Shown here piece after piece: positions 1-64,000 of a stretch of 64,000 nt of DNA. Every line of letters starts with the position of its first letter. The stretch's first letter is position 1. The notes below the pieces were generated by a model. It was not told the origin of the DNA. It saw nothing but the letters and a program-made list of their open reading frames with translations, and ran no database searches. The translations under genes and the position numbers were made by a program. Source of the stretch: Verrucomicrobiia bacterium (GTDB lineage: Bacteria; Verrucomicrobiota; Verrucomicrobiia; Verrucomicrobiales; Akkermansiaceae); contig JAUIGV010000020.1 in assembly GCA_030432565.1 (NCBI GenBank), positions 1-64,000 of the forward strand. The letters are read 5' to 3'.

Positions 1-5
1 ACCAG

Positions 6-33
6 AAGAGGTTCTAAGAGTCCAGAACCTCTT
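6..33. terminator. Perfect 10-bp stem-loop at window start
   Basis: AAGAGGTTCT at 6-15 is followed by an 8-nt loop and the exact complement AGAACCTCTT at 24-33. It precedes the amylase gene and may end transcription of a gene lying before the window. There is no clear T-run on either side, so it could also be a processing or attenuation hairpin. Confidence 0.4.
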
Positions 34-195
34 AAACTCAAGACCAAGGAAAACCCTCGACTATGCCACCCCAAACGACATCTTTCTAACTCAATCTCAA
101 ATTGCGCTTCCGAGCTGAATCCGCCCAACGGAACAACTCCGCATTGGACGAGCTCTCATTCAACCTCTATGCTGCCCTGCCATCACACGCAATCG

Positions 196-3100
196 ATGAG
201 AAACAGCACTTCAAGACTCCGACACTTGCACGCGTTGGCGGCGGTCCTTTTTACATGGGCTCCGTTCGCGCATGCGGAGGAAACGATCCTGCAATACTTC
301 GGCACCAGCTGGGAAGGAATCGAAAAGCGCATCCCGGAGGTCGCTGAAGCCGGATATTCCTCGCTCTGGCTCCCACCACCATTCAAGGGAGCTTCCGGAA
401 CCTTCTCGGTGGGCTTCGATACCCTCGACCGCTTTGATCTCGGCAACATCGATCAATCGGGAACGATCCCGACAAGATATGGAACCAAGGAAAACCTCCT
501 TTCGCTGATCCGGACCGCGCACCGTTTCGGGATCAAGGTCTACTTTGACAATGTCATGGCGCATAACGGCGGGCCACTTGGAACAACCGAACCCGGCAAC
601 CTTTTCCCCGAAGTGCCCGGCTTCGTTCCGGAGGATTTCCACCTCGTCCGCACGCAGGGCGGCGGGTGGCGCAAGGCCAGCAATGATGTCAATTATCAAG
701 ACGAATGGCAGGTGCTGCATCGTAATCCTTTTGCATGGGACATCGCCCACGAGTCACCCAACACCTCCTTCGATCCCGATGGCGACGTCGAAAATTCCGA
801 CTACGACAAGTGGATCGGGATCCGGCACCCAAACAACCCGGAGTGGTATTTGGACCGCGACCTGCCTATCGCCCGGGATTTCGAGGGGAACGATCTTTAT
901 ACCTTCGCCCACAAAGAGGCCTTCGAGGACTCAGGATATGGCGCGGAAAATACCGGGGCGAACAACGGGCGCTTTGATTTCGATGACCTCGACGGTGACG
1001 GCCAGCACGACGTCAACGAACCCTCGGAGCCCTTTTCCGATACCGGTATCGATGGCACCAACCCAAACCGGCGGACGGCCACGTGGGGATTTGGCGACGG
1101 CATTTACAACATGGGCGATCCTGTCCCGGAGGACGTCAACTCGATGCTCCTGCGCGCCTTGCGGTGGTTTGTCGACGAAGCCCACCCCGACGGTTTCCGC
1201 CTCGATGCGGTGAAACACGTTCCGGATTACTTTTTTGGCGAGCAAAACGCAGCCACTAGGGACCGCAGCGGTGCCGGCTACACCGGCCAGGCCCAGGTTC
1301 AATTCAACCTCACCCGCGGCCACACTGATTGGGGAAATCACCGCGACTCGGTCTTCACCAACACCCTATCTCGTGACGATCTCCTTCTTTTTGGCGAGCA
1401 CCTCGGCGAACCTCCGGGTTTCGGGGGATACCTCGCCGCCGGGATGCGCATTGCCAATGACACCTTCCTCAATACGGTGGGAGGGTTCAATGGCATTGGC
1501 GGCAACCTGACCGGATATGATCAACCCAACCATGGCACCTTCGGCACGACCACCCAGAATGCCGCCTACCCGCTCTCACACGACAACAACTCCATGTCGG
1601 GTCTCGATCGCCCCGCCGCCTTCCAGTATCTCCTGACCCGCGAAGGACTGCCCATCGTCTACACCGATGGATACAACGAGGAAGGACCGCCCAGCTACTT
1701 CCCCAAGCCAGCGCAGATCCCTTTCCTCGGTCAATACGGACAATCGTGGGTCAACGGTCCGGTCGCCGTCCGCCGTGACTTTGTGCGCGGCACGCAAATT
1801 TCAAAGTGGAGCGACCGGGATTTCGCGGCCTGGGAAATGCGGGACAAGCGCGAGAACGAAGGCATGAGTGATGCCGATGGTACGGTTCTTCTCGTACTCA
1901 TGGCCCGGAATTACACCGGCGGGCAGGCCCGGGATCTCACCACCACCTTCCCTGCCGGAGCACGGCTGCGCAATTATTCCAACCACGGAGGCTCCTTCCA
2001 TGTCACGGTGGACAACCAGGGCAGACTTCGCAACGACAGCGGTCATGCTCCGGTCGTTCCTCCAGGCGGAATCTTTGCCTTCTCGTGGGACAATCCCCGC
2101 ATACCCCGCGTCTGGCAGGGAAGCGAAACCCGCCCTATTCAGATTTTCCAGAGTGGATCACCCGCCCCCATGATGGAGCACGTTCGCGAAGACGGCCGCG
2201 ATGGAGATCGAGGATACGATTACACCGCCTGGATTCCCCGTATCACCGACGGGACAAATCTTCGCTTTGAGGCCCGCGCCGATGGCTCTACCGCCAACAT
2301 TCTCATGAAGCTCGATGGCGGAGTTGACTTGAATTCCCAAGCCGGGATCGAGAGCAACGATCTGGCCGGGCGGGACAACCCGCCGCCGCTGGACCGCTTC
2401 GGCGGAAATCCCGCCCAGGACCTTTTCACCGGATATGAGCAAATGTTCTTCATCGATCGCACAGCCGAGAAGTTCGCCGCCACCGACGTCGCCCGGAATA
2501 TCATCGGTTCCCAGGGCGCCGAGACCTGGCAGATCAAAATCGGCAATGCTCCCACCCGTAATAATGGCAGGGGGCCGAATACCAACCTGGGTGCCGTGAC
2601 CTGGGTCTACCATGATCCGCGTGCAAGTGATGATAATGGCACTCCCCAGTATCTTCTCACGCCCAACAACTTCGTGGAACTCCGCGTCAAGGTGGGCTAC
2701 GATGACGAACCGGACGCCGCATGGGTTTACTACACCACCGATGGTTCAAGCTTTCCGGAAGGTTCGCTCGGCGAAGGTCGTGGCAACACGCGCGTCGCCC
2801 CCCTGACATTTTATCAAAATGGAAACCGCGACGGTGATCGTATCCCACAGTGGTGGCGCGCCGGACTCCCCTCTTTGCCGAAGGGCACCGTGCTGCGTTA
2901 CAAGATCGGGTTTCATTCGGAAGATGCCGGACCACGTTTCCCCTTCTCCGCAGATGACATCGAAATCAAGCGACGCATGGAGACGAAGTTTGAGATCGAC
3001 AACTTCGACGCCACGCAAGTCAGCTTTTTCCCGCACAATGACCACGGCGAAATGGTCACCGGGCTTGAGGAAGGCTTCCACATCCTCCGTACCAAGGTCT

Positions 3101-4239
3101 TCCTCGACCGCAGCGGCCGCTCGTCTATTTTTCGCACCGAATCACAGACCTTCTATTACGATGCCGCCCGCCCCACCGGCCTGATTCGCTTTCCCGCCGA
3201 AGGTGACCAACTCGGCGGATCCACCTACGGTTCGGTGGTCGTAACCGATGCCAGTGTGACCCGTGTGCAATATCTTATTCTCGATTCCAATCCCGGGAAC
3301 GACCAAGGTTGGACGAATGCGAGCGAGGTGCGGGTTCCCAGCCAGCTTGGCACCACCGGATTCACCCGCGAATGGCGCTTTGACTACGACGGCATCCCGT
3401 CGACCGGGACGGCGGAGATTCGAGTTCGACTCAAGGAGGTTTCCTCGTCCGATAATAACGCGCTCGACGACCTGACCGGTCACTACACCACCATCGTGCG
3501 AAATGTTCAAACGGGCTCGCCGGTAAACTTTCGCTTTGGCTTTCCCGGGACTGATGGCGACCTTGTCAATGAGGGCTACATCGCCAAAGTTCTCTTTGAT
3601 AAATCATTCGGCAACGGGTTCACTGACGCGGATCTCCTGAAGCAATTTCTCGTCCTCATCGACGATGTCGAACTTCCTTCCACCGCTCTTGCAATTGTCC
3701 GCAGCGAAACTCCGGGGGACGACGCGTTGGCAGTGACCCTTCCCAATCTCTACCAGGGCGATCAGGATACACTCCACGAAATCCGCGTCATCAACCAGCA
3801 AGGCGACATGACTTTGACAACCATCAGAAAAGTCCGAGCCGAGGTTACCTCGCTGCCGGATACCGATGGCGATGGCATGCCGGATATTTGGGAACTGCAG
3901 CACAAGCTGGAGGCGGGAAATGCCACCGGAGACCACGGCGCTGCGGGAGACATCGATCACGATGGCATCTCAAACCTGCTGGAATTCCTGGCCAAGAAAA
4001 ATCCCCTTCTCTCATCGACGCCAATCTTGAGAGCCGGGAGTGATGGCCAAAATGCGCAGCTTACCTTTGATGCCTACCCCGACCGCCGCTACCGCATCTG
4101 GCGCTCCAATGACCTCGAGACGATGACACCCGACCCCGGGTATTTCACCGTTGATGCGGAGAGCTTGAACCACCTGATCACCGAGCCACAAAGTGGCGGA
4201 CGCCAATTTTATGCACTCGAAATCGCGATGCCCGAATGA
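196..4239 (+). CDS. Secreted GH13 alpha-amylase family protein with C-terminal Asp-rich module
   Basis: A 1347-residue exported glycosidase, probably acting on alpha-glucans. All four GH13 regions are visible: region I (VYFDNVMAHN, about 116-125), region II (GFRLDAVKH, nucleophile Asp337), region III (LLFGEHLGE, acid/base Glu401) and region IV (LSHDNNS, Asp463). A calcium-loop-like DLDGDGQHDVNE stretch lies in the insert before region II, suggesting a metal-stabilised B domain. The long C-terminal part ends with two Asp-rich repeats (about 1222-1266; DTDGDGMPD and DIDHDGISNLLEF) and a short domain with RYRIWRSNDLE, like the ends of the LamG and CotH proteins in this window. ATG 196 is preferred to the in-frame ATG at 169 because it gives a clean signal peptide ending ...FAHA. 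The substrate is not readable from sequence. Confidence 0.9.
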   Translation: MRNSTSRLRHLHALAAVLFTWAPFAHAEETILQYFGTSWEGIEKRIPEVAEAGYSSLWLPPPFKGASGTFSVGFDTLDRFDLGNIDQSGTIPTRYGTKENLLSLIRTAHRFGIKVYFDNVMAHNGGPLGTTEPGNLFPEVPGFVPEDFHLVRTQGGGWRKASNDVNYQDEWQVLHRNPFAWDIAHESPNTSFDPDGDVENSDYDKWIGIRHPNNPEWYLDRDLPIARDFEGNDLYTFAHKEAFEDSGYGAENTGANNGRFDFDDLDGDGQHDVNEPSEPFSDTGIDGTNPNRRTATWGFGDGIYNMGDPVPEDVNSMLLRALRWFVDEAHPDGFRLDAVKHVPDYFFGEQNAATRDRSGAGYTGQAQVQFNLTRGHTDWGNHRDSVFTNTLSRDDLLLFGEHLGEPPGFGGYLAAGMRIANDTFLNTVGGFNGIGGNLTGYDQPNHGTFGTTTQNAAYPLSHDNNSMSGLDRPAAFQYLLTREGLPIVYTDGYNEEGPPSYFPKPAQIPFLGQYGQSWVNGPVAVRRDFVRGTQISKWSDRDFAAWEMRDKRENEGMSDADGTVLLVLMARNYTGGQARDLTTTFPAGARLRNYSNHGGSFHVTVDNQGRLRNDSGHAPVVPPGGIFAFSWDNPRIPRVWQGSETRPIQIFQSGSPAPMMEHVREDGRDGDRGYDYTAWIPRITDGTNLRFEARADGSTANILMKLDGGVDLNSQAGIESNDLAGRDNPPPLDRFGGNPAQDLFTGYEQMFFIDRTAEKFAATDVARNIIGSQGAETWQIKIGNAPTRNNGRGPNTNLGAVTWVYHDPRASDDNGTPQYLLTPNNFVELRVKVGYDDEPDAAWVYYTTDGSSFPEGSLGEGRGNTRVAPLTFYQNGNRDGDRIPQWWRAGLPSLPKGTVLRYKIGFHSEDAGPRFPFSADDIEIKRRMETKFEIDNFDATQVSFFPHNDHGEMVTGLEEGFHILRTKVFLDRSGRSSIFRTESQTFYYDAARPTGLIRFPAEGDQLGGSTYGSVVVTDASVTRVQYLILDSNPGNDQGWTNASEVRVPSQLGTTGFTREWRFDYDGIPSTGTAEIRVRLKEVSSSDNNALDDLTGHYTTIVRNVQTGSPVNFRFGFPGTDGDLVNEGYIAKVLFDKSFGNGFTDADLLKQFLVLIDDVELPSTALAIVRSETPGDDALAVTLPNLYQGDQDTLHEIRVINQQGDMTLTTIRKVRAEVTSLPDTDGDGMPDIWELQHKLEAGNATGDHGAAGDIDHDGISNLLEFLAKKNPLLSSTPILRAGSDGQNAQLTFDAYPDRRYRIWRSNDLETMTPDPGYFTVDAESLNHLITEPQSGGRQFYALEIAMPE

Positions 4240-4325
4240 GGATCAGATAAGCCGTCATCTTAAAGATCGCCATTCCGGCCCGCCGACGCCAAAATCAAAC
4301 AAGGCCCGGAGAAGAAGGCCACGCC

Positions 4326-5324
4326 ATGGACCACGAAGGAAAAGACAGCAAGAAAAATCAGGATACAGTGGCACCCGGGTCTTCCAATGTTCCCGGGCGA
4401 TTCCGGAAGGGCGTTCAGATCCGGGTCATTGATTCTTCAAAAGCGAACAATCAAAAAGCTTCGCAATCGAATTTTAGGAAGACCGAGAAACCCACGCTGC
4501 AGGACATCGCAGATCCCGAAATTGCCACCCTTCCCGAAGCTTCCAAATTTCCACTCACTGCGGTCACACTTATCGTCGTGCCTCTTCTTCTGGGCACGCT
4601 TTTTTTCTGGCTTCGTCCCAAGGAAAAAGAAGAAGTGGCCACGGGACGGGATCCCGCCCATCGACAAGCGGTTCCGGACCAGGATCCGCGCGATTTTGCG
4701 ATGCAATTTTTGGCCTCCACCCATCCCGATGCCCGCCTCGGCTATGTCCGCAATGCCGGGCTGGCCAAGGCGCACTTTGCCCGCTATCCCAAGCAAGCAT
4801 TGCGTGAAAAGGCACAAATCGTGGCAGGGATGCCCATCATTCATCGGGGAGACCTTTCCTATTACCGCTTTGTTGCACAATTTGAGGACGGGAGTCGGCG
4901 GCTCCTTTCCATTGTCAATACTCCCGATGGTCTCAAGGTCGACTGGGATTGTTTCGCACGCTACACCAGTGCTTCCTGGGAGGATCTTTCTGCGGCCAAG
5001 GTCCCTCAAGCCGAGATCCGGGTCTTCGCCAAAAAGACTTCAAACGATCTTGATTACGGGGAGCACGTCAAATGGACCCGCTATGCTCTGTCCAGCCCTG
5101 ACACCACTGACATTTTTTACACCTACCTGAAGAATGGCTCGGAACAGGACCTCAAGGTTCGATCGATTCTGGAATCGACCGACCGAAATCAAAAGTCATC
5201 ACGCCTGACCTTGTTGGTTTCCACGGATGCACAAAACCCTGGACGCAGGATTCTCAAGACTGAAAAGATCCTCGCCCTTGGTTGGGTCACGCCCGACCAC
5301 GCGGTTCTCTCCGCTGCGAAGTAG
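4326..5324 (+). CDS. Hypothetical membrane-anchored protein
   Basis: A 332-residue protein I do not recognise. The first ~75 residues are hydrophilic and Lys/Asn/Ser-rich, followed by one hydrophobic segment (about 77-95, FPLTAVTLIVVPLLLGTLFF) and then a soluble domain of about 230 residues. The topology suggests a cytoplasmic N-terminal tail, one membrane helix and an extracytoplasmic domain. The gene follows the amylase by 86 nt on the same strand and runs convergently into the squalene/phytoene synthase gene, so it may be co-transcribed with the amylase. A start inside the ORF cannot be excluded, but ATG 4326 keeps the low-complexity tail before the helix. Confidence 0.7.
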   Translation: MDHEGKDSKKNQDTVAPGSSNVPGRFRKGVQIRVIDSSKANNQKASQSNFRKTEKPTLQDIADPEIATLPEASKFPLTAVTLIVVPLLLGTLFFWLRPKEKEEVATGRDPAHRQAVPDQDPRDFAMQFLASTHPDARLGYVRNAGLAKAHFARYPKQALREKAQIVAGMPIIHRGDLSYYRFVAQFEDGSRRLLSIVNTPDGLKVDWDCFARYTSASWEDLSAAKVPQAEIRVFAKKTSNDLDYGEHVKWTRYALSSPDTTDIFYTYLKNGSEQDLKVRSILESTDRNQKSSRLTLLVSTDAQNPGRRILKTEKILALGWVTPDHAVLSAAK

Positions 5325-5373
5325 ATTTTTGAACCGGTTTCGAAGCCCCACCTTATCGAAGACCCCGTTGCTT

Positions 5374-6216
5374 TCACGAGAAGCGCTCCTTCAGGAGAAG
5401 GGAGATCTTCTGGAGCTTGCTCAAACGATAGCGCCGGTCAAAGACGCGGAAGTTGTCGGCGCGCATTTGCTTAAGCAGGGTGTGATAAATGCGGTGCATC
5501 ACCCGGGGAGCCAGCAGCGCTTTGTGATCCTCGGCGGGAAGAAGCTCCGTGGCCCTGGCGTAAAGTCGTTCACAACGGTCCGCCTGGTAATTCATAAACG
5601 CGATAAAGCGGCCATCATGCACCCGCCCGATGAGATCACGCTCGGTGTATTGGAAGCGGCCCAGGTCATGAAGCGGCACGTAGATGCGCGCTCCGTTTGA
5701 AAGGTCCTCGCCAATATCGCGGAGGATGTTGGTAAGCTGGAGAGCGTGGCCCAGGGCGACTGCGTATTCGTGGGAGCGTTTGGGGTCCGCCGCGAAGAGC
5801 GGGAGGCAAACAAGCCCCACCGAGGAAGCCACGCGATAGGTGTATTCCTGCAAATCCTCCCAAGTACCAAACCGCTGCGGGGACAGGTCCATCTGGCAGC
5901 CTTCGATCACGTTGGTGAAATATTCCGAGGGGATCTCGTAGAGATCTCGTACTTTAAGAATCCCGCTTTGGAGGTCGACCAGTCCAAGATCCGGATTGGT
6001 GGTATCATTGGCGAAGACCTCCTTCCAACCCGCGAGACCTTTCTTCTTTTCTGCGATGGGCAGTTCAAGGTCATCGGCAAGATCATCAATGACCCTGCAA
6101 AAGGCGTAAAAGCTGACGAGATGCTGCCTCCGGTCCGCCGGAACACAACGCAACGCAAAAGCAAGATTCGACTTCGCCTTGCGAGTGATCTCGGCAGCAG
6201 TGGGATCCGACGACAT
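5374..6216 (-). CDS. Squalene/phytoene synthase family protein
   Basis: A trans-isoprenyl diphosphate synthase of 280 residues that would condense two prenyl diphosphates head to head. Both magnesium-binding Asp motifs are present: DDLAD at 44-48 and DIGED at 167-171, the latter in the family signature LTNILRDIGEDLSNGARIYV. Length fits the HpnC/HpnD/CrtB group. It starts only 5 nt after the lepB stop on the same strand, so the two are probably co-transcribed. No desaturase, squalene-hopene cyclase or second synthase is present here, so sequence alone does not separate a hopanoid (presqualene) role from a carotenoid one. Confidence 0.9.
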   Translation of the reverse strand: MSSDPTAAEITRKAKSNLAFALRCVPADRRQHLVSFYAFCRVIDDLADDLELPIAEKKKGLAGWKEVFANDTTNPDLGLVDLQSGILKVRDLYEIPSEYFTNVIEGCQMDLSPQRFGTWEDLQEYTYRVASSVGLVCLPLFAADPKRSHEYAVALGHALQLTNILRDIGEDLSNGARIYVPLHDLGRFQYTERDLIGRVHDGRFIAFMNYQADRCERLYARATELLPAEDHKALLAPRVMHRIYHTLLKQMRADNFRVFDRRYRLSKLQKISLLLKERFS

Positions 6217-6221
6217 CGACG

Positions 6222-7433
6222 CTACTTAATAAGTCCCCAGTGACCGCTGTTGAAGGGCCAAAGCGAAATGAAAGCAGGACCGACCAGGTTATACTGTTTC
6301 ACACTGCCCCAATACCGGGAATCGAGACTGTCTGTCGAATTGTCACCCAAAGCAAAGAACTCGCGGTAGTTGTTCCCCTTTTTAGGGTCGTCATCAAGGG
6401 TCACGGTGTAACTTGGGTCCGAAAATCCGGTCTTCTGACCACGGCCATCTGCGCGCCGCGGCGGGTTGGTGTAACCGGTGTAATCATAGCCTTTGGAATC
6501 GGGCTTCTGACTCATGACACGCAGCAAGGTTTCCTCGGTGGCTTTATCTCCGTTGATGTAGAGATTCGGCTGATCAATTTGGATGGTATCGCCCGGCAGG
6601 CCTACGAGCCGTTTGATGTAATGATCTCCCTTGGATTGACTCGACATATCTTCAGGTCCATTGGTATCGATGTCCCGCGTATCGAAGACGAAAGATTCGC
6701 CGCGCTTTGGTTGGCGGAAATGGTAGGAAACCTTATCCACCAGGACGAGGTCTCCGGAGGTGAGATAACCCTGGAAAATTGGAGCACCCTTTTCAAAGTG
6801 CGGTGTGATGCCATTCGCCTTGCGACGGAGGGCTTCGGAGATTGTAGGGATCCCAGCGGCTTCATTCAGCGGGCAACCGATTGTTTCGCTGGTGCCATCA
6901 TCAAAGGTAATCTTGGTTCTCGAGAAGAGGAAGAAGCTGGAGTCCTTAATCGATGTGATGTTGAGGTCTTTTTCGGCCACGACATTTTCATAGGACCGGC
7001 CGGAAATGGCAAAGTCGAAAACCTGCTCGCCGAACCACGGAGTGTCCCAGCCGTCCTCTTCATGTTTGGTCGTCGCTACAATGCCATTCAGCGAAGGCTG
7101 CATCGAGCCGGTGGGAATACGGAAGGGCTGGAGGAAATAAGCGCGGATTCCAAGGGCCACCACGATCGCCACCCAAAACACCTCGATGTTTTCCTGGATC
7201 CAATCCGGCTGGCGATAGTGGGCCAGAGATTTCTCACAGGTGTTTCGGAGCTGCTTCGAGGCCTCCTTGACCGCATCGAGATCCTTGGCCTTGACCGCGT
7301 CCTTGAGATCGACCCTCCGTGATTCGATTTCATCAATGCGGTCCGGAGCGAGGAGATCCCGCTTGTAGTGAAGAAACTTCCTGGCCCCCTTCAAGAGAAG
7401 GAGCGCTTCCTTTTTCCAACGTGGCTTAAACAC
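6222..7433 (-). CDS. lepB: Signal peptidase I
   Basis: Membrane serine protease that removes signal peptides from exported proteins. The nucleophile Ser110 is in IPTGSMQPS just after a membrane segment (about 84-102), the general base Lys274 is in DHYIKRLVGLPGD, and the third family box is GDNSTDSLDSRYWG near 364. At 403 residues it is longer than typical LepB, with a charged, helical ~80-residue N-terminal extension and a large insert between the Ser and Lys boxes. It heads a two-gene unit with the squalene/phytoene synthase and is divergent from trpS across a 98-bp gap. Confidence 0.95.
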   Translation of the reverse strand: MFKPRWKKEALLLLKGARKFLHYKRDLLAPDRIDEIESRRVDLKDAVKAKDLDAVKEASKQLRNTCEKSLAHYRQPDWIQENIEVFWVAIVVALGIRAYFLQPFRIPTGSMQPSLNGIVATTKHEEDGWDTPWFGEQVFDFAISGRSYENVVAEKDLNITSIKDSSFFLFSRTKITFDDGTSETIGCPLNEAAGIPTISEALRRKANGITPHFEKGAPIFQGYLTSGDLVLVDKVSYHFRQPKRGESFVFDTRDIDTNGPEDMSSQSKGDHYIKRLVGLPGDTIQIDQPNLYINGDKATEETLLRVMSQKPDSKGYDYTGYTNPPRRADGRGQKTGFSDPSYTVTLDDDPKKGNNYREFFALGDNSTDSLDSRYWGSVKQYNLVGPAFISLWPFNSGHWGLIK

Positions 7434-7531
7434 GGGCGCAGGGTGGCCACGGGGCTGTCATCTTTCAAGCTGGAAAGCGACGAGCAGGATTTGGCCTTTC
7501 GCTTTGGGCCGAAAAACCGTAACTCCCGCGC

Positions 7532-8497
7532 ATGAGAATTTTGACGGGCCTCCAGCCAAGCGGGAAACTTCACGTGGGGAACTACTTCGGCGCCATCAAG
7601 CCGGCCATCGATGCGCAGGGCGAGGGCGACGGGTATTACTTCATCGCGGATTACCACGCCATGACCACCACCCACGATGCCAGCGAACTCCGCGAGAACG
7701 TTCGAAATGTCGCAATCGACTTTCTGGCGTGTGGCTTCGACCCGTCCAAAGGGGTCTTTTTCAAGCAGAGCTCCGTTCCCGAAGTCAACGAGCTGGCCTG
7801 GATTCTCTCCACGGTCTGCCCGATGGGCCTTCTCGAGCGTTGTCATTCTTATAAGGACAAGATCGCGAAAGGAATCTCGGCCAATCACGCTCTTTTCGCC
7901 TACCCCGCCCTCATGGCGGCGGATATTCTTCTTTACGATTCCAATGTGGTGCCGGTCGGCGAAGACCAGAAACAACACCTGGAAGTCACCCGCGATTTGG
8001 TAGGAAAAATAAACGACCAGTATGGCGAAGGCACTCTCGTGATGCCCAAAGCCCGCATTCGCGACGACGTTGCCAAGGTGCCCGGACTCGACGGCGAGAA
8101 AATGAGCAAGAGCTACAACAACACCCTGCCCATCTTTGGCGACGAGAAGCCCACCAAAAAGCTAATCATGCGAATCAAGACGGATTCCGCAGCGGTGGAG
8201 GATCCAAAGCCAACCGAGAACTCGATCATCCTCGCGCTTTATCAACTCTTCGCCAATGAAACCGAATACGGCCGGATGATATCCGACTATGAGAACGGAG
8301 GCTGCGGATATGGTGACTTTAAAAAACGCCTCGCTGAAGCTTACTGGGACTACTTTGCTCCCATGCGGGCCCGGCGCGAGGAGTTGGTGGCCAATCCGGA
8401 CGAAGTGGACGCCGTTCTAAAAGCCGGAGCCGGGAAAGCCCGAGAGGAAGCCGCCAAGGTCCTCGATCGCGTACGGAAAGCTGTGGGACTTCTTTAA
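7532..8497 (+). CDS. trpS: Tryptophanyl-tRNA synthetase
   Basis: Class I aminoacyl-tRNA synthetase charging tRNA-Trp. The HIGH-type signature is near the start (PSGKLHVGN, 9-17), the Trp/ATP-site region VGEDQKQHLEVTRD is at 142-155 and KMSKS is at 190-194. At 321 residues it has the normal bacterial length. It starts at an ATG in a gap shared with the divergent lepB gene. No T-box-like leader was seen in that short gap. Confidence 0.96.
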   Translation: MRILTGLQPSGKLHVGNYFGAIKPAIDAQGEGDGYYFIADYHAMTTTHDASELRENVRNVAIDFLACGFDPSKGVFFKQSSVPEVNELAWILSTVCPMGLLERCHSYKDKIAKGISANHALFAYPALMAADILLYDSNVVPVGEDQKQHLEVTRDLVGKINDQYGEGTLVMPKARIRDDVAKVPGLDGEKMSKSYNNTLPIFGDEKPTKKLIMRIKTDSAAVEDPKPTENSIILALYQLFANETEYGRMISDYENGGCGYGDFKKRLAEAYWDYFAPMRARREELVANPDEVDAVLKAGAGKAREEAAKVLDRVRKAVGLL

Positions 8498-8515
8498 AGT
8501 CCACGATCCGCAATT

Positions 8516-9016
8516 TCACTCCCCCTTCTGATAAAGGACGCCGTCCTTGGCGGCTTCTTCCTCGAGTGCCTTCTTCGCCTTCTCATAAGTCATGCGATCG
8601 CTCTCCAGGGTGCCGTCTTCAGCCACCCCGGGTGTGACCAAATTCATCTCAGATTGTAATCGGGCCAACTTAAGAGCTGTCGCAACGGCTTCGGCATATC
8701 GTGTTGCGGTGTCCTCATCCTGATCCCTTGCAATGACCCGGATCACCTTGAGTTCAGGGTCAAGTTCCAGCCGGGTGGCCTCATCCAGCGCCGCCAGATC
8801 GGTTCCCGCTTCACTCGCAGCGTCCTCCAAAAAAGCCTCTTCTGAAACCAACGCCATTTCGCGCTCCCAATCGATCGACTCCTCGAGGCCCAGGAGGGAA
8901 ATCTCCACTTCCCTGCTCACCTCGGCCCAAGTCGCGTGAACACGCTCCTCTTCGCTGCAGGAAGCAAGCCACACTGTTGCAGCACAGGCCACCAGCGCCT
9001 TGAAACCTCTACTCAT
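8516..9016 (-). CDS. Hypothetical lipoprotein
   Basis: A protein of about 166 residues with a short hydrophobic N terminus ending in a lipobox (WLASC), hence probably a membrane-anchored lipoprotein. The mature part is strongly acidic and helical, rich in Glu and Ala, with no recognised domain. ATG 9016 overlaps the end of the dioxygenase gene by 8 nt; another in-frame ATG at 9025 would add three residues. The overlap implies translational coupling with the dioxygenase. Function unknown. Confidence 0.75.
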   Translation of the reverse strand: MSRGFKALVACAATVWLASCSEEERVHATWAEVSREVEISLLGLEESIDWEREMALVSEEAFLEDAASEAGTDLAALDEATRLELDPELKVIRVIARDQDEDTATRYAEAVATALKLARLQSEMNLVTPGVAEDGTLESDRMTYEKAKKALEEEAAKDGVLYQKGE

Positions 9017-9686
9017 GTCCGTCATCCGGAGTCACCCCGAGCACGATATTAAACTCGGCACTCAACTCGCCCGCCTTGGAATTCGGGATGGGTTTGAATT
9101 GCACCATCAAGTGCTTGGCTGGCTCGCCCATGCGTTTCAAAAGTCCATCTTTGGCGTTTCCTTTGTCACCATCGATGAAGCACTGGGTCGTGAGGGCGCG
9201 CTTGTTTTTGCGATAGACGGCAACGTGAATGTGCGGCGTGCGCGGACCATAAGGAACCGGCTTGATCGTGCGGAAATAATACCGGCCGTCCCGCGCAGTC
9301 ATGAAGCGGCCAAAGCCCTGGAAATGATCATCCCGCTTCGGCCCGGTGAGACCGCCGTCGCGGGAGTGAATGTAGGCTCCCTTATGATCGACCTGCCAAA
9401 TTTCAACGCGCGCATTTGGAATGGGGTTCCCTTTCACATCAGTCACCCTGCCATGGAGGTGGGTAATGGCACCCACTCCCGGCGTAATCGTGTCGTTGAT
9501 CCGGACGAGATCATTATCAGTGTCCAGAGGAAGCTTGTCCGGGTAAAACGGACCCTCGGTCATTGCAGGCGTAATCGTCAGGGCGTCGGCAAACGCTCCG
9601 GGCACCGTAAACAAGGCGGCAGAGCCAAGAGCGGCACGGCGGAGGAAATCGCGGCGATGACAATCGGGACAGAAAGGGTTTTTCAT
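9009..9686 (-). CDS. Tat-exported intradiol ring-cleavage dioxygenase family protein
   Basis: A 225-residue member of the protocatechuate/catechol intradiol dioxygenase fold. The N terminus carries a twin-Arg signal (HRRDFLRRAALGSAAL, 10-25). Likely Fe(III) ligands match the family: Tyr105 in GAYIHS, Tyr146 in KPVPYGP, and His152 and His154 in TPHIHV. The family start box GPFYPDKLP is at 45-53. Exported single-subunit members are usually of unknown substrate, and no aromatic catabolic genes are nearby. It is coupled to the downstream lipoprotein gene and divergent from the ABC ATPase gene. Confidence 0.88.
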   Translation of the reverse strand: MKNPFCPDCHRRDFLRRAALGSAALFTVPGAFADALTITPAMTEGPFYPDKLPLDTDNDLVRINDTITPGVGAITHLHGRVTDVKGNPIPNARVEIWQVDHKGAYIHSRDGGLTGPKRDDHFQGFGRFMTARDGRYYFRTIKPVPYGPRTPHIHVAVYRKNKRALTTQCFIDGDKGNAKDGLLKRMGEPAKHLMVQFKPIPNSKAGELSAEFNIVLGVTPDDGHE

Positions 9687-9745
9687 AATTTGAGATTGAA
9701 CGAATGAGGGCTTTGAGACCAGCGGAATCGCGCTAGTCTATCACC

Positions 9746-10402
9746 GTGATCAAGGTCAGCAATCTCGATGTCAATTTTGAGACTCCCGGCGAAATCGTGG
9801 AAGTCCTCAAAGGGCTGGATTTTTCCGTCGAAAAAGGTGCGGCGGCCGCCGTGGTCGGGCCTTCGGGAAGTGGCAAAACCACCCTGCTCAATGTTCTGGG
9901 GGCCCTTCTCCCTCCCACCAAGGGCTCGGTCGAGATCGGCGGACAAGATATTGCCAGGTTTAACGAGAAGGAAGCCGCCCGCTTTCGGAATCAGGAACTA
10001 GGCTTTGTTTTCCAGCAACACCACCTCCTTCCCCAGCTCACCGTCATGGAAAATGTTCTCACGCCACGGCTTGCCGGCGGATGGAAGGAAAGCGAAGACG
10101 AAACCCGAAAACGAGCGGCCGAACTCCTGGAACGGGTCGGCTTGAGCCACCGTATGAACCACCGCCCGGGCGAACTCTCCGGCGGCGAAAAACAGCGTAC
10201 CGCCGTAGCCAGAGCCTTAATCAACCAACCCCGCGTGGTCCTTGCCGACGAACCAACCGGAGCGCTCGACGGAGAAACCGGCAGCAAAGTTGCCGACCTT
10301 CTCCTGGAAATCCAAAAGGAAGACGGCGTCACTTTGGTCGTCGTCACTCACGATCTTGATCTCGCAAAGCGGGTCGGCGGGGTCTTCGATCTTGGGAAGT
10401 GA
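9746..10402 (+). CDS. ABC transporter ATPase, LolD/MacB-like
   Basis: A 218-residue nucleotide-binding subunit with Walker A GPSGSGKT (38-45), Q-loop GFVFQQHHLLPQLT, signature LSGGEKQR (144-151), Walker B VVLADEP (164-170) and a late His in VVVTHDLDLA. The FVFQ..HLLP..T.MENV pattern is typical of the LolD/FtsE/MacB group, which works with FtsX-type permeases in lipoprotein release or efflux. No permease is adjacent, so its partner must be elsewhere. GTG 9746 begins directly before MIKVSNLDVNF, the expected N terminus. Confidence 0.9.
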   Translation: MIKVSNLDVNFETPGEIVEVLKGLDFSVEKGAAAAVVGPSGSGKTTLLNVLGALLPPTKGSVEIGGQDIARFNEKEAARFRNQELGFVFQQHHLLPQLTVMENVLTPRLAGGWKESEDETRKRAAELLERVGLSHRMNHRPGELSGGEKQRTAVARALINQPRVVLADEPTGALDGETGSKVADLLLEIQKEDGVTLVVVTHDLDLAKRVGGVFDLGK

Positions 10403-10447
10403 GTCCCATTGTCGCCTTTACTGGCTCAACCGGCCATCGACGGCCTC

Positions 10448-11560
10448 TCAGGCGGGGCCGAAGTGGATGCCGAGGGCTTGGCTGAATTGCATCAGCTTCT
10501 TTTTTTCCCTCGGATCAATGAGAACGAGGGAGATGCCTTTTTTACCGGCGCGGGCGGTGCGTCCGCTGCGGTGGGTGTAGTAGTCGATTTGCTCGGGAAG
10601 TTGATGATGAACGACGAAGGCCAGGTCTTCGACATCGATTCCGCGAGCGGCGACGTCGGTGGCGACCAGGAACTGGGTGCGCTCTTTTTTGAAGGCGCGC
10701 ATGACCTTATCACGTTCGAGCTGGGTGAGGTCGCCCTGCAAGACGCCGACAGAGTGGCCGCGGTTGGCGAGTTTTTTACCAAGAATGTCAGCTCCATCGC
10801 GGGTGCGGGTAAAGATGAGGCCGCGCAGAGAACCCTGTCGGTGAAGGAATTCATCGATGAAGTCGGTCTTGTCATCCTTGACGCAGACGGCGAAACGATG
10901 GTCGATGTTGCGGTTGACGACGTTCCGGGTGTCAATCTTGACCGTTTTGGGATCGGGCGACATGCAGAATTTGATGAGTTCATCGAGTGCCCGGGGGAAG
11001 GTGGCGGAGAAAAGCCAGGTGGCTCTGCGATTCACGCTGATTTCAATCGCGGAGCGGATCTGGTCTTTGAAACCCATGGAGAGCATTTCGTCGGCTTCAT
11101 CAAGAATGAGATATTGGACATGATCGAGGGAGAGCGCCTTGCGTTTGAGAAGGTCGTAAAGTCTTCCGGGGGTTGCCACGAGGATGTGGGTGGGGCGCTG
11201 GAGGCGGGAGACCTGAACATCGATCTTATCCCCGCCGGCTGCGACTTCGAGGAAGATCCGCTGGTCGGCATACTTGGTGAATTTGAAGAGAGCTTTATGG
11301 ATTTGTTTGGCGAGTTCGCGGGTGGGAGCGAGAATGAGGCCCTGAATCTCCTTCTTCCCGGGATCGATCTTGCTGAGCAGGGGGAGGCCAAAAGCGGCGG
11401 TCTTCCCGGTGCCGGTCTGGGCCTGCGCCACGAAGTCATGCCCGCGCTCGAGAAGGTAGGGGATTGATTGGGACTGCACCGGCGTGGGTTTTCGAATGCC
11501 GAGTTCTTCGAGGCCTTTGATGAAGTCGGCGGAGATGCCGAGGGATTTGAAATCGCTCAC
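10448..11560 (-). CDS. DEAD-box RNA helicase, RhlE-type
   Basis: ATP-dependent RNA helicase of about 370 residues. Visible motifs: Q motif in FKSLGIS...KPTPVQSQSIP, motif I AQTGTGKT (about 47-54), DEAD in LILDEADEML (about 150), SAT in LFSATFP, and HRSGRTARAG for motif VI. It lacks the long basic tail found in many RhlE/DeaD proteins. I chose GTG 11560, giving the usual short start SDFKSLGIS; the reading frame stays open to 11725, but that extension runs into the oppositely oriented esterase gene at 11655 and shows no helicase homology. Likely roles are ribosome assembly or RNA decay. Confidence 0.92.
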   Translation of the reverse strand: MSDFKSLGISADFIKGLEELGIRKPTPVQSQSIPYLLERGHDFVAQAQTGTGKTAAFGLPLLSKIDPGKKEIQGLILAPTRELAKQIHKALFKFTKYADQRIFLEVAAGGDKIDVQVSRLQRPTHILVATPGRLYDLLKRKALSLDHVQYLILDEADEMLSMGFKDQIRSAIEISVNRRATWLFSATFPRALDELIKFCMSPDPKTVKIDTRNVVNRNIDHRFAVCVKDDKTDFIDEFLHRQGSLRGLIFTRTRDGADILGKKLANRGHSVGVLQGDLTQLERDKVMRAFKKERTQFLVATDVAARGIDVEDLAFVVHHQLPEQIDYYTHRSGRTARAGKKGISLVLIDPREKKKLMQFSQALGIHFGPA

Positions 11561-11654
11561 AAGACAAGGGTGTAGTCGCTGGAAGGGGGAAAGCCAAGCA
11601 TGGGAGCGGGAAGATCTTGAAAAAGGAGCGGGGGAGCGGGCGTAGGGTTGGGCC

Positions 11655-12668
11655 ATGCGGGTTCTCCTCACTTTTAGTCTATTGGTCGCGGCCCTTTCCG
11701 CGAAAAACACGGTGAAGGTCTTCATTTTAGCCGGTCAATCGAATATGGAGGGGAAGGCGCAGAATAAGTTGCTGGAATACCAGGCGACTGCTCCAAATAC
11801 CAAGAAGCACTTCGCACACCTGCGCGAAGACGGAAAGTGGATCGAACGGGACGATGTCATGATCAAGTATCTCAACCGCCACGGCAGGCTTACGATCGGA
11901 TACGGATCACGTGATCGCACCGGGGTGGAGCTGCAACTTGGACACACGCTGGGAGATCACTACGAGGAGCCGGTTCTTTTGATCAAGACGGCTTGGGGCG
12001 GTCATTCGCTTTACCAAAAGTTCCGCCCGCCATCGGCCGGATTGCCATCGGCCGAAAAACTCGCCGGGGAACTGGAAAAGGCCCGCGAGCGGACCAGGAA
12101 AAATAATGAGAAGCGAAAGAAGAACGACCCGCTGCCCACGATGGAGGACATCAAGGCAGGTTACGGGGTTTCCTGGCGCGAGATGCTCAAGGAAGTACGA
12201 GAAACACTGGAGAATTACGAAACACTCTTTCCATCACTGAAGGGAGCCACTCCGGAGATCGCAGGTTTCGTATGGTTTCAAGGCTGGAACGATCAGTATA
12301 ATGGAGCGGAAACCGAGTATGCTTCAAACATGACGCACTTCATCAAAGATGTGCGAAAGGAATTCGAATCGCCGGAAATGCCTTTTGTAATTGGAGTGAT
12401 GGGACAGAATGGTTCAAAGGAAGCCAAGGGCGCGATGAAGGTGATTCAAGACGCACAGATGGCGATGGAGAAGTTACCCAAGGTCAAAGCGGTGCGAACG
12501 GATGTCCTCATCGACAAAGCGGCCGAAGCCCTTTACCCGACCTGGAGAGAGAACATTCCCGAGTGGGAGAAGGTTGGTTCGGATCACGGCTATCACTACC
12601 TGGGCAGCGCGATTTGGTTTAACCGGATAGGGAAGGGTTTTGCCGAAGCTCTGCTGGAATTGGAGTAG
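11655..12668 (+). CDS. Secreted SASA-family carbohydrate esterase
   Basis: A 337-residue exported protein of the sialate O-acetylesterase-like (SASA/CE6) group. After a short signal peptide (about 1-16) comes block I FILAGQSNMEG with probable nucleophile Ser29. A conserved WFQGWND box follows, and DHGYHYLGSA near the C terminus supplies the likely Asp/His pair. It would deacetylate decorated polysaccharides. The gene is monocistronic, divergent from the helicase gene, and convergent with the GspG-like gene. Confidence 0.85.
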   Translation: MRVLLTFSLLVAALSAKNTVKVFILAGQSNMEGKAQNKLLEYQATAPNTKKHFAHLREDGKWIERDDVMIKYLNRHGRLTIGYGSRDRTGVELQLGHTLGDHYEEPVLLIKTAWGGHSLYQKFRPPSAGLPSAEKLAGELEKARERTRKNNEKRKKNDPLPTMEDIKAGYGVSWREMLKEVRETLENYETLFPSLKGATPEIAGFVWFQGWNDQYNGAETEYASNMTHFIKDVRKEFESPEMPFVIGVMGQNGSKEAKGAMKVIQDAQMAMEKLPKVKAVRTDVLIDKAAEALYPTWRENIPEWEKVGSDHGYHYLGSAIWFNRIGKGFAEALLELE

Positions 12669-12725
12669 CCGAAAACAGTCACTATCGGTAGGTCGGGGTG
12701 ATTGTTCGAGAGCTGGAGCACCCGG

Positions 12726-13154
12726 CTACCTGGCTTCTTGTTGACCTGAGAGGTCGTCTTCAGTTCCAAATTTTTTGTCAGGACCGGCTGAGATGAGTAC
12801 TGGTTTCTCAAGAACGCCGGTTCCAGAGTATTGATAGCGATAAAGAGTGCCCCATGGATCAAGGAAGGCATCAGCGTTGTTGACAGCCTGCACCCAGTCT
12901 TTTGGCAAAGGTTGACTGACGGGCCGCTGCAAAAGGGCTTGAAGTCCTTGCTCCTGGCTTGGATATTGACCCCCGATGTTTTTATATTGTTCCAGTGCTG
13001 ACTGAAGGGAATCGAGATCAGTTTTAACACTTTGGAAATTGCCCCCAGCACCGCAGGTCGTGGTGCCTAAACTGTAAATGTAGGCTCCGATCGGCAAGCC
13101 GGCCAAACCTGCTACAAGCGGAAGGGAGATTAGAAACGTGTTGAAGCGACTCAC
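12726..13154 (-). CDS. GspG-like major pseudopilin-domain protein, atypical N terminus
   Basis: A 142-residue protein with the type II secretion GspG C-terminal fold: LDSLQSALEQYKNIGGQYPS, then QGLQALL, DPWGTLYRY, and a calcium-site-like end SAGPDKKFGTEDDLS. The N terminus is a plain hydrophobic segment (about 5-27) and has no prepilin-peptidase site of the G-F-T-L-x-E type, so it is probably not a processed pilin. A decayed relative lies directly upstream (13208-13452). No other secretion genes are adjacent. It may be a stand-alone membrane-anchored member of the domain family. Confidence 0.75.
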   Translation of the reverse strand: MSRFNTFLISLPLVAGLAGLPIGAYIYSLGTTTCGAGGNFQSVKTDLDSLQSALEQYKNIGGQYPSQEQGLQALLQRPVSQPLPKDWVQAVNNADAFLDPWGTLYRYQYSGTGVLEKPVLISAGPDKKFGTEDDLSGQQEAR

Positions 13155-13207
13155 ACTTCAATAATGCCTCTGACGAACCCACTTGTTTCAAGAATGGTAA
13201 CTTCGCT

Positions 13208-13452
13208 TTAGGGCGTACTCCACGGGTCTTTCGAAACCGCTTTGTCGATTGCTTGCACCCGGTCACGGGCCCGGGGGAATGTTGTGGCCCTTTTATCAAG
13301 GACATTAAGCCTTGAGCTTCAGAGGGATAGATTCCGCCAATGACGCGATATTGATCAATCAACTTACTGAGTGACTTGATACTGCTTCCGGCGAGTCTCG
13401 CGGCCTCTTTGTCAGCCTTGTTGAGAGGAGCTAGCTTGGCTCCGAACTCTCC
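13208..13452 (-). pseudogene. Decayed GspG-domain gene fragment
   Basis: Read on the minus strand, this stretch has SLSKLIDQYRVIGGIYPS followed by EAQGLMS, closely matching the neighbouring intact gene. The match then continues in another frame as LDKRATTFPRARDRVQAIDK and AVSKDPWSTP before a TAA at 13208-13210. Loss of one base near 13298-13302 explains the switch. The hydrophobic N terminus is missing: the open frame begins right after a stop that abuts the end of the PQQ-repeat gene. Frameshift, nonsense codon and missing start together mark a dead paralogue. Confidence 0.8.
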
Positions 13453-14679
13453 CTAGTGGGTGGTTGTCAAATCGAGGCAGACCACTTCACCTTGATTGGT
13501 CCGGGCGAAGAGTTTGCCTTCTCCTATCGCAAGGGGTGCCCAGCAGAGTTTCTTGGAAATCTCCTCGAAGAACTGATGGCGTCCGGATTCGGTGAAGCCC
13601 TTTTCGCCGGCTTTACCGAAGACCACCATGCCGGTCTCGGTGAGGACCACGGTGGTTTCGCCAATCTTCGCGGTTGAGCCACGGGTGCCGGGGAGGGAAT
13701 GTTTCCAGAGGATATCACCGCTTTTGAAGTCCATACGGTAAAGTTCGGTGTTATAGCGCTTGTCGCCAAAGCAGCCGATCAGATCATCGCCCTCGACGAA
13801 GCAATTTTGAAAGATCATGGGAAGATCCCGGTTGCGATGGACGATTTCCGGTTTGGGCTTGGAAACATCGATAACTGCGTAGCCCATGTTGTATCCGGAA
13901 GAAATATGGACGAGATCGCCGAGGACCTGAGGATTTGAGGCATTGACATCGTAAGGGGTGCGCCACTCGTATTCGTAAAGGACCTTGCCCTTGGCTGATA
14001 GATCGTATCCCACCACAGAGCGGCCGTGAAAGACCACCGCAGCATCCTTGCCTTTGTGCTGGTAAAGAACAGGAGCGGCGTAGCCGGGGCGTGCTCCGTT
14101 GGAAGAACTCCAGACTGTTTTGCCGGTTTTCTTGTTCAAGGCGACCATCGCCCCTTTTTTCGAACAGGGGAGACAGAGGAGCACATCACCATAGACAACG
14201 GGCGACGACGAATACCCCCAAGTGGGCATGTTACCCGAGAGGTCGTCCTTGAATTTAACGATCCACTTTTCGTCGCCGGTCGCAGCATCGTAGCAGGAGA
14301 GGCGGCCGGACTTGGAGAGATTGTAAACGAGACCTTCATCAATGATGGGGGTGGCTCCGGGTCCGCCGTCATAAAATTTAGGGGCAAGCTTCTCGGAATA
14401 AGTCTTTTTCCAAAGGACGTCGCCACTTTTGGCATCGAAGCACCAAAGGGTATCGCGATCTTCATCATTACCCACGGTGTAAGCTCTTCCATCGCCAATA
14501 GTGAAGCTTGAGCAGCCTCGGCCTACCTTTGCCTTCCAGAGGACCTTGGGACCGTTCTTCTGGACAAGGGCAGGGATTTCGCCCTTGGCGGTGCCATTGC
14601 CATTGGGCCCCAAATAGGATGACCACGTGGATCCCCAGGTCATAAGGGTCAGACCTAAAAACAAGATGAAAATTTTCAT
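13453..14679 (-). CDS. Secreted PQQ-like beta-propeller repeat protein
   Basis: A 408-residue exported protein with repeated propeller-blade motifs of the BamB/PQQ_2 type: LWCFDAKSGDVLWKKTY, LSCYDAATGDEKWIVKF, MVALNKKTGKTVWSS, LYRMDFKSGDILWKHSL and a final VVCLDL. The first in-frame ATG (14718) is not followed by a signal peptide, while ATG 14679 (MKIFILFLGLTLMTWG) is, so I start there. Verrucomicrobia and Planctomycetes carry many such proteins; enzymatic use of PQQ is not implied. No BamB partner genes are adjacent. Confidence 0.85.
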   Translation of the reverse strand: MKIFILFLGLTLMTWGSTWSSYLGPNGNGTAKGEIPALVQKNGPKVLWKAKVGRGCSSFTIGDGRAYTVGNDEDRDTLWCFDAKSGDVLWKKTYSEKLAPKFYDGGPGATPIIDEGLVYNLSKSGRLSCYDAATGDEKWIVKFKDDLSGNMPTWGYSSSPVVYGDVLLCLPCSKKGAMVALNKKTGKTVWSSSNGARPGYAAPVLYQHKGKDAAVVFHGRSVVGYDLSAKGKVLYEYEWRTPYDVNASNPQVLGDLVHISSGYNMGYAVIDVSKPKPEIVHRNRDLPMIFQNCFVEGDDLIGCFGDKRYNTELYRMDFKSGDILWKHSLPGTRGSTAKIGETTVVLTETGMVVFGKAGEKGFTESGRHQFFEEISKKLCWAPLAIGEGKLFARTNQGEVVCLDLTTTH

Positions 14680-14983
14680 TCCTGAGTTATAACTGAGAAA
14701 AGGGAAAATGCCAAACATTGGCTTTCGGGATCACTTGTTTTTCCCAGTCTTCAGGGAAGTGAATAGATCAATTTTAATTTCGTCTTCGTCTTCTTAGTGG
14801 GAATAACCCGTTCAAATCTCTGTTCCACCGCTTTACCATGCGGGTTCCACGGATGGAATAACTCGTGAGCACAAGCGTGAGTAAGGTCCAGCGAATGGAA
14901 GAATTTTGGGAATTTCCTATTTTGATCCCTGCTGCCAAGATCTTGTTCACAGCCTTGTTGGGCCTATTTTACAAAACCTGATG
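14680..14983. other. Intergenic region between divergent PQQ-repeat gene and ribD
   Basis: About 300 nt that must hold promoters for both flanking genes. It is somewhat AT-rich in the middle (14760-14800). The FMN riboswitch core expected before some ribD genes was looked for and not found. A TTG-initiated extension of ribD to 14906 is possible but adds a segment with no deaminase homology. Confidence 0.5.
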
Positions 14984-16039
14984 ATGAAGATTTCCGAAGA
15001 TGAAAAGTGGATTCGAGTGGCCTTGGAAGAAGGGCGGAAGGGAATCGGACTTACTGCGCCCAATCCACCTGTGGGAGCGGTACTGGTCAAGGATGGTGCC
15101 GAGCTAGCCCGGGGTTGGCATCGTAGGGCGGGGACTCCGCACGCCGAACGGGATGCCTTGTCCAAAATTTCAGAGCATGAGGCCAAAGGCGCAACGGCTT
15201 ATGTGACGCTGGAACCATGCAGCACGCAGGGGCGCACGGGAGCTTGCACGGAAGCCTTGATTGCAGCGGGCGTGGCAAAAGTGGTTTATGGTGCGTGCGA
15301 TCCCAATCCTTCTCATGTCGGAGGGGCGGATGGGATTCTTGAAGCAGCGGGCATCGAGGTGGTCCAGCGAGTCCTCGAGGACGAATGTCTGGAATTGGTG
15401 CGGGGATTCGCGATGGTGCAGTCGGAAGGGCGACCTTGGGTGATTGCCAAAACCGCGATGTCTCTGGATGGCCGGATTACGCGCCCGCCCGGGGAAGGAC
15501 AGTGGCTGAGTGGTCCTTCGGCCCGCCAAGAAGTCCAACAGTTGCGCGTGGAGGCGGATGCCATTCTGACCTCGGGTGAGACGGTGAGGCGGGATGACCC
15601 GGCGCTGACTCTGAGGGGACCGGGAATTCCCCCCGGTAAAATGCAACCGTGGCGGGTGGTGATGACCCGACAGGAATTGGTCCGGGAAAGGTATCAGCTG
15701 TTTGTGGATGAGTGGAAGAACCGGACTTTGGTTTTTAAGAATCAATCAAAGTACGATATTTTACGTACTTTAGCGAATGAACACGAAGTGAACACGGTTT
15801 TGCTCGAGGCAGGCGGCTCCTTGCTGGGTTCTTTTCTCGATGAAGGATTGATTGATGAATGGGTCATCTACTTGGCGCCGATGGTGACGGGAGGTCCAAC
15901 GGCAGCGGTGGGAGGGCAGGGGAGTGGGACCCTCGAAGAGCGCATGAACCTGAAAAATGTCAGAATCCACGAAGTAGGTCGCGACCTCTGTGCGCGTGGC
16001 TTGGTTAATCGGGACTATGTAAAACCCCTTGAACGATAG
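14984..16039 (+). CDS. ribD: Bifunctional riboflavin biosynthesis deaminase/reductase RibD
   Basis: Catalyses the second and third steps of riboflavin synthesis. The N-terminal zinc deaminase has GLTAPNPPVGAVLV, the His-Ala-Glu box TPHAERDAL, and EPCSTQGRTGACTEAL with the two Cys ligands. The C-terminal reductase starts at VIAKTAMSLDGRI and contains GPSARQEVQQLR and the late EAGGSLLGSFL. Length is 351 residues, normal for RibD. Starts at 14981 and 14984 (ATGATG) are equivalent. The other rib genes are not nearby. Its product supports FAD supply, relevant to the ApbE gene elsewhere in the window. Confidence 0.95.
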   Translation: MKISEDEKWIRVALEEGRKGIGLTAPNPPVGAVLVKDGAELARGWHRRAGTPHAERDALSKISEHEAKGATAYVTLEPCSTQGRTGACTEALIAAGVAKVVYGACDPNPSHVGGADGILEAAGIEVVQRVLEDECLELVRGFAMVQSEGRPWVIAKTAMSLDGRITRPPGEGQWLSGPSARQEVQQLRVEADAILTSGETVRRDDPALTLRGPGIPPGKMQPWRVVMTRQELVRERYQLFVDEWKNRTLVFKNQSKYDILRTLANEHEVNTVLLEAGGSLLGSFLDEGLIDEWVIYLAPMVTGGPTAAVGGQGSGTLEERMNLKNVRIHEVGRDLCARGLVNRDYVKPLER

Positions 16040-16043
16040 GTGA

Positions 16044-17054
16044 TTAACCAAACATCTGGGTCCAGTGACTACCGTAGCGACCAAGCCCAATTCGTTTGTG
16101 GGATCCCTTGAACATGTTCTTATGGTGGCCAGGTGAGTAGAACCAACCTTTGTTGGCCGAGGCGGGTGAGGTCGACCCCATGTAGATGTTTTCTCCGCTT
16201 GCCTTGGTACCTTCGTTGGCAGCCCGGTCCCAGGGGGTTTTCTTGCCAGCGATGGGGGACTCGTGTGCAAAGAAATTATTTTTGGCCATATCTTCGGAAT
16301 GACCCCGGCTGGCATCGCAAAGCTTTGAATCGATCAAAAGAGCATTGAGACCGAGTAGGAGACGCCATTCATTGACTTCGCGAATCCCTTTGCGCTCGTC
16401 TGCGGGAATGTTTTCTTTTTCGGCAATCTTGTCGTTTTCTTTGATGATACGAAGGCCATCGCGGGGGAGCCCCGCAAACGAGGAAATTGCCTCTTTTTCG
16501 GTGGAGAGAATGTTGGCTTCTGCTTTTTCTTCGTCATGGAGAACTGCGGTGTCGACGATGGCGTCGCGAAATTTTGCGAGGGTTAGGACGATCTTGCGCT
16601 GTTGGTCCAAGGCGGCCGGGGCGGTGGCGAAGATTTGCCCGGCATCCGGCATGATGAGCCTTTTCAATCCTTCGATCGCGGGCATGCTTTTCGTTTTGAG
16701 AAGAGGTTTCATAGCGTTCTCACCGAGGTGATAAACCATCATGAAATCCTTACGATGCTGGCGGATTTTTCGATTCGCCTCTGCCTTGGCCTCGCCTGTG
16801 AATTGGCTCTTTACGAAGTCATTGTGATCTTTGAGGTAGCGGTCCCGGAGTTGCGGCCACGTGTGATCGAACTCTTTAAGAAGCGGAACAAGTTCCTTGT
16901 TTTCCAGATTCTCCAAATCGGAAACGAGATCACCAAGTCCCTTATCAGTTTCAATGACAGCTTGAAGGCGAACGAAGATTTCGTTCGTGGTGAGCGTCGC
17001 CGCTTTGATTGGAATCAAAGTGAGCAGCAGTAAAAGAAGGAAGAGGGGTTTCAT
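16044..17054 (-). CDS. Secreted CAP (SCP/PR-1) domain protein
   Basis: A 336-residue exported protein. A signal peptide (MKPLFLLLLLLTLIPIKA) is followed by a ~200-residue helical, charged region of unknown fold and then a C-terminal CAP domain: VNEWRLLLGLNALLIDSKLC, ASRGHSEDMAKNNFFAHESP, GENIYMG, and W..SPGHHKNMF near the end. The conserved His/Glu cavity residues are present (RGHSEDM, GENI, GHHKNM). ATG 17054 is chosen because of the signal peptide; upstream codons to 17342 are low-complexity and overlap the terminator and the next gene. Bacterial CAP proteins mostly lack a defined role. Confidence 0.85.
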   Translation of the reverse strand: MKPLFLLLLLLTLIPIKAATLTTNEIFVRLQAVIETDKGLGDLVSDLENLENKELVPLLKEFDHTWPQLRDRYLKDHNDFVKSQFTGEAKAEANRKIRQHRKDFMMVYHLGENAMKPLLKTKSMPAIEGLKRLIMPDAGQIFATAPAALDQQRKIVLTLAKFRDAIVDTAVLHDEEKAEANILSTEKEAISSFAGLPRDGLRIIKENDKIAEKENIPADERKGIREVNEWRLLLGLNALLIDSKLCDASRGHSEDMAKNNFFAHESPIAGKKTPWDRAANEGTKASGENIYMGSTSPASANKGWFYSPGHHKNMFKGSHKRIGLGRYGSHWTQMFG

Positions 17055-17104
17055 GATGGTCTCGAAGGTGCGCGATGGTAACGTTGACAGGCTTGCTTGT
17101 CTTT

Positions 17105-17140
17105 GAAAAAAGAAGGCTCCCTTCTTGAGAAGAGAGCCTT
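17105..17140 (-). terminator. Rho-independent terminator after the small secreted-protein gene
   Basis: On the minus strand an AAGGCTC/GAGCCTT stem (17113-17119 with 17134-17140), extended inward by CTTC/GAAG, is followed by a T-rich tract (17105-17111). It ends transcription from the 17167-17499 gene and insulates the CAP gene. Confidence 0.85.
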
Positions 17141-17166
17141 GGGTCTTGAGTAAAACAGGAGCCACC

Positions 17167-17499
17167 TTAGCGGCAGCGTTGCTGTTGGTATCGTTGGCGC
17201 CAGCGGGGATTATGGGTGCGGATGTAGCGTTCGCGTTCAAGACGTCGCTGAAATTCGCGTTGAGCCGCGATGCGACGTTGGCGCTCGAGATAACGGCTGA
17301 GTTCATACCCGGTGAGGCGTTCGCTGTGGTAGTGGTTGCCATGGCGAACGCGTTTGGAGTAGATCGGGCTTCCGCACGGAAGGTATCCGCTGATGAAAAC
17401 GGTTGTTACGGGACCCTGGTTGCAGTGTCTCTGGGCTGCGGCAGGGAGGGCCAGTCCGCCAGTTAAAAGGGTGATTCCGAGGATCAATAGTTTTTTCAT
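17167..17499 (-). CDS. Small secreted hypothetical protein
   Basis: A 110-residue exported protein with signal peptide MKKLLILGITLLTGGLALPAAA. The mature part begins with a short Cys-containing stretch (HCNQGPVTTVFISGYLPCGS) and continues as a very basic Arg/Gln/Tyr-rich helix (about residues 60-108). The composition resembles small periplasmic or outer-membrane-associated proteins, but I recognise no family. A strong terminator follows the gene. Confidence 0.75.
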   Translation of the reverse strand: MKKLLILGITLLTGGLALPAAAQRHCNQGPVTTVFISGYLPCGSPIYSKRVRHGNHYHSERLTGYELSRYLERQRRIAAQREFQRRLERERYIRTHNPRWRQRYQQQRCR

Positions 17500-17681
17500 T
17501 TTCTTGGTTTGGTTGGGTTAACTGGTGCTGTCGGGTGTGACGCAAGGGAGGCGGACGGAATTCAAAGAAAATCTGAACAAGGCTTGTTGGCGGCTTCAAT
17601 CGCGCTTCCAAAATTAGTATCCCTTTATAATGAATGAAATCGATTTGGTGTGGTCTAATCCATCAGTAAGAAAAATTGATT

Positions 17682-18059
17682 ATGAGCGAAAAATTTAACC
17701 AAAATCCCGAAAACTCCTGTGAGGGAAGTGAGAGCAAGCGTCAGTTCGACTCCTTTGGCGAAGCGTTCAAAGCAGGGACTACCGATGGTGCCGCCAAGGC
17801 TCGTGAGAAGGCCCCCGGGCTCAAGACCGGGGTCGCCGATGCCGTTCACGATATGGCCTATGGTCTTGCCTACGGATCGGTCTTTGCCGCTGCTTTTATT
17901 AACGAATTGATTCCGGCGAATATCCGCGATGGTTTGTCCCGTGGAGCTGAAGACGGAAAAGCCGCTGGTAAAAAAGCCTGCGATACCGTTCAGGATGCCA
18001 TAGGCCCTGATGACAAACCAATTGAAGGAAGTGATATCACTAATCCTTCTTTTTCTTAA
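17682..18059 (+). CDS. Hypothetical small Ala/Gly-rich protein
   Basis: A 125-residue protein with no recognised domain. Residues 1-25 are polar and Asn/Glu-rich; the centre is Ala/Gly-rich with a weakly hydrophobic helix (AVHDMAYGLAYGSVFAAAFI), followed by a charged GLSRGAEDGKAAGKKA stretch. The repeated G-x-x-x-G/A spacing suggests an amphipathic helix at a membrane. A TTG six nt upstream could also be used, but the ATG is preferred. A terminator (18130-18173) follows, so it is a single-gene unit. Confidence 0.7.
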   Translation: MSEKFNQNPENSCEGSESKRQFDSFGEAFKAGTTDGAAKAREKAPGLKTGVADAVHDMAYGLAYGSVFAAAFINELIPANIRDGLSRGAEDGKAAGKKACDTVQDAIGPDDKPIEGSDITNPSFS

Positions 18060-18129
18060 ATTTTTAGACAGAACCATATTCTAACAGCGTTTATGTCTGT
18101 GTAACAAAGATTGTTGTTGCGTGTGTGCT

Positions 18130-18173
18130 CAACAGCGGTTCGCCTTTCGAGGGGAGCCGCTGTTGTTATTTTA
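18130..18173 (+). terminator. Rho-independent terminator
   Basis: CAACAGCGGTTC (18130-18141) pairs perfectly with GAGCCGCTGTTG (18154-18165), followed by TTATTTT. It closes the small Ala/Gly-rich gene and separates it from mnmG. Confidence 0.85.
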
Positions 18174-18340
18174 GGGTAGTGTAAATCGTTGATTGACAAT
18201 GATTTAGCAATAATCTGAGGTCGTAGTGACTGTTCTAAATCCGAGGGAAGATTCTCTCAATCAGGACCTTATATCAATTTGGAGGCCCGCTTCGCCTTGC
18301 TTGTCTTTGTGGGGAATGTTGCTAGCTTCCGTCCTCGCCC

Positions 18341-20218
18341 ATGTATCGCTATCCCAAAGAATACGACGTCCTCGTCATCGGGGCCGGTCACGCCGGAGTC
18401 GAGGCTGCTCTCGCTGCCGCCCGTCTCGGAGTTTCTGTTGCCATGTTGACCCAGAATCTCGACACGATCGGACAGATGAGCTGTAACCCGGCAATCGGAG
18501 GATTGGCCAAGGGACACATGGTTCGCGAGATCGATGCTCTCGGAGGAATCATGGGAGAGAATACCGACGCGACCGCCATCCAGTGGCGTATGCTGAATGC
18601 AGGAAAAGGGCCATCTGTTCGTGCCCCGCGTGCGCAGTGCGATAAGAAGGCGTATCAGTTTCGAATCAAGCGAGCCATTGAAGGAGCCGAAGGTTTGGAT
18701 CTCCACCAAGGGAATGTGGCAACAATCCTGGTTGAGAATGATGAAGTGAAGGGGGTGCAAACGTCTCTCCAAATGGAACTTCGCGCCAAAACGGTGATTC
18801 TTTCGGCAGGAACCTTCATGCGGGGTCTCATGCATGTGGGCTTGAAGAATGAGAAAGGGGGCCGGATGGGGGATGCCACTTCGACTGTTTCCGAGTCCTT
18901 GAAGGAGCTTGGGTTTGAGATCGACCGTTTCAAGACTGGAACTCCCTGTCGGTTGAATGGCCGGAGTCTCGATCTAAACAAATGTGAGAAACAGGAGGGG
19001 GATACCCCGCCTTCCTTGTTTAGCTATCATCCCGAATTGATTGGGAAGGGGAAGAACGACATCTTCACTTTGAATCATTGGGCAGACCCGAAGTTCCACG
19101 TGGAACAAATCCCATGTTGGATTACCTGGACAACGTCCAAAACCCACGATGTCATCCGCGACAACCTTGACCAATCGCCAATGTATTCGGGTAAAATTGA
19201 AGGTATCGGTCCGCGTTATTGTCCCTCGATCGAGGATAAGGTGGTTCGTTTTGCCGAAAAGGAGCGCCACCAGGTCTTTTTGGAGCCAGAAGGGCGTCAC
19301 ACCCTGGAATATTACGTGAATGGAGTTTCGACTTCGCTTCCCTACGAGGTGCAACTTGATTTCCTTCGTGCGATCCCGGGGCTTGAGAAATGCGAGATCA
19401 TCCGCCCTGGCTACGCGGTGGAGTATGATTACTGCCCGCCAACCCAGCTAAAACCGACTCTGGAGACCAAGAGGGTATCGGGGCTTTTTTTTGCGGGTCA
19501 GATCAACGGGACTTCCGGATACGAGGAAGCGGCTGGTCAGGGTCTTCTCGCTGGCGCTAATGCTGCTCTCAAGGTGAAAGGGGAAGGGGACCTCGTGCTG
19601 GGACGCGATGAAGCCTATCTCGGAGTGATGGTTGATGACCTCGTCACCAAGGGTTGCACCGAGCCTTACCGGATGTTTACCAGTCGTGCCGAGTACCGCC
19701 TCTTGCTTCGTCAGGATAACGCTGATGAGCGACTCAGCCCGATTGCTTCGAGGCTGGGCCTCTTGAGAGGCGAGCATGCCGATCGTTTCGCACAAAAACT
19801 CTCCTGTCTTACACAAGCCCGTGCTTTCATCCGGAAAACAAGTCATGAACGGATCAAACTAGATCATTGGTTTCGCCAGGGTGGTCATGGCTGGCAGGAT
19901 CTGCCGTCTGAGATCCGCGAAAAGTTCCACGTGGAACTTTGGCCCATTCTTGAAGCTGATTTTAAGTATGAGGGCCATATCACCCGCCAACAACAGGAGG
20001 TGGATCGCTTTAAAAAGCAGGAGTCCGCGCTTATTCCGGTGGATATGGATTATCAGGTGCTCTCTGGCCTGAAAGCCGAGGCCCGTCAGCGTTTCAGTGA
20101 CATCCGGCCCCGCACGCTCGGGCAAGCTGCCCGGATTTCAGGAATTACCCCGGCAGACGTTACCCTCCTGATGATTGCTCTGGAGAAACGGAAGAAGGCT
20201 GCCGAGCTTGAGGCATAA
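18341..20218 (+). CDS. mnmG: tRNA uridine-5-carboxymethylaminomethyl modification enzyme MnmG (GidA)
   Basis: FAD-dependent partner of MnmE that modifies U34 of several tRNAs. The dinucleotide-binding motif [19 protein letters not shown] is at 12-30, followed by the signature [20 protein letters not shown]. Other family blocks: [33 protein letters not shown] and [20 protein letters not shown]. Length 625 is normal. It stands alone; mnmE and rsmG are not in the window. Confidence 0.97.
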
Positions 20219-20260
20219 CAAGCTTGGTCTTTCCTCCTGTTTGCTGTCAGAGTTCCCGGA

Positions 20261-21796
20261 GTGATCACTTTGAGGAATCTCTTTATCGTTCTGTTTCCTG
20301 TTTTCATCTCCGGAGCATTGGCGGAGCGTCCCAATATTCTGGTCATCCTGACGGATGATCACCGCTATGATGCCTTGGGCTTTTTGGGACATCCATTTCT
20401 GGAGACTCCCAATATGGACCGCCTCGCGGCCGAAGGGGTTCACTTTAAGAATGCCTACGTGACCACTTCGTTGTGTTCACCCAGCCGGGCTTCGATTCTC
20501 ACCGGGCTCTACGCTCACAACCATCGGGTCGTTGACAACTACAACCCGGTCAGCAAATCACTGACCTTCTTTCCCGAGATCCTTCAGAAGGCTGGTTACC
20601 AAACAGCTTTCATTGGCAAGTGGCACATGGGCGACAGTGAAGAAAAGCAGCGCGGCTTTGATTACTGGCTTAGCTTCAAGGGGCAGGGGGTTTATGTGCC
20701 GGATCCCGCCATGCTCAAGGCAAAGGGCCGCTTCGTCCCGCAAGCCACGAACTCAGGATTTAATATCAACGGGCAGAAGGTTGCCCAGAAGGGCTACATC
20801 ACCGATGAACTCACCGATTATGCCGAGGAGTGGCTTGCAGAAAAGGATGCGGAAAAGCCCTTTCTTCTCTACGTTTCCCATAAGGGGGTGCATGCCGATT
20901 TCCTGCCGCCTGACCGCCATGCCTTTAAGTACGATAAAGTACTTATTTCGACTCCGCCCACTCCTGTAGCCAATCCCGACCTCTTCACCGATCCGCCGAT
21001 GTGGGTCCGGAACCAAAGCAACAGCAGGCATGGAGTGGAGTTCGCCTACTACACCGGTGTCGATATGAAGAAGTATTACCGGCGTTACTGTGAAGCTCTT
21101 CTGGCAGTCGACGATAGTGTGGGCCGTCTTTTGAAGAATCTCGAGAAGAGCGGTGAACTGGAAAATACCGTTGTGCTCTACCTCGGTGACAATGGTTTCA
21201 TTTTCGGGGAGCATGGTCTCATCGACAAGCGCTGCGCGTATGATGAATCGGTCCGCATCCCCATGCTCATGCGCTATCCCAAATCGCTGAAGCCGGGAAC
21301 GACTGTCGAGAAGATCGTCGCCAATATTGACGTTGCGCCCACTCTACTCGAGGTCGCCGGTTTGAAGCCGCTGGATCAAATGGACGGGAAAAGTTTCTGG
21401 CCGCTTGCGAAAGGGGAGGGGAGTCCCAAATGGCGCCAATATCTTCTCTACGAATATTACTGGGAACGAAATTATCCACAAACCCCAACCAATCATGCCG
21501 TGATCGGAGAAGACTACAAATACATCCGCTACCACGGTGTCTGGGATCAGGATGAACTCTACCACACCAAGTCTGATCCCAGGGAGCGAAAGAACCTCTT
21601 CAACGATCCCGCCCAGGAATCGCGCATTGAAGAAATGAACAAAGCCCTCTTTGGTCTCCTCGCGGATTCGAGCGGAGAGAATATGCCGCTCCTTCCGGAT
21701 CGTGGGACGAAGTATTTTCACCGCAAAACGGATGGTTCCCGAGGGGCGGCTTTTCCGCCCAGCTTCCATCGGAACGCGGGTAGGAGTGGAAAGTGA
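20261..21796 (+). CDS. Secreted sulfatase (S1 family)
   Basis: A 511-residue exported sulfatase. Signal peptide about 1-20, then the metal-binding NILVILTDDH and the modification motif SLCSPSRASILTG, where Cys72 would become formylglycine. KWHMGD and GDNGFIFGEHGL supply later active-site residues. The C terminus (YEYYWERNYPQTP..DYKYIRYHGVWDQDELYH) is typical of N-acetylglucosamine-6-sulfatase/heparan-type members, but substrate cannot be assigned. It starts at a GTG 42 nt after mnmG, so it may be read through from it. Maturation requires a formylglycine-generating enzyme, not seen here. Confidence 0.92.
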   Translation: MITLRNLFIVLFPVFISGALAERPNILVILTDDHRYDALGFLGHPFLETPNMDRLAAEGVHFKNAYVTTSLCSPSRASILTGLYAHNHRVVDNYNPVSKSLTFFPEILQKAGYQTAFIGKWHMGDSEEKQRGFDYWLSFKGQGVYVPDPAMLKAKGRFVPQATNSGFNINGQKVAQKGYITDELTDYAEEWLAEKDAEKPFLLYVSHKGVHADFLPPDRHAFKYDKVLISTPPTPVANPDLFTDPPMWVRNQSNSRHGVEFAYYTGVDMKKYYRRYCEALLAVDDSVGRLLKNLEKSGELENTVVLYLGDNGFIFGEHGLIDKRCAYDESVRIPMLMRYPKSLKPGTTVEKIVANIDVAPTLLEVAGLKPLDQMDGKSFWPLAKGEGSPKWRQYLLYEYYWERNYPQTPTNHAVIGEDYKYIRYHGVWDQDELYHTKSDPRERKNLFNDPAQESRIEEMNKALFGLLADSSGENMPLLPDRGTKYFHRKTDGSRGAAFPPSFHRNAGRSGK

Positions 21797-21800
21797 CGTG

Positions 21801-22202
21801 TTAGGCTTGGTAAAAGGGAATTTGGACCACGGAAGCAAGCTTCTGAAAGTCCAGATCGATCGTGAGAATTTCCATTTCTCTGGCAATGGCGATGGCCGCG
21901 ATGAGACAGGTGGTGTTGGTGACGAGAATCCCCGAGTCGTGACACTTGTTGCAGAGGCGGGCGGCCTCGACATAGTCGCTGGAATTGACAGGTTCGTCAG
22001 GAAAAGCGTTGAGAGCGCTGCGGAGACGGTCGAATTGCACGGTGTAGCGGACTCCGGATAGGATTTCCTGCCGAACAGGTCCGATCATGACGGCTTTGCC
22101 CGTTTCGATTAGTTCAGTCAGGGCTTCGGTCTCCGGCGCGTCTACGGGGTTCCTACGCCGCAGGGCCAGCGACCAGACCGAAGTGTCTACGATCACTCCC
22201 AT
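21801..22202 (-). CDS. vapC: VapC-type PIN-domain toxin with a substituted catalytic residue
   Basis: A 133-residue PIN ribonuclease partner of the upstream antitoxin. Expected acidic residues Asp6 (VIVDTSVWSLALR), Glu46 (GPVRQEILSG) and the late Asp116/Asp118 (LTIDLDFQKLA) are present. At the third site, where the family normally has D in a (S/T)DCLIAA block, the sequence reads NTTCLIAAIAI: Thr98 stands in place of Asp. This may weaken or abolish nuclease activity. It overlaps the antitoxin gene by 10 nt and its end lies close to the oppositely oriented sulfatase gene. Confidence 0.88.
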   Translation of the reverse strand: MGVIVDTSVWSLALRRRNPVDAPETEALTELIETGKAVMIGPVRQEILSGVRYTVQFDRLRSALNAFPDEPVNSSDYVEAARLCNKCHDSGILVTNTTCLIAAIAIAREMEILTIDLDFQKLASVVQIPFYQA

Positions 22203-22399
22203 GACGATCTCCTTCCTGCGGTGTGGTCGTAGCTTTCGTCGATGTCGATCTTTCCAAAAAGCAGGGTGACCTCCTTTTGTTTGCGGCGATTGATGTATTC
22301 CTTCAAGGCAGCTTCCACTGCCGCTCTTTTGCTTCGGTGATTCCCGATTTTGACTGCTTCTTCAAGCAATTCTTGTGCGATATCAAGATTGGTTGCCAT
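22193..22399 (-). CDS. vapB: VapB-type antitoxin
   Basis: A 68-residue antitoxin of the type II VapB group. The N-terminal part (MATNLDIAQELLEEAVKIGN, then KRAAVEAALKEYINRRKQ) is the usual ribbon-helix-helix-like DNA-binding portion and the acidic C terminus (GKIDIDESYDHT) would wrap the toxin. It lies upstream of and overlaps vapC, the standard order. A palindrome 14 nt upstream of its start is the likely autoregulatory operator. Confidence 0.88.
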   Translation of the reverse strand: MATNLDIAQELLEEAVKIGNHRSKRAAVEAALKEYINRRKQKEVTLLFGKIDIDESYDHTAGRRSSWE

Positions 22400-22400
22400 G

Positions 22401-22434
22401 TGCGGTATACTCGCACAATTTTGTGCACAAAAAA
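22401..22434 (-). promoter_or_regulatory. Probable vapBC promoter/operator
   Basis: GCACAA-TT-TTGTGC (22413-22426) is a 14-nt inverted repeat just upstream of vapB. On the minus strand it is followed by GTATACC, a plausible -10 element only a few nt before the ATG. Binding of VapB-VapC to this palindrome would occlude the promoter. Such a close -10 box would give a leaderless or near-leaderless mRNA. Confidence 0.55.
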
Positions 22435-22473
22435 GACCTATTGTTCAGAGGGTTTCACCCTTTACCCGGCGAA

Positions 22474-23196
22474 TTACCAGCTGTGGCTAAAGTAAATGAG
22501 CGGCTCGCCCTTTTTGGTCCCGATGACCTGGAACCAGTCCGTGTCGCTATTTTTGTCGAAGCCTTTGTAGACCACCGAGGTGTAGAACCAGCCGTCGACT
22601 TCAACGGTTTTGGTCAAACGGTGTCCGGCGAGGAGTTTTTTGGGGATCGTCGCGATTGCTTCGAGGTGGTCTTCCCTGTTTTTGATCGTGAGATCGATTT
22701 TCACCATTCCTCCCCGGAAGAGGTCCTCCGGTCTATCTGGAAAACGATCCCGGAGTTCCCCGCCCATCTGGCTGGTGCGCAGTTGAAAGATGGGATGAGC
22801 CTTCGCAGCTGCATTCTCCCGAGAGTTTTTAAGAGCGTATAGTAGCTTCTCAAGGTCTTCGTCGTAGTAAGGATAGACCGTGAAATTGCCGGTATTCGGC
22901 TGCACGACATCCTTGAGCCTTTCCGGGCACTGGACCAATTCCTCTGACGATACTGAATAATCAATCAGCACCTTTTTCCCATTCACGTAGCGAGGACCAA
23001 GTTCTGCTGCTGAGCCTGGCCATTTCCCGTCGTTTTCTTCAACGAATCTGATGAGATCTCGAATCGCTGCCGCTGTTCCATACTCGGCGGACACACGCGA
23101 GGAGAATTGAATCACCGCCATGATTATCCAAATGATGATGGCGGATCCAATCAGAACAACAGTCTTAGCGAATCGGCACTTTGTTTTTTTTGTCAT
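22474..23196 (-). CDS. Hypothetical membrane-anchored protein
   Basis: A 240-residue protein with a basic N terminus, one hydrophobic helix (about 13-30, VVLIGSAIIIWIIMAVIQF) and an extracytoplasmic domain. The segment after the helix (AAAIRDLIRFVEENDGKWPGS then ELGPRYVNG) resembles the helix-then-WP pattern of pseudopilin-like proteins, but no pilin cleavage site is present. The C-terminal half is beta-rich (TVEVDGWFYTSVVYKGF). I recognise no family. It sits between VapBC and another unknown on the same strand. Confidence 0.7.
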   Translation of the reverse strand: MTKKTKCRFAKTVVLIGSAIIIWIIMAVIQFSSRVSAEYGTAAAIRDLIRFVEENDGKWPGSAAELGPRYVNGKKVLIDYSVSSEELVQCPERLKDVVQPNTGNFTVYPYYDEDLEKLLYALKNSRENAAAKAHPIFQLRTSQMGGELRDRFPDRPEDLFRGGMVKIDLTIKNREDHLEAIATIPKKLLAGHRLTKTVEVDGWFYTSVVYKGFDKNSDTDWFQVIGTKKGEPLIYFSHSW

Positions 23197-23319
23197 TGAT
23201 TCCGTGATCTGTTCGCTTTTCGAAAATACCGGCTGGCAACCGGGAGCGCCACGGCAAGAATGTTTGTGCTCCGTTACGCTATCACCATCTCATGGCGGTT
23301 TCCTGCGATTTCCCAGAGA

Positions 23320-23823
23320 TCACGACGATTCCACGTCATCAAAAGATGGCAGGGCGTGGGACCGCCAATAAGCTTGGTTTGCGAGGTCCCGATCGATAAT
23401 CGACGGATTTTTGATCGCCTCAACTTGAGGGACCTTCTTGAAGGAGTGACGTCCATAAAGGCCGTCGAATGAGACATCGAGTGCGAAAGTGGGAATGATT
23501 TCCCAGTCGATGATGACGTACTTTTGGCCGACTTCGACGTCCCGCAAAAGCTCTTTCATGGCATCAATCCACATTGCGAGGGTTTCCTCATCGGGGTCCG
23601 GGGTCCCATGATGTCTGCGTTCCTCCCGGGCGAGATCCTCCCAACTCTGATTCTTGATCTCGATGCCTTCGGCAAACGTGAACGCTTTTCGGCAGGTCAG
23701 ACAGGAGAACAACCAGCCACACCCGCACCAGGGGCAATCAAGTTGCTGGGGAATGGCAATCCTACCATCATCGCACGAGCAGTGGGAAATGACGTCGTCG
23801 TTAAACTTCTTCAGGTAAATCAC
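23320..23823 (-). CDS. Hypothetical protein with a zinc-ribbon-like Cys cluster
   Basis: A 167-residue soluble protein beginning at GTG. Residues 16-44 contain a Cys cluster (CSCDDG, then DCPWCGCGWLFSCLTCRKAF) with paired CxxC motifs suited to bind zinc. The C-terminal half (VGQKYVIIDWEIIPTFALDV, then HSFKKVPQVEAIKNPS) has no recognised fold. It lies upstream of the membrane-anchored unknown on the same strand. Function unknown. Confidence 0.65.
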   Translation of the reverse strand: MIYLKKFNDDVISHCSCDDGRIAIPQQLDCPWCGCGWLFSCLTCRKAFTFAEGIEIKNQSWEDLAREERRHHGTPDPDEETLAMWIDAMKELLRDVEVGQKYVIIDWEIIPTFALDVSFDGLYGRHSFKKVPQVEAIKNPSIIDRDLANQAYWRSHALPSFDDVESS

Positions 23824-24010
23824 AGGAACGCTGTGATTATGGGTTTTGTCCCTGTCATTTCAAGACATCGAGTTGTCTCGGTGCCTCATCGTGAACAAGA
23901 AGGGTGATTTCCCGGCCAATGGACGAGGATATTTGCGGTGCCCCGATTTGTCTTCAATCATGTCTTTGCAGAGACTAGGTTGGCGGGGCCGATTGTAACA
24001 AACTCCCGAC

Positions 24011-25126
24011 ATGAAACTTGATACCGATTCCATGAGCCTCTTTGAGAGAAGGCTGACGCTTTGGGTGGCTCTTTGTATCGCCGCGGGTATTGCCTTGGGA
24101 AAGGTGGCCCCGGGGCTAACGGGAGCGCTTGATGAGATGTCCATTATAGTGAACGGGGCTCCGGTGGTTTCGCTTCCCATCGCGGTGTGTCTCTTCTTCA
24201 TGATGTATCCCATCATGGTAAAGATCGATTTTGGAAACGCGGTGAGGGCGCGTGGCAATCTCAAGCCGGTCCTTCTCACGTTAGTCGTGAATTGGGCGAT
24301 CAAGCCCTTCACGATGTTCGGAATTGCGGTCCTATTTCTTGGGATTTTGTTCAAAGACTTTTTGCCCGGAACCGAGATCGTGAAGGACGGGACCGAGGTC
24401 CAACTCTATCGTTCTTATATTTCCGGAGCGATCCTTCTTGGCATCGCACCTTGCACTGCCATGGTTTTGGTTTGGGGGTTTCTGGCAAAGGGAAACCAAG
24501 GGCTGACCTTGATCCTGGTGGCAGTGAATTCGCTGCTCATGCTGGCTCTTTACGGTGCTCTTGGCGGCTGGCTTCTTGGCGTGAATCAAATGCCAGTTCC
24601 CTGGGAGGCTCTTTTGCTGTCCGTGTCCATCTACGTGGCTTTGCCCTTGGTCGCAGGATATCTTTCGCGGAAGTGGATTTTGAAAACCAAGGGGCAAAGC
24701 TGGTTCGATGAAAAATTCCTTCATTACCTCACTCCGGTATCGATCACCGCTTTGCTGGCGACTTTGGTTCTGCTATTTAGTTTTAAGGGTGAAACGATTC
24801 TCCAGAACCCCCTGACGATTCTCTGGATTGCCATCCCGCTCGCTCTTCAGACCGTGTTGATTTTTGCCCTGACTTACTTAGCGGCGAAGGCGCTTGGATT
24901 CCGCTACGAGGATGCGGCTCCGTCTGCCATGATTGGCGCGTCCAATCACTTTGAAGTTGCTATCGCCACGGCGGTGATGCTTTTCGGACTTGGTTCGGGT
25001 GCCGCGCTGGCCACGGTGGTTGGGGTTCTGATCGAAGTGCCGCTGATGCTGATGTTGGTCGGTTATTGTCGCAAAACGAGCCATTGGTTCCCGGTTTCGG
25101 GGAACCAAACCGGGGGGACGAAATAG
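24011..25126 (+). CDS. acr3: ACR3-family arsenite efflux permease
   Basis: A 371-residue polytopic membrane protein of the bile acid/arsenite/riboflavin transporter group. Diagnostic ACR3 segments are [49 protein letters not shown] with the conserved Cys, and the late [40 protein letters not shown]. About ten membrane helices can be seen. It would export As(III) using the proton-motive force. No arsR, arsC or arsenite methyltransferase gene is adjacent. An in-frame ATG at 24032 is an alternative start. Confidence 0.93.
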
Positions 25127-25179
25127 CTCCGGGATTTTTCGTGGCTGGAGCGCGCTAACTTCACTAGGCTTTCCTCCTG

Positions 25180-26475
25180 ATGAAAAATTCCAAATTATCC
25201 GTGGTCATCTTTGCGCTTTTGGTCTGCGCCCTGCCGCTCTCCGCCCGCAAGCCGAACGTCATTGTCATTTTCACGGATGACCAGGGCACTGTGGATATGA
25301 ATTGCTACGGCGCCAGCGACCTGATCACACCAAATATGGACGGGCTCGCGAAGCGCGGGGTGCGTTTCACCCAGTTTTACTCGGCTGCTCCGGTTTGTTC
25401 GCCATCACGGGTGGGCTTGATGACCGGCCGGACCCCGCAACATGGTGGCTTGAATGGCAACGTCCCGCTCGATTCCGTCGGGATGCCCTCGCAGCAAATC
25501 ACGATTGCGGAGAAACTGAAGGAAGCAGGATACGCCACCGCGCATATTGGCAAGTGGCACCTTGGGCATCACAAGGAGACCATTCCCAACGCCCAGGGCT
25601 TTGATCATTCCTTCGGCCACCTCGTGGGTTGCATCGACAACTACTCGCATTTCTTTTACTGGAGCGGGCCCAACAAGCATGACCTTTGGCGGAACGGCAA
25701 AGAGGTCTTTCATAATGGCGAGTTCTTTCCGGATCTCATGGTGAAGGAAGCGGGCGAGTTCATCGACAAGAACAAGGCCCGGCCTTTCTTCATCTACTTT
25801 GCCCTCAATACGCCGCACTACCCGTATCAAGGGTCGCCGGAGTGGCTGGATCACTACAAGGATCTTCCTTATCCCAGGAATCTTTACGCCGCTTTTCTTT
25901 CGACAACGGACGACCGGATCGGGGCGCTTTTGAAGAAGGTCGATGACGTCGGCCTCACCGATGATACGATCATCATTTTCCAGTCCGATCACGGTGCGTC
26001 CGAGGAAGTGCGCGCTCACAAGGGTGGGGGCAGCGCCGGACCGCACCGGGGTGCCAAGTTCAGCCTTTATGAGGGAGGAATCCGGGTTCCGGCGATCATT
26101 TCCTGGCCGGGCACCCTGCCCGAAAACGAAGTGCGAAATCAGATTGCCACCGGCTGCGATTGGTTCCCGACCATTATGGAGCTCTGCGAGATTCCGGCTG
26201 CAACGCACAAAATCGATGGCAAGAGCCTGCTCCCGGTGATCAAATCGGAAAGCGAGACTTCGGCTCACAAAATCTTCCATTGGAAATCAGGGAATGCCGT
26301 CGCCGTTCGCGAAGGAAAGTGGAAGCTGGTGATGAGCGGCAAAAAGGTTGAGCTCTTCGACCTCCCTAAGGATCTCGGGGAAGCACGAAATTTGGCAAAG
26401 GAGAATCCGGAAGTCGTGGAAAGACTTCGCGGGAAGAGCGCGGATTACTGGCTCAGTATCAGTCAGTTCAAGTGA
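25180..26475 (+). CDS. Secreted arylsulfatase (S1 family)
   Basis: A 431-residue exported sulfatase. Signal peptide about 1-22, metal site NVIVIFTDDQG, formylglycine motif APVCSPSRVGLMTGR (Cys73), KWHLGH and later FQSDHG. The IRVPAIISWPG stretch is typical of arylsulfatase A-like enzymes. It differs from the sulfatase at 20261 in length and core sequence, so the two probably have different substrates. Its stop codon overlaps the start of the downstream membrane protein gene, suggesting coupling. Confidence 0.92.
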   Translation: MKNSKLSVVIFALLVCALPLSARKPNVIVIFTDDQGTVDMNCYGASDLITPNMDGLAKRGVRFTQFYSAAPVCSPSRVGLMTGRTPQHGGLNGNVPLDSVGMPSQQITIAEKLKEAGYATAHIGKWHLGHHKETIPNAQGFDHSFGHLVGCIDNYSHFFYWSGPNKHDLWRNGKEVFHNGEFFPDLMVKEAGEFIDKNKARPFFIYFALNTPHYPYQGSPEWLDHYKDLPYPRNLYAAFLSTTDDRIGALLKKVDDVGLTDDTIIIFQSDHGASEEVRAHKGGGSAGPHRGAKFSLYEGGIRVPAIISWPGTLPENEVRNQIATGCDWFPTIMELCEIPAATHKIDGKSLLPVIKSESETSAHKIFHWKSGNAVAVREGKWKLVMSGKKVELFDLPKDLGEARNLAKENPEVVERLRGKSADYWLSISQFK

Positions 26476-26942
26476 TGCTTCGTTTGTTGGAAAAGTGGGT
26501 GACTCTTTATCGCGGGATACCCGGCCCGCTTCTGGGGAGGCTTCTTGCTGCTCCGTTTGTGCTAAGTCTTGTGGATCTTACGGTGACGCTTCTTTTTCAG
26601 CCTGCGGAATATTGGCAGGGAGATCGTTCGACGGTGATCGAGGGCAACCCCATCGCGCGTTGGGCATTTTCAATTCATCCCCTGATGATCATCCCGGGAA
26701 TGATTGGATGGTATGTCATCGTCATTCCACTCATTCTGAAGAGTCCGGCCTGGCTTGGACTCCGGGTGCATGTCTTCCTCGTGCTTGGTCATCTCGTGAT
26801 GATCTCGGGCTGGCTGATTCGAAACCACGAGACTGGGACATTGTTTGCGGTGATCGTTTGGCTGTTCGCTCTTCCGCTTGCGTGGATGCTGGTGGAGCCC
26901 TATTTGAAGCACTGGAACTCGAAAGTTCCTATCGCCGTCTGA
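26475..26942 (+). CDS. Small integral membrane protein coupled to sulfatase
   Basis: A 155-residue protein with about four hydrophobic helices (APFVLSLVDLTVTLLF, LMIIPGMIGWYVIVIPLIL, VHVFLVLGHLVMISGWLI, LFAVIVWLFALPLAWML) and short loops. The ATG overlaps the sulfatase stop (TGATG); a GTG three nt earlier is also possible. I recognise no family. It ends convergently with the CotH gene, with a 14-nt overlap of coding ends. Confidence 0.75.
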   Translation: MLRLLEKWVTLYRGIPGPLLGRLLAAPFVLSLVDLTVTLLFQPAEYWQGDRSTVIEGNPIARWAFSIHPLMIIPGMIGWYVIVIPLILKSPAWLGLRVHVFLVLGHLVMISGWLIRNHETGTLFAVIVWLFALPLAWMLVEPYLKHWNSKVPIAV

Positions 26943-29900
26943 TCTTCAGTCGAACCATCTGTCGCGGGTCGCTGCTCACGATGGGAAGATTGTGGCGCAG
27001 AATGATCGATTCGGTTCCATCGCCATTCGAAACCGGATCGCCGACGGGGATGAACGATTCCGCCCAATTCTCCAGATCGGATGAGACCTCGATTGAGAAG
27101 ATGACATCGGTAAGGCCGACGTGACGCTGAAATGCCAGAGCCAAAAATGACTCGTTCTCGATTTGAACGAATTGCGGGACTGGAAGTTTGTCCTGATTTG
27201 GCGAGTTGGGATCAAGGCCCATTCCATATTCGAGGAGATTGCCCAAGGAATCGAGATCAGGATCTGCCAGGGGCCCGCTGACAAGAGGATCAGCCAATTG
27301 TTCCTGATTGAAGTTGGCAAGCTGCCAGTTCGTGAAGCCTTGTCCACTCGTGGTATCAGGGCCACCGGGAGTTCCTCCGGGAATTGAGCTGACCTTCCAC
27401 GAGGCGGGGTCGTTCGCATCGGTGGGCAGGCCGGATTCGTCGAGAGCGACGAGGGTTGAACCCTCTCCGTCTGTTTCAGGATACCAAATATCGTTAAAGG
27501 TGAAAGCAGTGATGGTTCCTCCGGCGAGATCGTTGAGAGCGAGTAATTCCCCGTCGTTGTTCAGCTTGTTGGAATAAGTTCCAATCACGGGGAGACCCTG
27601 ACCGTAGCGGAGTTCGAAGGCGCTTTCGTTTTCCACCAACACGGCATAGGCACCGGGAGCGAGAGTGGTTCCCACTGGGATTTGGAATTCAATGCCATCA
27701 ACGAAGGTGGCGCCGCTGAGATCGATCTCGTTTTCGCTGATGTTTCGCACTTCCAGCCATTCGAAGTCGTCATCGTTCAAGGTGGGATCGGTGGACAGCT
27801 CGGAAGGGGAAGGGTCAGCGGGATGATAGTTCAGCTCGGTGATGATGAGATTGCCGGCACTTGCCGGAGCCCCAACGACGAAGACGCCTTCGTTCGGAGC
27901 ACTCCATTCTCCACCGGTGCTGCGCGAGCGGGCGCGGATTAAAGAAGTTTCTCCCAGCGCTATCGTGGGCGCATCCCCCGGTGGGATGGTGCCCGTGAGC
28001 TCGAGGTCGAAACCAAGGTCACTACTTCCGCTGCTTTGTTGGTGGAGTTCGACAGTAATTACATTTTCTCCTTCGACCAAGTTGCCGGGGTCGAGGGGAA
28101 GCTCAAAGTATTCGCTCTCTGCATTTCCAGCGGCGGCCTCGCCGCCGGTAAGATCTTCAAAGCCGAGGACCAGTCCGTCGGCGATGTTGCTTCGGGCCAC
28201 TTCTTTTCCATTGAGATAGAGGATCGCGCCGTCATCGCGAAGCAGCTTGGCTTGCAGGGAAAGAATGGAAGCAACATTGGTGATCTCAACTTTCCGGCGA
28301 AAATAGTAGGTCCGGTGGCGGCCGGTTGTCGGGCCGCGATCCAGCTGGGTCGCGATGGTGGCCCGGGGATTACCGAGGCCACCAAATCCCAGCACGCCGT
28401 TTCCACTCATCCATTCCGTTTCATCAAAGTCGGGATGTTTCCAGTTTGTGCTATCGTACGATGGATGCCCGAGAACGATATCGCTGGTGCCCTGATCGGA
28501 CCCGTCGTCGAGGAAGGTCCAGGTGCTTTCGCGGGCCAGAAAGGTCACGGGAACGGTGCCGATGTTGGGTGGGAGGACTTCGGCGCCGGGGTTGATCCCT
28601 CCGCCGGGGAGTCTTGGGTCGCTCCCATCGGTGGTGTAGTAAACCGGCTCTTCACCCCGCACTGCGATCTCGCCATTGTCCGGGAATGCGGTCCCTCCTC
28701 CCGGGTTGAGGTCCGGAATGAGGAGAAATTGATCGTCGATCCAACCGGTGCGGGTGGTGAGCCAATCCTTGATGAAGTTAATCTGCTGTTCCCAGGTCTG
28801 GGTCGAGGGTGAGGGGAATCCGGGGCCGTTCTGCGAGAGAGTGTTCCACTTGGTGAAATTACGCACGGCTGCTTCGGCAAGTGGATCGGCTTGAGCGTCG
28901 AGGCGCGCGAACAAGTTGGTGAGTTCGAAGGCTCCGGTCGTACGGAGTCCGCCCCAGCGGTCAATAACGCGTTGTCGGAAATCAGGATCCCTCATCAGGG
29001 GGACAAACCAGTCGGGTTCATAACCGTGATCTCGTCCGCCCCGATTGTAGTTATCGAGGTATTGCCAGCCGCGGGGGTTGCGATTGTCGAAGCAGCAACC
29101 GGTTCCCATGATGAGATTGTGATCCCAGATGGGACCCTTGTTCAATTTGCCATTCCGGTCCTTGAACATGTAGTCGCTGCGCACGTAGGCATCCTGATCG
29201 CGACCGAGCTCGGAGATAATGAAATGATTCACGAAGGAATCCACATTAATGAAGGCGGGGTATCCGGTGACAGGATCGGGATTGACGATTCCCGAGTTGT
29301 TGGGTCCTGATCCGCGCGACCACCCAAGGGTGGCCACGAAGTCGTCGAGATAGCTCCCGAGATAGGTGCGTTGCTGGGTGGTTGGAGAGGAGGGCTCGAT
29401 GATTTCGACCGAGTTCCACCCGGTGGCCCGGGGACCATCGTTGGCAATGCCGGGAGGTTCGAATCGCATCATGTAGCCGCCGGTGACTGCCTCGCCGGAG
29501 TTGTCCGTCGGGGTGAGTTCAGTGATGTCGGTGCGATTGTTCCCTTGTTTAATTTTCTCAAAGAGAACATAGACTCCAACATACTCGCTTGAGACCAGAT
29601 CACCGCCATTGTTGCTGAGGAACATTTCAAAGTGCTTCGTTCCCGGCGCTTCATTGCCAAGGGTTCTTCCAAGTTCAAAAGAAAAGGAATTCCGAACCAG
29701 TGATTTGTCGGTCCACGGTCCGTTGAAAACCCAGTCGGATTCAGAGGGCAGACCGAGCAGGGGATAGTCGAGATCGTCTTCGTTTTCATCGCGAAGCTCG
29801 ACCCGATACTGTGGCTTCGCAAAGCCTGCGGAGCTCTGGCCACGGCGTCGGATGCCAATTCGGAAGCTGGCATCCGGATTGTTTGCAAGAGAGCTGCGAC

Positions 29901-30825
29901 CGGTTTCGGGATCGACCTCGAAAACGGAGACGCGGGCGGTTTGGAGAGTGGAGCCCGGTCCCGGAATGCCCCCCGAGCCGAAGTTTTCCACGATCATGAT
30001 AGGGAGGTCCGAGGTGAAGGAATCAGGGGAATTGATCCCGTTCAGATTCGAACTGGTGGCGAGTTTTTGGAATGTCGCACCAGTGGTAGCTCCGCCACCG
30101 TTGGTGTCGGGATCAAAGACCCGGGCCCGCAGATGGGTGGTGCTGGTGAGGGTGAGGGGACCGGGGTAGAGTGGGGAGCTTGAGGTCGGGTTGGAGCCGT
30201 TTGTGGTGTAGCGAATCACTCCTCCGGCAAAGGCGGGCGTGATCGCAACCTTGACATTCGAGGTGAAGGTTCCACTGGCTGGTGAAATCACCGGGGCGAC
30301 CAGTGGGGCGGAAAGAAGAGTGCTATTTTCCGCACCGGGTGACGGTTGATCAAAGTAGCCGCGAGAGCCATCTGCCGCAGTGCCTTCGACGCCATAGCTG
30401 AATCCGGTGGCCTGAGCGGGGAAGGTCGGTGAGTACTGGTTGGTTATGGTGGTTCCATCCGGAGCGATCAAAGCAAGATATTCGCCACTGCCGGAAAGCC
30501 TAAAGTTGGTGTGAAGCTCGCTCCCTGCAGTCGCGCGATTTTTGTCCGAGGCAAAGACGACGAGATATTCGCCGGGCGGGAGATTGACTTCGGGAAAAGT
30601 CCACTTTTCCAAGGCTACGGCATCATCGGTGAGATGATAGCCACCCAGATTGATTGTTTCATTGGTCGGATTGTGAATTTCGAGCCAGTCGGGAGTGTCG
30701 CCATCTTCGTCTTGAAAGCTGTCGTTTCCGACGGCAACCAATTCGGAGATAAAAGGGGTGGCCTGGGAGCGGGAGGTAAGAATTGTGAAAAGGAGCGCTG
30801 CCGAAATGGCGAATAGTCGGGTCAT
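26929..30825 (-). CDS. Giant secreted CotH-kinase/lamin-tail protein
   Basis: A 1298-residue exported protein. Order of parts: signal peptide (1-22); lamin-tail domain (about 24-160, DWLEIHNPTNETINLGGYHL); a chitobiase-like Ig domain (about 175-255, IRYTTNGSNPTSSSPLYPG); CotH kinase-like domain (about 270-690, with RIGIRRRGQSSAGFAKPQYR, YVGVYVLFEKIKQG and GPIWDHNLIMGTG); a second YYTTDGSDPRLPGGG module; a beta domain with LLRDDGAILYLNGKEVARS; a second lamin-tail domain (about 990-1130); and a C-terminal module with LADPDLDSLGNLLEYGMGLDP and IEVSSDLENWAESF. CotH of Bacillus phosphorylates spore-coat proteins; exported versions in other phyla are unexplored. The 1704-aa protein at 46842 is a paralogue. 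Confidence 0.88.
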   Translation of the reverse strand: MTRLFAISAALLFTILTSRSQATPFISELVAVGNDSFQDEDGDTPDWLEIHNPTNETINLGGYHLTDDAVALEKWTFPEVNLPPGEYLVVFASDKNRATAGSELHTNFRLSGSGEYLALIAPDGTTITNQYSPTFPAQATGFSYGVEGTAADGSRGYFDQPSPGAENSTLLSAPLVAPVISPASGTFTSNVKVAITPAFAGGVIRYTTNGSNPTSSSPLYPGPLTLTSTTHLRARVFDPDTNGGGATTGATFQKLATSSNLNGINSPDSFTSDLPIMIVENFGSGGIPGPGSTLQTARVSVFEVDPETGRSSLANNPDASFRIGIRRRGQSSAGFAKPQYRVELRDENEDDLDYPLLGLPSESDWVFNGPWTDKSLVRNSFSFELGRTLGNEAPGTKHFEMFLSNNGGDLVSSEYVGVYVLFEKIKQGNNRTDITELTPTDNSGEAVTGGYMMRFEPPGIANDGPRATGWNSVEIIEPSSPTTQQRTYLGSYLDDFVATLGWSRGSGPNNSGIVNPDPVTGYPAFINVDSFVNHFIISELGRDQDAYVRSDYMFKDRNGKLNKGPIWDHNLIMGTGCCFDNRNPRGWQYLDNYNRGGRDHGYEPDWFVPLMRDPDFRQRVIDRWGGLRTTGAFELTNLFARLDAQADPLAEAAVRNFTKWNTLSQNGPGFPSPSTQTWEQQINFIKDWLTTRTGWIDDQFLLIPDLNPGGGTAFPDNGEIAVRGEEPVYYTTDGSDPRLPGGGINPGAEVLPPNIGTVPVTFLARESTWTFLDDGSDQGTSDIVLGHPSYDSTNWKHPDFDETEWMSGNGVLGFGGLGNPRATIATQLDRGPTTGRHRTYYFRRKVEITNVASILSLQAKLLRDDGAILYLNGKEVARSNIADGLVLGFEDLTGGEAAAGNAESEYFELPLDPGNLVEGENVITVELHQQSSGSSDLGFDLELTGTIPPGDAPTIALGETSLIRARSRSTGGEWSAPNEGVFVVGAPASAGNLIITELNYHPADPSPSELSTDPTLNDDDFEWLEVRNISENEIDLSGATFVDGIEFQIPVGTTLAPGAYAVLVENESAFELRYGQGLPVIGTYSNKLNNDGELLALNDLAGGTITAFTFNDIWYPETDGEGSTLVALDESGLPTDANDPASWKVSSIPGGTPGGPDTTSGQGFTNWQLANFNQEQLADPLVSGPLADPDLDSLGNLLEYGMGLDPNSPNQDKLPVPQFVQIENESFLALAFQRHVGLTDVIFSIEVSSDLENWAESFIPVGDPVSNGDGTESIILRHNLPIVSSDPRQMVRLKIRRR

Positions 30826-30942
30826 TGGAACGAGGAAATATGATGAAGGGACGTGATGAGGCTAACACCTCCGATGGCGGAAGCTCGAAAATAATCCCCT
30901 TTGGACCTACCCCGGGTGATTCGCCCGGATGGAGCGCTCAAG

Positions 30943-31935
30943 CTATTCCGTTTGTTTCTCGATCCGGAAGTAGACCCCTTTTGGATTGTCGAGGTCGGCG
31001 AGGTTAAAGGTCCTTGAAGTGGTTTCGCCGTCATCGCCAAGGATTCCGTCATCGAGATCGGCATCCCAGTTGATCAGGTCTGTGGAATATTTGACACTAT
31101 AGAGCTCACCCGGGCTGGAATTCCAGGTCAGGGTGAACTCGCCTGTGATTTCCGAGAGATCAAATGCAGTCACAGCCAGTTCTTTGGCAGGCCGTTCAAC
31201 TGCAAGAGGTCCGCTGGTGAAAACTGTCATGATTTCTTCGGCGGTAAGGGCCCGGTCCCACATGGCGACATCATCCAGGACGCCCGTGAAGCTTTCTTTT
31301 CCACCCCGGAGATAAAGGGGGGCGGTGGGATTGTTCACCCCTTCACAATATCCACCATCTCCGGCAATCCCGGTTTTTGGATTGAGGTTTCCATTTTCAG
31401 GTAATTCTCCATTCACGTAAATGCTGGCGGTGTCAGTGGCGCTGTCGTAAACGCAGACGATATGGACCCATTCACCATCCTTGTAGGCGTCGACCGGAAG
31501 CCGGCACTCGCCACCCCATCCGCCGTAGGCCTGCCACCCGCCAATTCGAAAACGGAGCGGACTATCCTCGGTGCTCGTTGGGCGGACCAGAATATCAAAA
31601 CCCGAGGTGCTATCGGTGAACGACTTGTCCATGATGGTGCCCCAGCTGGCCTGGTTATCAATCATCCACCAAGCCAAGGTAAGGTCTTCGGTTGTTGAGA
31701 TGGCTTCCGGCGCACACAGCACTTCATCATTTCCCGCACCTTGCAGGGCACTCACACCCACTTTTCCTGGCTCGAGCCAGGTCCCGCCGATGAGCGTGCC
31801 GTTGTATCCGCCAACGACGTCTTCAGCAATTTCACCGGTTAAATCGTCAAAGGGCCAGTAAGCGATGAGATTGGCTTGGGCGAGGGATGCCGAGAGGCAA
31901 AGGGAAAGTAGAGCAAGCGGATTTTGGTATTTCAT
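30943..31935 (-). CDS. Secreted LamG-domain protein with C-terminal sorting-like module
   Basis: A 330-residue exported protein. Signal peptide MKYQNPLALLSLCLSASLAQA, then a LamG/concanavalin-like domain (about 22-240: LIAYWPFDDLTGE, LTLAWWMIDNQ, GEWVHIVCVYDSATDTASIY, GVLDDVAMWDRALTAEEI). The last ~80 residues form a separate module (FTLTWNSSPGELYSVKYSTD, LINWDADLDDG, YFRIEKQ) similar to the ends of the amylase and CotH proteins. The LamG domain probably binds glycans. A broken copy of the C-terminal module lies 440 nt upstream. Confidence 0.82.
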   Translation of the reverse strand: MKYQNPLALLSLCLSASLAQANLIAYWPFDDLTGEIAEDVVGGYNGTLIGGTWLEPGKVGVSALQGAGNDEVLCAPEAISTTEDLTLAWWMIDNQASWGTIMDKSFTDSTSGFDILVRPTSTEDSPLRFRIGGWQAYGGWGGECRLPVDAYKDGEWVHIVCVYDSATDTASIYVNGELPENGNLNPKTGIAGDGGYCEGVNNPTAPLYLRGGKESFTGVLDDVAMWDRALTAEEIMTVFTSGPLAVERPAKELAVTAFDLSEITGEFTLTWNSSPGELYSVKYSTDLINWDADLDDGILGDDGETTSRTFNLADLDNPKGVYFRIEKQTE

Positions 31936-32376
31936 GTTGGGTCTTGGTTGGATTCGACAAAACAGGGATGACTATTTTTGAGATCGATTTCCGGTGCTTC
32001 TGGAAACGGGTTACACCATCAATCTCTCCCAATAAATCTCATAAACAGGCTAGATTGTGAACTGGAGAACCGCCAACATGAAAGAGAATGAATTTCATGC
32101 ATTTTTTGAATTTATCATGTCATTCCTGCCCGTTCCTTCAATTCCGCCCACTTGAGAAAGCCCAAAGAGAGGGTTGGTACGCTCAAAATAGCCGTGGCCT
32201 GCTTAAATTGTCCACCCGCATAGAGCTGACAATCTGATGATTATGGAACGCAAGTTTGGAACGGTTTTCTCGATTGGTGGGAGCTTCGCGGTCTCGAACT
32301 CTTCTTGAAAAAAGAAAGCTGCCTCGCTTCGAGTCGAAGTGCTGCTGTTTTTTTCAATGAAGTGACCGGGATCCGG
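31936..32376. other. Intergenic region upstream of the LamG gene
   Basis: About 440 nt without a credible gene. The part nearest the LamG gene (31960-32120) is AT-rich and probably holds its promoter. No repeat or RNA structure stood out. The higher-coordinate end merges into the pseudogene fragment at 32377. Confidence 0.4.
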
Positions 32377-32529
32377 CTACTGTCGGACCACGCGGACAAA
32401 GAGTCGGCCATCCGGTCCCGCAAGACCGGCAATATCGAAAGTGCGTGTGGTGGTCTCTCCCGCATCCGCGCCGATTCAATCGTCCAGGTCGTTGTCACAG
32501 TCGACAAGATCGTTGGAGTAAAGCACGCT
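32377..32529 (-). pseudogene. Remnant of a LamG-type protein C-terminal module
   Basis: Minus-strand translation reads SVLYSNDLVDCDNDLDD, stop, IGADAGETTTRTFDIAGLAG and then PDGRLFVRVVRQ, stop. It aligns along its length with the end of the LamG protein (SVKYSTDLINWDADLDDGIL, then GDDGETTSRTFNLADLDN). The in-frame TGA (32476-32478) stands where the intact protein has Gly, a GGA-to-TGA type change. The rest of the gene upstream is missing. This is a relic of a lost paralogue. Confidence 0.78.
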
Positions 32530-32633
32530 ATTTAGTGGAAGCTTATCATTTAGGTTTAATCAGACATGTAGATCATGCATGGATTCGTTATTTCGATAGA
32601 ATCCACGGACGAAATTTTCCAACCTCAAAAGAA

Positions 32634-33512
32634 TTACCGTTGCACCCAGTGGGTGACTTCCTGGGTCTTGAGGAATTCCTCGGCCTTCTTTCCCTGAAGG
32701 ATGGCGAGCGTGGAAATCAATCCCGCCTGAAGACACTTTGGCATTCCGACACTGACCGAGGAAGGAGCTTGGCTGACGGGCCAACCGGTTCGCGGATTCA
32801 GGATGTGTGAAAGTCTTTTTCCACGATACATGACGAAGCGGTTGGCATCTCCGCTGGTGGCGATGGCCCCTTCCTCGAGAGCAAAATTCGCGGGTGCGCC
32901 CTGAATCCCAATTTGCCATTGCGCTTTGGATCGTGGTTTCCGATTGGCGGCAAGATCCCCACCAAAGTTGACGAGGATGGGAGCGTCGCTTTCTTCACAA
33001 CAAAGCGCGAGGGCCTGGTCGACGGCGTATTCCTTGCCGAAGCCCCCGAAATCGACCTGCATGCCGGGGGGAACCTGGATGGTTTGGCCATCCCAGAAAA
33101 CTTTTTTCCAGTTGATGAGCGGGAGAAGCTGCTTGATCGCCGCGCGTGAAGGCGCATCCCCGGTGCCGGAAAAGTTCCAGAGCTTCCGAAGGATTCCTGA
33201 CGTGATGTCAAAATCACCATCGCTCAGTTCGAAGGCGGCATCGGCAAAGTTGAGCAAGCGGGCGGTTTCCTCGTCCACCCGCACCGGCTTGTTCTGGTGG
33301 AAGTGATGAATCAAATTATCGTCGCGGTAGCGGCTGTATTTGATTTCAAGCCGCCAGGCCTCATCGGCTGCGATTTTCGCAATCCGCGAGGCCTCTTCTT
33401 TTCGATCACACTGGATAAGGACCTCGCAAGGCCCGGCCATGGCCTGAAATGAGGCTGCGAATTCCCCGGCCTCTTGCCGATGGTTGAGCGTGATCGTTCG
33501 TTCTTCTTCCAA
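32634..33512 (-). CDS. apbE: ApbE-family FAD:protein FMN transferase
   Basis: A protein of about 292 residues that transfers FMN from FAD onto Thr/Ser of extracytoplasmic proteins. Family blocks: FQAMAGPCEVLIQC, YSRYRDDNLIHHFHQ, FELSDGDFDITSGIL (DFDIT..G), VDFGGFGKEYAVDQAL, ILVNFGGDLAA and SHILNPRTGWPV. I place the start at TTG 33512, two nt after the DUF3570 stop, because earlier codons overlap that gene out of frame and carry no homology; ATG 33440 (MAGPCEV) is a fallback. No clear signal peptide is present with either start, which is odd for an exported enzyme. Last gene of the DUF4266-DUF3570-ApbE operon. Confidence 0.85.
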   Translation of the reverse strand: MEEERTITLNHRQEAGEFAASFQAMAGPCEVLIQCDRKEEASRIAKIAADEAWRLEIKYSRYRDDNLIHHFHQNKPVRVDEETARLLNFADAAFELSDGDFDITSGILRKLWNFSGTGDAPSRAAIKQLLPLINWKKVFWDGQTIQVPPGMQVDFGGFGKEYAVDQALALCCEESDAPILVNFGGDLAANRKPRSKAQWQIGIQGAPANFALEEGAIATSGDANRFVMYRGKRLSHILNPRTGWPVSQAPSSVSVGMPKCLQAGLISTLAILQGKKAEEFLKTQEVTHWVQR

Positions 33513-33514
33513 GC

Positions 33515-34810
33515 CTAAAAATCCATGTTGAAACGCACCATGAAGGCCGAGACATCCTCGCTCAAGTCCTGATTGCGAAGTTCGCCAAAAGCTCCATCGC
33601 GGTCGCCAAGATCCTGGAGGTAGTACTCCAGCGAGATACTCCATGGGCGCTCGACATTGTCGCGTCCGTATTCAAGTCCCACGGTGTAGGCCATCATTTC
33701 ACCAAGGCGATAGTCTGGCGAAGCATAGCTGCCACTGCCGGCCGCCGGAACATTTCCCCGGGTGAGAAACGGGGTGAAGAAGTCGGCATCATTCTGCTGA
33801 TAAATCCGCAGGTGGGGCTGCAAGTACGAGACATCATTGAGACGCCACTTGTATTTTAAATCGAGAGTGTGGGAGTTGATGCCCCAGTCATCAGTCATGA
33901 AGCGATAAGAGGCATCGAAGACGTGGCTGTCGAACATGTCTCGCTTGTACTTTACGAAAAAGCTCTGCTTGAGGCGCGAGTCCGGACGGTTTTCGAAGAC
34001 AACTTGCGACAGTCCGGTGGCCGGGTCTTGGACAATCGGACGACCGTCCGCTCCAACCACGGAGATGAATTTGTAGGGATCATTCAAGTAGCCGTCCGAG
34101 GCGCTGGCCGAATAGCTGAATTGAACGAGCGAGCGAGAATCGATGACTTGCGTGAAACTAAACAAGGCATCGATCACGGTCTTGTCATCTTCATCGCCGA
34201 GTCGGGGCTGAAGGCCGCCCGGATTGTCCATGATGCCGAAACTTGCGGGCACTCCGCCCACGGGTGAGATCGTATCGCTGAAGAAAGACAAGCCCCCGGA
34301 ATAGGTGCGGTTTCGATCATCGGTTTGGTAGCTCACCAGGGCATTTGCGGAGAGTGACCGGTAGTCATATTCATTGGAGAAGGCCGCTCCGATAACAGAT
34401 TGCCAATTGCCATCCCACTTACGATTCCAGTTCAGCGCGACGGCGTAGCGTGTATCCAGAAAAGTATCATCGAGAGGGGTCTCGTTGGCGTCCGTAGTGT
34501 ACTCGCCGTTGCCTGAAGGCCGGGTGAAGGTCTGGGCGCGGTCAGTGGGAACGGCGCCGCTGGCAGAGGCTCCGGTGAGCGAGTCGAACGTGAGACGGAG
34601 GCCAATGGTATCGCGATTGTTCAGGAAATAGGTGCCGTCAATAATGGCTTCAATGGCGGAGACGCGATCGGTTTCCGTGTAGTAGAGAAGCGAGCCCTTG
34701 AAGTCAGTGTTGAGCAGGTCATCCTTACCCAGCTGGGCTTTGGCGTCTCCGGTGCCGAGCGCAGCCATTGAAGCACTTGCGAGTGATGCGATGATTTTTT
34801 GATTTTTCAT
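33515..34810 (-). CDS. DUF3570 outer-membrane beta-barrel-like protein
   Basis: A 431-residue exported protein with a signal peptide ending near DAKA (about 25) and a mature chain of alternating, aromatic-ended strands (for example YAVALNWNRKWDGNWQSVIG, VQFSYSASASDGY, YTVGLEYGRDNVERPWSISL) that ends in F, typical of an outer-membrane barrel. The pattern and neighbours match DUF3570. It is preceded by the DUF4266 lipoprotein (12-nt gap) and followed by apbE (2-nt gap), a trio I know to recur in diverse bacteria. Function not established. Confidence 0.83.
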   Translation of the reverse strand: MKNQKIIASLASASMAALGTGDAKAQLGKDDLLNTDFKGSLLYYTETDRVSAIEAIIDGTYFLNNRDTIGLRLTFDSLTGASASGAVPTDRAQTFTRPSGNGEYTTDANETPLDDTFLDTRYAVALNWNRKWDGNWQSVIGAAFSNEYDYRSLSANALVSYQTDDRNRTYSGGLSFFSDTISPVGGVPASFGIMDNPGGLQPRLGDEDDKTVIDALFSFTQVIDSRSLVQFSYSASASDGYLNDPYKFISVVGADGRPIVQDPATGLSQVVFENRPDSRLKQSFFVKYKRDMFDSHVFDASYRFMTDDWGINSHTLDLKYKWRLNDVSYLQPHLRIYQQNDADFFTPFLTRGNVPAAGSGSYASPDYRLGEMMAYTVGLEYGRDNVERPWSISLEYYLQDLGDRDGAFGELRNQDLSEDVSAFMVRFNMDF

Positions 34811-34822
34811 GCCTGATTCGTC

Positions 34823-35041
34823 TTAGTTGCACCCGCAGCCTCCGCCACCAAAGCTCCGGCCACCACTGGAGGCCTCTTTGCTGAAGTAGATGTGATTATC
34901 CAGCGCAGTCGTCAGCGGTGAGGAATCAAGTTGCATGTCCGGGCGTGAAAGAACCGAAGAGGCGTCGCGCGCTCCCGCTCCCAAGTTCGAGCACGCCCCC
35001 AGCAGAAAGGCGGTGACCGGTCCGAGTAGATAAAACTTCAT
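34823..35041 (-). CDS. DUF4266-type small lipoprotein with Gly-Cys tail
   Basis: A 72-residue protein. The lipobox LLGAC gives lipid-modified Cys17, leaving a mature chain of about 56 residues. A short conserved-looking middle (MQLDSSPLTTALDNHIYFSK) is followed by the tail EASSGGRSFGGGGCGCN. The tail, with two Cys in a Gly-rich context, is what I recall as the DUF4266 hallmark. It could bind metal or a cofactor, or be modified. ATG 35041 is chosen for the signal peptide; upstream in-frame codons to 35104 fall in the divergent promoter region. First gene of the operon. Confidence 0.82.
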   Translation of the reverse strand: MKFYLLGPVTAFLLGACSNLGAGARDASSVLSRPDMQLDSSPLTTALDNHIYFSKEASSGGRSFGGGGCGCN

Positions 35042-35153
35042 GAGATCGGAACCGTATCGAACGGAAGATGAGAATTTCATGAGAGAATCAGAAATCGTGA
35101 CCAAATTTTCCTATCGGTCTCTCATCCGAATACGTTTATCTCTTGGGGACCCA
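35042..35153. promoter_or_regulatory. Divergent control region with 8-bp inverted repeat
   Basis: The 112-nt gap between the DUF4266 operon and the response-regulator gene holds promoters for both. ATGAGAGA (35079-35086) and TCTCTCAT (35118-35125) form a perfect inverted repeat with a 31-nt spacer. It is a candidate binding site for the adjacent OmpR-type regulator, coupling its own expression to the operon. Confidence 0.4.
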
Positions 35154-35825
35154 ATGAGGATTCTGGTTTTGGAAGATTATCCGCCGCTTCGGAGCAGCAT
35201 CGTGGAATGCCTGGTCGAGGAAGGCTACGCCGTGGATAGCACCGAATCCGGGGACGAAGGTCTCTGGTATGTCAGAAATCACGTCTACGATGTCGCCTTG
35301 CTCGATATCATGGTGCCCGAGGTGAGTGGACTGGAAATTCTCAAGAAGTTGCGCAGCGATGGGAATTCGGTCCCCGTCATTATTATCAGTGCCCGCGATA
35401 CGGTCGTCCAAAAAATCGAAGGTCTGGAGGGTGGAGCTGATGACTATCTGGTGAAGCCATTTTCACTGGATGAAATGTTGGCACGGGTGCGGGTGCAAAT
35501 CAGGAGGAGGCACGAGAAGAAATCCCCGCTGATTTCGGTGGGCGATCTTGTCATCGATACCGCGACCAAAATGGTCCGGCGGGCCGGGCGGGCGATTGAG
35601 CTCACCCGGAAGGAATACCTTCTTCTGGAATGTTTGGCTTTTCGAAACGGCGAGGTTCTTTCGCGCGAAGATATCGCACGGCAGGTTTACCAGGACTATG
35701 AAGGTGGCACCAGTAATGTCGTTGACGTTTATATCGGCTATCTTCGCAAGAAGCTCCACATTGATGGTTTGCCCAATATCATTCACACCAAGCGGGGGCA
35801 TGGTTACTTTTTGAGCGAGCCATGA
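35154..35825 (+). CDS. OmpR/PhoB-family response regulator
   Basis: A 223-residue regulator. The receiver domain has the acidic pocket ED (7-8), phospho-acceptor Asp51 in ALLDIMVPEVSG, the switch Ser in VIIISARD and Lys in YLVKPF. The C-terminal winged helix has LTRKEYLLLECL, SREDIARQVY, NVVDVYIGYLRKK and HTKRGHGYFL. I use ATG 35154 (MRILVLEDY) rather than earlier in-frame starts because the receiver begins there. Its stop overlaps the histidine kinase start by 4 nt. Divergent orientation suggests it controls the DUF4266-DUF3570-apbE operon. Confidence 0.94.
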   Translation: MRILVLEDYPPLRSSIVECLVEEGYAVDSTESGDEGLWYVRNHVYDVALLDIMVPEVSGLEILKKLRSDGNSVPVIIISARDTVVQKIEGLEGGADDYLVKPFSLDEMLARVRVQIRRRHEKKSPLISVGDLVIDTATKMVRRAGRAIELTRKEYLLLECLAFRNGEVLSREDIARQVYQDYEGGTSNVVDVYIGYLRKKLHIDGLPNIIHTKRGHGYFLSEP

Positions 35826-37264
35826 AGCGTCCATCGATTCGAGACCGGCTCCTTGCGTGGACCACTTTTGTTATCACGCTGATAATGGCGGTGGCAGGTA
35901 CTCTTCTTTATAACTCGGTAAAGCGTTCCCTTTATTCCCAGCACGACCTGTTGCTCAATGAAGCCGCCACGCTCGTTTTGATCGAGGTGAAAGCAAAGAA
36001 TGGTAAAGTCCACCACGAGTGGAAGGCTTCGCTGGATTCGGCATCACGGGAGACGGGCAAGAGCATGATCCAGGTCTGGGATCTTGAAAGTGGAGAGTCG
36101 GTCAAGTCAGCTGCCTTGGGTGAGAGTGATCTGGAAAGACAATACGGGAAGTTGGGTGAGCGCGTTTTCTACAACGTGACCTTCCCGAATGGAGAGGCTG
36201 GACGGGCGGTGGGTATTTTGACCTATCCGGTGGTTGAAGGCATGGAAGGAAACGAGGGTTTTGTTCCCGGTGATCATCCCCAGGTCTTTGTGTGGGCGGA
36301 CAGCACCCAGGAATTGCGTGATGTTCTGATCAAAACCAAACGTGCTTTTGTGGCGGCGGGGGTGGCGGTGGTTCTGCTTTCGGCCATAGCGATCTGGCTC
36401 ATTATCTACCTTTCTTCGCTCGCGGTACAGTCCTTTAGTGCCGATCTTTTGTCGCGCGAGGGAACTGAAATCGGAGAGCCCGTTCCCGTTCCTGATCGCC
36501 TCCCTTCGGAGGTGGCCGGGATGGCCGGGAAGTTCAATGCCTTGTTGGCGCGGATCGATCATTATCGAGAAAAAGATCAGGACTTTTTTCTCAACGTGGC
36601 CCATGAAGTCAGGACGCCGCTGGCCGGAGTGAAGGCGGTGATCGAACAGGCGCTGCGCAGGCCGAGGGAAGTCGAGGACTACCAAAGAAGACTGCGGGAA
36701 GCGCTCGATTCCACCGAGAATCTGGTCCGTCTGACCGATCGGCTTATGGAGTTTGGCAAGCTGCGTAATGCCCGGGAATCGATGGTGCGCACCAACCTTG
36801 ATTTGAATACCTTGCTGGAGGGCGTGCTTGAGAAATTTCGAAGCCGGGCGCTTGAACGCGGCCTGCGGTTCAAAGGTGACTTCTGTGGGAAGGCGGAACT
36901 CGGCACCGACGAGGAACTGCTCAAAATTGTTGTCAATAATCTGGTGGAAAACTCGGTGACCTACGCTGCTCCAAACACCGTGATTGAGCTTAAAACATCG
37001 AGAGCGGAAGGAATGATCGAATTTAAAATTCAAAATGAATACTCAACCCCGGAGAGCCTTCCGGATAATCTCGATGTCTTCTTCGATGCCTTTTACCGAA
37101 ATGACAAGGCTCGCGATCTTGGTGCCAACAACATCGGAATTGGCCTCAGTTTCTGCAAGGAGGTGATGCTTGTGCTGGGTGGACAAATTACGGCTTCGAA
37201 ATCATCTGCTCACGGTCTGTGTTTCACCGTGAGTCTTCCGGTGAATGGACACGCGGTTGACTAG
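35822..37264 (+). CDS. Membrane sensor histidine kinase
   Basis: A 480-residue sensor. TM1 is about 17-33 and TM2 about 176-198, with a ~140-residue periplasmic domain between, then a HAMP-like linker and a HisKA domain with NVAHEVRTPLAG (phospho-accepting His261). The HATPase domain has an N box (VVNNLVENSVTYA), NNIGIGLSFCKEV for the G box, and a C-terminal FTVSLPV. It is translationally coupled to the response regulator and ends convergently with a 4-nt overlap on the next gene. The periplasmic sensor domain is of unknown type. Confidence 0.94.
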   Translation: MKRPSIRDRLLAWTTFVITLIMAVAGTLLYNSVKRSLYSQHDLLLNEAATLVLIEVKAKNGKVHHEWKASLDSASRETGKSMIQVWDLESGESVKSAALGESDLERQYGKLGERVFYNVTFPNGEAGRAVGILTYPVVEGMEGNEGFVPGDHPQVFVWADSTQELRDVLIKTKRAFVAAGVAVVLLSAIAIWLIIYLSSLAVQSFSADLLSREGTEIGEPVPVPDRLPSEVAGMAGKFNALLARIDHYREKDQDFFLNVAHEVRTPLAGVKAVIEQALRRPREVEDYQRRLREALDSTENLVRLTDRLMEFGKLRNARESMVRTNLDLNTLLEGVLEKFRSRALERGLRFKGDFCGKAELGTDEELLKIVVNNLVENSVTYAAPNTVIELKTSRAEGMIEFKIQNEYSTPESLPDNLDVFFDAFYRNDKARDLGANNIGIGLSFCKEVMLVLGGQITASKSSAHGLCFTVSLPVNGHAVD

Positions 37265-39228
37265 CGGGTTTTGACCTCGACCCGGCCATCGGCATGGGCC
37301 TTGATATCGAGGAGTTCACCATGATGACGAATTCCAGAGATGGTAAGTGAGGGCCAGTCGCTCGGGAGCCTGGGATTGATGGTGAAGCCGTCAGGGGTGG
37401 GCTCGAATCCCAAAAATCCGTAGAGGATGACTTGGGAAACGAGAACACTTTCCATGAATTCACGGTCCATTCCCAGTCCGCCCGGAGGACCGCCGCCTTG
37501 CAGGGTTCCCCGGCCCGGCTTGGCGTAGTAAGCGCGGTAGCCGCCTTCTTTTTGCACTTCGTCAAACCACTTCAGGATTTCCTCGAGCCGTTTCCAGGCA
37601 TCGTCCGGCCCCTTCGTTTTGAGACGTGCCATGAGGTCGTGGAAAGTGAATCCGAGCACGGCTCCGCCGTCTTGAACCTGATTGCCCCAGGGAATGCTTT
37701 CGGGGCCCGACCAGGCCCAGACGTAGCATTCGACATTGCGTTTGGTGGTGGCGCGGGGTCCGAAACGCCATCGATAAATATCAGCTCCACTGGAAGTGTC
37801 GCCGGCGACGGTGCGTTTGCCATCGAGCCAGTCGAAAATGGAGCGGGCCTGTTCCTCCGAGGCGAGCCCGTAGTGGATGGCCTCGAGATTCACGAAGGTA
37901 AAGCCATAGTCGTAGCTCGTGCCGCTGTGATCAATCCAGCCGACGAACCTGCCTGCCCTTGGATTCCAAAAGCGGTTTTGAAAATCGGCCCGGATTTCGT
38001 CGGCCAGCTTGTTCAAAGGGCCGGGTTGGAAAGTGACAAGCTCACGTGGGAGTTTCCAATCGGGATGCCGGTTGATGGCATCCTCCAGTTTGGCGAGCTT
38101 CCGGAGGGCATCGTAAAGATACATTGTTGCGATGGCATCCTGCCCTCCGAAGGGGATTAGATCCCAGTAGTTGTTACCAACGCCAAGCCCGGGTCGAAGA
38201 GTTTTTATTCCATCCGGCGAAATGACGAGACCACTTCGGCCATCGTGTCCAACCCAGGGAACGTGAACATACTTTTTCCCGCGAACAGAGAATTCCTTCA
38301 ATGCAAAGCTCGCGGCTTCTCTGATGCGGTTAATGTTCTTCCCGAGAAAATCGAGATCTCGGGTCCACGCGAAGTAGTCGCAACACCCGCGGATGAAATT
38401 GGAGTTGGTGATGGGGTGGCGCGTGTCGATCGCGGTGATGATGGATTTAAAATCGATCTCCGCACCGACTTGAGCCGGGATGGTGATTCGGTAACGGGTG
38501 AGAAGCCCGGCATACTCCGGGTGGCGGAACATCGGAAGGTTATCGTACTTCATCCCATCCTGATCGCAGGGTGATTTGAAGGTGACGTGCCGGCCCCTTG
38601 GCCATTCTGGTTCGCCTTCAAGCAACCATTCGATCCTGGCTTGTGAAGTGGTCGGGAGCCCGCGGGCGGCCCACTCGAGCCGGGCGAAGGGAGCCACAAC
38701 AGTGCCGCAACGGAAAGCCGGCGTGGTGATGGTGACGACCTCGTCCGTGCATTTCAGGCGTAGCCCGCTGCCGGGATCGATCCCGAGTTCCTTGGCCCCG
38801 CGAATGGTCCAGCCTTCGGTGGACGTGAGAGGTTTAAGCTTGAAGATCTGAATTGCCCAGACGTCGTCATGGTTCGAGAAATGGAAGCCCGTACCGGTGC
38901 TTTGTTGCCACGCGGGAAAGGGCCAGCCTTCGCTGTGCGCCATACCCCGGTGTTGCTGCATCGAGACGTATCCATCGCTTCCGATCTTTCTCTTAAGAAA
39001 TGAAGCGCGGTATTGCTGCTGCTTCTTCCCCGAGACCCAGAGGGTGGATTTGGGAAGCCACGCGTCCCAGAGCGTGCAGTCCGAAAAGGCGTTCTCGTGG
39101 TGGAGTTGGTGCAGTTGATTGAGCGACGCCATCCGGCTTTCAAACCCCGGCACGGAGTATTCCGGAAAAGGCTCCGCGAAACCGCCGCGAAGAAGCGAAA
39201 TCGTAGCGAGAAGGACGACGCGCCTCAT
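37261..39228 (-). CDS. Secreted six-hairpin glycosidase-like protein
   Basis: A 655-residue exported protein with a signal peptide (about 1-18). The N-terminal ~270 residues are beta-rich. The middle and C-terminal region looks like an (alpha/alpha)6 barrel of the amylo-glucosidase/rhamnosidase type: FAWTRDLDFLGKNINRIREA, GVGNNYWDLIPFGGQDAIAT, IHYGLASEEQARSIFDWLDG and WGNQVQDGGAVLGFTFHDLM. A final beta strand set (PDGFTINPRLPSDWPSLTIS) matches the C-terminal domain common to such enzymes. No CAZy family can be fixed by eye. It follows the SHD1-like gene by 4 nt, so they are co-transcribed. Confidence 0.75.
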   Translation of the reverse strand: MRRVVLLATISLLRGGFAEPFPEYSVPGFESRMASLNQLHQLHHENAFSDCTLWDAWLPKSTLWVSGKKQQQYRASFLKRKIGSDGYVSMQQHRGMAHSEGWPFPAWQQSTGTGFHFSNHDDVWAIQIFKLKPLTSTEGWTIRGAKELGIDPGSGLRLKCTDEVVTITTPAFRCGTVVAPFARLEWAARGLPTTSQARIEWLLEGEPEWPRGRHVTFKSPCDQDGMKYDNLPMFRHPEYAGLLTRYRITIPAQVGAEIDFKSIITAIDTRHPITNSNFIRGCCDYFAWTRDLDFLGKNINRIREAASFALKEFSVRGKKYVHVPWVGHDGRSGLVISPDGIKTLRPGLGVGNNYWDLIPFGGQDAIATMYLYDALRKLAKLEDAINRHPDWKLPRELVTFQPGPLNKLADEIRADFQNRFWNPRAGRFVGWIDHSGTSYDYGFTFVNLEAIHYGLASEEQARSIFDWLDGKRTVAGDTSSGADIYRWRFGPRATTKRNVECYVWAWSGPESIPWGNQVQDGGAVLGFTFHDLMARLKTKGPDDAWKRLEEILKWFDEVQKEGGYRAYYAKPGRGTLQGGGPPGGLGMDREFMESVLVSQVILYGFLGFEPTPDGFTINPRLPSDWPSLTISGIRHHGELLDIKAHADGRVEVKTR

Positions 39229-39232
39229 CCCG

Positions 39233-40000
39233 CTATTTGATGGTGATCACTTCCGGCTTCCCGGGCTCGGATTTCTCAACCATCTTTGCCTCCTCGTCCT
39301 TTGTCATGAAGGTCTCATCCGTCTCGTCACCTTCCTCCAGGGAAATGATGGCCTCTTTGGCGTCATCGAGCAGCGAGGTCGACGATCCGAGGTAGATCAG
39401 ACGCATGTCACGCTTTCGTTGGATCTGAAGAACGTATCCCAAACCGCGATGGCCCCGGCCTTTTTCCTTGCCATTGTTACTTCGCTCGACTTCCTGAAAG
39501 TGGTTTTCGATGTCCTTGAAAATCGCCTTCTTGGTGTCGCCCGGTTTGATGGAAATGTCGAATACCTGGCGGGAAAGCACCTTGTATTGATCGTTGTCAA
39601 AAACGGAGCGGCCGATGAGATAGTAAACCACCTCGCTGTCTTCCAACTCCTTCTTGGGGCTGAAGTTCTTGATCTCAACCCTCATCCCAAAGGTTTGCCT
39701 GGTGGATGAGGATCCTTTGCCGCGGTCCTTGCTGAGCCCGCGGTCGAAATCCGGCGTGACTTCCAGGTCGGGGACCTTGTCGGCAATCCAAGTGGTGATG
39801 AAGGTCTGGTCGGCTTCGCTGAGTGTCTCGCGGTTGACAGGAACGACGCGGCCCCCTCTGAGTCGCAGCCAGGCATGAGTGGTATTGGCCTTGATGAGTT
39901 CCGCTTCCAGCGTCCGGTCCTGGGTATCGGTGAAAGTGCGATACTCCGCATACGCCGACGCAAGCAGGGCGTGAAAAAGAAGAAAGAGCGGGAATTTCAT
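39233..40000 (-). CDS. Secreted SHD1-like domain protein
   Basis: A 255-residue exported protein with signal peptide MKFPLFLLFHALLASAYA followed directly by an SLA1-homology-1-like domain (YRTFTDTQDRTLEAELIKAN, then LRGGRVVPVNRETLSEADQT), a motif common in planctomycete and verrucomicrobial exported proteins. The rest is beta-rich (about 100-215) and ends in an acidic tail. Upstream partner of the six-hairpin glycosidase-like gene. The exact function is not known. Confidence 0.72.
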   Translation of the reverse strand: MKFPLFLLFHALLASAYAEYRTFTDTQDRTLEAELIKANTTHAWLRLRGGRVVPVNRETLSEADQTFITTWIADKVPDLEVTPDFDRGLSKDRGKGSSSTRQTFGMRVEIKNFSPKKELEDSEVVYYLIGRSVFDNDQYKVLSRQVFDISIKPGDTKKAIFKDIENHFQEVERSNNGKEKGRGHRGLGYVLQIQRKRDMRLIYLGSSTSLLDDAKEAIISLEEGDETDETFMTKDEEAKMVEKSEPGKPEVITIK

Positions 40001-40110
40001 AGACTCAGTTAATCGGTTTCGTGATCTGATCTTTCAAGAGGGTATTCAATAACGGGGCCAATTCACGGGCTTGTGCTTTTCATCCCGCCCGGGGGGACTA
40101 AAGTTAGCGC

Positions 40111-40962
40111 GTGACCCCTGCCGAGTTTCAAATCCTGAAGACTGTCTTTCTGACGGTCGTCGCATTGTTTTTGCTTCTGGCTCTGCCGGGTTACGCGTGG
40201 TTGCGAAAGTCCGCGCCGGAGATCGACTTAATCCCCGGGGGAAGAGTTTCAATTTCGGCGATCAAGCCTCTCGATCTCATTGTGGTTGGTCTCTATATTC
40301 TGGTCTTTGCGGGATTTCTAAAAGGGACCGAATTTAAAATGAATCATCCCGAGGAGTTGGAAATGTCTGCCGGGATGGTGATGGCGAGTTCCATCACAAT
40401 GCTTCTGATCGCGGCGGTTGTTCCTGCTGTTCTTTTTTGGCGGGTCAATCTGATGGAGGTTTTTGGACTTCGTTGGCCGGATTGGAAAAACATCCTATGG
40501 ATCATGCCGGCATTTGTTTTTGCCATGATGGTGATCGGTGCCTTGATGGTGGCTTCCGGTTGGCAGTCGTGGGTTCAGGATTCCCTTGGCTCAAAGCCTC
40601 AGGAAGCGGTCACTCTGGTGAGAGAGACCTCGGACATGGGGTTGTTGGTGGCGATGGCGGTGGCGGCGATCGTTGTTGCGCCGATTGCCGAGGAGGTGAT
40701 TTTCAGGGGCTACCTCTATCCGGTCCTGAAACGATTCACCGATCGTTGGTTTGCTTCGGTCTTTACCGGAGTGTTTTTCGGCGTGATTCACTTCAACCTT
40801 ATGGCCCTGCCAATGCTGGCCTTGATGGGTGTGGTGCTTGCGGTGATTTATGAGAAATCGGGTTCGCTTTGGGTCCCGGTCGGCTGTCATGCGGCTTTCA
40901 ATGCCACCTCCGTTGGTGTTATGTTACTTTCGCGGATGTACGAACTCCCCACGGCGCCATGA
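40111..40962 (+). CDS. CPBP-family intramembrane metalloprotease
   Basis: A 283-residue polytopic protein of the CAAX/CPBP (Abi) family. Motif 1 EEVIFRGYLYP (E-E-x-x-x-R), motif 2 FFGVIHFN with His, and motif 3 GCHAAFNAT with His/Asn are all present, so catalytic residues are complete. About seven membrane helices. It starts at GTG 40111 and its last codons overlap thiL by 4 nt, implying co-expression with thiL. Substrate unknown. Confidence 0.88.
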   Translation: MTPAEFQILKTVFLTVVALFLLLALPGYAWLRKSAPEIDLIPGGRVSISAIKPLDLIVVGLYILVFAGFLKGTEFKMNHPEELEMSAGMVMASSITMLLIAAVVPAVLFWRVNLMEVFGLRWPDWKNILWIMPAFVFAMMVIGALMVASGWQSWVQDSLGSKPQEAVTLVRETSDMGLLVAMAVAAIVVAPIAEEVIFRGYLYPVLKRFTDRWFASVFTGVFFGVIHFNLMALPMLALMGVVLAVIYEKSGSLWVPVGCHAAFNATSVGVMLLSRMYELPTAP

Positions 40963-41834
40963 AGTTGGTTGGCCAACTGGGTGAGGACGGCTTGATCGCG
41001 CGCGTCTGTGGAGATTTGGCGACCTCGTCTCAGGTCGTGGTTGGGCCGGGCGACGACTGTGCGGTGGTGGGAACCGGAGAAGATTTGGTGCTCTTGAAAA
41101 CTGATGCGGTAGTGGCCGGAGTGCATTTTTTACCCGACGAAAAACCAGACCGGGTTGGTTGGAAGGCGGTGGCCCGGGTCCTTAGCGACTTTGCGGCGAT
41201 GGGTGGGCAGCCCGGCGAATTGCTGGTGACCTTGGCTTTGGCCCCCGAGGTTTCAGTCGATTGGGTGGACGGTCTTTATCGGGGTATGAACTCGTGCCTG
41301 GCCCGGCATGGCGGAGTCATTGTCGGTGGCGAGACGACTTCTCTTCCCTCCGGAACACCGGCCATGATTTCAGTGGCTGGAAGGGGAATGGTGACCCGGA
41401 AAAATCTCGTCACGCGGAGCGGCGGGCGTCCGGGAGATAGCATCTATGTGACGGGCTGGCTCGGTGGGTCAATCCGCGGCAAGCACCTCGATTTTACGCC
41501 CCGACTTTGTGAGGCAGCCTGGCTGGTCGGCAACGGTGCGATTACCGCGATGATGGACTTGTCCGATGGATTGGCCAAAGATCTCCCACGCCTGGCTGCG
41601 ATGAGCGGGGTGGGATTTAAGATCGAGCGGGAAGCGCTGCCTCTTTCGAAAGGGGTGGGAATCGAGCAGGCTCTCGGTGACGGCGAGGACTACGAGCTTC
41701 TCTTCACGAGCAGTGAGGAGATTGGGGAGCGCTGGCGGGAGAGATTTCCGGACCTGGCGCTGACCAGGGTGGGCTGCCTCGTGCAAGGAACCGGGGAGGC
41801 CATCGACGGAGGTTGGGACCACTTCCGCCGATGA
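40959..41834 (+). CDS. thiL: Thiamine-monophosphate kinase
   Basis: Phosphorylates thiamine monophosphate to the active diphosphate. Family blocks: GEDGLIARV, VVGPGDDCAVVGTG, LLKTDAVVAGVHFLPD, VLSDFAAMGGQPGELLVTLA, GGETTSLPSG, MMDLSDGLAKDLPRLA and GDGEDYELLF. 291 residues from ATG 40959, slightly short but complete. The start overlaps the CPBP protease stop (ATGA). Confidence 0.95.
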   Translation: MKLVGQLGEDGLIARVCGDLATSSQVVVGPGDDCAVVGTGEDLVLLKTDAVVAGVHFLPDEKPDRVGWKAVARVLSDFAAMGGQPGELLVTLALAPEVSVDWVDGLYRGMNSCLARHGGVIVGGETTSLPSGTPAMISVAGRGMVTRKNLVTRSGGRPGDSIYVTGWLGGSIRGKHLDFTPRLCEAAWLVGNGAITAMMDLSDGLAKDLPRLAAMSGVGFKIEREALPLSKGVGIEQALGDGEDYELLFTSSEEIGERWRERFPDLALTRVGCLVQGTGEAIDGGWDHFRR

Positions 41835-41843
41835 GAGACCCGG

Positions 41844-42836
41844 TCACTTCTTAGGCATGATGGGGGAGTTGATGTCCGCCAGGTCTGAGGGCTTGATGCC
41901 TTTGACCTCTCCGCCGAAGCTGAAGGAAGAAGGATTGTAGTCTCCGACGAAGTCGACCTTAGCGTCCGCCTTGATGTCCTTTTCGAGACCGGCGGCCCAG
42001 AAGATGCCGTTGATAATGAGGCGGCGGTAGTTGGGATCGAGAAGGTCCTGGGAAGCTCCTTGGGTCGAGTGGAAAACACGGGCTTTTTTGCCGTCCTTGG
42101 AGGTGTAGTGGCGGGTCCAGGTGGAAGGACTTGGCTTCTTGGTCTCGTCGACCGGGGAATCCTTGGTCATGCCATTGAGGGGCTGGCTTTCAGTGAGAAC
42201 GGTGAAGGTGTCATCGGGGATCCCCACATAAGCTCCGGCCATGCAGAGGGCATTGTCACCCACGCCACGGAGGATGGGATGGTCCTTCTGGTCCCTCTTC
42301 AACTGAATCCGGGTGGCTTGTTTGTGGTTGCGTCCGTAGTGGCCGACCCAGGTGTTTCCGAGCACCTGATGGCCGAAACCTTTTTCGTATTCCTTGCCAC
42401 CGTATTTGAAGTCGAATTTCGAGTAAGTTTTACCCTTGGGAATTTTGAAGGCATGAGAGGAAGTGCGCAGGCCGACGACCGGGCCACCGCGTTCGACGTA
42501 GTCTGCGATGTGCTTCATCTGGTCATCGGGAAGGTCAAGGAAGCGGGCGAAGATGACCATGAGGTCGGCGTCCTCGAGGGCCTCGAGGCCTTTGATATTG
42601 GAAGCGCCGGCCTTGATGTGGCCCTTTTCATCGACTCCGAAAAGCACGGTGGTTTTGAATCCGTGGTGCTGGGCGAGGATGCGGGCGAGAGCCGGACAGG
42701 TTTCCTCGGTGCGATACTCGTGATCCGACGCGACGAAGACGATGTGTTTTCCTTTTCCCGGACCCTCACCACCCTTGTAGGTGATTTGACCAAGAACCGG
42801 AAAAACGCTGAGAAAGAAGAGGAAAATGAATTTCAT
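41844..42836 (-). CDS. Secreted ThuA-domain protein
   Basis: A 330-residue exported protein with signal peptide MKFIFLFFLSVFPVLG and a ThuA (glutamine-amidotransferase-like) domain: HIVFVASDHEYRTEETCPAL, DADLMVIFARFLDLPDDQMK, YVERGGPVVGLRTSSHAF, GNTWVGHYGRNHKQATRI and FHSTQGASQDLLDPNYRRLI. ThuA was named from trehalose use in rhizobia; secreted forms are abundant in Verrucomicrobia and their chemistry is unknown. An ATG two codons upstream (42842) is also possible. Convergent with thiL. Confidence 0.85.
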   Translation of the reverse strand: MKFIFLFFLSVFPVLGQITYKGGEGPGKGKHIVFVASDHEYRTEETCPALARILAQHHGFKTTVLFGVDEKGHIKAGASNIKGLEALEDADLMVIFARFLDLPDDQMKHIADYVERGGPVVGLRTSSHAFKIPKGKTYSKFDFKYGGKEYEKGFGHQVLGNTWVGHYGRNHKQATRIQLKRDQKDHPILRGVGDNALCMAGAYVGIPDDTFTVLTESQPLNGMTKDSPVDETKKPSPSTWTRHYTSKDGKKARVFHSTQGASQDLLDPNYRRLIINGIFWAAGLEKDIKADAKVDFVGDYNPSSFSFGGEVKGIKPSDLADINSPIMPKK

Positions 42837-43434
42837 GGGCATTAGTTACGGTCAGGAATCCGGGAATCTCGCAAGCGAAGCTCAATTGACTGGAGCCGGC
42901 ACAGAACCACGCTCCATTCATGGCCAAGCATACAAAAGATGCATTTTCCGCCTTTCGCGATTCAATGATAATAATTAAGCCTTCGCAGATCTGCCCTGCT
43001 CTTTGTTGCCCCAAAGCTCCCTTCCTTCCCCATGAACTCTGTCTAAACCTGGTTTCCGCGACCCTTCCGCCCAAAGCAATTTCCTGGCAACGATTCAAAA
43101 TGCCTGAGATGGTCGTGATCGGGAGCAACAGCCGTCGATTTTCGCCGGGACCTGTGATTCCGATCCTTCTTGCGTCGGCTAAAATGCTTTTACCTCTTCA
43201 GGCGGAGTCACCGGCGATTGCACCCGCTACTAGACCACAGGAGACAGGGTGCGACCCGCAGAAGTCGGAAAGGACAATCGCCGTGGAGGTGGAGCCGATC
43301 AGGCTCCACAACGTTGACCAGATGGGTTTGCTCGTGGAGACGATCGGTTCGGTTAACAGAATCGAGCGTGGTCCGGAGCCCAACGAGCTGGTTTGCCATC
43401 GAGACGAAGACATTGAGATCGTTTCTCGAGTTAG
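42837..43434. other. Intergenic region upstream of a transposase remnant
   Basis: About 600 nt with no credible intact gene. Open frames exist on both strands but look like overlapping shadows with no domains. Near 43390-43455 one plus-strand frame reads WFAIETKTLRSFLELVRRV, positioned where a RayT catalytic segment would be, but no His-x-His is present. Confidence 0.4.
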
Positions 43435-44253
43435 TGCGACGGGTGGCCGAGGAAATTTGAGACGAAGGCGGGGGAGCCGGTTGGAGCTGGCGAGGAACGG
43501 CTTTTAGCCCATTTGTCGACGGTCTATTCCGAGGCCTTTCTAAAACTGCTGCGCAATGAGTTGAAGAGCCTTCGGGAGAGGGGAATGGATGAAGAGGCAG
43601 CAAAGATCCTGCAACGGTTCAAGGACCGTTTCTGCGATGTGAGTCTTTTTACCAAGGAGCTGAAGGAAAGGTTTAGTCGTTGGTTCAACAAGCAGAATGG
43701 CCGTCGCGGCACGCTCTGGATGGATCGCTTTCAGAGTGTCTTTGTGGAGGGGGAGGCTGCACTTGCGACGATGGCGGCATACATTGACCTGAATCCGGTT
43801 CGAGCGGGAATCGTCGGGGACCCGATGCTTTATGAATGGAGCGGATATGGAAATGCCGTCGGGGGAAGCAAACGGGCGCGTCGTGGACTCTGCAAAGCTT
43901 TGAATCTTCCCCAGGATTGCTGGGAAGGCCGGGGGCTCGAGCGCTATCGTCTCTATCTCTATGACGAAGGTGTAGCGGTCGAGCCGCAGTCGCCATCGCT
44001 TGGAAAAAGGAAGAGGGGTCGACGCGGGTTTAAGATGGAAGCGCGAAGCGAGGCGATCGAAAGGAAAGGTAAAATTAGTCCGGCTCAAGCTCTGCGAAAG
44101 CGAATCGCGTCCTTTTCGGCCGGAGTGGCAATTGGAAGTGAAAGATTTGTGAAGAGAATGGCTTCCCGTTATCAGGATGAGATGGGGCGGAAGAAGCTAC
44201 CCAAATCTCATCAGGACCCGGGAGCTGGCGGATTTTATGTGATGAGGGAGTGA
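43435..44253 (+). pseudogene. RayT-type (Y1/REP-associated) transposase, C-terminal remnant
   Basis: The open frame encodes the C-terminal two thirds of a REP-associated tyrosine transposase-like protein: VSLFTKELKERFSRWFNKQN, RRGTLWMDRFQSVFVEGEAA, AAYIDLNPVRAGIVGDPMLY, and a basic tail. No ATG lies near its beginning (only TTG 43513), an in-frame TAG sits at 43432-43434, and the N-terminal His-hydrophobic-His metal site expected upstream is absent in all three plus frames. It is therefore probably inactive. No clear REP palindromes were seen beside it. Confidence 0.65.
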
Positions 44254-44513
44254 ACGGGTCAGAATAGGAGTGCGGGCCGCTGACGCAGGCAAAGAATCCC
44301 ATCGGGAGTGGCTATTACCCCTTTTTCTTTGCCAGCGATCCAAGGGAAAAATCCCACCCAGCCCGAGCCCCCAAACTCCTCCAGCGAGCCTGTCCCAATT
44401 CATCACACCCCAAACCAGGACCTCTTCTACAGGGAGATCAAATTGATATTTTTTGCTGTCGCAATCTCTCCGGCTCATTCAGTTTGTCGCCCTCCGAAAC
44501 ACCACCAAATCTC

Positions 44514-45257
44514 ATGAAAACATCACTGTTACTCACCTTCCTCCTCGCGATCCCGGCCCTCGGTGATCATCACGGGGAAGCGAATAAGGAAGCTGCCGGT
44601 CTTCCCGCCGGTCTTCCTGCCAAGTCAGATACAGCGGCACTTGAAGAAGTCGGCTTCAAAGCCCTCTTCAATGGCAAGGACCTTACCGGTTGGAAAAAAG
44701 TCGGCGGTTCTGCGAGTTACGAAGTGAAGGACGGAGCGATCCGTGGCTTTGGCAAGAGCATCAAGGGTAATACCTTCCTGCGCACCGAGAAGGAGTACGG
44801 CGACTTTATCTACACCTTCCAATTCAAGTTCGTGGACAAGTCCGGCAATTCGGGCTGCATGTTCCGTGCCTTTCAGAAGGATGGCAAACCTGATGGCCGT
44901 GTCACCGGTTACCAGTGCGAGCACGATAATTTTAAGAATGGCAAGCGCGCCTGGACAGCCGGTATTTTTGACGAGGCCCGTCGCGGATGGCTGGATCCCA
45001 ACAAGAAGGCTTCCGCCGAAGTGAAGGACAAGTTCACCGAGCAGGGCAATCGCCTCTTCAAGTGGGACGACTGGAATACCATTGTGATCAAGTGCAAGGG
45101 GAATCACATTGAGACCTACCTGAATGGTGAGAAGCGTGCGGACTTCACAGACACTGACGAGAAGAACACCGACCTCAAAGGCTTCTTCGCGCTTCAGGTC
45201 CACGGTGGACCTTCCGGCGATATTCTCTGGAAGAACCTCTACCTCAAAGAACTCTAG
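44514..45257 (+). CDS. Secreted DUF1080 (3-keto-disaccharide hydrolase family) protein
   Basis: A 247-residue exported protein with signal peptide MKTSLLLTFLLAIPALG. The DUF1080 domain starts at GFKALFNGKDLTGWKKVGG and includes FLRTEKEYGDFIYTFQFKFV, SGNSGCMFRAF, NRLFKWDDWNTIVIKCKG and FFALQVHGGPSGDILWKNLY. Members cleave 3-keto-glycosides or bind glycans. ATG 44514 gives the signal peptide; the upstream TTG at 44484 is unlikely. A terminator follows directly, so it is transcribed separately from the phosphoesterase gene. Confidence 0.9.
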   Translation: MKTSLLLTFLLAIPALGDHHGEANKEAAGLPAGLPAKSDTAALEEVGFKALFNGKDLTGWKKVGGSASYEVKDGAIRGFGKSIKGNTFLRTEKEYGDFIYTFQFKFVDKSGNSGCMFRAFQKDGKPDGRVTGYQCEHDNFKNGKRAWTAGIFDEARRGWLDPNKKASAEVKDKFTEQGNRLFKWDDWNTIVIKCKGNHIETYLNGEKRADFTDTDEKNTDLKGFFALQVHGGPSGDILWKNLYLKEL

Positions 45258-45276
45258 AATCGTTGGTTCTTCACGT

Positions 45277-45320
45277 CCCGCTGCTTGCTCCGGAGATTCG
45301 GAGTGACCAGCGGGTTTTTA
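45277..45320 (+). terminator. Rho-independent terminator after DUF1080 gene
   Basis: CCCGCTG (45277-45283) pairs with CAGCGGG (45308-45314), with inner pairing CTCCG/CGGAG, and is followed by TTTTTATT. It separates the DUF1080 gene from the phosphoesterase-SGNH pair, whose promoter must lie very near or overlap it. Confidence 0.85.
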
Positions 45321-45338
45321 TTGCCCAGACTCCCCACC

Positions 45339-46217
45339 ATGAATCGCCGCCATTTTACTCTCATGAGTTCGCTCACCCTGGCTTCCGGATCTGCTCTCAA
45401 GGGGGCCGAAGCAGAGCCGACTGAAGTTCTTTCGCTCGGTCTACTGACGGACGTCCATTATGCTGACAAAAAAACCTGGGGTTCCCGGGCCTACCGCGAC
45501 AGTCTTTTGAAGGGCAAGGAAGCAGCCGAATTCTTCAATGAAAAGAAGCCGGCAGCCATGGTGTGTCTTGGAGATCTTATTGATGCCGCCCCCTCGGTGG
45601 AGACCGAAATTTCCTATCTCACTGCAATTTGCAAGGTTCTAGATGTCGCCGGAATTCCAAGGCATCACGTCCTCGGAAATCACTGTGTCGCGACTCTCAA
45701 CAAGGAGGAGTTTTTCAAGAACGCGGGATCGGCGAACAAAGAAGGTCACTACTCGTTTGATCTCAAGGGAAACCATTTTGTGGTTTTGGATGCTTGTTAC
45801 AATTCAAGAATGGAGCCCTATGGCCGCAACAACTTTGTTTGGCACGATTCCAATATGACTCCGGAGGAGATTGCGTGGCTTAAAAAGGATCTTGCGGAGA
45901 CCAAACTTCCCACTGTGGTTTTCACCCACCAGCGTCTCGATGTGGACCGGCCCAACAAGTATGCCATTAAGCAGTCGGTTGAAGTACGAAAGATTCTTGA
46001 GGACTCCGGGCGTGTTCGCGTGGTCTTTCAGGGGCATAGTCACAAAAACGAACTGGAGGAAGTGAATGGAATTCCTTACTGCACCCTCGCCGCCATGGTG
46101 GAGGGCGAGGGCATCGAGAGTAATTCGTATTCATTGTTACGATTCCTCGATGACGGCTCGATCAAGCTGGAAGGATACCGTCGCCAGAAGAACCAAAGCT
46201 TTTCCAGGAAGGGATGA
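45339..46217 (+). CDS. Exported calcineurin-like metallophosphoesterase
   Basis: A 292-residue protein. The short N terminus (MNRRHFTLMSSLTLASGSAL) resembles a Tat signal. Metallophosphoesterase motifs are complete: LLTDVHYAD (D-x-H), CLGDLIDA (GD), HVLGNHC (GNH), FTHQRL (H) and QGHSHKNE (GHxH). It would hydrolyse phosphomono- or diesters outside the cytoplasm. ATG 45339 gives the signal sequence; earlier codons lie in the terminator. The stop overlaps the SGNH hydrolase start (ATGA). Confidence 0.88.
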   Translation: MNRRHFTLMSSLTLASGSALKGAEAEPTEVLSLGLLTDVHYADKKTWGSRAYRDSLLKGKEAAEFFNEKKPAAMVCLGDLIDAAPSVETEISYLTAICKVLDVAGIPRHHVLGNHCVATLNKEEFFKNAGSANKEGHYSFDLKGNHFVVLDACYNSRMEPYGRNNFVWHDSNMTPEEIAWLKKDLAETKLPTVVFTHQRLDVDRPNKYAIKQSVEVRKILEDSGRVRVVFQGHSHKNELEEVNGIPYCTLAAMVEGEGIESNSYSLLRFLDDGSIKLEGYRRQKNQSFSRKG

Positions 46218-46858
46218 GAGTTCTTACGATTCTTGCTCTGACCATTTCCTGTCTTCTGTCCGCTCCGGAGAAATGGGAGAAGGATATTGCGAAGTTTGAA
46301 GCAGCCGCGAGGGCAAAGCCCTGGCCAAAGGGCGGTCTTCTCTTCGTGGGCTCATCGAGTATCCGAATGTGGGACTTGAAGAAATTTTTTCCGGATCGCG
46401 TGATCCTTAACCATGGATTCGGCGGATCGGAACTGGAGGATTCTCTTCACTTCGCGGATCGTATCATCATTCCCCACGCTCCCAGGATCGTTTTTCTTTA
46501 CGCCGGTGACAATGACATCAACAAGGGAAAGACCGCCGAGAGAGTGGTGGAGGATTATCGTGATTTCGTGAAGAAGCTTCACAGATCTCTTCCGAAAACC
46601 CGAATCGTTTTTTTGCCGATCAAGCCAAGCCTATCCCGCTGGGAAAAGTGGCCGGAGATGGAGAAAGCCAACCTCACCATTCAGGCTATTTCTGCGAACG
46701 ATCCGTTGCTTGACTACCTGGATACGTCCACTCCCATGTTGGGAGCAGACGGAAAACCAATGCCCGATCTCTTTAAGAAAGACGGCCTTCATCTGAACGA
46801 CAAAGGCTATCAGATCTGGACCATGGTGGTAAAGAAATGGCTCAAGGCGATTGAGTGA
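46214..46858 (+). CDS. Secreted SGNH/GDSL-type hydrolase
   Basis: A 214-residue exported esterase-like protein. Block I FVGSSSIRMWD contains the nucleophile Ser, block II is GFGGSELED, block III YAGDNDI, and block V DGLHLNDKGY has Asp and His. Coupled to the upstream phosphoesterase by a 4-nt overlap. It ends convergently with the second CotH gene (17-nt overlap of coding ends). Substrate unknown; such proteins often deacetylate glycans or lipids. Confidence 0.88.
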   Translation: MRVLTILALTISCLLSAPEKWEKDIAKFEAAARAKPWPKGGLLFVGSSSIRMWDLKKFFPDRVILNHGFGGSELEDSLHFADRIIIPHAPRIVFLYAGDNDINKGKTAERVVEDYRDFVKKLHRSLPKTRIVFLPIKPSLSRWEKWPEMEKANLTIQAISANDPLLDYLDTSTPMLGADGKPMPDLFKKDGLHLNDKGYQIWTMVVKKWLKAIE

Positions 46859-49800
46859 CCTTCACGCGAATGAATTCGCGGGTCGTCACAGCACTATCCG
46901 AGAGCGAACGATAGGTTACGGTGTCAGTGCGGTCACCGTTTGGAAGAGAAGAGACGAACTCGGTTTGGACAGTGTCCCAATCGACGAGATTGCTGGAAGC
47001 TTCCACCGCGATGACGATATCTTCTGCAGCGGAGTTGCGGCGGAAGGTAATGGTCAGATTTTCCACAGCAGGATCTCCGAAGAATCCGGAGCCGAGGAGA
47101 ATGGCAGATTCCGGACTTGGACCGGCGTCGCCATTGACGGAACCAAAGGCGTATTCGAGGAGCGCGCCAAGCCCGTCGCCGTCGTTGTCGGCACCGGGAT
47201 CTCCGGTGAAAGTCTGGCCGTCGCTGCCACCCGGTGAGCCGCCCGGGAAAAAGCTTGAGCGCCAGCTGGCGGGATCACCATGAGCGGGTGAGGTTAACGG
47301 AGAGATCAAGACCAGGGTGGCTCCGGATCCGTCCGGGGCGGTTGGCCACGGGGGGACATCAAGATAGGTGAAGCGCTGGATTTCGACTGTTCCGGTAGCG
47401 TCGATGATCGCCAATTCCTCGCCGCCGTTATTCAGGCTTCCGGCGAAGACGCCCGGAGCAATCAGAATTCCAGCAGTATCGTAGTCGGCTGCGAACCCGG
47501 CCTGGTCTTTCACGATGACAATGCGTTGCCTCGCCGCGAGCGTGGTACCAGCCGGGAAGGTGTAGGTTATGCCGGTGAAGGAAACGTCGGTGAGGTCGAT
47601 GGCGCTGCCGGAAATGTTCATCAATTCGAGCCACTCTTTGGTGTCATCGATTCCTGCCGGGTTGTAGTTGATTTCCGAAACGACCAAATTGCTTGGCGAA
47701 GCGGGGATTCCCACGATGAAATCAGCCTCGGTGAGGGCCGACCATTCGCCGCCACTGAAAGAGCGGGCCTTGACAGTGCCGGTCCGGGTCAGGGTGACAT
47801 CGGATGCTCCGGGGTTCGGCTTGATGCCGCGCACCCGCAGATCGACACCGAGGTCACTGCTCCCGGTGGAGGATTGGTGAACCTCGACAGCGATGACATT
47901 GACCCCTTCCAGAAGGTCGCCAGGGGAAAGGACAAGGGTGCTGAGTGGCACGATTTCATCTTCCGGGCTGGCGCTGCTTGCGAGAGTGCTGAAAGTCACC
48001 ACGCCGTCCGCCAAATTGCTTCGGTCGATCTCTCTTCCGTTGAGATAAACAATGGCGCCGTCATCGCGAATGAGATCAAAGGTGAGTTCCGTGTAGTCGG
48101 CTGCGCCGGTCACAGTGAATTCCTTGCGGAAGTAAGTCGTGATGTTTCGCGGAGTGCTCGCCGGGCCCACGGTGGTGTTGATGTTGATACCGCCGACCGA
48201 TCCGTATCCCAGCATGGCTTGGCCGGTTCCCCAGCCATTGTCGTTGTAGTCCGGATGCTTCCAGTCGGTGGAATTGTAGGCTCCGTTGCCAACGACCACG
48301 TTGCTGCCGCTTTGGGCGACTCCGTTGTCAAGGAAGCGCCAGCCGTTTGCCTCAAAGTCGAGGAAGGTCTCCGCGAGAACTCCGCCGGTGAGCATGCCGG
48401 CGCTTGGGTTGATCCCTCCGCCGGTGAGTCGAGGGTCGCTGCCATCGGTGGTGTAATAAATGTTCCCTTCCGGGGCTGTGACCGCGAGATCGAAGCCGTT
48501 GGGAACAATTCCTCCATGCTGCGAATAAATCGGCGGATCAAGGGAAGGGTAGAGATTGCGGGCGCGCAGCTCACGGATGATGGAGCGGCTGTCGCTTTCA
48601 TCGTGGAGGATGGGAATGTAGTGATTGGTGATGACATCACGTTCAACCGCCCAATGCTGCTCGCGGGTAAAGTAGATGGGATCATTGATGGTTGGCGGGT
48701 AATAATCGGCATCAATGTTGTTCGAACTTGAGGCAGTATTTCCATAAGGCGTGTTGTCCTGGGTGTCTCCCCAGCGGGCGGATTCCGCAACGATCGCCTT
48801 ATCAATCTCATCGGCGAGTTTCAGGTATCGCGCGATGGATTCGCTCTCACTAAGCGCGCCGCCATTGAACATGTGCTTGTGAACGCGGTCGGCGAAAAGA
48901 AGGCGGAATTCATCATTCAGGCGCAGGCGCTGGAAAGGTGCTCCCGAACCCGAGCCGCTGTTGTAACGATTCCAGCTAAACTTATCCAAGGCGATTTCCT
49001 GATCCCAAACCTGGAAACGGAACCTGCCGTCCCCGCTGATTTCGTTGACTGCGGCGTAGCCGTTCTTGGTCGGCCAGTCTTCCGCATCCGCGTAAAAGTG
49101 GAGAAACATGTAGTCGATGTAGTTTTCCAGATCGAGGTAGTCCTTCACCTGTTCGTAAACGCCATTATCAGTGATGTTGCTGTTGAGCAGACTGGTCATG
49201 GCATTCCAGCGGGGACCGGCTTCGCTCACGACGTGGTCCTTGTTCACCCTCCAGTCTTCTTCTCTTCCTCCGAGATGCTCGGCATACCAATCGTCTTCGA
49301 TTCGCTCGGTCAAATCGTGGACGCCAAAGTAGAGTCCGTTGTAGTAGAGGTGAACAAATCGACCGTGCCCGCTGGCGTGGCCCATATCGGTCATACTCTC
49401 CTTCATCCAGACATCACGGGTGTATTGCGAATCATTCGGGCGGTAGCGTCCGCTGCTCCATGTGTTCAGGGCCCAGGAGTCGGTGAAGCAGGCGCGAAGC
49501 ACGAGCTTGTTGAAAGTTTCAACCTCCGAGTCTTCGAAGAGCGGATAGTTCAGCTTGGGAATGCCAACCGCTGAACTAAAGGTGAGACGCATCGAGTGCT
49601 TCTGCATCCGGAATGGGGTCCGGCTGGAATTTCCCTGGGTTTCGATCTTACAATCCTCCTGGAATCCAGTGGTGCCATCCGGGAAAATATACTCGATCGA
49701 GCATTCCCGCTCGAATCGGCCTCTTGGGTTGGTGAGGACGCCGCCACTTCCACCGGTGATGTCTTCCTGCCTCATCGAGAGAGCTACCGTCGGGATATCG

Positions 49801-51956
49801 AGCAAGGCTTCTTGCACTGTGTAGATTCCCAGGCCGTTGGTATTATTCACCACGCGCGGATCCATCTCGTAGTCCGAAGCGACATTCTGCCCGACCTGGC
49901 TGTCGAAGCCCCAATCCGAAGGCCATCCGGGTGGGTCGGTGGGCTGCTGCACCACGTCCTCGATAAAAATGTAAGTGTGCGTGTCCACGTTGGTGGGAAG
50001 CCAGTTGCTAAAGGTGGCAAGTGCACGTACGGTGCTTGTCGTACTAATCGTGATCGGCCCGGAGTAGATGGTTCCCGAGGTCGGTGTTGGAGGCGTGCCG
50101 TCCAGAGTGTAGCGAATGGTGGCACCGGGCGTGTCCGAGGTGATCACCAATTGAAAGGGGTCGCTGTAAAAGCCACGGTCCGTCAAAAAGTTGGTGTCCT
50201 TGACGACACCGGGAAATGCCGAGGCACTGTTGATGGCACCCGGTGTGGTGCTTTGGAAGAAGACCGGCTGACCTCCGGCTGAAGGAATTCCATAGGAGGT
50301 ATCGGTAAATTGTTCAGGGAAAGTAGGCGAGAAGCTGTCGTCCACCGTGGTCCCGTTTGGCCGGACGATGGCGAGGTATTCACCTCCCGCGCTCAGGCTG
50401 AAATTCGTGTGGGCCTTGCCGTCGGGATCCACGGTGTTCTCGCCGGAGGCAAAGACGACGAGATAACCCTGCGCCGGGATGGTCACATTGGGAAAGTTCC
50501 ACTTGGTGGGATTCCCGATGCTATCGGTGAGATAATAGCCATCAAGATTGACCGTTTGATTGTTGGGATTGTAAATCTCAATCCAGTCTTCCCGGCGGCC
50601 AAAACCGTCTTGGATATCGGTGACATTACGGGTCAGGATCTCATTGAGCCGCAAGGGGAGAAGGGTATTTGGAAAGTCACTCGTGTTCGTGGGATCGGTG
50701 CCCTCGCTGAGTTCCAGAGCGTCGTTGAAACCATCGCCGTCGGTGTCGGCGAGTTTCGGATCAGTGACAAACCCACCGGCGCCCGAAAGTTCGTCGGCAT
50801 CGCCCAGGCCTTCTCCGTCGGTGTCTGCGAGAAGCGGATTGGTTCCAAAGGTCTCAACTTCCTCCCCGTCGTTCAGGGTGTCGCCGTCGGTATCCGTGAG
50901 AGTGGGATTGGTTCCCGCCGTCTGCTCTTCGATGTTGCTGAGGCTGTCACTGTCGCCGTCATCACCACCCGATACGGTGGTGAGAGCCGGGAAGTAAATG
51001 AGTTCCCAGTCATCGTCCAGTCCGTCGTTGTCCGAATCATTCACGACCTCGATATTGAAGACTTCCTCGTAGAAGGCCCCGGCCGCATCTGTCGTTCTGA
51101 CCCTGAGACTCAGGATGGCGCCGCCTGCCAGGGCGGTCAGATCGCGGTCGATCCGCAAGGTGTTTCCGTCGATCTCGAAGAGTCCGTTGTCGGTGCTGCC
51201 TGCCCCTTCTTCAAGGGAATAGGTAAAGGTATCGCCCGGGGTGGGGTCGGTCGTGGTAAAGGTGCCGACCGCCGAACCAATTGTTGCGGTCTTGGCAACA
51301 ACGAGGCTGGAGAGAGCGAGATCGTTTGGTCCATCGGTGGCGACCGGTTCGCCGATCTCCAGTCCGTTTACGAAGACATTGTGGGAGGAGCTCGGATTGG
51401 TGACCGAGACGATGCCATTGATGGTCACCGCGCCGCTTCCGTCGGTTGTCACGTTCAGCGTGATGACATTGTCTGCCAGCGTGGCAGGTCGGCTCGTGAA
51501 GGTCAGACGTTGCGTTGCCGAGCCACCTCCGCTCCAGTCGGCGGCCCGGCCTCCGGTTGAGCTGACATCGTAACCCCAGATCTTGACGGGATACTCCGCA
51601 TTGGGTTGCAGACCGGTAAAGGCCAGCCGGAGTCCGCTGCCGGGATTGGTTGAAAAGCTGCCGTTCGCAAAGAGAAAGTCCCGCCACATCGAAGCCTCGC
51701 CACCACCGCCGTTATTACTACCCCGATCCCGATCGTCGAGTGTGATGCTGCCGATGGCATCAACATCGAGGCTCACTCCGCCCGTGAAGTTCTTGGACCA
51801 TGAGTCACCGAGGTCGGAGTCGCTGGAAGCCAGCGATTGCCACCCGCTTTGGGTTGTTCTGTTGGGATCAAAGTCGATCCGCAGAGTCTGTGCTGCGAGC
51901 GGGAGGGAAAGCGCTCCAAGCGCCAGGGATTTGAGAATGAAGGTGTGCACGTTCAT
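46842..51956 (-). CDS. Giant secreted CotH-kinase/lamin-tail protein with TSP3-type repeats
   Basis: At 1704 residues, the longest complete gene here. Order: signal peptide (1-22); a beta-rich N-terminal domain (to about 200); a cadherin-like segment (about 210-300); four Asp-rich TSP3-like repeats (about 303-430, DSDNDGLDDDWEL, DTDGDTLNDGEE, DTDGEGLGDADE, DTDGDGFNDALE); lamin-tail domain (about 432-560, EDWIEIYNPNNQTVNLDGYY); chitobiase-like Ig (IRYTLDGTPPTPTSGTIYSG); CotH domain (about 740-1180, with CKIETQGNSSRTPFRMQKHS and FQVWDQEIALDKF); YYTTDGSDPRLTGGG; LIRDDGAIVYLNGREIDRS; a second lamin-tail domain from about 1422; and a C-terminal module with DNDGDGLGALLEYAFG and VEASSNLVDWDTV. The C-terminal half is clearly paralogous to the protein at 26929-30825. 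Confidence 0.88.
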   Translation of the reverse strand: MNVHTFILKSLALGALSLPLAAQTLRIDFDPNRTTQSGWQSLASSDSDLGDSWSKNFTGGVSLDVDAIGSITLDDRDRGSNNGGGGEASMWRDFLFANGSFSTNPGSGLRLAFTGLQPNAEYPVKIWGYDVSSTGGRAADWSGGGSATQRLTFTSRPATLADNVITLNVTTDGSGAVTINGIVSVTNPSSSHNVFVNGLEIGEPVATDGPNDLALSSLVVAKTATIGSAVGTFTTTDPTPGDTFTYSLEEGAGSTDNGLFEIDGNTLRIDRDLTALAGGAILSLRVRTTDAAGAFYEEVFNIEVVNDSDNDGLDDDWELIYFPALTTVSGGDDGDSDSLSNIEEQTAGTNPTLTDTDGDTLNDGEEVETFGTNPLLADTDGEGLGDADELSGAGGFVTDPKLADTDGDGFNDALELSEGTDPTNTSDFPNTLLPLRLNEILTRNVTDIQDGFGRREDWIEIYNPNNQTVNLDGYYLTDSIGNPTKWNFPNVTIPAQGYLVVFASGENTVDPDGKAHTNFSLSAGGEYLAIVRPNGTTVDDSFSPTFPEQFTDTSYGIPSAGGQPVFFQSTTPGAINSASAFPGVVKDTNFLTDRGFYSDPFQLVITSDTPGATIRYTLDGTPPTPTSGTIYSGPITISTTSTVRALATFSNWLPTNVDTHTYIFIEDVVQQPTDPPGWPSDWGFDSQVGQNVASDYEMDPRVVNNTNGLGIYTVQEALLDIPTVALSMRQEDITGGSGGVLTNPRGRFERECSIEYIFPDGTTGFQEDCKIETQGNSSRTPFRMQKHSMRLTFSSAVGIPKLNYPLFEDSEVETFNKLVLRACFTDSWALNTWSSGRYRPNDSQYTRDVWMKESMTDMGHASGHGRFVHLYYNGLYFGVHDLTERIEDDWYAEHLGGREEDWRVNKDHVVSEAGPRWNAMTSLLNSNITDNGVYEQVKDYLDLENYIDYMFLHFYADAEDWPTKNGYAAVNEISGDGRFRFQVWDQEIALDKFSWNRYNSGSGSGAPFQRLRLNDEFRLLFADRVHKHMFNGGALSESESIARYLKLADEIDKAIVAESARWGDTQDNTPYGNTASSSNNIDADYYPPTINDPIYFTREQHWAVERDVITNHYIPILHDESDSRSIIRELRARNLYPSLDPPIYSQHGGIVPNGFDLAVTAPEGNIYYTTDGSDPRLTGGGINPSAGMLTGGVLAETFLDFEANGWRFLDNGVAQSGSNVVVGNGAYNSTDWKHPDYNDNGWGTGQAMLGYGSVGGININTTVGPASTPRNITTYFRKEFTVTGAADYTELTFDLIRDDGAIVYLNGREIDRSNLADGVVTFSTLASSASPEDEIVPLSTLVLSPGDLLEGVNVIAVEVHQSSTGSSDLGVDLRVRGIKPNPGASDVTLTRTGTVKARSFSGGEWSALTEADFIVGIPASPSNLVVSEINYNPAGIDDTKEWLELMNISGSAIDLTDVSFTGITYTFPAGTTLAARQRIVIVKDQAGFAADYDTAGILIAPGVFAGSLNNGGEELAIIDATGTVEIQRFTYLDVPPWPTAPDGSGATLVLISPLTSPAHGDPASWRSSFFPGGSPGGSDGQTFTGDPGADNDGDGLGALLEYAFGSVNGDAGPSPESAILLGSGFFGDPAVENLTITFRRNSAAEDIVIAVEASSNLVDWDTVQTEFVSSLPNGDRTDTVTYRSLSDSAVTTREFIRVKVTQSP

Positions 51957-52283
51957 CGGATCCGGAAAACTAGTCCTTTCAGCCCTTCATTCAACACCTA
52001 AGTCAGCGCTTCAAGAGGTGGGCGTTCTTCGGGCAATCGAGGCTCCGGGTCCACTGCGTTTTCGGCAGGCGGGTGGTTTGGAAAACATCGCAAAGCGTTG
52101 AAGGAGGGTGGTGGGCCGCTGCTCATCGGGAGTACAGCGGCCGGCCCCAGGCTTCTTTCATTGCGGGCCGGGATTTGTCCTCCGCATAATGACTCGCTCC
52201 TGGATAGAGCCCAGCTCGATTTCCATCTTAACTTCACTAGGCAGTTCTGGTCATGGATTGGAAGATTTTGAGCTACTCCAATC
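51957..52283. other. Intergenic region
   Basis: About 330 nt upstream of the giant CotH gene. The part near 51960-52000 probably holds the CotH promoter. The remainder is GC-rich and open in several frames on both strands, but no family is recognisable. No repeat or RNA structure was seen. Confidence 0.35.
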
Positions 52284-52820
52284 ATGTTTCCTGCGAGAGA
52301 TGCCTCTATCGATCAATCGGTCGGGAGCGTGGCAATATCTACTTTCGCCAGGTGCCCTTGGTGGGAGATGACTGCATTCGTGTCATGGGTGACCCCGTGG
52401 TTTGCATTCGGGATATTTGGCCTACTTGGCGTATTTGGCCAGATCTCGCCAGAGACGATGACCGGCGGTATCCGGACCTTCTTATCAATCTGGCTTTTAC
52501 TTTGGTTTGTCGGAGGTGCATTCTTAGTACGGTCGGGCTTTCTTCGAGCCTTTTCGCGACTTGAAGTTCTGGCAGACACTTCTGGTATTTCACTTCGGCG
52601 AACTTTCCCGTTCGGATCTACCTTTCGGAAGTATCCTTGGCACCGAATTCCATACGTCCCGGAATACCGGCAAGATGGTCGGTTGTACGGCAGTGTCGTG
52701 ATGTGTGCGGACAAGCGGTTGATTACGATTGATGAAAGGCTGCCGAACCGTGTCGCGGCTTCGGTGGCTGATGCATTGGGATCAGTTTTCCCCACCGAAG
52801 AATCATCCGGTGACGATTGA
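52284..52820 (+). CDS. Hypothetical membrane protein
   Basis: A protein of up to 178 residues; ATG 52368 (MTAFVSWVTP) would give a cleaner start directly before the first helix. Two hydrophobic helices (about 32-50, FVSWVTPWFAFGIFGLLGVF, and 66-83, FLSIWLLLWFVGGAFLV) are followed by a soluble beta-rich domain (LEVLADTSGISLRRTFPFGS, LYGSVVMCADKRLITIDERL), the layout of small PH-like membrane proteins. No family identified. It stands alone. Confidence 0.55.
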   Translation: MFPARDASIDQSVGSVAISTFARCPWWEMTAFVSWVTPWFAFGIFGLLGVFGQISPETMTGGIRTFLSIWLLLWFVGGAFLVRSGFLRAFSRLEVLADTSGISLRRTFPFGSTFRKYPWHRIPYVPEYRQDGRLYGSVVMCADKRLITIDERLPNRVAASVADALGSVFPTEESSGDD

Positions 52821-53141
52821 CTTTTACCTTGATTGGGTCGCCAGCAGGTTGAGGTATCAAGTGACTTCGTGATCGACGTTCGCAGAGTTGGGAATTGTGT
52901 TCGACCCGGCATTAACGATGTGCCCGGGTCGGCCGCACAGATTCTGCAGCCGAACGCAGCAGTGTTACCTCCGATACCGGGTGGGCTAATGGTGATCTGC
53001 AGGTATCGCGTAATTTAAAGGCGACCTGACCTGCCAGGGAATAAGGAGATTGATCTGCGGGCATAGGCTGGGAGGATCAAAGTCAAATACACCGTCACGC
53101 TGCGCTAGGCACATGTCCGTGCCCACGAGTTGCGCAGCCCG
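52821..53141. other. Intergenic region
   Basis: About 320 nt with no supported gene. Short open frames exist on both strands but show no domains, signal peptide or coding pattern. It leads into a possible porin remnant. Confidence 0.35.
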
Positions 53142-53378
53142 GTTCAATTCGGCCAGGCAACCCGGGTGGATTTCCCTGACAAACTTTCAACGGTCGTTTC
53201 TGGTGTGACCGATGCCCACTTGTCAGACGATATCTTTCTGGAGTATACCCGAATCATCAACCCTAACACCTGCCTGACAGGAGGAGTCAGCATTTCCTTT
53301 CCCGGCGAGGGCATCAAGTCCGCCGCCGGGGGGAACGCACCCAACTGGTCAGGAGCATTCCTCAATGTCGTTATCAAC
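53142..53378 (+). pseudogene. Possible C-terminal remnant of an outer-membrane barrel
   Basis: One plus-strand frame reads DKLSTVVSGVTDAHLSDDIF, LEYTRIINPNTCLTGGVSIS, FPGEGIKSAAGGNAPNWSG and AFLNVVINYW. The alternating strands and aromatic ending resemble the last hairpins of an outer-membrane barrel. There is no start codon with a signal peptide and the frame runs into the next gene out of phase with it. Read as a truncated relic; a chance open frame is not excluded. Confidence 0.4.
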
Positions 53379-54696
53379 TACTGGACTCACCTTCGTGACG
53401 GGAGGCTTGGCTGTCCTCGCCTTCATTTCCCCGGCCCAGGCGGAGAAACCGGCCGCCCCCAGCGCGGCGCAGTCCGATCCTGTGGCACTCGGTTGGATGC
53501 GGGGCTTCCCGCCGCCTCCGGACAAGCTCATCATGCAGCCGGATTCCGACTTCTTCAGTTTTCCGAAGATGCGATGGACTGTTTGCCACATCCGGGAATT
53601 GATGCCCACCAAGGAGGTCAGCCGCGGGATCGGGGCACCTGTTCCGATAACATATGACTTGGATGAAGGCATCGCAAAAGTGACCTTCAAGCCGATCGGG
53701 GGTGAGAGGCCCATGACCTGGAATCAGTCGCTGTCGGCCAATTACACGGATGGAATCCTCGTTCTTCACAAGGGCCGGATCGTGCATGAGAAATATTTCG
53801 GCGCCCTTGTTGAGGCCGGGAAGCACGCCGCCATGTCGATGACGAAATCCATGACCGGGCTCCTGGCCGAGATTCTGGTCGCCGAGGGAACACTCGATGA
53901 GACCGCCAGGGTCGATACGATTGTGCCCGAGCTCAAGGCGAGTGCATTTGGGAGCGCCACCGTGCGGCAGGTCATGGACATGACCACAGCCCTCGACTAC
54001 AGCGAGGATTACTCTGATCCGGATGCCGATATCTGGATCTACTCGAAGGCGGCCAGCCCGCTGCCCAAGCCTGCGGATTATGAGGGGCCGAACGGGTATT
54101 GCGAATACCTGCAAACGGTCAAACAGGAGGGCGTCCATGGAGAGGCTTTCGGATACAAGACGGTCAACAGCGATGCCCTCGGGTGGATTGTTGCCCGCAG
54201 CACTGGAAAAGATATTGCCCATCTTTTGTCAGAACGCATCTGGACGAAAATCGGTGCCGAGCAGGACGGATACATGACCGTTGATGCCAAGGGAACTCCC
54301 TTTGCCGGAGGCGGACTGAGTGCCGGCCTGCGTGATCTGGGGCGCATCGGGCAGCTGATGCTCAACGGTGGGGAACTGGACGGGAAGCGCCTCTTCCCTG
54401 CAAAGGTCGTCGACAACATTCGCTCCGGTGGAGACAAAACGGCCTTTGCAAAGGCGGGCTACAAGACGCTGCCCGGCGGAAGCTACCGCAGCATGTGGTG
54501 GATTTTCCACAATGACCACGGTGCTTATGCCGCCCGCGGAGTCCATGGGCAGACGATCTATATCGACCCCACGGCCGAAATGGTCATCGTTCGGTTCTCC
54601 TCCCACCCCCAGGCAAAAAACGGCTCCATCGACCCGACTTCGCTGCCCGCCTACCAGGCCTTGGCCGAGTATCTCATTGCCAAAGACAAGAACTGA
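53365..54696 (+). CDS. Secreted serine hydrolase, class C beta-lactamase-like
   Basis: A 443-residue exported protein (signal peptide about 1-26, ending SPAQA). The SxxK motif is SMTKS with Ser158 and Lys161. A Tyr-containing TALDYSEDYSD probably supplies the second motif, and HGQTIYIDP replaces the KTG box of true beta-lactamases. GGLSAGLRDLGRIGQLML is typical of the family, closest in feel to 6-aminohexanoate-dimer hydrolase-type esterases. A peptidase or esterase role is more likely than antibiotic resistance. Confidence 0.88.
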   Translation: MSLSTTGLTFVTGGLAVLAFISPAQAEKPAAPSAAQSDPVALGWMRGFPPPPDKLIMQPDSDFFSFPKMRWTVCHIRELMPTKEVSRGIGAPVPITYDLDEGIAKVTFKPIGGERPMTWNQSLSANYTDGILVLHKGRIVHEKYFGALVEAGKHAAMSMTKSMTGLLAEILVAEGTLDETARVDTIVPELKASAFGSATVRQVMDMTTALDYSEDYSDPDADIWIYSKAASPLPKPADYEGPNGYCEYLQTVKQEGVHGEAFGYKTVNSDALGWIVARSTGKDIAHLLSERIWTKIGAEQDGYMTVDAKGTPFAGGGLSAGLRDLGRIGQLMLNGGELDGKRLFPAKVVDNIRSGGDKTAFAKAGYKTLPGGSYRSMWWIFHNDHGAYAARGVHGQTIYIDPTAEMVIVRFSSHPQAKNGSIDPTSLPAYQALAEYLIAKDKN

Positions 54697-54829
54697 AAGG
54701 GGTGACCAAGACGTGGCATATCAACGCGTCGCGAGCGTGAGTGCGCTCGGATTTCGGCCAAGAAAAACTTCGCCATGATTTGATTTTCGTTTCATACAGG
54801 ATTCACGTTTTTATCGTATCGATGCCTTT

Positions 54830-55255
54830 ATGAAATTACCCAATACCCTGAAATGCCCAGTAATTTTCGCGCTGGCAATGGCCCTTCTTGCCAGTTGCGG
54901 TAACGATGACTGGAAGACTACCGATGAAGTGGAGATTCTCAGCGAATCGAAATCACCTGATGGCAAATACATCGTTACAGTTTTCTCCTGCTCTGGCGGC
55001 GGAGCGGCCGGATACGTCTACACCAATATCAATCTAAGAGAAGCTTCGGAGACGCTTGACCAGAGAGATTTTCTTCTGGGCGAACATTTGTGGAACAGCT
55101 TTTCGGACATCACAGTGGATTGGCGAGATTCAGTAAATCTTGAAGTAACCTATCGATTTGCAGGTGATCACCCCGACTATAAGACGAAGAATGGGAGGAC
55201 AGTTCCGAAAAAAGGGAATGTGAAGATTAGCTACATCCTTTTGCCAACCGATTGA
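54830..55255 (+). CDS. Hypothetical lipoprotein
   Basis: A 141-residue protein whose signal sequence ends in a lipobox (LLASC), so probably lipid-anchored. The mature part (VEILSESKSPDGKYIVTVFS, then GYVYTNINLR and SFSDITVDWRDSVNLEVTYR) is beta-rich and resembles DUF5412-like small lipoproteins. It stands alone. Function unknown. Confidence 0.75.
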   Translation: MKLPNTLKCPVIFALAMALLASCGNDDWKTTDEVEILSESKSPDGKYIVTVFSCSGGGAAGYVYTNINLREASETLDQRDFLLGEHLWNSFSDITVDWRDSVNLEVTYRFAGDHPDYKTKNGRTVPKKGNVKISYILLPTD

Positions 55256-55570
55256 TCACGGCAGCCGGAGGCCCCCAACCAAACATCGAAGCGAAACGAA
55301 TCCTGCGCAGCCACATTCGCAGCCAGCGAAAACCGACACGTGGTCGAAGTTTCAGAACCACCGGGAGGGAGACTGCCAAATCCCGTCGTCCCGCGTGGCA
55401 GAGGGCCGGGTGGGTCAATCGGACTGTGCGTTTGCCAGCGGAGGCTTGTGCGGGAAAACCGCCCACCGGGGCCTGCAATGGGGACATTGGAAGACTGGCG
55501 TTCCTATTCCTAATGCGTTAAAAATGATCCCATGATGAGACCTTCCACATATCTAATTTGAAAAAATAAA
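55256..55570. other. Intergenic region
   Basis: About 315 nt, GC-rich and open on both strands (55252-55521 plus, 55227-55487 minus), but neither product has a signal peptide, domain or recognisable family. The last ~60 nt are AT-rich and likely hold the promoter of the next gene. Confidence 0.35.
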
Positions 55571-56134
55571 GTGTCACCTCGTCGTATCATCCTAATTCCA
55601 GTCGCTCTGACTCTGGTCGGTTTGAGTGTTGTATTTTTTGATTCCATCCATACTGCATACTCGGCAGCTACCGGAAAACCAAGAAGCTGGGTCCAATCGT
55701 CATCGCCGATGCGCGAGCATCTGGCATACATCTGGGAGCATTGGGAGGATCCAGACCTAAAGGATAGCGCCGCTATTCGTGACTTGTCGGCGATCTTGCA
55801 ACGTGAACTTTCCCTGGATTCGACCAGCGAGGAAATCAGGGCTCACATAAAATGGCACTTTCAGCAGCCCGTCTTCGACAGCATGGGTGCGGTCCCGGCC
55901 ACTCAGTGGCGCCAGAACGCACATGGTTATACCGCCTCTTTTATGAACGGCTATCGGGTGCTGCACATTCGCTACTACTCGAGATCCAACCGATTTCTTT
56001 ATGCGGATGTCTCCATGGGCACGCCGAAAGGACAGGATCTTCGGAAGATTGATCTGACCCCATCCTTCGATATTTGGGCGTTACCAGCAAGAGAACCATG
56101 CGACGACCTACTGGATATCGCACCCGTACGCTGA
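55571..56134 (+). CDS. Hypothetical exported protein
   Basis: A 187-residue protein starting at GTG with a basic N terminus and one hydrophobic segment (about 5-22, IILIPVALTLVGLSVVFF), either a signal anchor or signal peptide. The rest is soluble, with a helical part (AAIRDLSAILQRELSLDSTS) and a beta-rich end (TASFMNGYRVLHIRYYSRSN). No family recognised. It stands alone. Confidence 0.65.
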   Translation: MSPRRIILIPVALTLVGLSVVFFDSIHTAYSAATGKPRSWVQSSSPMREHLAYIWEHWEDPDLKDSAAIRDLSAILQRELSLDSTSEEIRAHIKWHFQQPVFDSMGAVPATQWRQNAHGYTASFMNGYRVLHIRYYSRSNRFLYADVSMGTPKGQDLRKIDLTPSFDIWALPAREPCDDLLDIAPVR

Positions 56135-56283
56135 CCGTTCGTGGAGATGCCAACCGGCCCAGCGGGTTTCAAAAGATGGGGCAGTCTGGAATGGCACGTG
56201 GTTCTGCGGCCTTTCGGTGGGTTTCGCGGTGGTCGTGAAGTGGTCTGGTCTTTGAACCTGGCGGATTTTCGCTAGGGTGGGGC

Positions 56284-56652
56284 ATGACGAAATTGTTGAT
56301 CACGGGTTTGCTGGTGGGAATTGTTGCGGGCTTGGTAGGAGCGCTTTGTGGAGTGGGTGGTGGAATTATCATGGTGCCGGCGTTTGTGATGGCCCTGGGG
56401 ATGGGACAGAAGACGGCGGTGGCGACTTCACTGGCGGTGGTGGTGGTTTCTGGTCTTTCTGGAACGATCAATAATGCGGTGAACTCAGACTTGATCCAGT
56501 GGAAGGTCGTGGCGGTGACTGCTTTGGGGGCGGCGGTGGCATCATGGTTTGGAGCCGATTTGATGCGGAGTCTTTCGAACCCGCAATTGCAGAAGGGGTT
56601 TGCGGTTTTAATGATCGCGGTCGGGGTGAGGATGCTCTTGATGAAAGGGTAA
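56284..56652 (+). CDS. Half-size TauE/SafE-like membrane protein
   Basis: A 122-residue protein with four hydrophobic helices. The N-terminal repeat signature GLVGALCGVGGGIIMVPAFV followed by AVATSLAVVVVSGLSGTINN is characteristic of the TauE/SafE (sulfite/organosulfonate exporter-like) family. Typical members have about 250 residues made of two such halves; this one has a single half with a complete start and stop, so it would have to dimerise. Twenty nt before the next gene on the same strand. Confidence 0.82.
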   Translation: MTKLLITGLLVGIVAGLVGALCGVGGGIIMVPAFVMALGMGQKTAVATSLAVVVVSGLSGTINNAVNSDLIQWKVVAVTALGAAVASWFGADLMRSLSNPQLQKGFAVLMIAVGVRMLLMKG

Positions 56653-56671
56653 TCGGGCGTAGCTTTCGTCC

Positions 56672-57775
56672 GTGGATTCAGTGACACAGGCAGTGCTCGG
56701 AGGAGTGGTGGGGGAGTTGGTGCTTGGTCGCAAGATCGGTGGCAAGGGGATGGTCTGGGGCCTTTTTTTTGGCACCTTGCCGGATCTCGATATTCTGGTC
56801 TTCCCGTGGCTGGATCAGGTGGAGAAGTTGCGTTGGCATCGTGGGATTTCGCATTCCTTTCTCATGATGGTGGTGGCGGCTTTTGTTTTTGCAAAGCCGT
56901 TGGCGTGGGTGCATCGCAATCAGGGTGTGAGCGCGCGGCGGGCGTGGTGGTTTGTTTTTCTGGTGTGGAGCACGCACGTGCTGATCGATGTTTTTACGAG
57001 TTACGGGACGCAGGTTTACGAGCCTTTTTCGGATGCCCGGGTGGCGTGGAGTAATCTCTTCATTATTGATCTGTTTTTCACCCTGCCGCTGCTTTTCTGG
57101 GTGGTCTATCGAGGATGGAGAGGGTTGCAAAATTTCCGGGAACTCGTGGTTTATCACTATAGCGGGAGTGAGCCGGATGTCCGCCCGAAGTTTGATGAGG
57201 TATCACGCAGGGGGGCGACGGTGGTGATGTCCCTTAGTTGTCTTTATGTTGCTTTTAGTCTGATAATGAAGCTTTGGGCGATGGATCGAATCCAGGGGCA
57301 AATGGTGGAAGAAATTCCGGATGGCGAGTTGGTTGCGGTGGCGCCGACGCCTTTCAATACGATTCTTTGGCGGGGCTTGATTGAAACGGAGAAGGGGTAT
57401 TTTGTGACACACTGGTCACCCTTTGATGAAGGGCCGGCGGGCTACTATTTTTTTGCGAAGCGGCATGAACTTTGTGAGTCGTTTCAAGAGGAGGAGATGT
57501 TCGAGGGGCTGAAATGGTTTTCGCGGGGACATTGGGTGGCGCGTGAAACACCGGATGGAGAGGTGGAGTTTATCGATATCAGATTTGGCGAAGTGCGTGA
57601 TCACGAAGCGGAAAAATTGTTGCCGATGTTTCGCTGGCACTTGTCATATGATGATCAGGGCGGGTTCGAGGCGGAACGACCGCCTCGTCGCGTCAAGATG
57701 GGCGATACCTTAAGCGCTCTTTGGAAAAGGCTTTTGGGGAACCGGAGGGAGTGGGAAGCGTTGGAGGCGTTTTAG
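56672..57775 (+). CDS. YdjM-family membrane-bound metal-dependent hydrolase-like protein
   Basis: A 367-residue protein starting at GTG. The N-terminal ~165 residues match the YdjM/LexA-binding inner-membrane family: MDSVTQAVLGGVVGELVLGR, GTLPDLDIL, WHRGISHSFLMM (HRG.SHS) and STHVLIDVFTSYGTQVYEPF, with conserved His/Asp residues suited to metal binding. About five membrane helices, then a soluble C-terminal domain (about 200-367). Probably co-transcribed with the half-size TauE gene. Known family members include SOS-regulated proteins, but no LexA box was seen here. Confidence 0.82.
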   Translation: MDSVTQAVLGGVVGELVLGRKIGGKGMVWGLFFGTLPDLDILVFPWLDQVEKLRWHRGISHSFLMMVVAAFVFAKPLAWVHRNQGVSARRAWWFVFLVWSTHVLIDVFTSYGTQVYEPFSDARVAWSNLFIIDLFFTLPLLFWVVYRGWRGLQNFRELVVYHYSGSEPDVRPKFDEVSRRGATVVMSLSCLYVAFSLIMKLWAMDRIQGQMVEEIPDGELVAVAPTPFNTILWRGLIETEKGYFVTHWSPFDEGPAGYYFFAKRHELCESFQEEEMFEGLKWFSRGHWVARETPDGEVEFIDIRFGEVRDHEAEKLLPMFRWHLSYDDQGGFEAERPPRRVKMGDTLSALWKRLLGNRREWEALEAF

Positions 57776-57818
57776 AGTTTGATTCATGTAAATAAATACT
57801 TTAGAAGTCTTAACTGTT

Positions 57819-58538
57819 TTGGGTCGTCAGCTAGCAATTGGAGATATTCATGGATGCTTGAATTCCTTGAAGACTCTTCTGGAATTTGTCCAACCGGTCG
57901 CGGATGACAAGGTGATCATGTTGGGCGATTATGTGGATCGTGGCCCGGACAGCAAGGGGGTGATTGACTACCTGCTGGACTGGCCTTGGGAGGCGAAGTT
58001 GATCCTTCTAAAGGGAAATCATGAGATCATCATGGATGAGGCCGGATTTTCCGCGGAACATCTGAACTACTGGTGTCAGGTCGGCGGACTGGAGACGATT
58101 GCGTCCTATGATGCGCGTTTTGCGAATATCCCGGACAGTCATTGGGAGTTCATCCGGAATACTCTTCCCTATTACGAAACCGAGCAGGTGATTTATGTTC
58201 ATGGCGGAGTGGGGCCAAAGAAGCCGCTGGTCAAACAGGATCCGGTGAATTTGGCGTGGCGTCGTTTTCCTGATGCCAAGGAGCATCGTTCGGGAAAGCT
58301 CGTGGTGTGTGGTCATACCATCCAGCGCAAGGGAAAGCCCACCGACAAGGGACATACGGTGTGCATCGACACCGCGGCCTGCCGGGGAGGTTGGCTCACT
58401 TGTTTCAACGCCAAGACGGGTCGCTACTGGCAGGCCAATGAAAGAGGCCAAACCCGAAAAAAGAAGCTCAAGGCTTGGAAGAAAAAGAAGGCGAGGGCGC
58501 TCGAAGCGACTACGTCTTCTTCCTCGCCAAAAAGTTGA
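57819..58538 (+). CDS. PPP-family serine/threonine phosphatase-like protein
   Basis: A 239-residue cytoplasmic metallophosphatase. Motifs: LAIGDIHGCLNSL (GDxHG), IMLGDYVDRGPDSKG (GDxVDRG), LLKGNHEIIM (GNHE), YVHGGVGP and VCGHTIQ. It resembles small bacterial PrpA/ApaH-type phosphatases that act on phosphoproteins or dinucleoside polyphosphates. It starts at TTG 57819 directly before the first motif. The C-terminal tail is rich in Lys/Arg/Ser (GQTRKKKLKAWKKKKARALE). The coding end overlaps the opposite GYF gene by 29 nt. Confidence 0.88.
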   Translation: MGRQLAIGDIHGCLNSLKTLLEFVQPVADDKVIMLGDYVDRGPDSKGVIDYLLDWPWEAKLILLKGNHEIIMDEAGFSAEHLNYWCQVGGLETIASYDARFANIPDSHWEFIRNTLPYYETEQVIYVHGGVGPKKPLVKQDPVNLAWRRFPDAKEHRSGKLVVCGHTIQRKGKPTDKGHTVCIDTAACRGGWLTCFNAKTGRYWQANERGQTRKKKLKAWKKKKARALEATTSSSSPKS

Positions 58539-59403
58539 TCGAGAGTCCAATTTGGCACCAGCAGATCAGGGTGAGGACGAGAGTCGCCACCCATGTGCCG
58601 AGTGAGATCAGGTGGTTCTGATTTTGGAGATCGACCGGCCATTCCCGGGTCACAAGATGCATCACGAGGAGCGCCTGGCTGATCAAAAACAGGACGGGAA
58701 AGAGAAAGAACAAGGGTTTCCAAACAGTGTTTGCGGGTTGGAGCCCCGGGTGGTTGCGGACGTTGTAGTTCCAAAGCTTGGCCCAACCAAACACGACGAC
58801 AAAGCACCACAGGGCATTGAAGATCGGCAGAAAAAGAAAGCGAACCGCCTTTCCTCCCGTGAGGTGGGCCCCAAACATGCGCATCATTTCCCAGGCCCGG
58901 TGCAGATAGATGACCGCCAGGGTGACCCAGGCGACGAGCCCGAGAGTGGCCAGAGAGAAGAGGAACGTCCTGGTGTTTTCACTGGCGATGTTTTGGCAGA
59001 GATAAATCAAGCCACCGGGGACGAGGAGGGTCAGGAAAAAGAGGAGGAGGTTTGCCGGGTGGAGGTGGGGCAGATAAAGCCCTCCGGGTGGGCCGTCCCC
59101 AATGGTCCGCGTTTTTGGCGCGGCATAGGGATCGCTATCGCCAAGGTCGGATGGCGGAACCGGGTTCGGCCCTCTTTTTTGAGTCGGAATAAGGCCAAGG
59201 ATGCGACCTGCTGTCTGCTTGTCGTCGGTTCCGTTTTTCCAAACGAGGTGATGACCGAGGAGTTTTCGGTCGATGGCGAGAGCACGGAGTTCACGAAAGT
59301 CCACGGGGCCATAGGACTCGCCTTCGATCTCATAAAACCATCCCGCAGAACCTGAGGTCCGACGGGATGGCGATGAATTGGGACGGGAAGGGAGTCTGGC
59401 CAC
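58510..59403 (-). CDS. GYF_2-domain membrane protein
   Basis: A 297-residue protein. The N terminus carries a GYF_2-like domain (about 22-75: WFYEIEGESYGPVDFRELRA, HHLVWKNGTDDKQTAGRILG), followed by a Pro-rich linker and four hydrophobic helices (for example LLLFFLTLLVPGGLIYL and LFSLATLGLVAWVTLAVIYL). The C-terminal part resembles DUF4328-like membrane proteins. Fifteen nt downstream of lpd, so probably co-transcribed. Function unknown. Confidence 0.75.
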   Translation of the reverse strand: MARLPSRPNSSPSRRTSGSAGWFYEIEGESYGPVDFRELRALAIDRKLLGHHLVWKNGTDDKQTAGRILGLIPTQKRGPNPVPPSDLGDSDPYAAPKTRTIGDGPPGGLYLPHLHPANLLLFFLTLLVPGGLIYLCQNIASENTRTFLFSLATLGLVAWVTLAVIYLHRAWEMMRMFGAHLTGGKAVRFLFLPIFNALWCFVVVFGWAKLWNYNVRNHPGLQPANTVWKPLFFLFPVLFLISQALLVMHLVTREWPVDLQNQNHLISLGTWVATLVLTLICWCQIGLSINFLARKKT

Positions 59404-59417
59404 GGCACTGGGGCGAC

Positions 59418-60800
59418 CTAGAAGTGAATGGCGTGGCCGTCCGCATCGAGGGTGGCCTCGTGGATGGCCTCGGCGAGAGTCGGGTGGGCGTGAATGGTGG
59501 CATGGATGTCATCAATGGTAGCCTCGAGCGAAAGGGCGAGACCCATTTCGGAGATCAGATCAGTGGCATTTTCACCGATGATGTGAGCGCCGAGAACCTC
59601 GCCGTATTCCTTGCCGAAGAGGATCTTCACGAAGCCTTCGGTCTCGCCGCTGGCCTGGGCTTTACCAAGTGCTTGATAAGGGAATTTGCCGACCTTGTAT
59701 TCGATACCCTCTTCCTTGAGGGCACGCTCGGTCTTGCCTACGGAAGCGACCTCGGGATAGCAATAGGTGCAGCCCGGGAAGTCTCCAACACGCTTGACGG
59801 AAGCGCCTTCGACGAAGATTCCTTCAACGCACTGCATCGCTTCGAAGCTGGCGGTGTGGGCGAGCCAAGGAGGTCCGGCGATGTCGCCGATGGCGTAAAC
59901 ATTCGGGATGGAGGTTTCGTAGCGCTCACCAATCTCAACCCAACCGCGGTCGGTGAGTTTGGGTTGCTGGCCGCCGGGAAGAACGGGAGCCACGCCGATG
60001 GCGACGAGGCAGCAATCGGCGGTGATTTCCTTGGTGCCACCTGAATTCTCGACGGTGATGGTGACGGAGGTTCCGTTGTCACGGGTCCCGGTCACCTTGG
60101 TGTCGGTAAGGCAGTTAATACCGGCCTTGCGGTAGCTTTTGGTGATGGCGTCACTGACGTCATCGTCTTCGACGGGCAGAAGATTGGGCATCATCTCAAT
60201 GATGGTGACCTCGGTGCCGAAGGCGTTGTAAATGTAGCCAAACTCCACACCGATCGCACCGGCTCCGATGATGACCATCGATTTGGGCTGCTTCTCGAGA
60301 ACCATGGCTTCCTTTGAGGAAATGACGGTGGATCCGTTGAAGGGGAAGCCGGGCATGGGCCGCGACTTGGCGCCGGTGGCGATGATGACGTTCGTGGCGT
60401 CGAGGACCTCGGTGGAACCGTCTTCCTTTTTGACTTCGACCTTGCCGGGCGCCTGGACGGAGCCGAAGCCTTTGACATAATCGACGTTATTTTTCTTGAA
60501 GAGATATTCAATTCCTCCGGCTAATTTGCCGGAAACCTGACGCGAGCGCCCCACGACCTTGGTCCAGTCGTAGCTGAGGTTATCAAAGCTAAGGCCGAAT
60601 TTTCCGGCATCGTGCTTCAATTGATGATAAAGGTGTGCGTTTTTAAGGAGGGCCTTGGTGGGAATGCAGCCCCAGTTGAGGCAGGTTCCGCCGGCGCGTT
60701 CCATTTCGACACAGGCCACCTTTTTTCCAAGCTGACCGGCACGGATGGCCGCGACATATCCGCCAGGACCACCACCGATAACGACAAGATCGTAAGACAT
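59418..60800 (-). CDS. lpdA: Dihydrolipoyl dehydrogenase
   Basis: E3 flavoenzyme of the pyruvate and 2-oxoglutarate dehydrogenase and glycine cleavage complexes. FAD-binding VVIGGGPGGYVAAIRAGQLG (7-26), redox disulfide GGTCLNWGCIPTK with Cys40 and Cys45, NAD-binding IIGAGAIGVEFGYIYNAFG, second FAD site VYAIGDIAGPPWLAH and the His-Glu pair in HAHPTLAEAIHEA near the C terminus. 460 residues is normal. No E1 or E2 genes are adjacent. Confidence 0.95.
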   Translation of the reverse strand: MSYDLVVIGGGPGGYVAAIRAGQLGKKVACVEMERAGGTCLNWGCIPTKALLKNAHLYHQLKHDAGKFGLSFDNLSYDWTKVVGRSRQVSGKLAGGIEYLFKKNNVDYVKGFGSVQAPGKVEVKKEDGSTEVLDATNVIIATGAKSRPMPGFPFNGSTVISSKEAMVLEKQPKSMVIIGAGAIGVEFGYIYNAFGTEVTIIEMMPNLLPVEDDDVSDAITKSYRKAGINCLTDTKVTGTRDNGTSVTITVENSGGTKEITADCCLVAIGVAPVLPGGQQPKLTDRGWVEIGERYETSIPNVYAIGDIAGPPWLAHTASFEAMQCVEGIFVEGASVKRVGDFPGCTYCYPEVASVGKTERALKEEGIEYKVGKFPYQALGKAQASGETEGFVKILFGKEYGEVLGAHIIGENATDLISEMGLALSLEATIDDIHATIHAHPTLAEAIHEATLDADGHAIHF

Positions 60801-61020
60801 GTGGAGACGGTGGATAGGGAAACGAAAAAATCAAGACTGAACGAGGGTGTGCGCTTCTGGCCGCAGTGAAGTGCAATTTCACGCAAAATTTTTCCGGATC
60901 GTTTTTTTGATCAGGAATGAGCGTGAGTTGTCTATTTTTGGCTGGACAGAAACGCATCTCTTAAGGTATCTTTGGTTCGAATCTTTTGTTATGTTTTTAA
61001 GACACGTCTTTTGCGGACGG
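60801..61020. other. Divergent promoter region
   Basis: About 220 nt between lpd and the large secreted-protein gene. It is AT-rich at 60880-61010 and must hold promoters in both directions. A GGTTCGAATC stretch near 60974 resembles a tRNA T-loop but no tRNA is present. Confidence 0.4.
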
Positions 61021-64000
61021 ATGAGGTTTTTCAACCTTTCTGCCCTTTTTTTATGTTTGGGATTTCTGACCCCGTTGAAGGCGGCGTTGAATGAGGAGAT
61101 CACCAGTTTGGTGATTTCGTCACCCGCATTTATTCTGGATCACCACGAGGGAGACGGTGATGCGACGACCCTGCGAAATGGTCTTTTAACAGTGGCACGG
61201 GTTGAGATCACCCGTGATTTCTTTACCGATCCGACGGTGAATCACTTCTATCGGGTGGTTTATCGCCTGCTTGACGAGGCGGGGAATCCGCTTGAGTTGG
61301 CCAATCCGCTCGATCCGGGTGATCCCACGTTGGGAGCCAGTGAGGCATTTTTAGTGACTTTGAATTCTTTTAACTTCGTATCCGTCACGGACGTGCCCTT
61401 ATATCCGGATCCGGTGGTCACGCTGGGAAACAAGGAGAATTATCAAGTGGTGGCGGCGCTCGAGAAGCGGGCGAATGTCCTGAGCATCCCGCCCCCGGCA
61501 TGGAATGCGGTTCCGGCCTCCAGTGCGAGTAGCGCGCCGGAGTTGGTGCATCACTTTACCTCGACGGATCCGGATGATGTTGAGTTCAATTTGCGGGCCA
61601 CGGTTTCGAACCTCGCTTGGGACCGGACCTATTCATTGGCGACCAATGAAGGGCTGGATGCCTTTGTCGCCTCCATTACTGCGGTCTTTGCCCGCTATGA
61701 TAATTGGGACGAACCGGCGGTCCTGAGTTCAATGCAGGCGGAGTTCGACTTCGATCTCTTTGAGAAATCGTCGGGGACAGAGGTGGCTCTGGAGAACGAC
61801 GGGTTGATTTCGCGCAACTTCAAAATCAACACCCACAACGTCAACCAGCCGGCTTACCGAACTTTTAACGAGTCGATCAATCTCCGGCCGTTGAGCCAGT
61901 TGCGCTCGGGTTCGGAAGCCTACATCTTGCGCTGCACAGTACGTCACGTTGAGGAATTCCAGGCGGCGCCCCAGGAGGATGCGGCCTGCAAGCTGGACCC
62001 GGAAGGCCTGCTGGATTTCAACGGTAACCTCGCTTTTGGCGCAATCGATACAAGCTTCAATGCGCTCGGGAATGCCCCGCTTTACGGGACGACCGGGTCG
62101 AATTTTGTCAACACCTCGATTCGGATCCCGGCCGGTCAAGGAGTTCTTCCGGATGCCGCACCTTATGTCTTTGGAAATAATGCACTGCTTCAGACCCGCT
62201 TGTTGGACAACGGCGATGCCGAGGTTTTAGCGGGGACCGAGCAGGTTTTCCTGCCCAGTGACCCCGGTGATCCGGTGGTCCATTCAACCAACTGCCTGAC
62301 ACTGCAATACGGCCCCGTGATTCTGGGAACGACCGGCCTATCGACGAATAACCTCATCGTGCGCCTGCCCCAGGGCTTGATCTACCTGCCCGACACCACG
62401 GTCTCCTCCCACCACGGTCGGACCACGATTTCGCAGTTCGGTGCACAACCGTTGGCGAGTGATCTCAATATTCCCTCCGATGTCACCATTGCGATCGGGG
62501 CCAATGCCGGTATCGTCGACGAGTCACAACCTCTTCGTTTTTCGACCGGAGATCTCAAGGTGCTTACGACCGGGACGCTCGATTTTGGCGCGGTCAATTC
62601 TGTCCGCTACATTCACCAGGACGCTTTCGACGAACTGGAGGACAACCTGAACCTCGGTATCATCAACGCGGTTGATGACCGTGGCTACGATCTGAGCGAC
62701 CGGGCTTCCAATGACCGCTATCTCCGACGCGTCCAAGCGGTCAATGGCAACCGGGTGATTGCCAATGCCGCATCAGATAAGTCTTCGCGATTGTCGGCCG
62801 AACTGGATATCGCTGCGACGGTTTTCCAGACCCATTTCCCGGCCTATGCCGAAGTTGATTGGCAGACCGACTCCACCTTGAATTTGCAGGATGGTGCTCC
62901 CGCCGGCTCGGTCCTTGACCAGACGGCTTCGGTCACCCTTTCCTACCATCAAACCTGTCCGGAAGACGTTGATCCGTGTGCCTCCGGAGTGCCGAAGGAG
63001 AAGCTCGAAGCCATTCCCGATTCCGGCGAACTCTTCCATACTCCCGGTGGAGGGCTTTATACCTTCGCGTTTCTAAGCACCCCCGCACAACTGGCATGGG
63101 GAGCGCGTGGCGATGGAAATATGCCCGCTGCCATTGACCCAAATTACCCCTATGCGCACCGCACGGATACCTTCGATCGAACCGATTTCTTCATGCCCGG
63201 CTATCAGCTTTATGCGGCGGATAATGTCCTTGTCACCACCGCGCCATACTCTGCGGGCGGGGGGGGAGACTTTGCTCCCGGAGCCCTCCTCATGACCGGG
63301 TTCAACCAGGACCCCTTCCAGCCCGACCTCCACCTTCCAACCGAGCCCGAATACATCCAAGGGGATGGAGTATACCCCGGGCTGAACTTCACGGTCATTG
63401 ACGGTGGTGAGGTCGGGGCCTCACGTCTGGGGGGCGAACAATCCGATTACCCTTACGAACTTCTCAACGATGGCGCCTCAAAGTACTACACCCGCTGCGC
63501 CGGAATCTTCGGTCGACAGGTCGCCGTCGAGGGGTCTTTCAACAGCAGTTTGCAAATCTACGGGTACGACTTTGAGCTCGATTCCTTCCAGCTCTCCTTC
63601 ATCGCTTCCGAACAAGAGAAGTCCTGGATCAATGGTCTGGTCGCCGTGACCGGCTACTCGGATTTCAGCCAAAAATTTCTCGGCCTCAATCTGACCTGCC
63701 TCGGTGAGCTGAGCGATGCCGAGCTCGATCCGGAGGACGATTCCGTCAAAAACCTCGTTTACTGGAACTCGACCTTCGAGGCCCTCTCCATGCGTTTCGA
63801 GACCTTTGAAACCAATCCTCCCGGCACTTGTCCCGTCACCTTTGACGGGCGACTTACCATGGGAATCAAGACCCAGGTCGCTTACATCAACCAACCCCTT
63901 TACGGAACCTTTGCGTTTGATCCGGGCAACGGGAATCTGCTCACCGAAACAACTGGTGCGGCCATCGGTGTCAACAGCCAACTGGGTATTCCCGCCACCA
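61021..64000 (+). CDS. Giant secreted protein of unknown family, truncated by window end
   Basis: The frame from ATG 61021 is open without a stop to the end of the window, so at least 993 residues are encoded and the gene is cut. A signal peptide MRFFNLSALFLCLGFLTPLKA is clear; an in-frame ATG at 60991 is less likely. The visible chain is beta-rich and acidic, with a few Cys (for example YHQTCPEDVDPCASG, YTRCAGIFG, LNLTCLGELS) and no catalytic motif I recognise. It is probably an extracellular surface or matrix protein. Whether it ends with the C-terminal module of the other giants cannot be seen. Confidence 0.8.
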   Translation, partial: MRFFNLSALFLCLGFLTPLKAALNEEITSLVISSPAFILDHHEGDGDATTLRNGLLTVARVEITRDFFTDPTVNHFYRVVYRLLDEAGNPLELANPLDPGDPTLGASEAFLVTLNSFNFVSVTDVPLYPDPVVTLGNKENYQVVAALEKRANVLSIPPPAWNAVPASSASSAPELVHHFTSTDPDDVEFNLRATVSNLAWDRTYSLATNEGLDAFVASITAVFARYDNWDEPAVLSSMQAEFDFDLFEKSSGTEVALENDGLISRNFKINTHNVNQPAYRTFNESINLRPLSQLRSGSEAYILRCTVRHVEEFQAAPQEDAACKLDPEGLLDFNGNLAFGAIDTSFNALGNAPLYGTTGSNFVNTSIRIPAGQGVLPDAAPYVFGNNALLQTRLLDNGDAEVLAGTEQVFLPSDPGDPVVHSTNCLTLQYGPVILGTTGLSTNNLIVRLPQGLIYLPDTTVSSHHGRTTISQFGAQPLASDLNIPSDVTIAIGANAGIVDESQPLRFSTGDLKVLTTGTLDFGAVNSVRYIHQDAFDELEDNLNLGIINAVDDRGYDLSDRASNDRYLRRVQAVNGNRVIANAASDKSSRLSAELDIAATVFQTHFPAYAEVDWQTDSTLNLQDGAPAGSVLDQTASVTLSYHQTCPEDVDPCASGVPKEKLEAIPDSGELFHTPGGGLYTFAFLSTPAQLAWGARGDGNMPAAIDPNYPYAHRTDTFDRTDFFMPGYQLYAADNVLVTTAPYSAGGGGDFAPGALLMTGFNQDPFQPDLHLPTEPEYIQGDGVYPGLNFTVIDGGEVGASRLGGEQSDYPYELLNDGASKYYTRCAGIFGRQVAVEGSFNSSLQIYGYDFELDSFQLSFIASEQEKSWINGLVAVTGYSDFSQKFLGLNLTCLGELSDAELDPEDDSVKNLVYWNSTFEALSMRFETFETNPPGTCPVTFDGRLTMGIKTQVAYINQPLYGTFAFDPGNGNLLTETTGAAIGVNSQLGIPAT

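Follow-up and report, generated by a model that had tools for sequence, protein, structure and literature searches.

It has long been asked why toxin-antitoxin pairs are retained on chromosomes. The question is raised here by a vapBC locus from a Verrucomicrobiia bacterium of the family Akkermansiaceae, the toxin of which carries threonine in place of the third catalytic aspartate of its PIN domain. What might such a pair be kept for? We analysed a stretch of 64,000 nucleotides, referred to as the window (positions 1-64,000 of contig JAUIGV010000020.1; assembly GCA_030432565.1, 5.93 Mb in 82 contigs), and compared the locus with those of its relatives. The features discussed are collected in Table 1.

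Table 1. Features of the vapBC locus and its surroundings (positions in the window)
Feature	Position	Strand	Basis
vapC-like gene, PIN protein of 133 aa, ATG start, T98 replacing the third catalytic Asp	21801..22202	-	ORF, profile matches, alignment
Codon 98 of vapC, ACC (Thr)	21909..21911	-	GAC/GAT in sister sequences L059/L060
vapB antitoxin gene, 68 aa, PF09957	22193..22399	-	directly upstream of vapC
Codon 60 of vapB, Thr	22220..22222	-	antitoxin alignment
Codon 63 of vapB, Arg	22211..22213	-	antitoxin alignment
Half-site TTGTGCGA just upstream of vapB, candidate operator	22411..22418	-	upstream comparison
Palindrome TTTTGTGCACAAAA upstream of vapB	22419..22432		upstream comparison
Sulfatase gene, convergent with the vapBC pair	20261..21796	+	profile match, neighbour comparison
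mnmG, beyond the sulfatase as seen from vapC	18341-20218		neighbour comparison

Threonine at residue 98 of VapC

In profile searches the vapC-like reading frame matched the PIN family PF01850 with 36.8 bits (cut-off 23.6) and the NCBIfam VapC family NF047959 with 86.6 bits (cut-off 80). The antitoxin gene, the last 10 bases of which lie within the 5' end of vapC, matched its own family with 56.4 bits against a cut-off of 23.4 and is intact, as the first-pass annotation had judged from the letters alone. That annotation had also reported that Thr98 replaces the aspartate of the third PIN motif while D6, E46, D116 and D118 are in place, and our alignments agree on each of these residues. Threonine 98 lies in the segment VTNTTCLIAAIAI, and the protein aligns without gaps to its nearest D-type relatives among the matches listed (L059, 62%, NTDSLI; L060, 59%, NTDCLI), the corresponding motif being NTTCLI in all six species of a T98 clade. 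The alignment with solved VapC structures that the first-pass annotation had proposed places T98 opposite the aspartate of NDCLIAA in VapC11 (6a7v), the closest solved VapC, and at least five of the six solved homologues matched have aspartate in this column. Three of the four acids of a VapC active site are thus present, residue 98 being threonine.

We rejected a sequencing or assembly error because each of six separate assemblies has T98, encoded by ACC in two species and by ACT in four; the change from Asp to Thr takes two base changes. A misalignment with another aspartate filling the site was likewise rejected, the alignment to L059 and L060 being ungapped.

Across 93 aligned rows among the matches listed, residue 98 is Thr in nine, Asp in 83 and Asn in one, residue 6 is Asp in 93, residue 46 is Glu in 92 and residue 116 is Asp in 91. 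Four repeated rows were dropped before the remaining counts were made (L056, L057 and L058, on the same contigs as L004, L007 and L008, and L061, on that of L009). In this de-duplicated set T98 occurs in all six clade species, and the 83 other relatives, which include near-copies, have Asp in 82 cases and Asn in one; as the scan for relatives supplied the best 80 of at least 551 confirmed loci, this count describes near relatives and not all VapCs. Among positions conserved in at least 85% of these other relatives, the six T98 proteins differ at three, R15, D98 and D118. Arginine 15 is Gln in four of the six (Arg in 83/83 others among the matches listed), and D118 is Glu in four of the six (Asp in 80/83). 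D6, E46, D116 and T114, the threonine before motif 4, are all retained; a working nuclease would also require them. We looked for a compensating acid and found D89 and E109 as the only candidates absent from most other relatives, and both are weak: among the matches listed, position 89 is acidic in 3/83 others, including L010, which has D98, and position 109 in 17/83.

Other departures from the catalytic set occur singly, namely E46 to Lys (L015), D116 to Asn (L014) and D116 to Glu (L127). A VapC of Calothrix sp. CSU_2_0 (L135, match 3001-3384) carries Asn98 (NTNFLICAVA), as in laboratory VapC mutants, and its antitoxin tail keeps YDYKQQR.

The predicted structure of the T98 protein (mean pLDDT 95.2) matches VapC15 (4chg) with a Z score of 19.4, VapC11 (6a7v) with 18.3 and the D98N mutant of Shigella VapC (5ecd) with 15.3. 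The model shows that the ordinary VapC fold is kept.

Ancestry of the locus and selection on its genes

In a maximum-likelihood tree of 89 rows among the matches listed, built from few columns, the six T98 VapCs form one clade (support 100/99) nested among D98 proteins; a single origin of D98T in the ancestor of the six species, followed by fixation, is what this tree shows. The six species belong to one Akkermansiaceae genus. The same sulfatase is convergent to vapBC in all six genomes, with mnmG beyond it in five; in the sixth (G017) the contig ends within reach of the sulfatase. In the five T98 genomes besides the present one the cognate vapB likewise adjoins vapC; in one of them (G020) vapB is cut by the contig end and is complete only on a second contig.

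The sulfatase also occurs in genus-mates that lack the pair. When all 27 genomes of the genus were searched with the sulfatase, 13 proved to hold its closest copies (82-100% identity); six of these carry intact vapBC, two carry remnants and five carry none in the flank examined. Both remnants lie in the 3' flank of the sulfatase. In G026 (L142), residues 1-22 of vapB are followed directly by residues 104-131 of vapC. The remnant in G004 (L143) is a broken vapC with the sequence NTCLDTGISTGNTDCL, in which GNTDCL puts Asp at position 98; it was detected by short, weak tblastn matches (E 0.001 and 0.004 against the 13 flanks), of which the second piece, residues 104-126, is collinear, and blastn at E 0.01 found nothing of it. 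The Asp of the sister sequences L059 and L060 and of the L143 remnant suggests that D98 is ancestral, that T98 became fixed in a single lineage and that other lineages lost the genes.

We rejected a mobile-element origin: a search of viral_contigs with alignment A1 gave 11 pattern matches of which none was confirmed as a relative, no phage record matched and no tRNA gene lies in the window. Plasmid records were limited to three from Nostoc, all below 60% identity. The vapBC locus looks vertically inherited.

Within the compared stretches the two T98 subclades share the sulfatase but no gene immediately beyond vapB. Upstream of vapB lies a 240-aa reading frame without a Pfam match (window 22474-23196, minus strand), of which only a 59-residue stretch was matched in G003 (L044), at 76%. 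Gene order in L045 and L046 relative to about 10400-22400 of the window suggests an inversion of ~12 kb between the subclades; genes found at 9.0-10.4 kb of the window sit about 2 kb from vapB in L045 and L046.

To describe selection we used simple Nei-Gojobori counts, with which VapC dS is saturated between the two T98 subclades (8/15 pairs). For VapC, seven of the 15 T98 pairs had usable dS and gave dN/dS of 0.029-0.090; over all 15 pairs dN/dS was 0.032-0.095 for VapB and 0.038-0.122 for the sulfatase, which was taken stop to stop, so that its values may be inflated by a few codons that are not translated; after trimming, two sulfatase pairs gave 0.103 and 0.034. VapC lay below the sulfatase in four of the seven usable pairs and above it in three. 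A count test of VapC against the neutral ratio gave p values of 9e-5 to 9e-26 over the 15 pairs, which are non-independent. D98-type VapC pairs from other organisms had dN/dS of 0.054-0.258 where dS was usable. Both genes of the pair are under purifying selection similar to that on the sulfatase, and the low dN/dS of VapC, like that of VapB and the sulfatase, indicates that the T98 toxin is not drifting.

Identity between the two T98 subclades is 77-81% for VapC, 85-86% for the sulfatase and 88-93% for VapB. We found no clear case for a relaxed toxin, as the ratio of VapC to VapB dN between the T98 subclades is about 1.7-3.1, at the upper end of the values for D98 pairs, which reach about 2.8 (leaving out L084/L105, with a VapB dN of 0).

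Antitoxin tail, candidate operator and readings of the pair

Antitoxins could be compared for 77 of the 83 other relatives, one script-chosen reading frame being used where several were possible; of the remaining six, L060 has a disrupted frame, L069 was not found, and L014, L088, L095 and L124 offered no candidate reading frame. Arginine 63 of VapB is present in 77/77 D98-type antitoxins among the matches listed and in 6/6 of the T98 type, and from its position it is likely the counterpart of VapB11 Arg62. Three residues before it, position 60 is Lys or Arg in 75/77 D98-type antitoxins among the matches listed and Thr or Ser in 6/6 of the T98 type. One might guess that this Lys/Arg contacts D98 of the toxin. 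Strict co-evolution of the antitoxin change with D98T is weakened, however, because the two exceptions, L062 and L063, also lack Lys/Arg and yet their toxins have D98. L060 (about 2820-3011) has an intact vapC beside a vapB frame of which the second half seems disrupted, which could be an assembly error.

Just upstream of vapB, all six T98 species, and several D98 relatives as well, have the half-site TTGTGCGA, and we regard it as a putative operator half-site. The palindrome TTTTGTGCACAAAA is perfect in the present species only, among the six T98 species.

That toxin and antitoxin genes are so well preserved despite the lost acid suggests that the pair serves some purpose different from RNA cleavage at full strength. 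We favour, with moderate confidence, the reading that T98 VapC is a catalytically dead or weak pseudo-toxin, kept as the partner of VapB in a DNA-binding complex; published mutants of the equivalent residue in NTHi VapC1 lend weight to this regulatory role. On this reading the third catalytic Asp was lost in an ancestor of the six species, from a chromosomal and vertically inherited pair. Judging by those mutants, the T98 protein most likely does not cleave RNA fast enough to be toxic; it would still fold, take the VapB tail into its acidic pocket and complete a VapBC complex seated on the vapB operator. A VapC that is non-toxic but forms a complex on the operator would turn the pair into a tamed toxin-antitoxin module, that is, a DNA-binding (perhaps RNA-binding) regulatory complex and not a growth-arrest device. 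More tentatively, the clade may have made VapBC into a dedicated non-toxic regulatory complex through the loss of Asp together with a re-tuned antitoxin tail, the complex being selected without toxicity. The first-pass annotation had thought of an immunity-only or regulatory remnant; with frames open in all six species and dN/dS well below 1 the element of decay is not supported, and the regulatory role survives as the reading favoured here.

Alternatively, as the first-pass annotation had also proposed, the site may work with three carboxylates. T98 VapC would then still be a metal-dependent ribonuclease, if perhaps a slower or more selective one, with the metal bound by D6, E46 and D116 (together with D/E118) and T98 providing a hydroxyl or water-mediated contact. 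The conservation of these other catalytic positions in all six species and a VapC dN/dS like that of the neighbouring sulfatase are consistent with such an enzyme, as is E120 replacing D117 in NTHi VapC1, which provides a precedent for a flexible fourth acid. We nevertheless consider it less likely, given that D99G and D99N at the third position of NTHi VapC1 are described as loss-of-function changes, that D98 is held in 82/83 other relatives among the matches listed (the last having Asn), and that there is no convincing substitute acid, D89 and E109 being weak candidates.

Much less probable is a decaying remnant, a pair on its way to being lost after inactivation of the toxin. The open vapC and vapB frames in all six species (for G020 vapB, on its second contig) argue against it, as do VapC dN/dS below 0.1 in the seven usable pairs of 15 and the p values of the count test on non-independent pairs, even though two genus-mates (G026, G004) hold fragments only and five further genomes with the closest sulfatase hold none, R15 and D118 have also changed in four of the six T98 proteins, and VapC has diverged more between the subclades than the sulfatase or VapB. 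We give still less weight to a changed enzyme, with the PIN pocket completed by an acid from a partner protein or catalysing another reaction. PIN-like folds do perform other jobs, our model matching the cyclodehydratase RohQ (Z 11.6-11.7), and SMG5 completes the PIN active site of SMG6 (PMC12923823). The sole other PF01850 match in the genome, however, lies on another contig, looks like a different type and gives no sign of partnership, no vapB-side neighbour is shared between the T98 subclades in the compared stretches, and the sulfatase also stands in pair-less genus-mates.

On the preferred reading of a non-catalytic regulatory complex, a toxin that lacks a catalytic residue and is still protected by selection would mean that the value of the complex is separable from the value of the poison. 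The T98 pairs, their D98 relatives and the broken copies in genus-mates form a ready set for asking whether a toxin-antitoxin pair can be kept for regulation alone, and the same set could show whether PIN nucleases work with Thr at residue 98.

Comparison with characterised VapBC and PIN systems

In the literature searched, which took in few subscription journals, we found no natural VapC in which the third Asp is replaced by Thr and the pair is under selection. It is already known that a PIN domain can complete the site of another (SMG5) and that VapC sites differ at the fourth acid (NTHi VapC1).

The comparison draws on PMC6265470, PMC13273310, PMC4229260, PMC6118392, PMC10215180 and PMC3302801. 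The T98 pair resembles VapBC11 and VapBC15 of M. tuberculosis in fold, in its 26% identity to VapC11, in its small antitoxin with a putative pocket Arg and in three of the four pocket acids. According to these sources, Arg62 of VapB11 holds D5, E44 and D116 of the toxin in the VapBC11 crystal; the acids kept here (D6, E46, D116) are the counterparts of those three, whereas the acid lost at residue 98 is not named in this contact. Unlike VapC11, the present protein has Thr as its third pocket acid position, and Arg94 of VapC11, described as needed for tRNA binding, has T95 opposite and no Arg counterpart. Arg14 of VapC11, which stands opposite R15 in T98 VapC numbering, is reported to bind the antitoxin backbone, and an R14E mutant remained active.

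Closest in the residue concerned are the mutants of VapC1 from NTHi (Haemophilus) and Shigella VapC, the latter (D98N, 5ecd) considered here by its PDB title alone. Of the NTHi VapC1 variants, D99G turned up as a loss-of-function mutant. D99N was constructed to abolish ribonuclease function; it still associates with VapB-1, and together the two bind the operator. These changes are laboratory ones, from D to N or G, whereas the T98 change arose naturally, replaces D by T and has become fixed in one clade. NTHi VapC1 also departs naturally from the four-acid PIN site (N117/E120), E120 replacing D117 as the fourth acid with activity kept; there the fourth acid has moved, whereas the T98 proteins lack the third and show no obvious substitute for it. 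The PIN domain of SMG5 is regarded as degenerate. Like T98 VapC on our reading, it is kept for function, but SMG5 works by completing the site of its paralogue SMG6.
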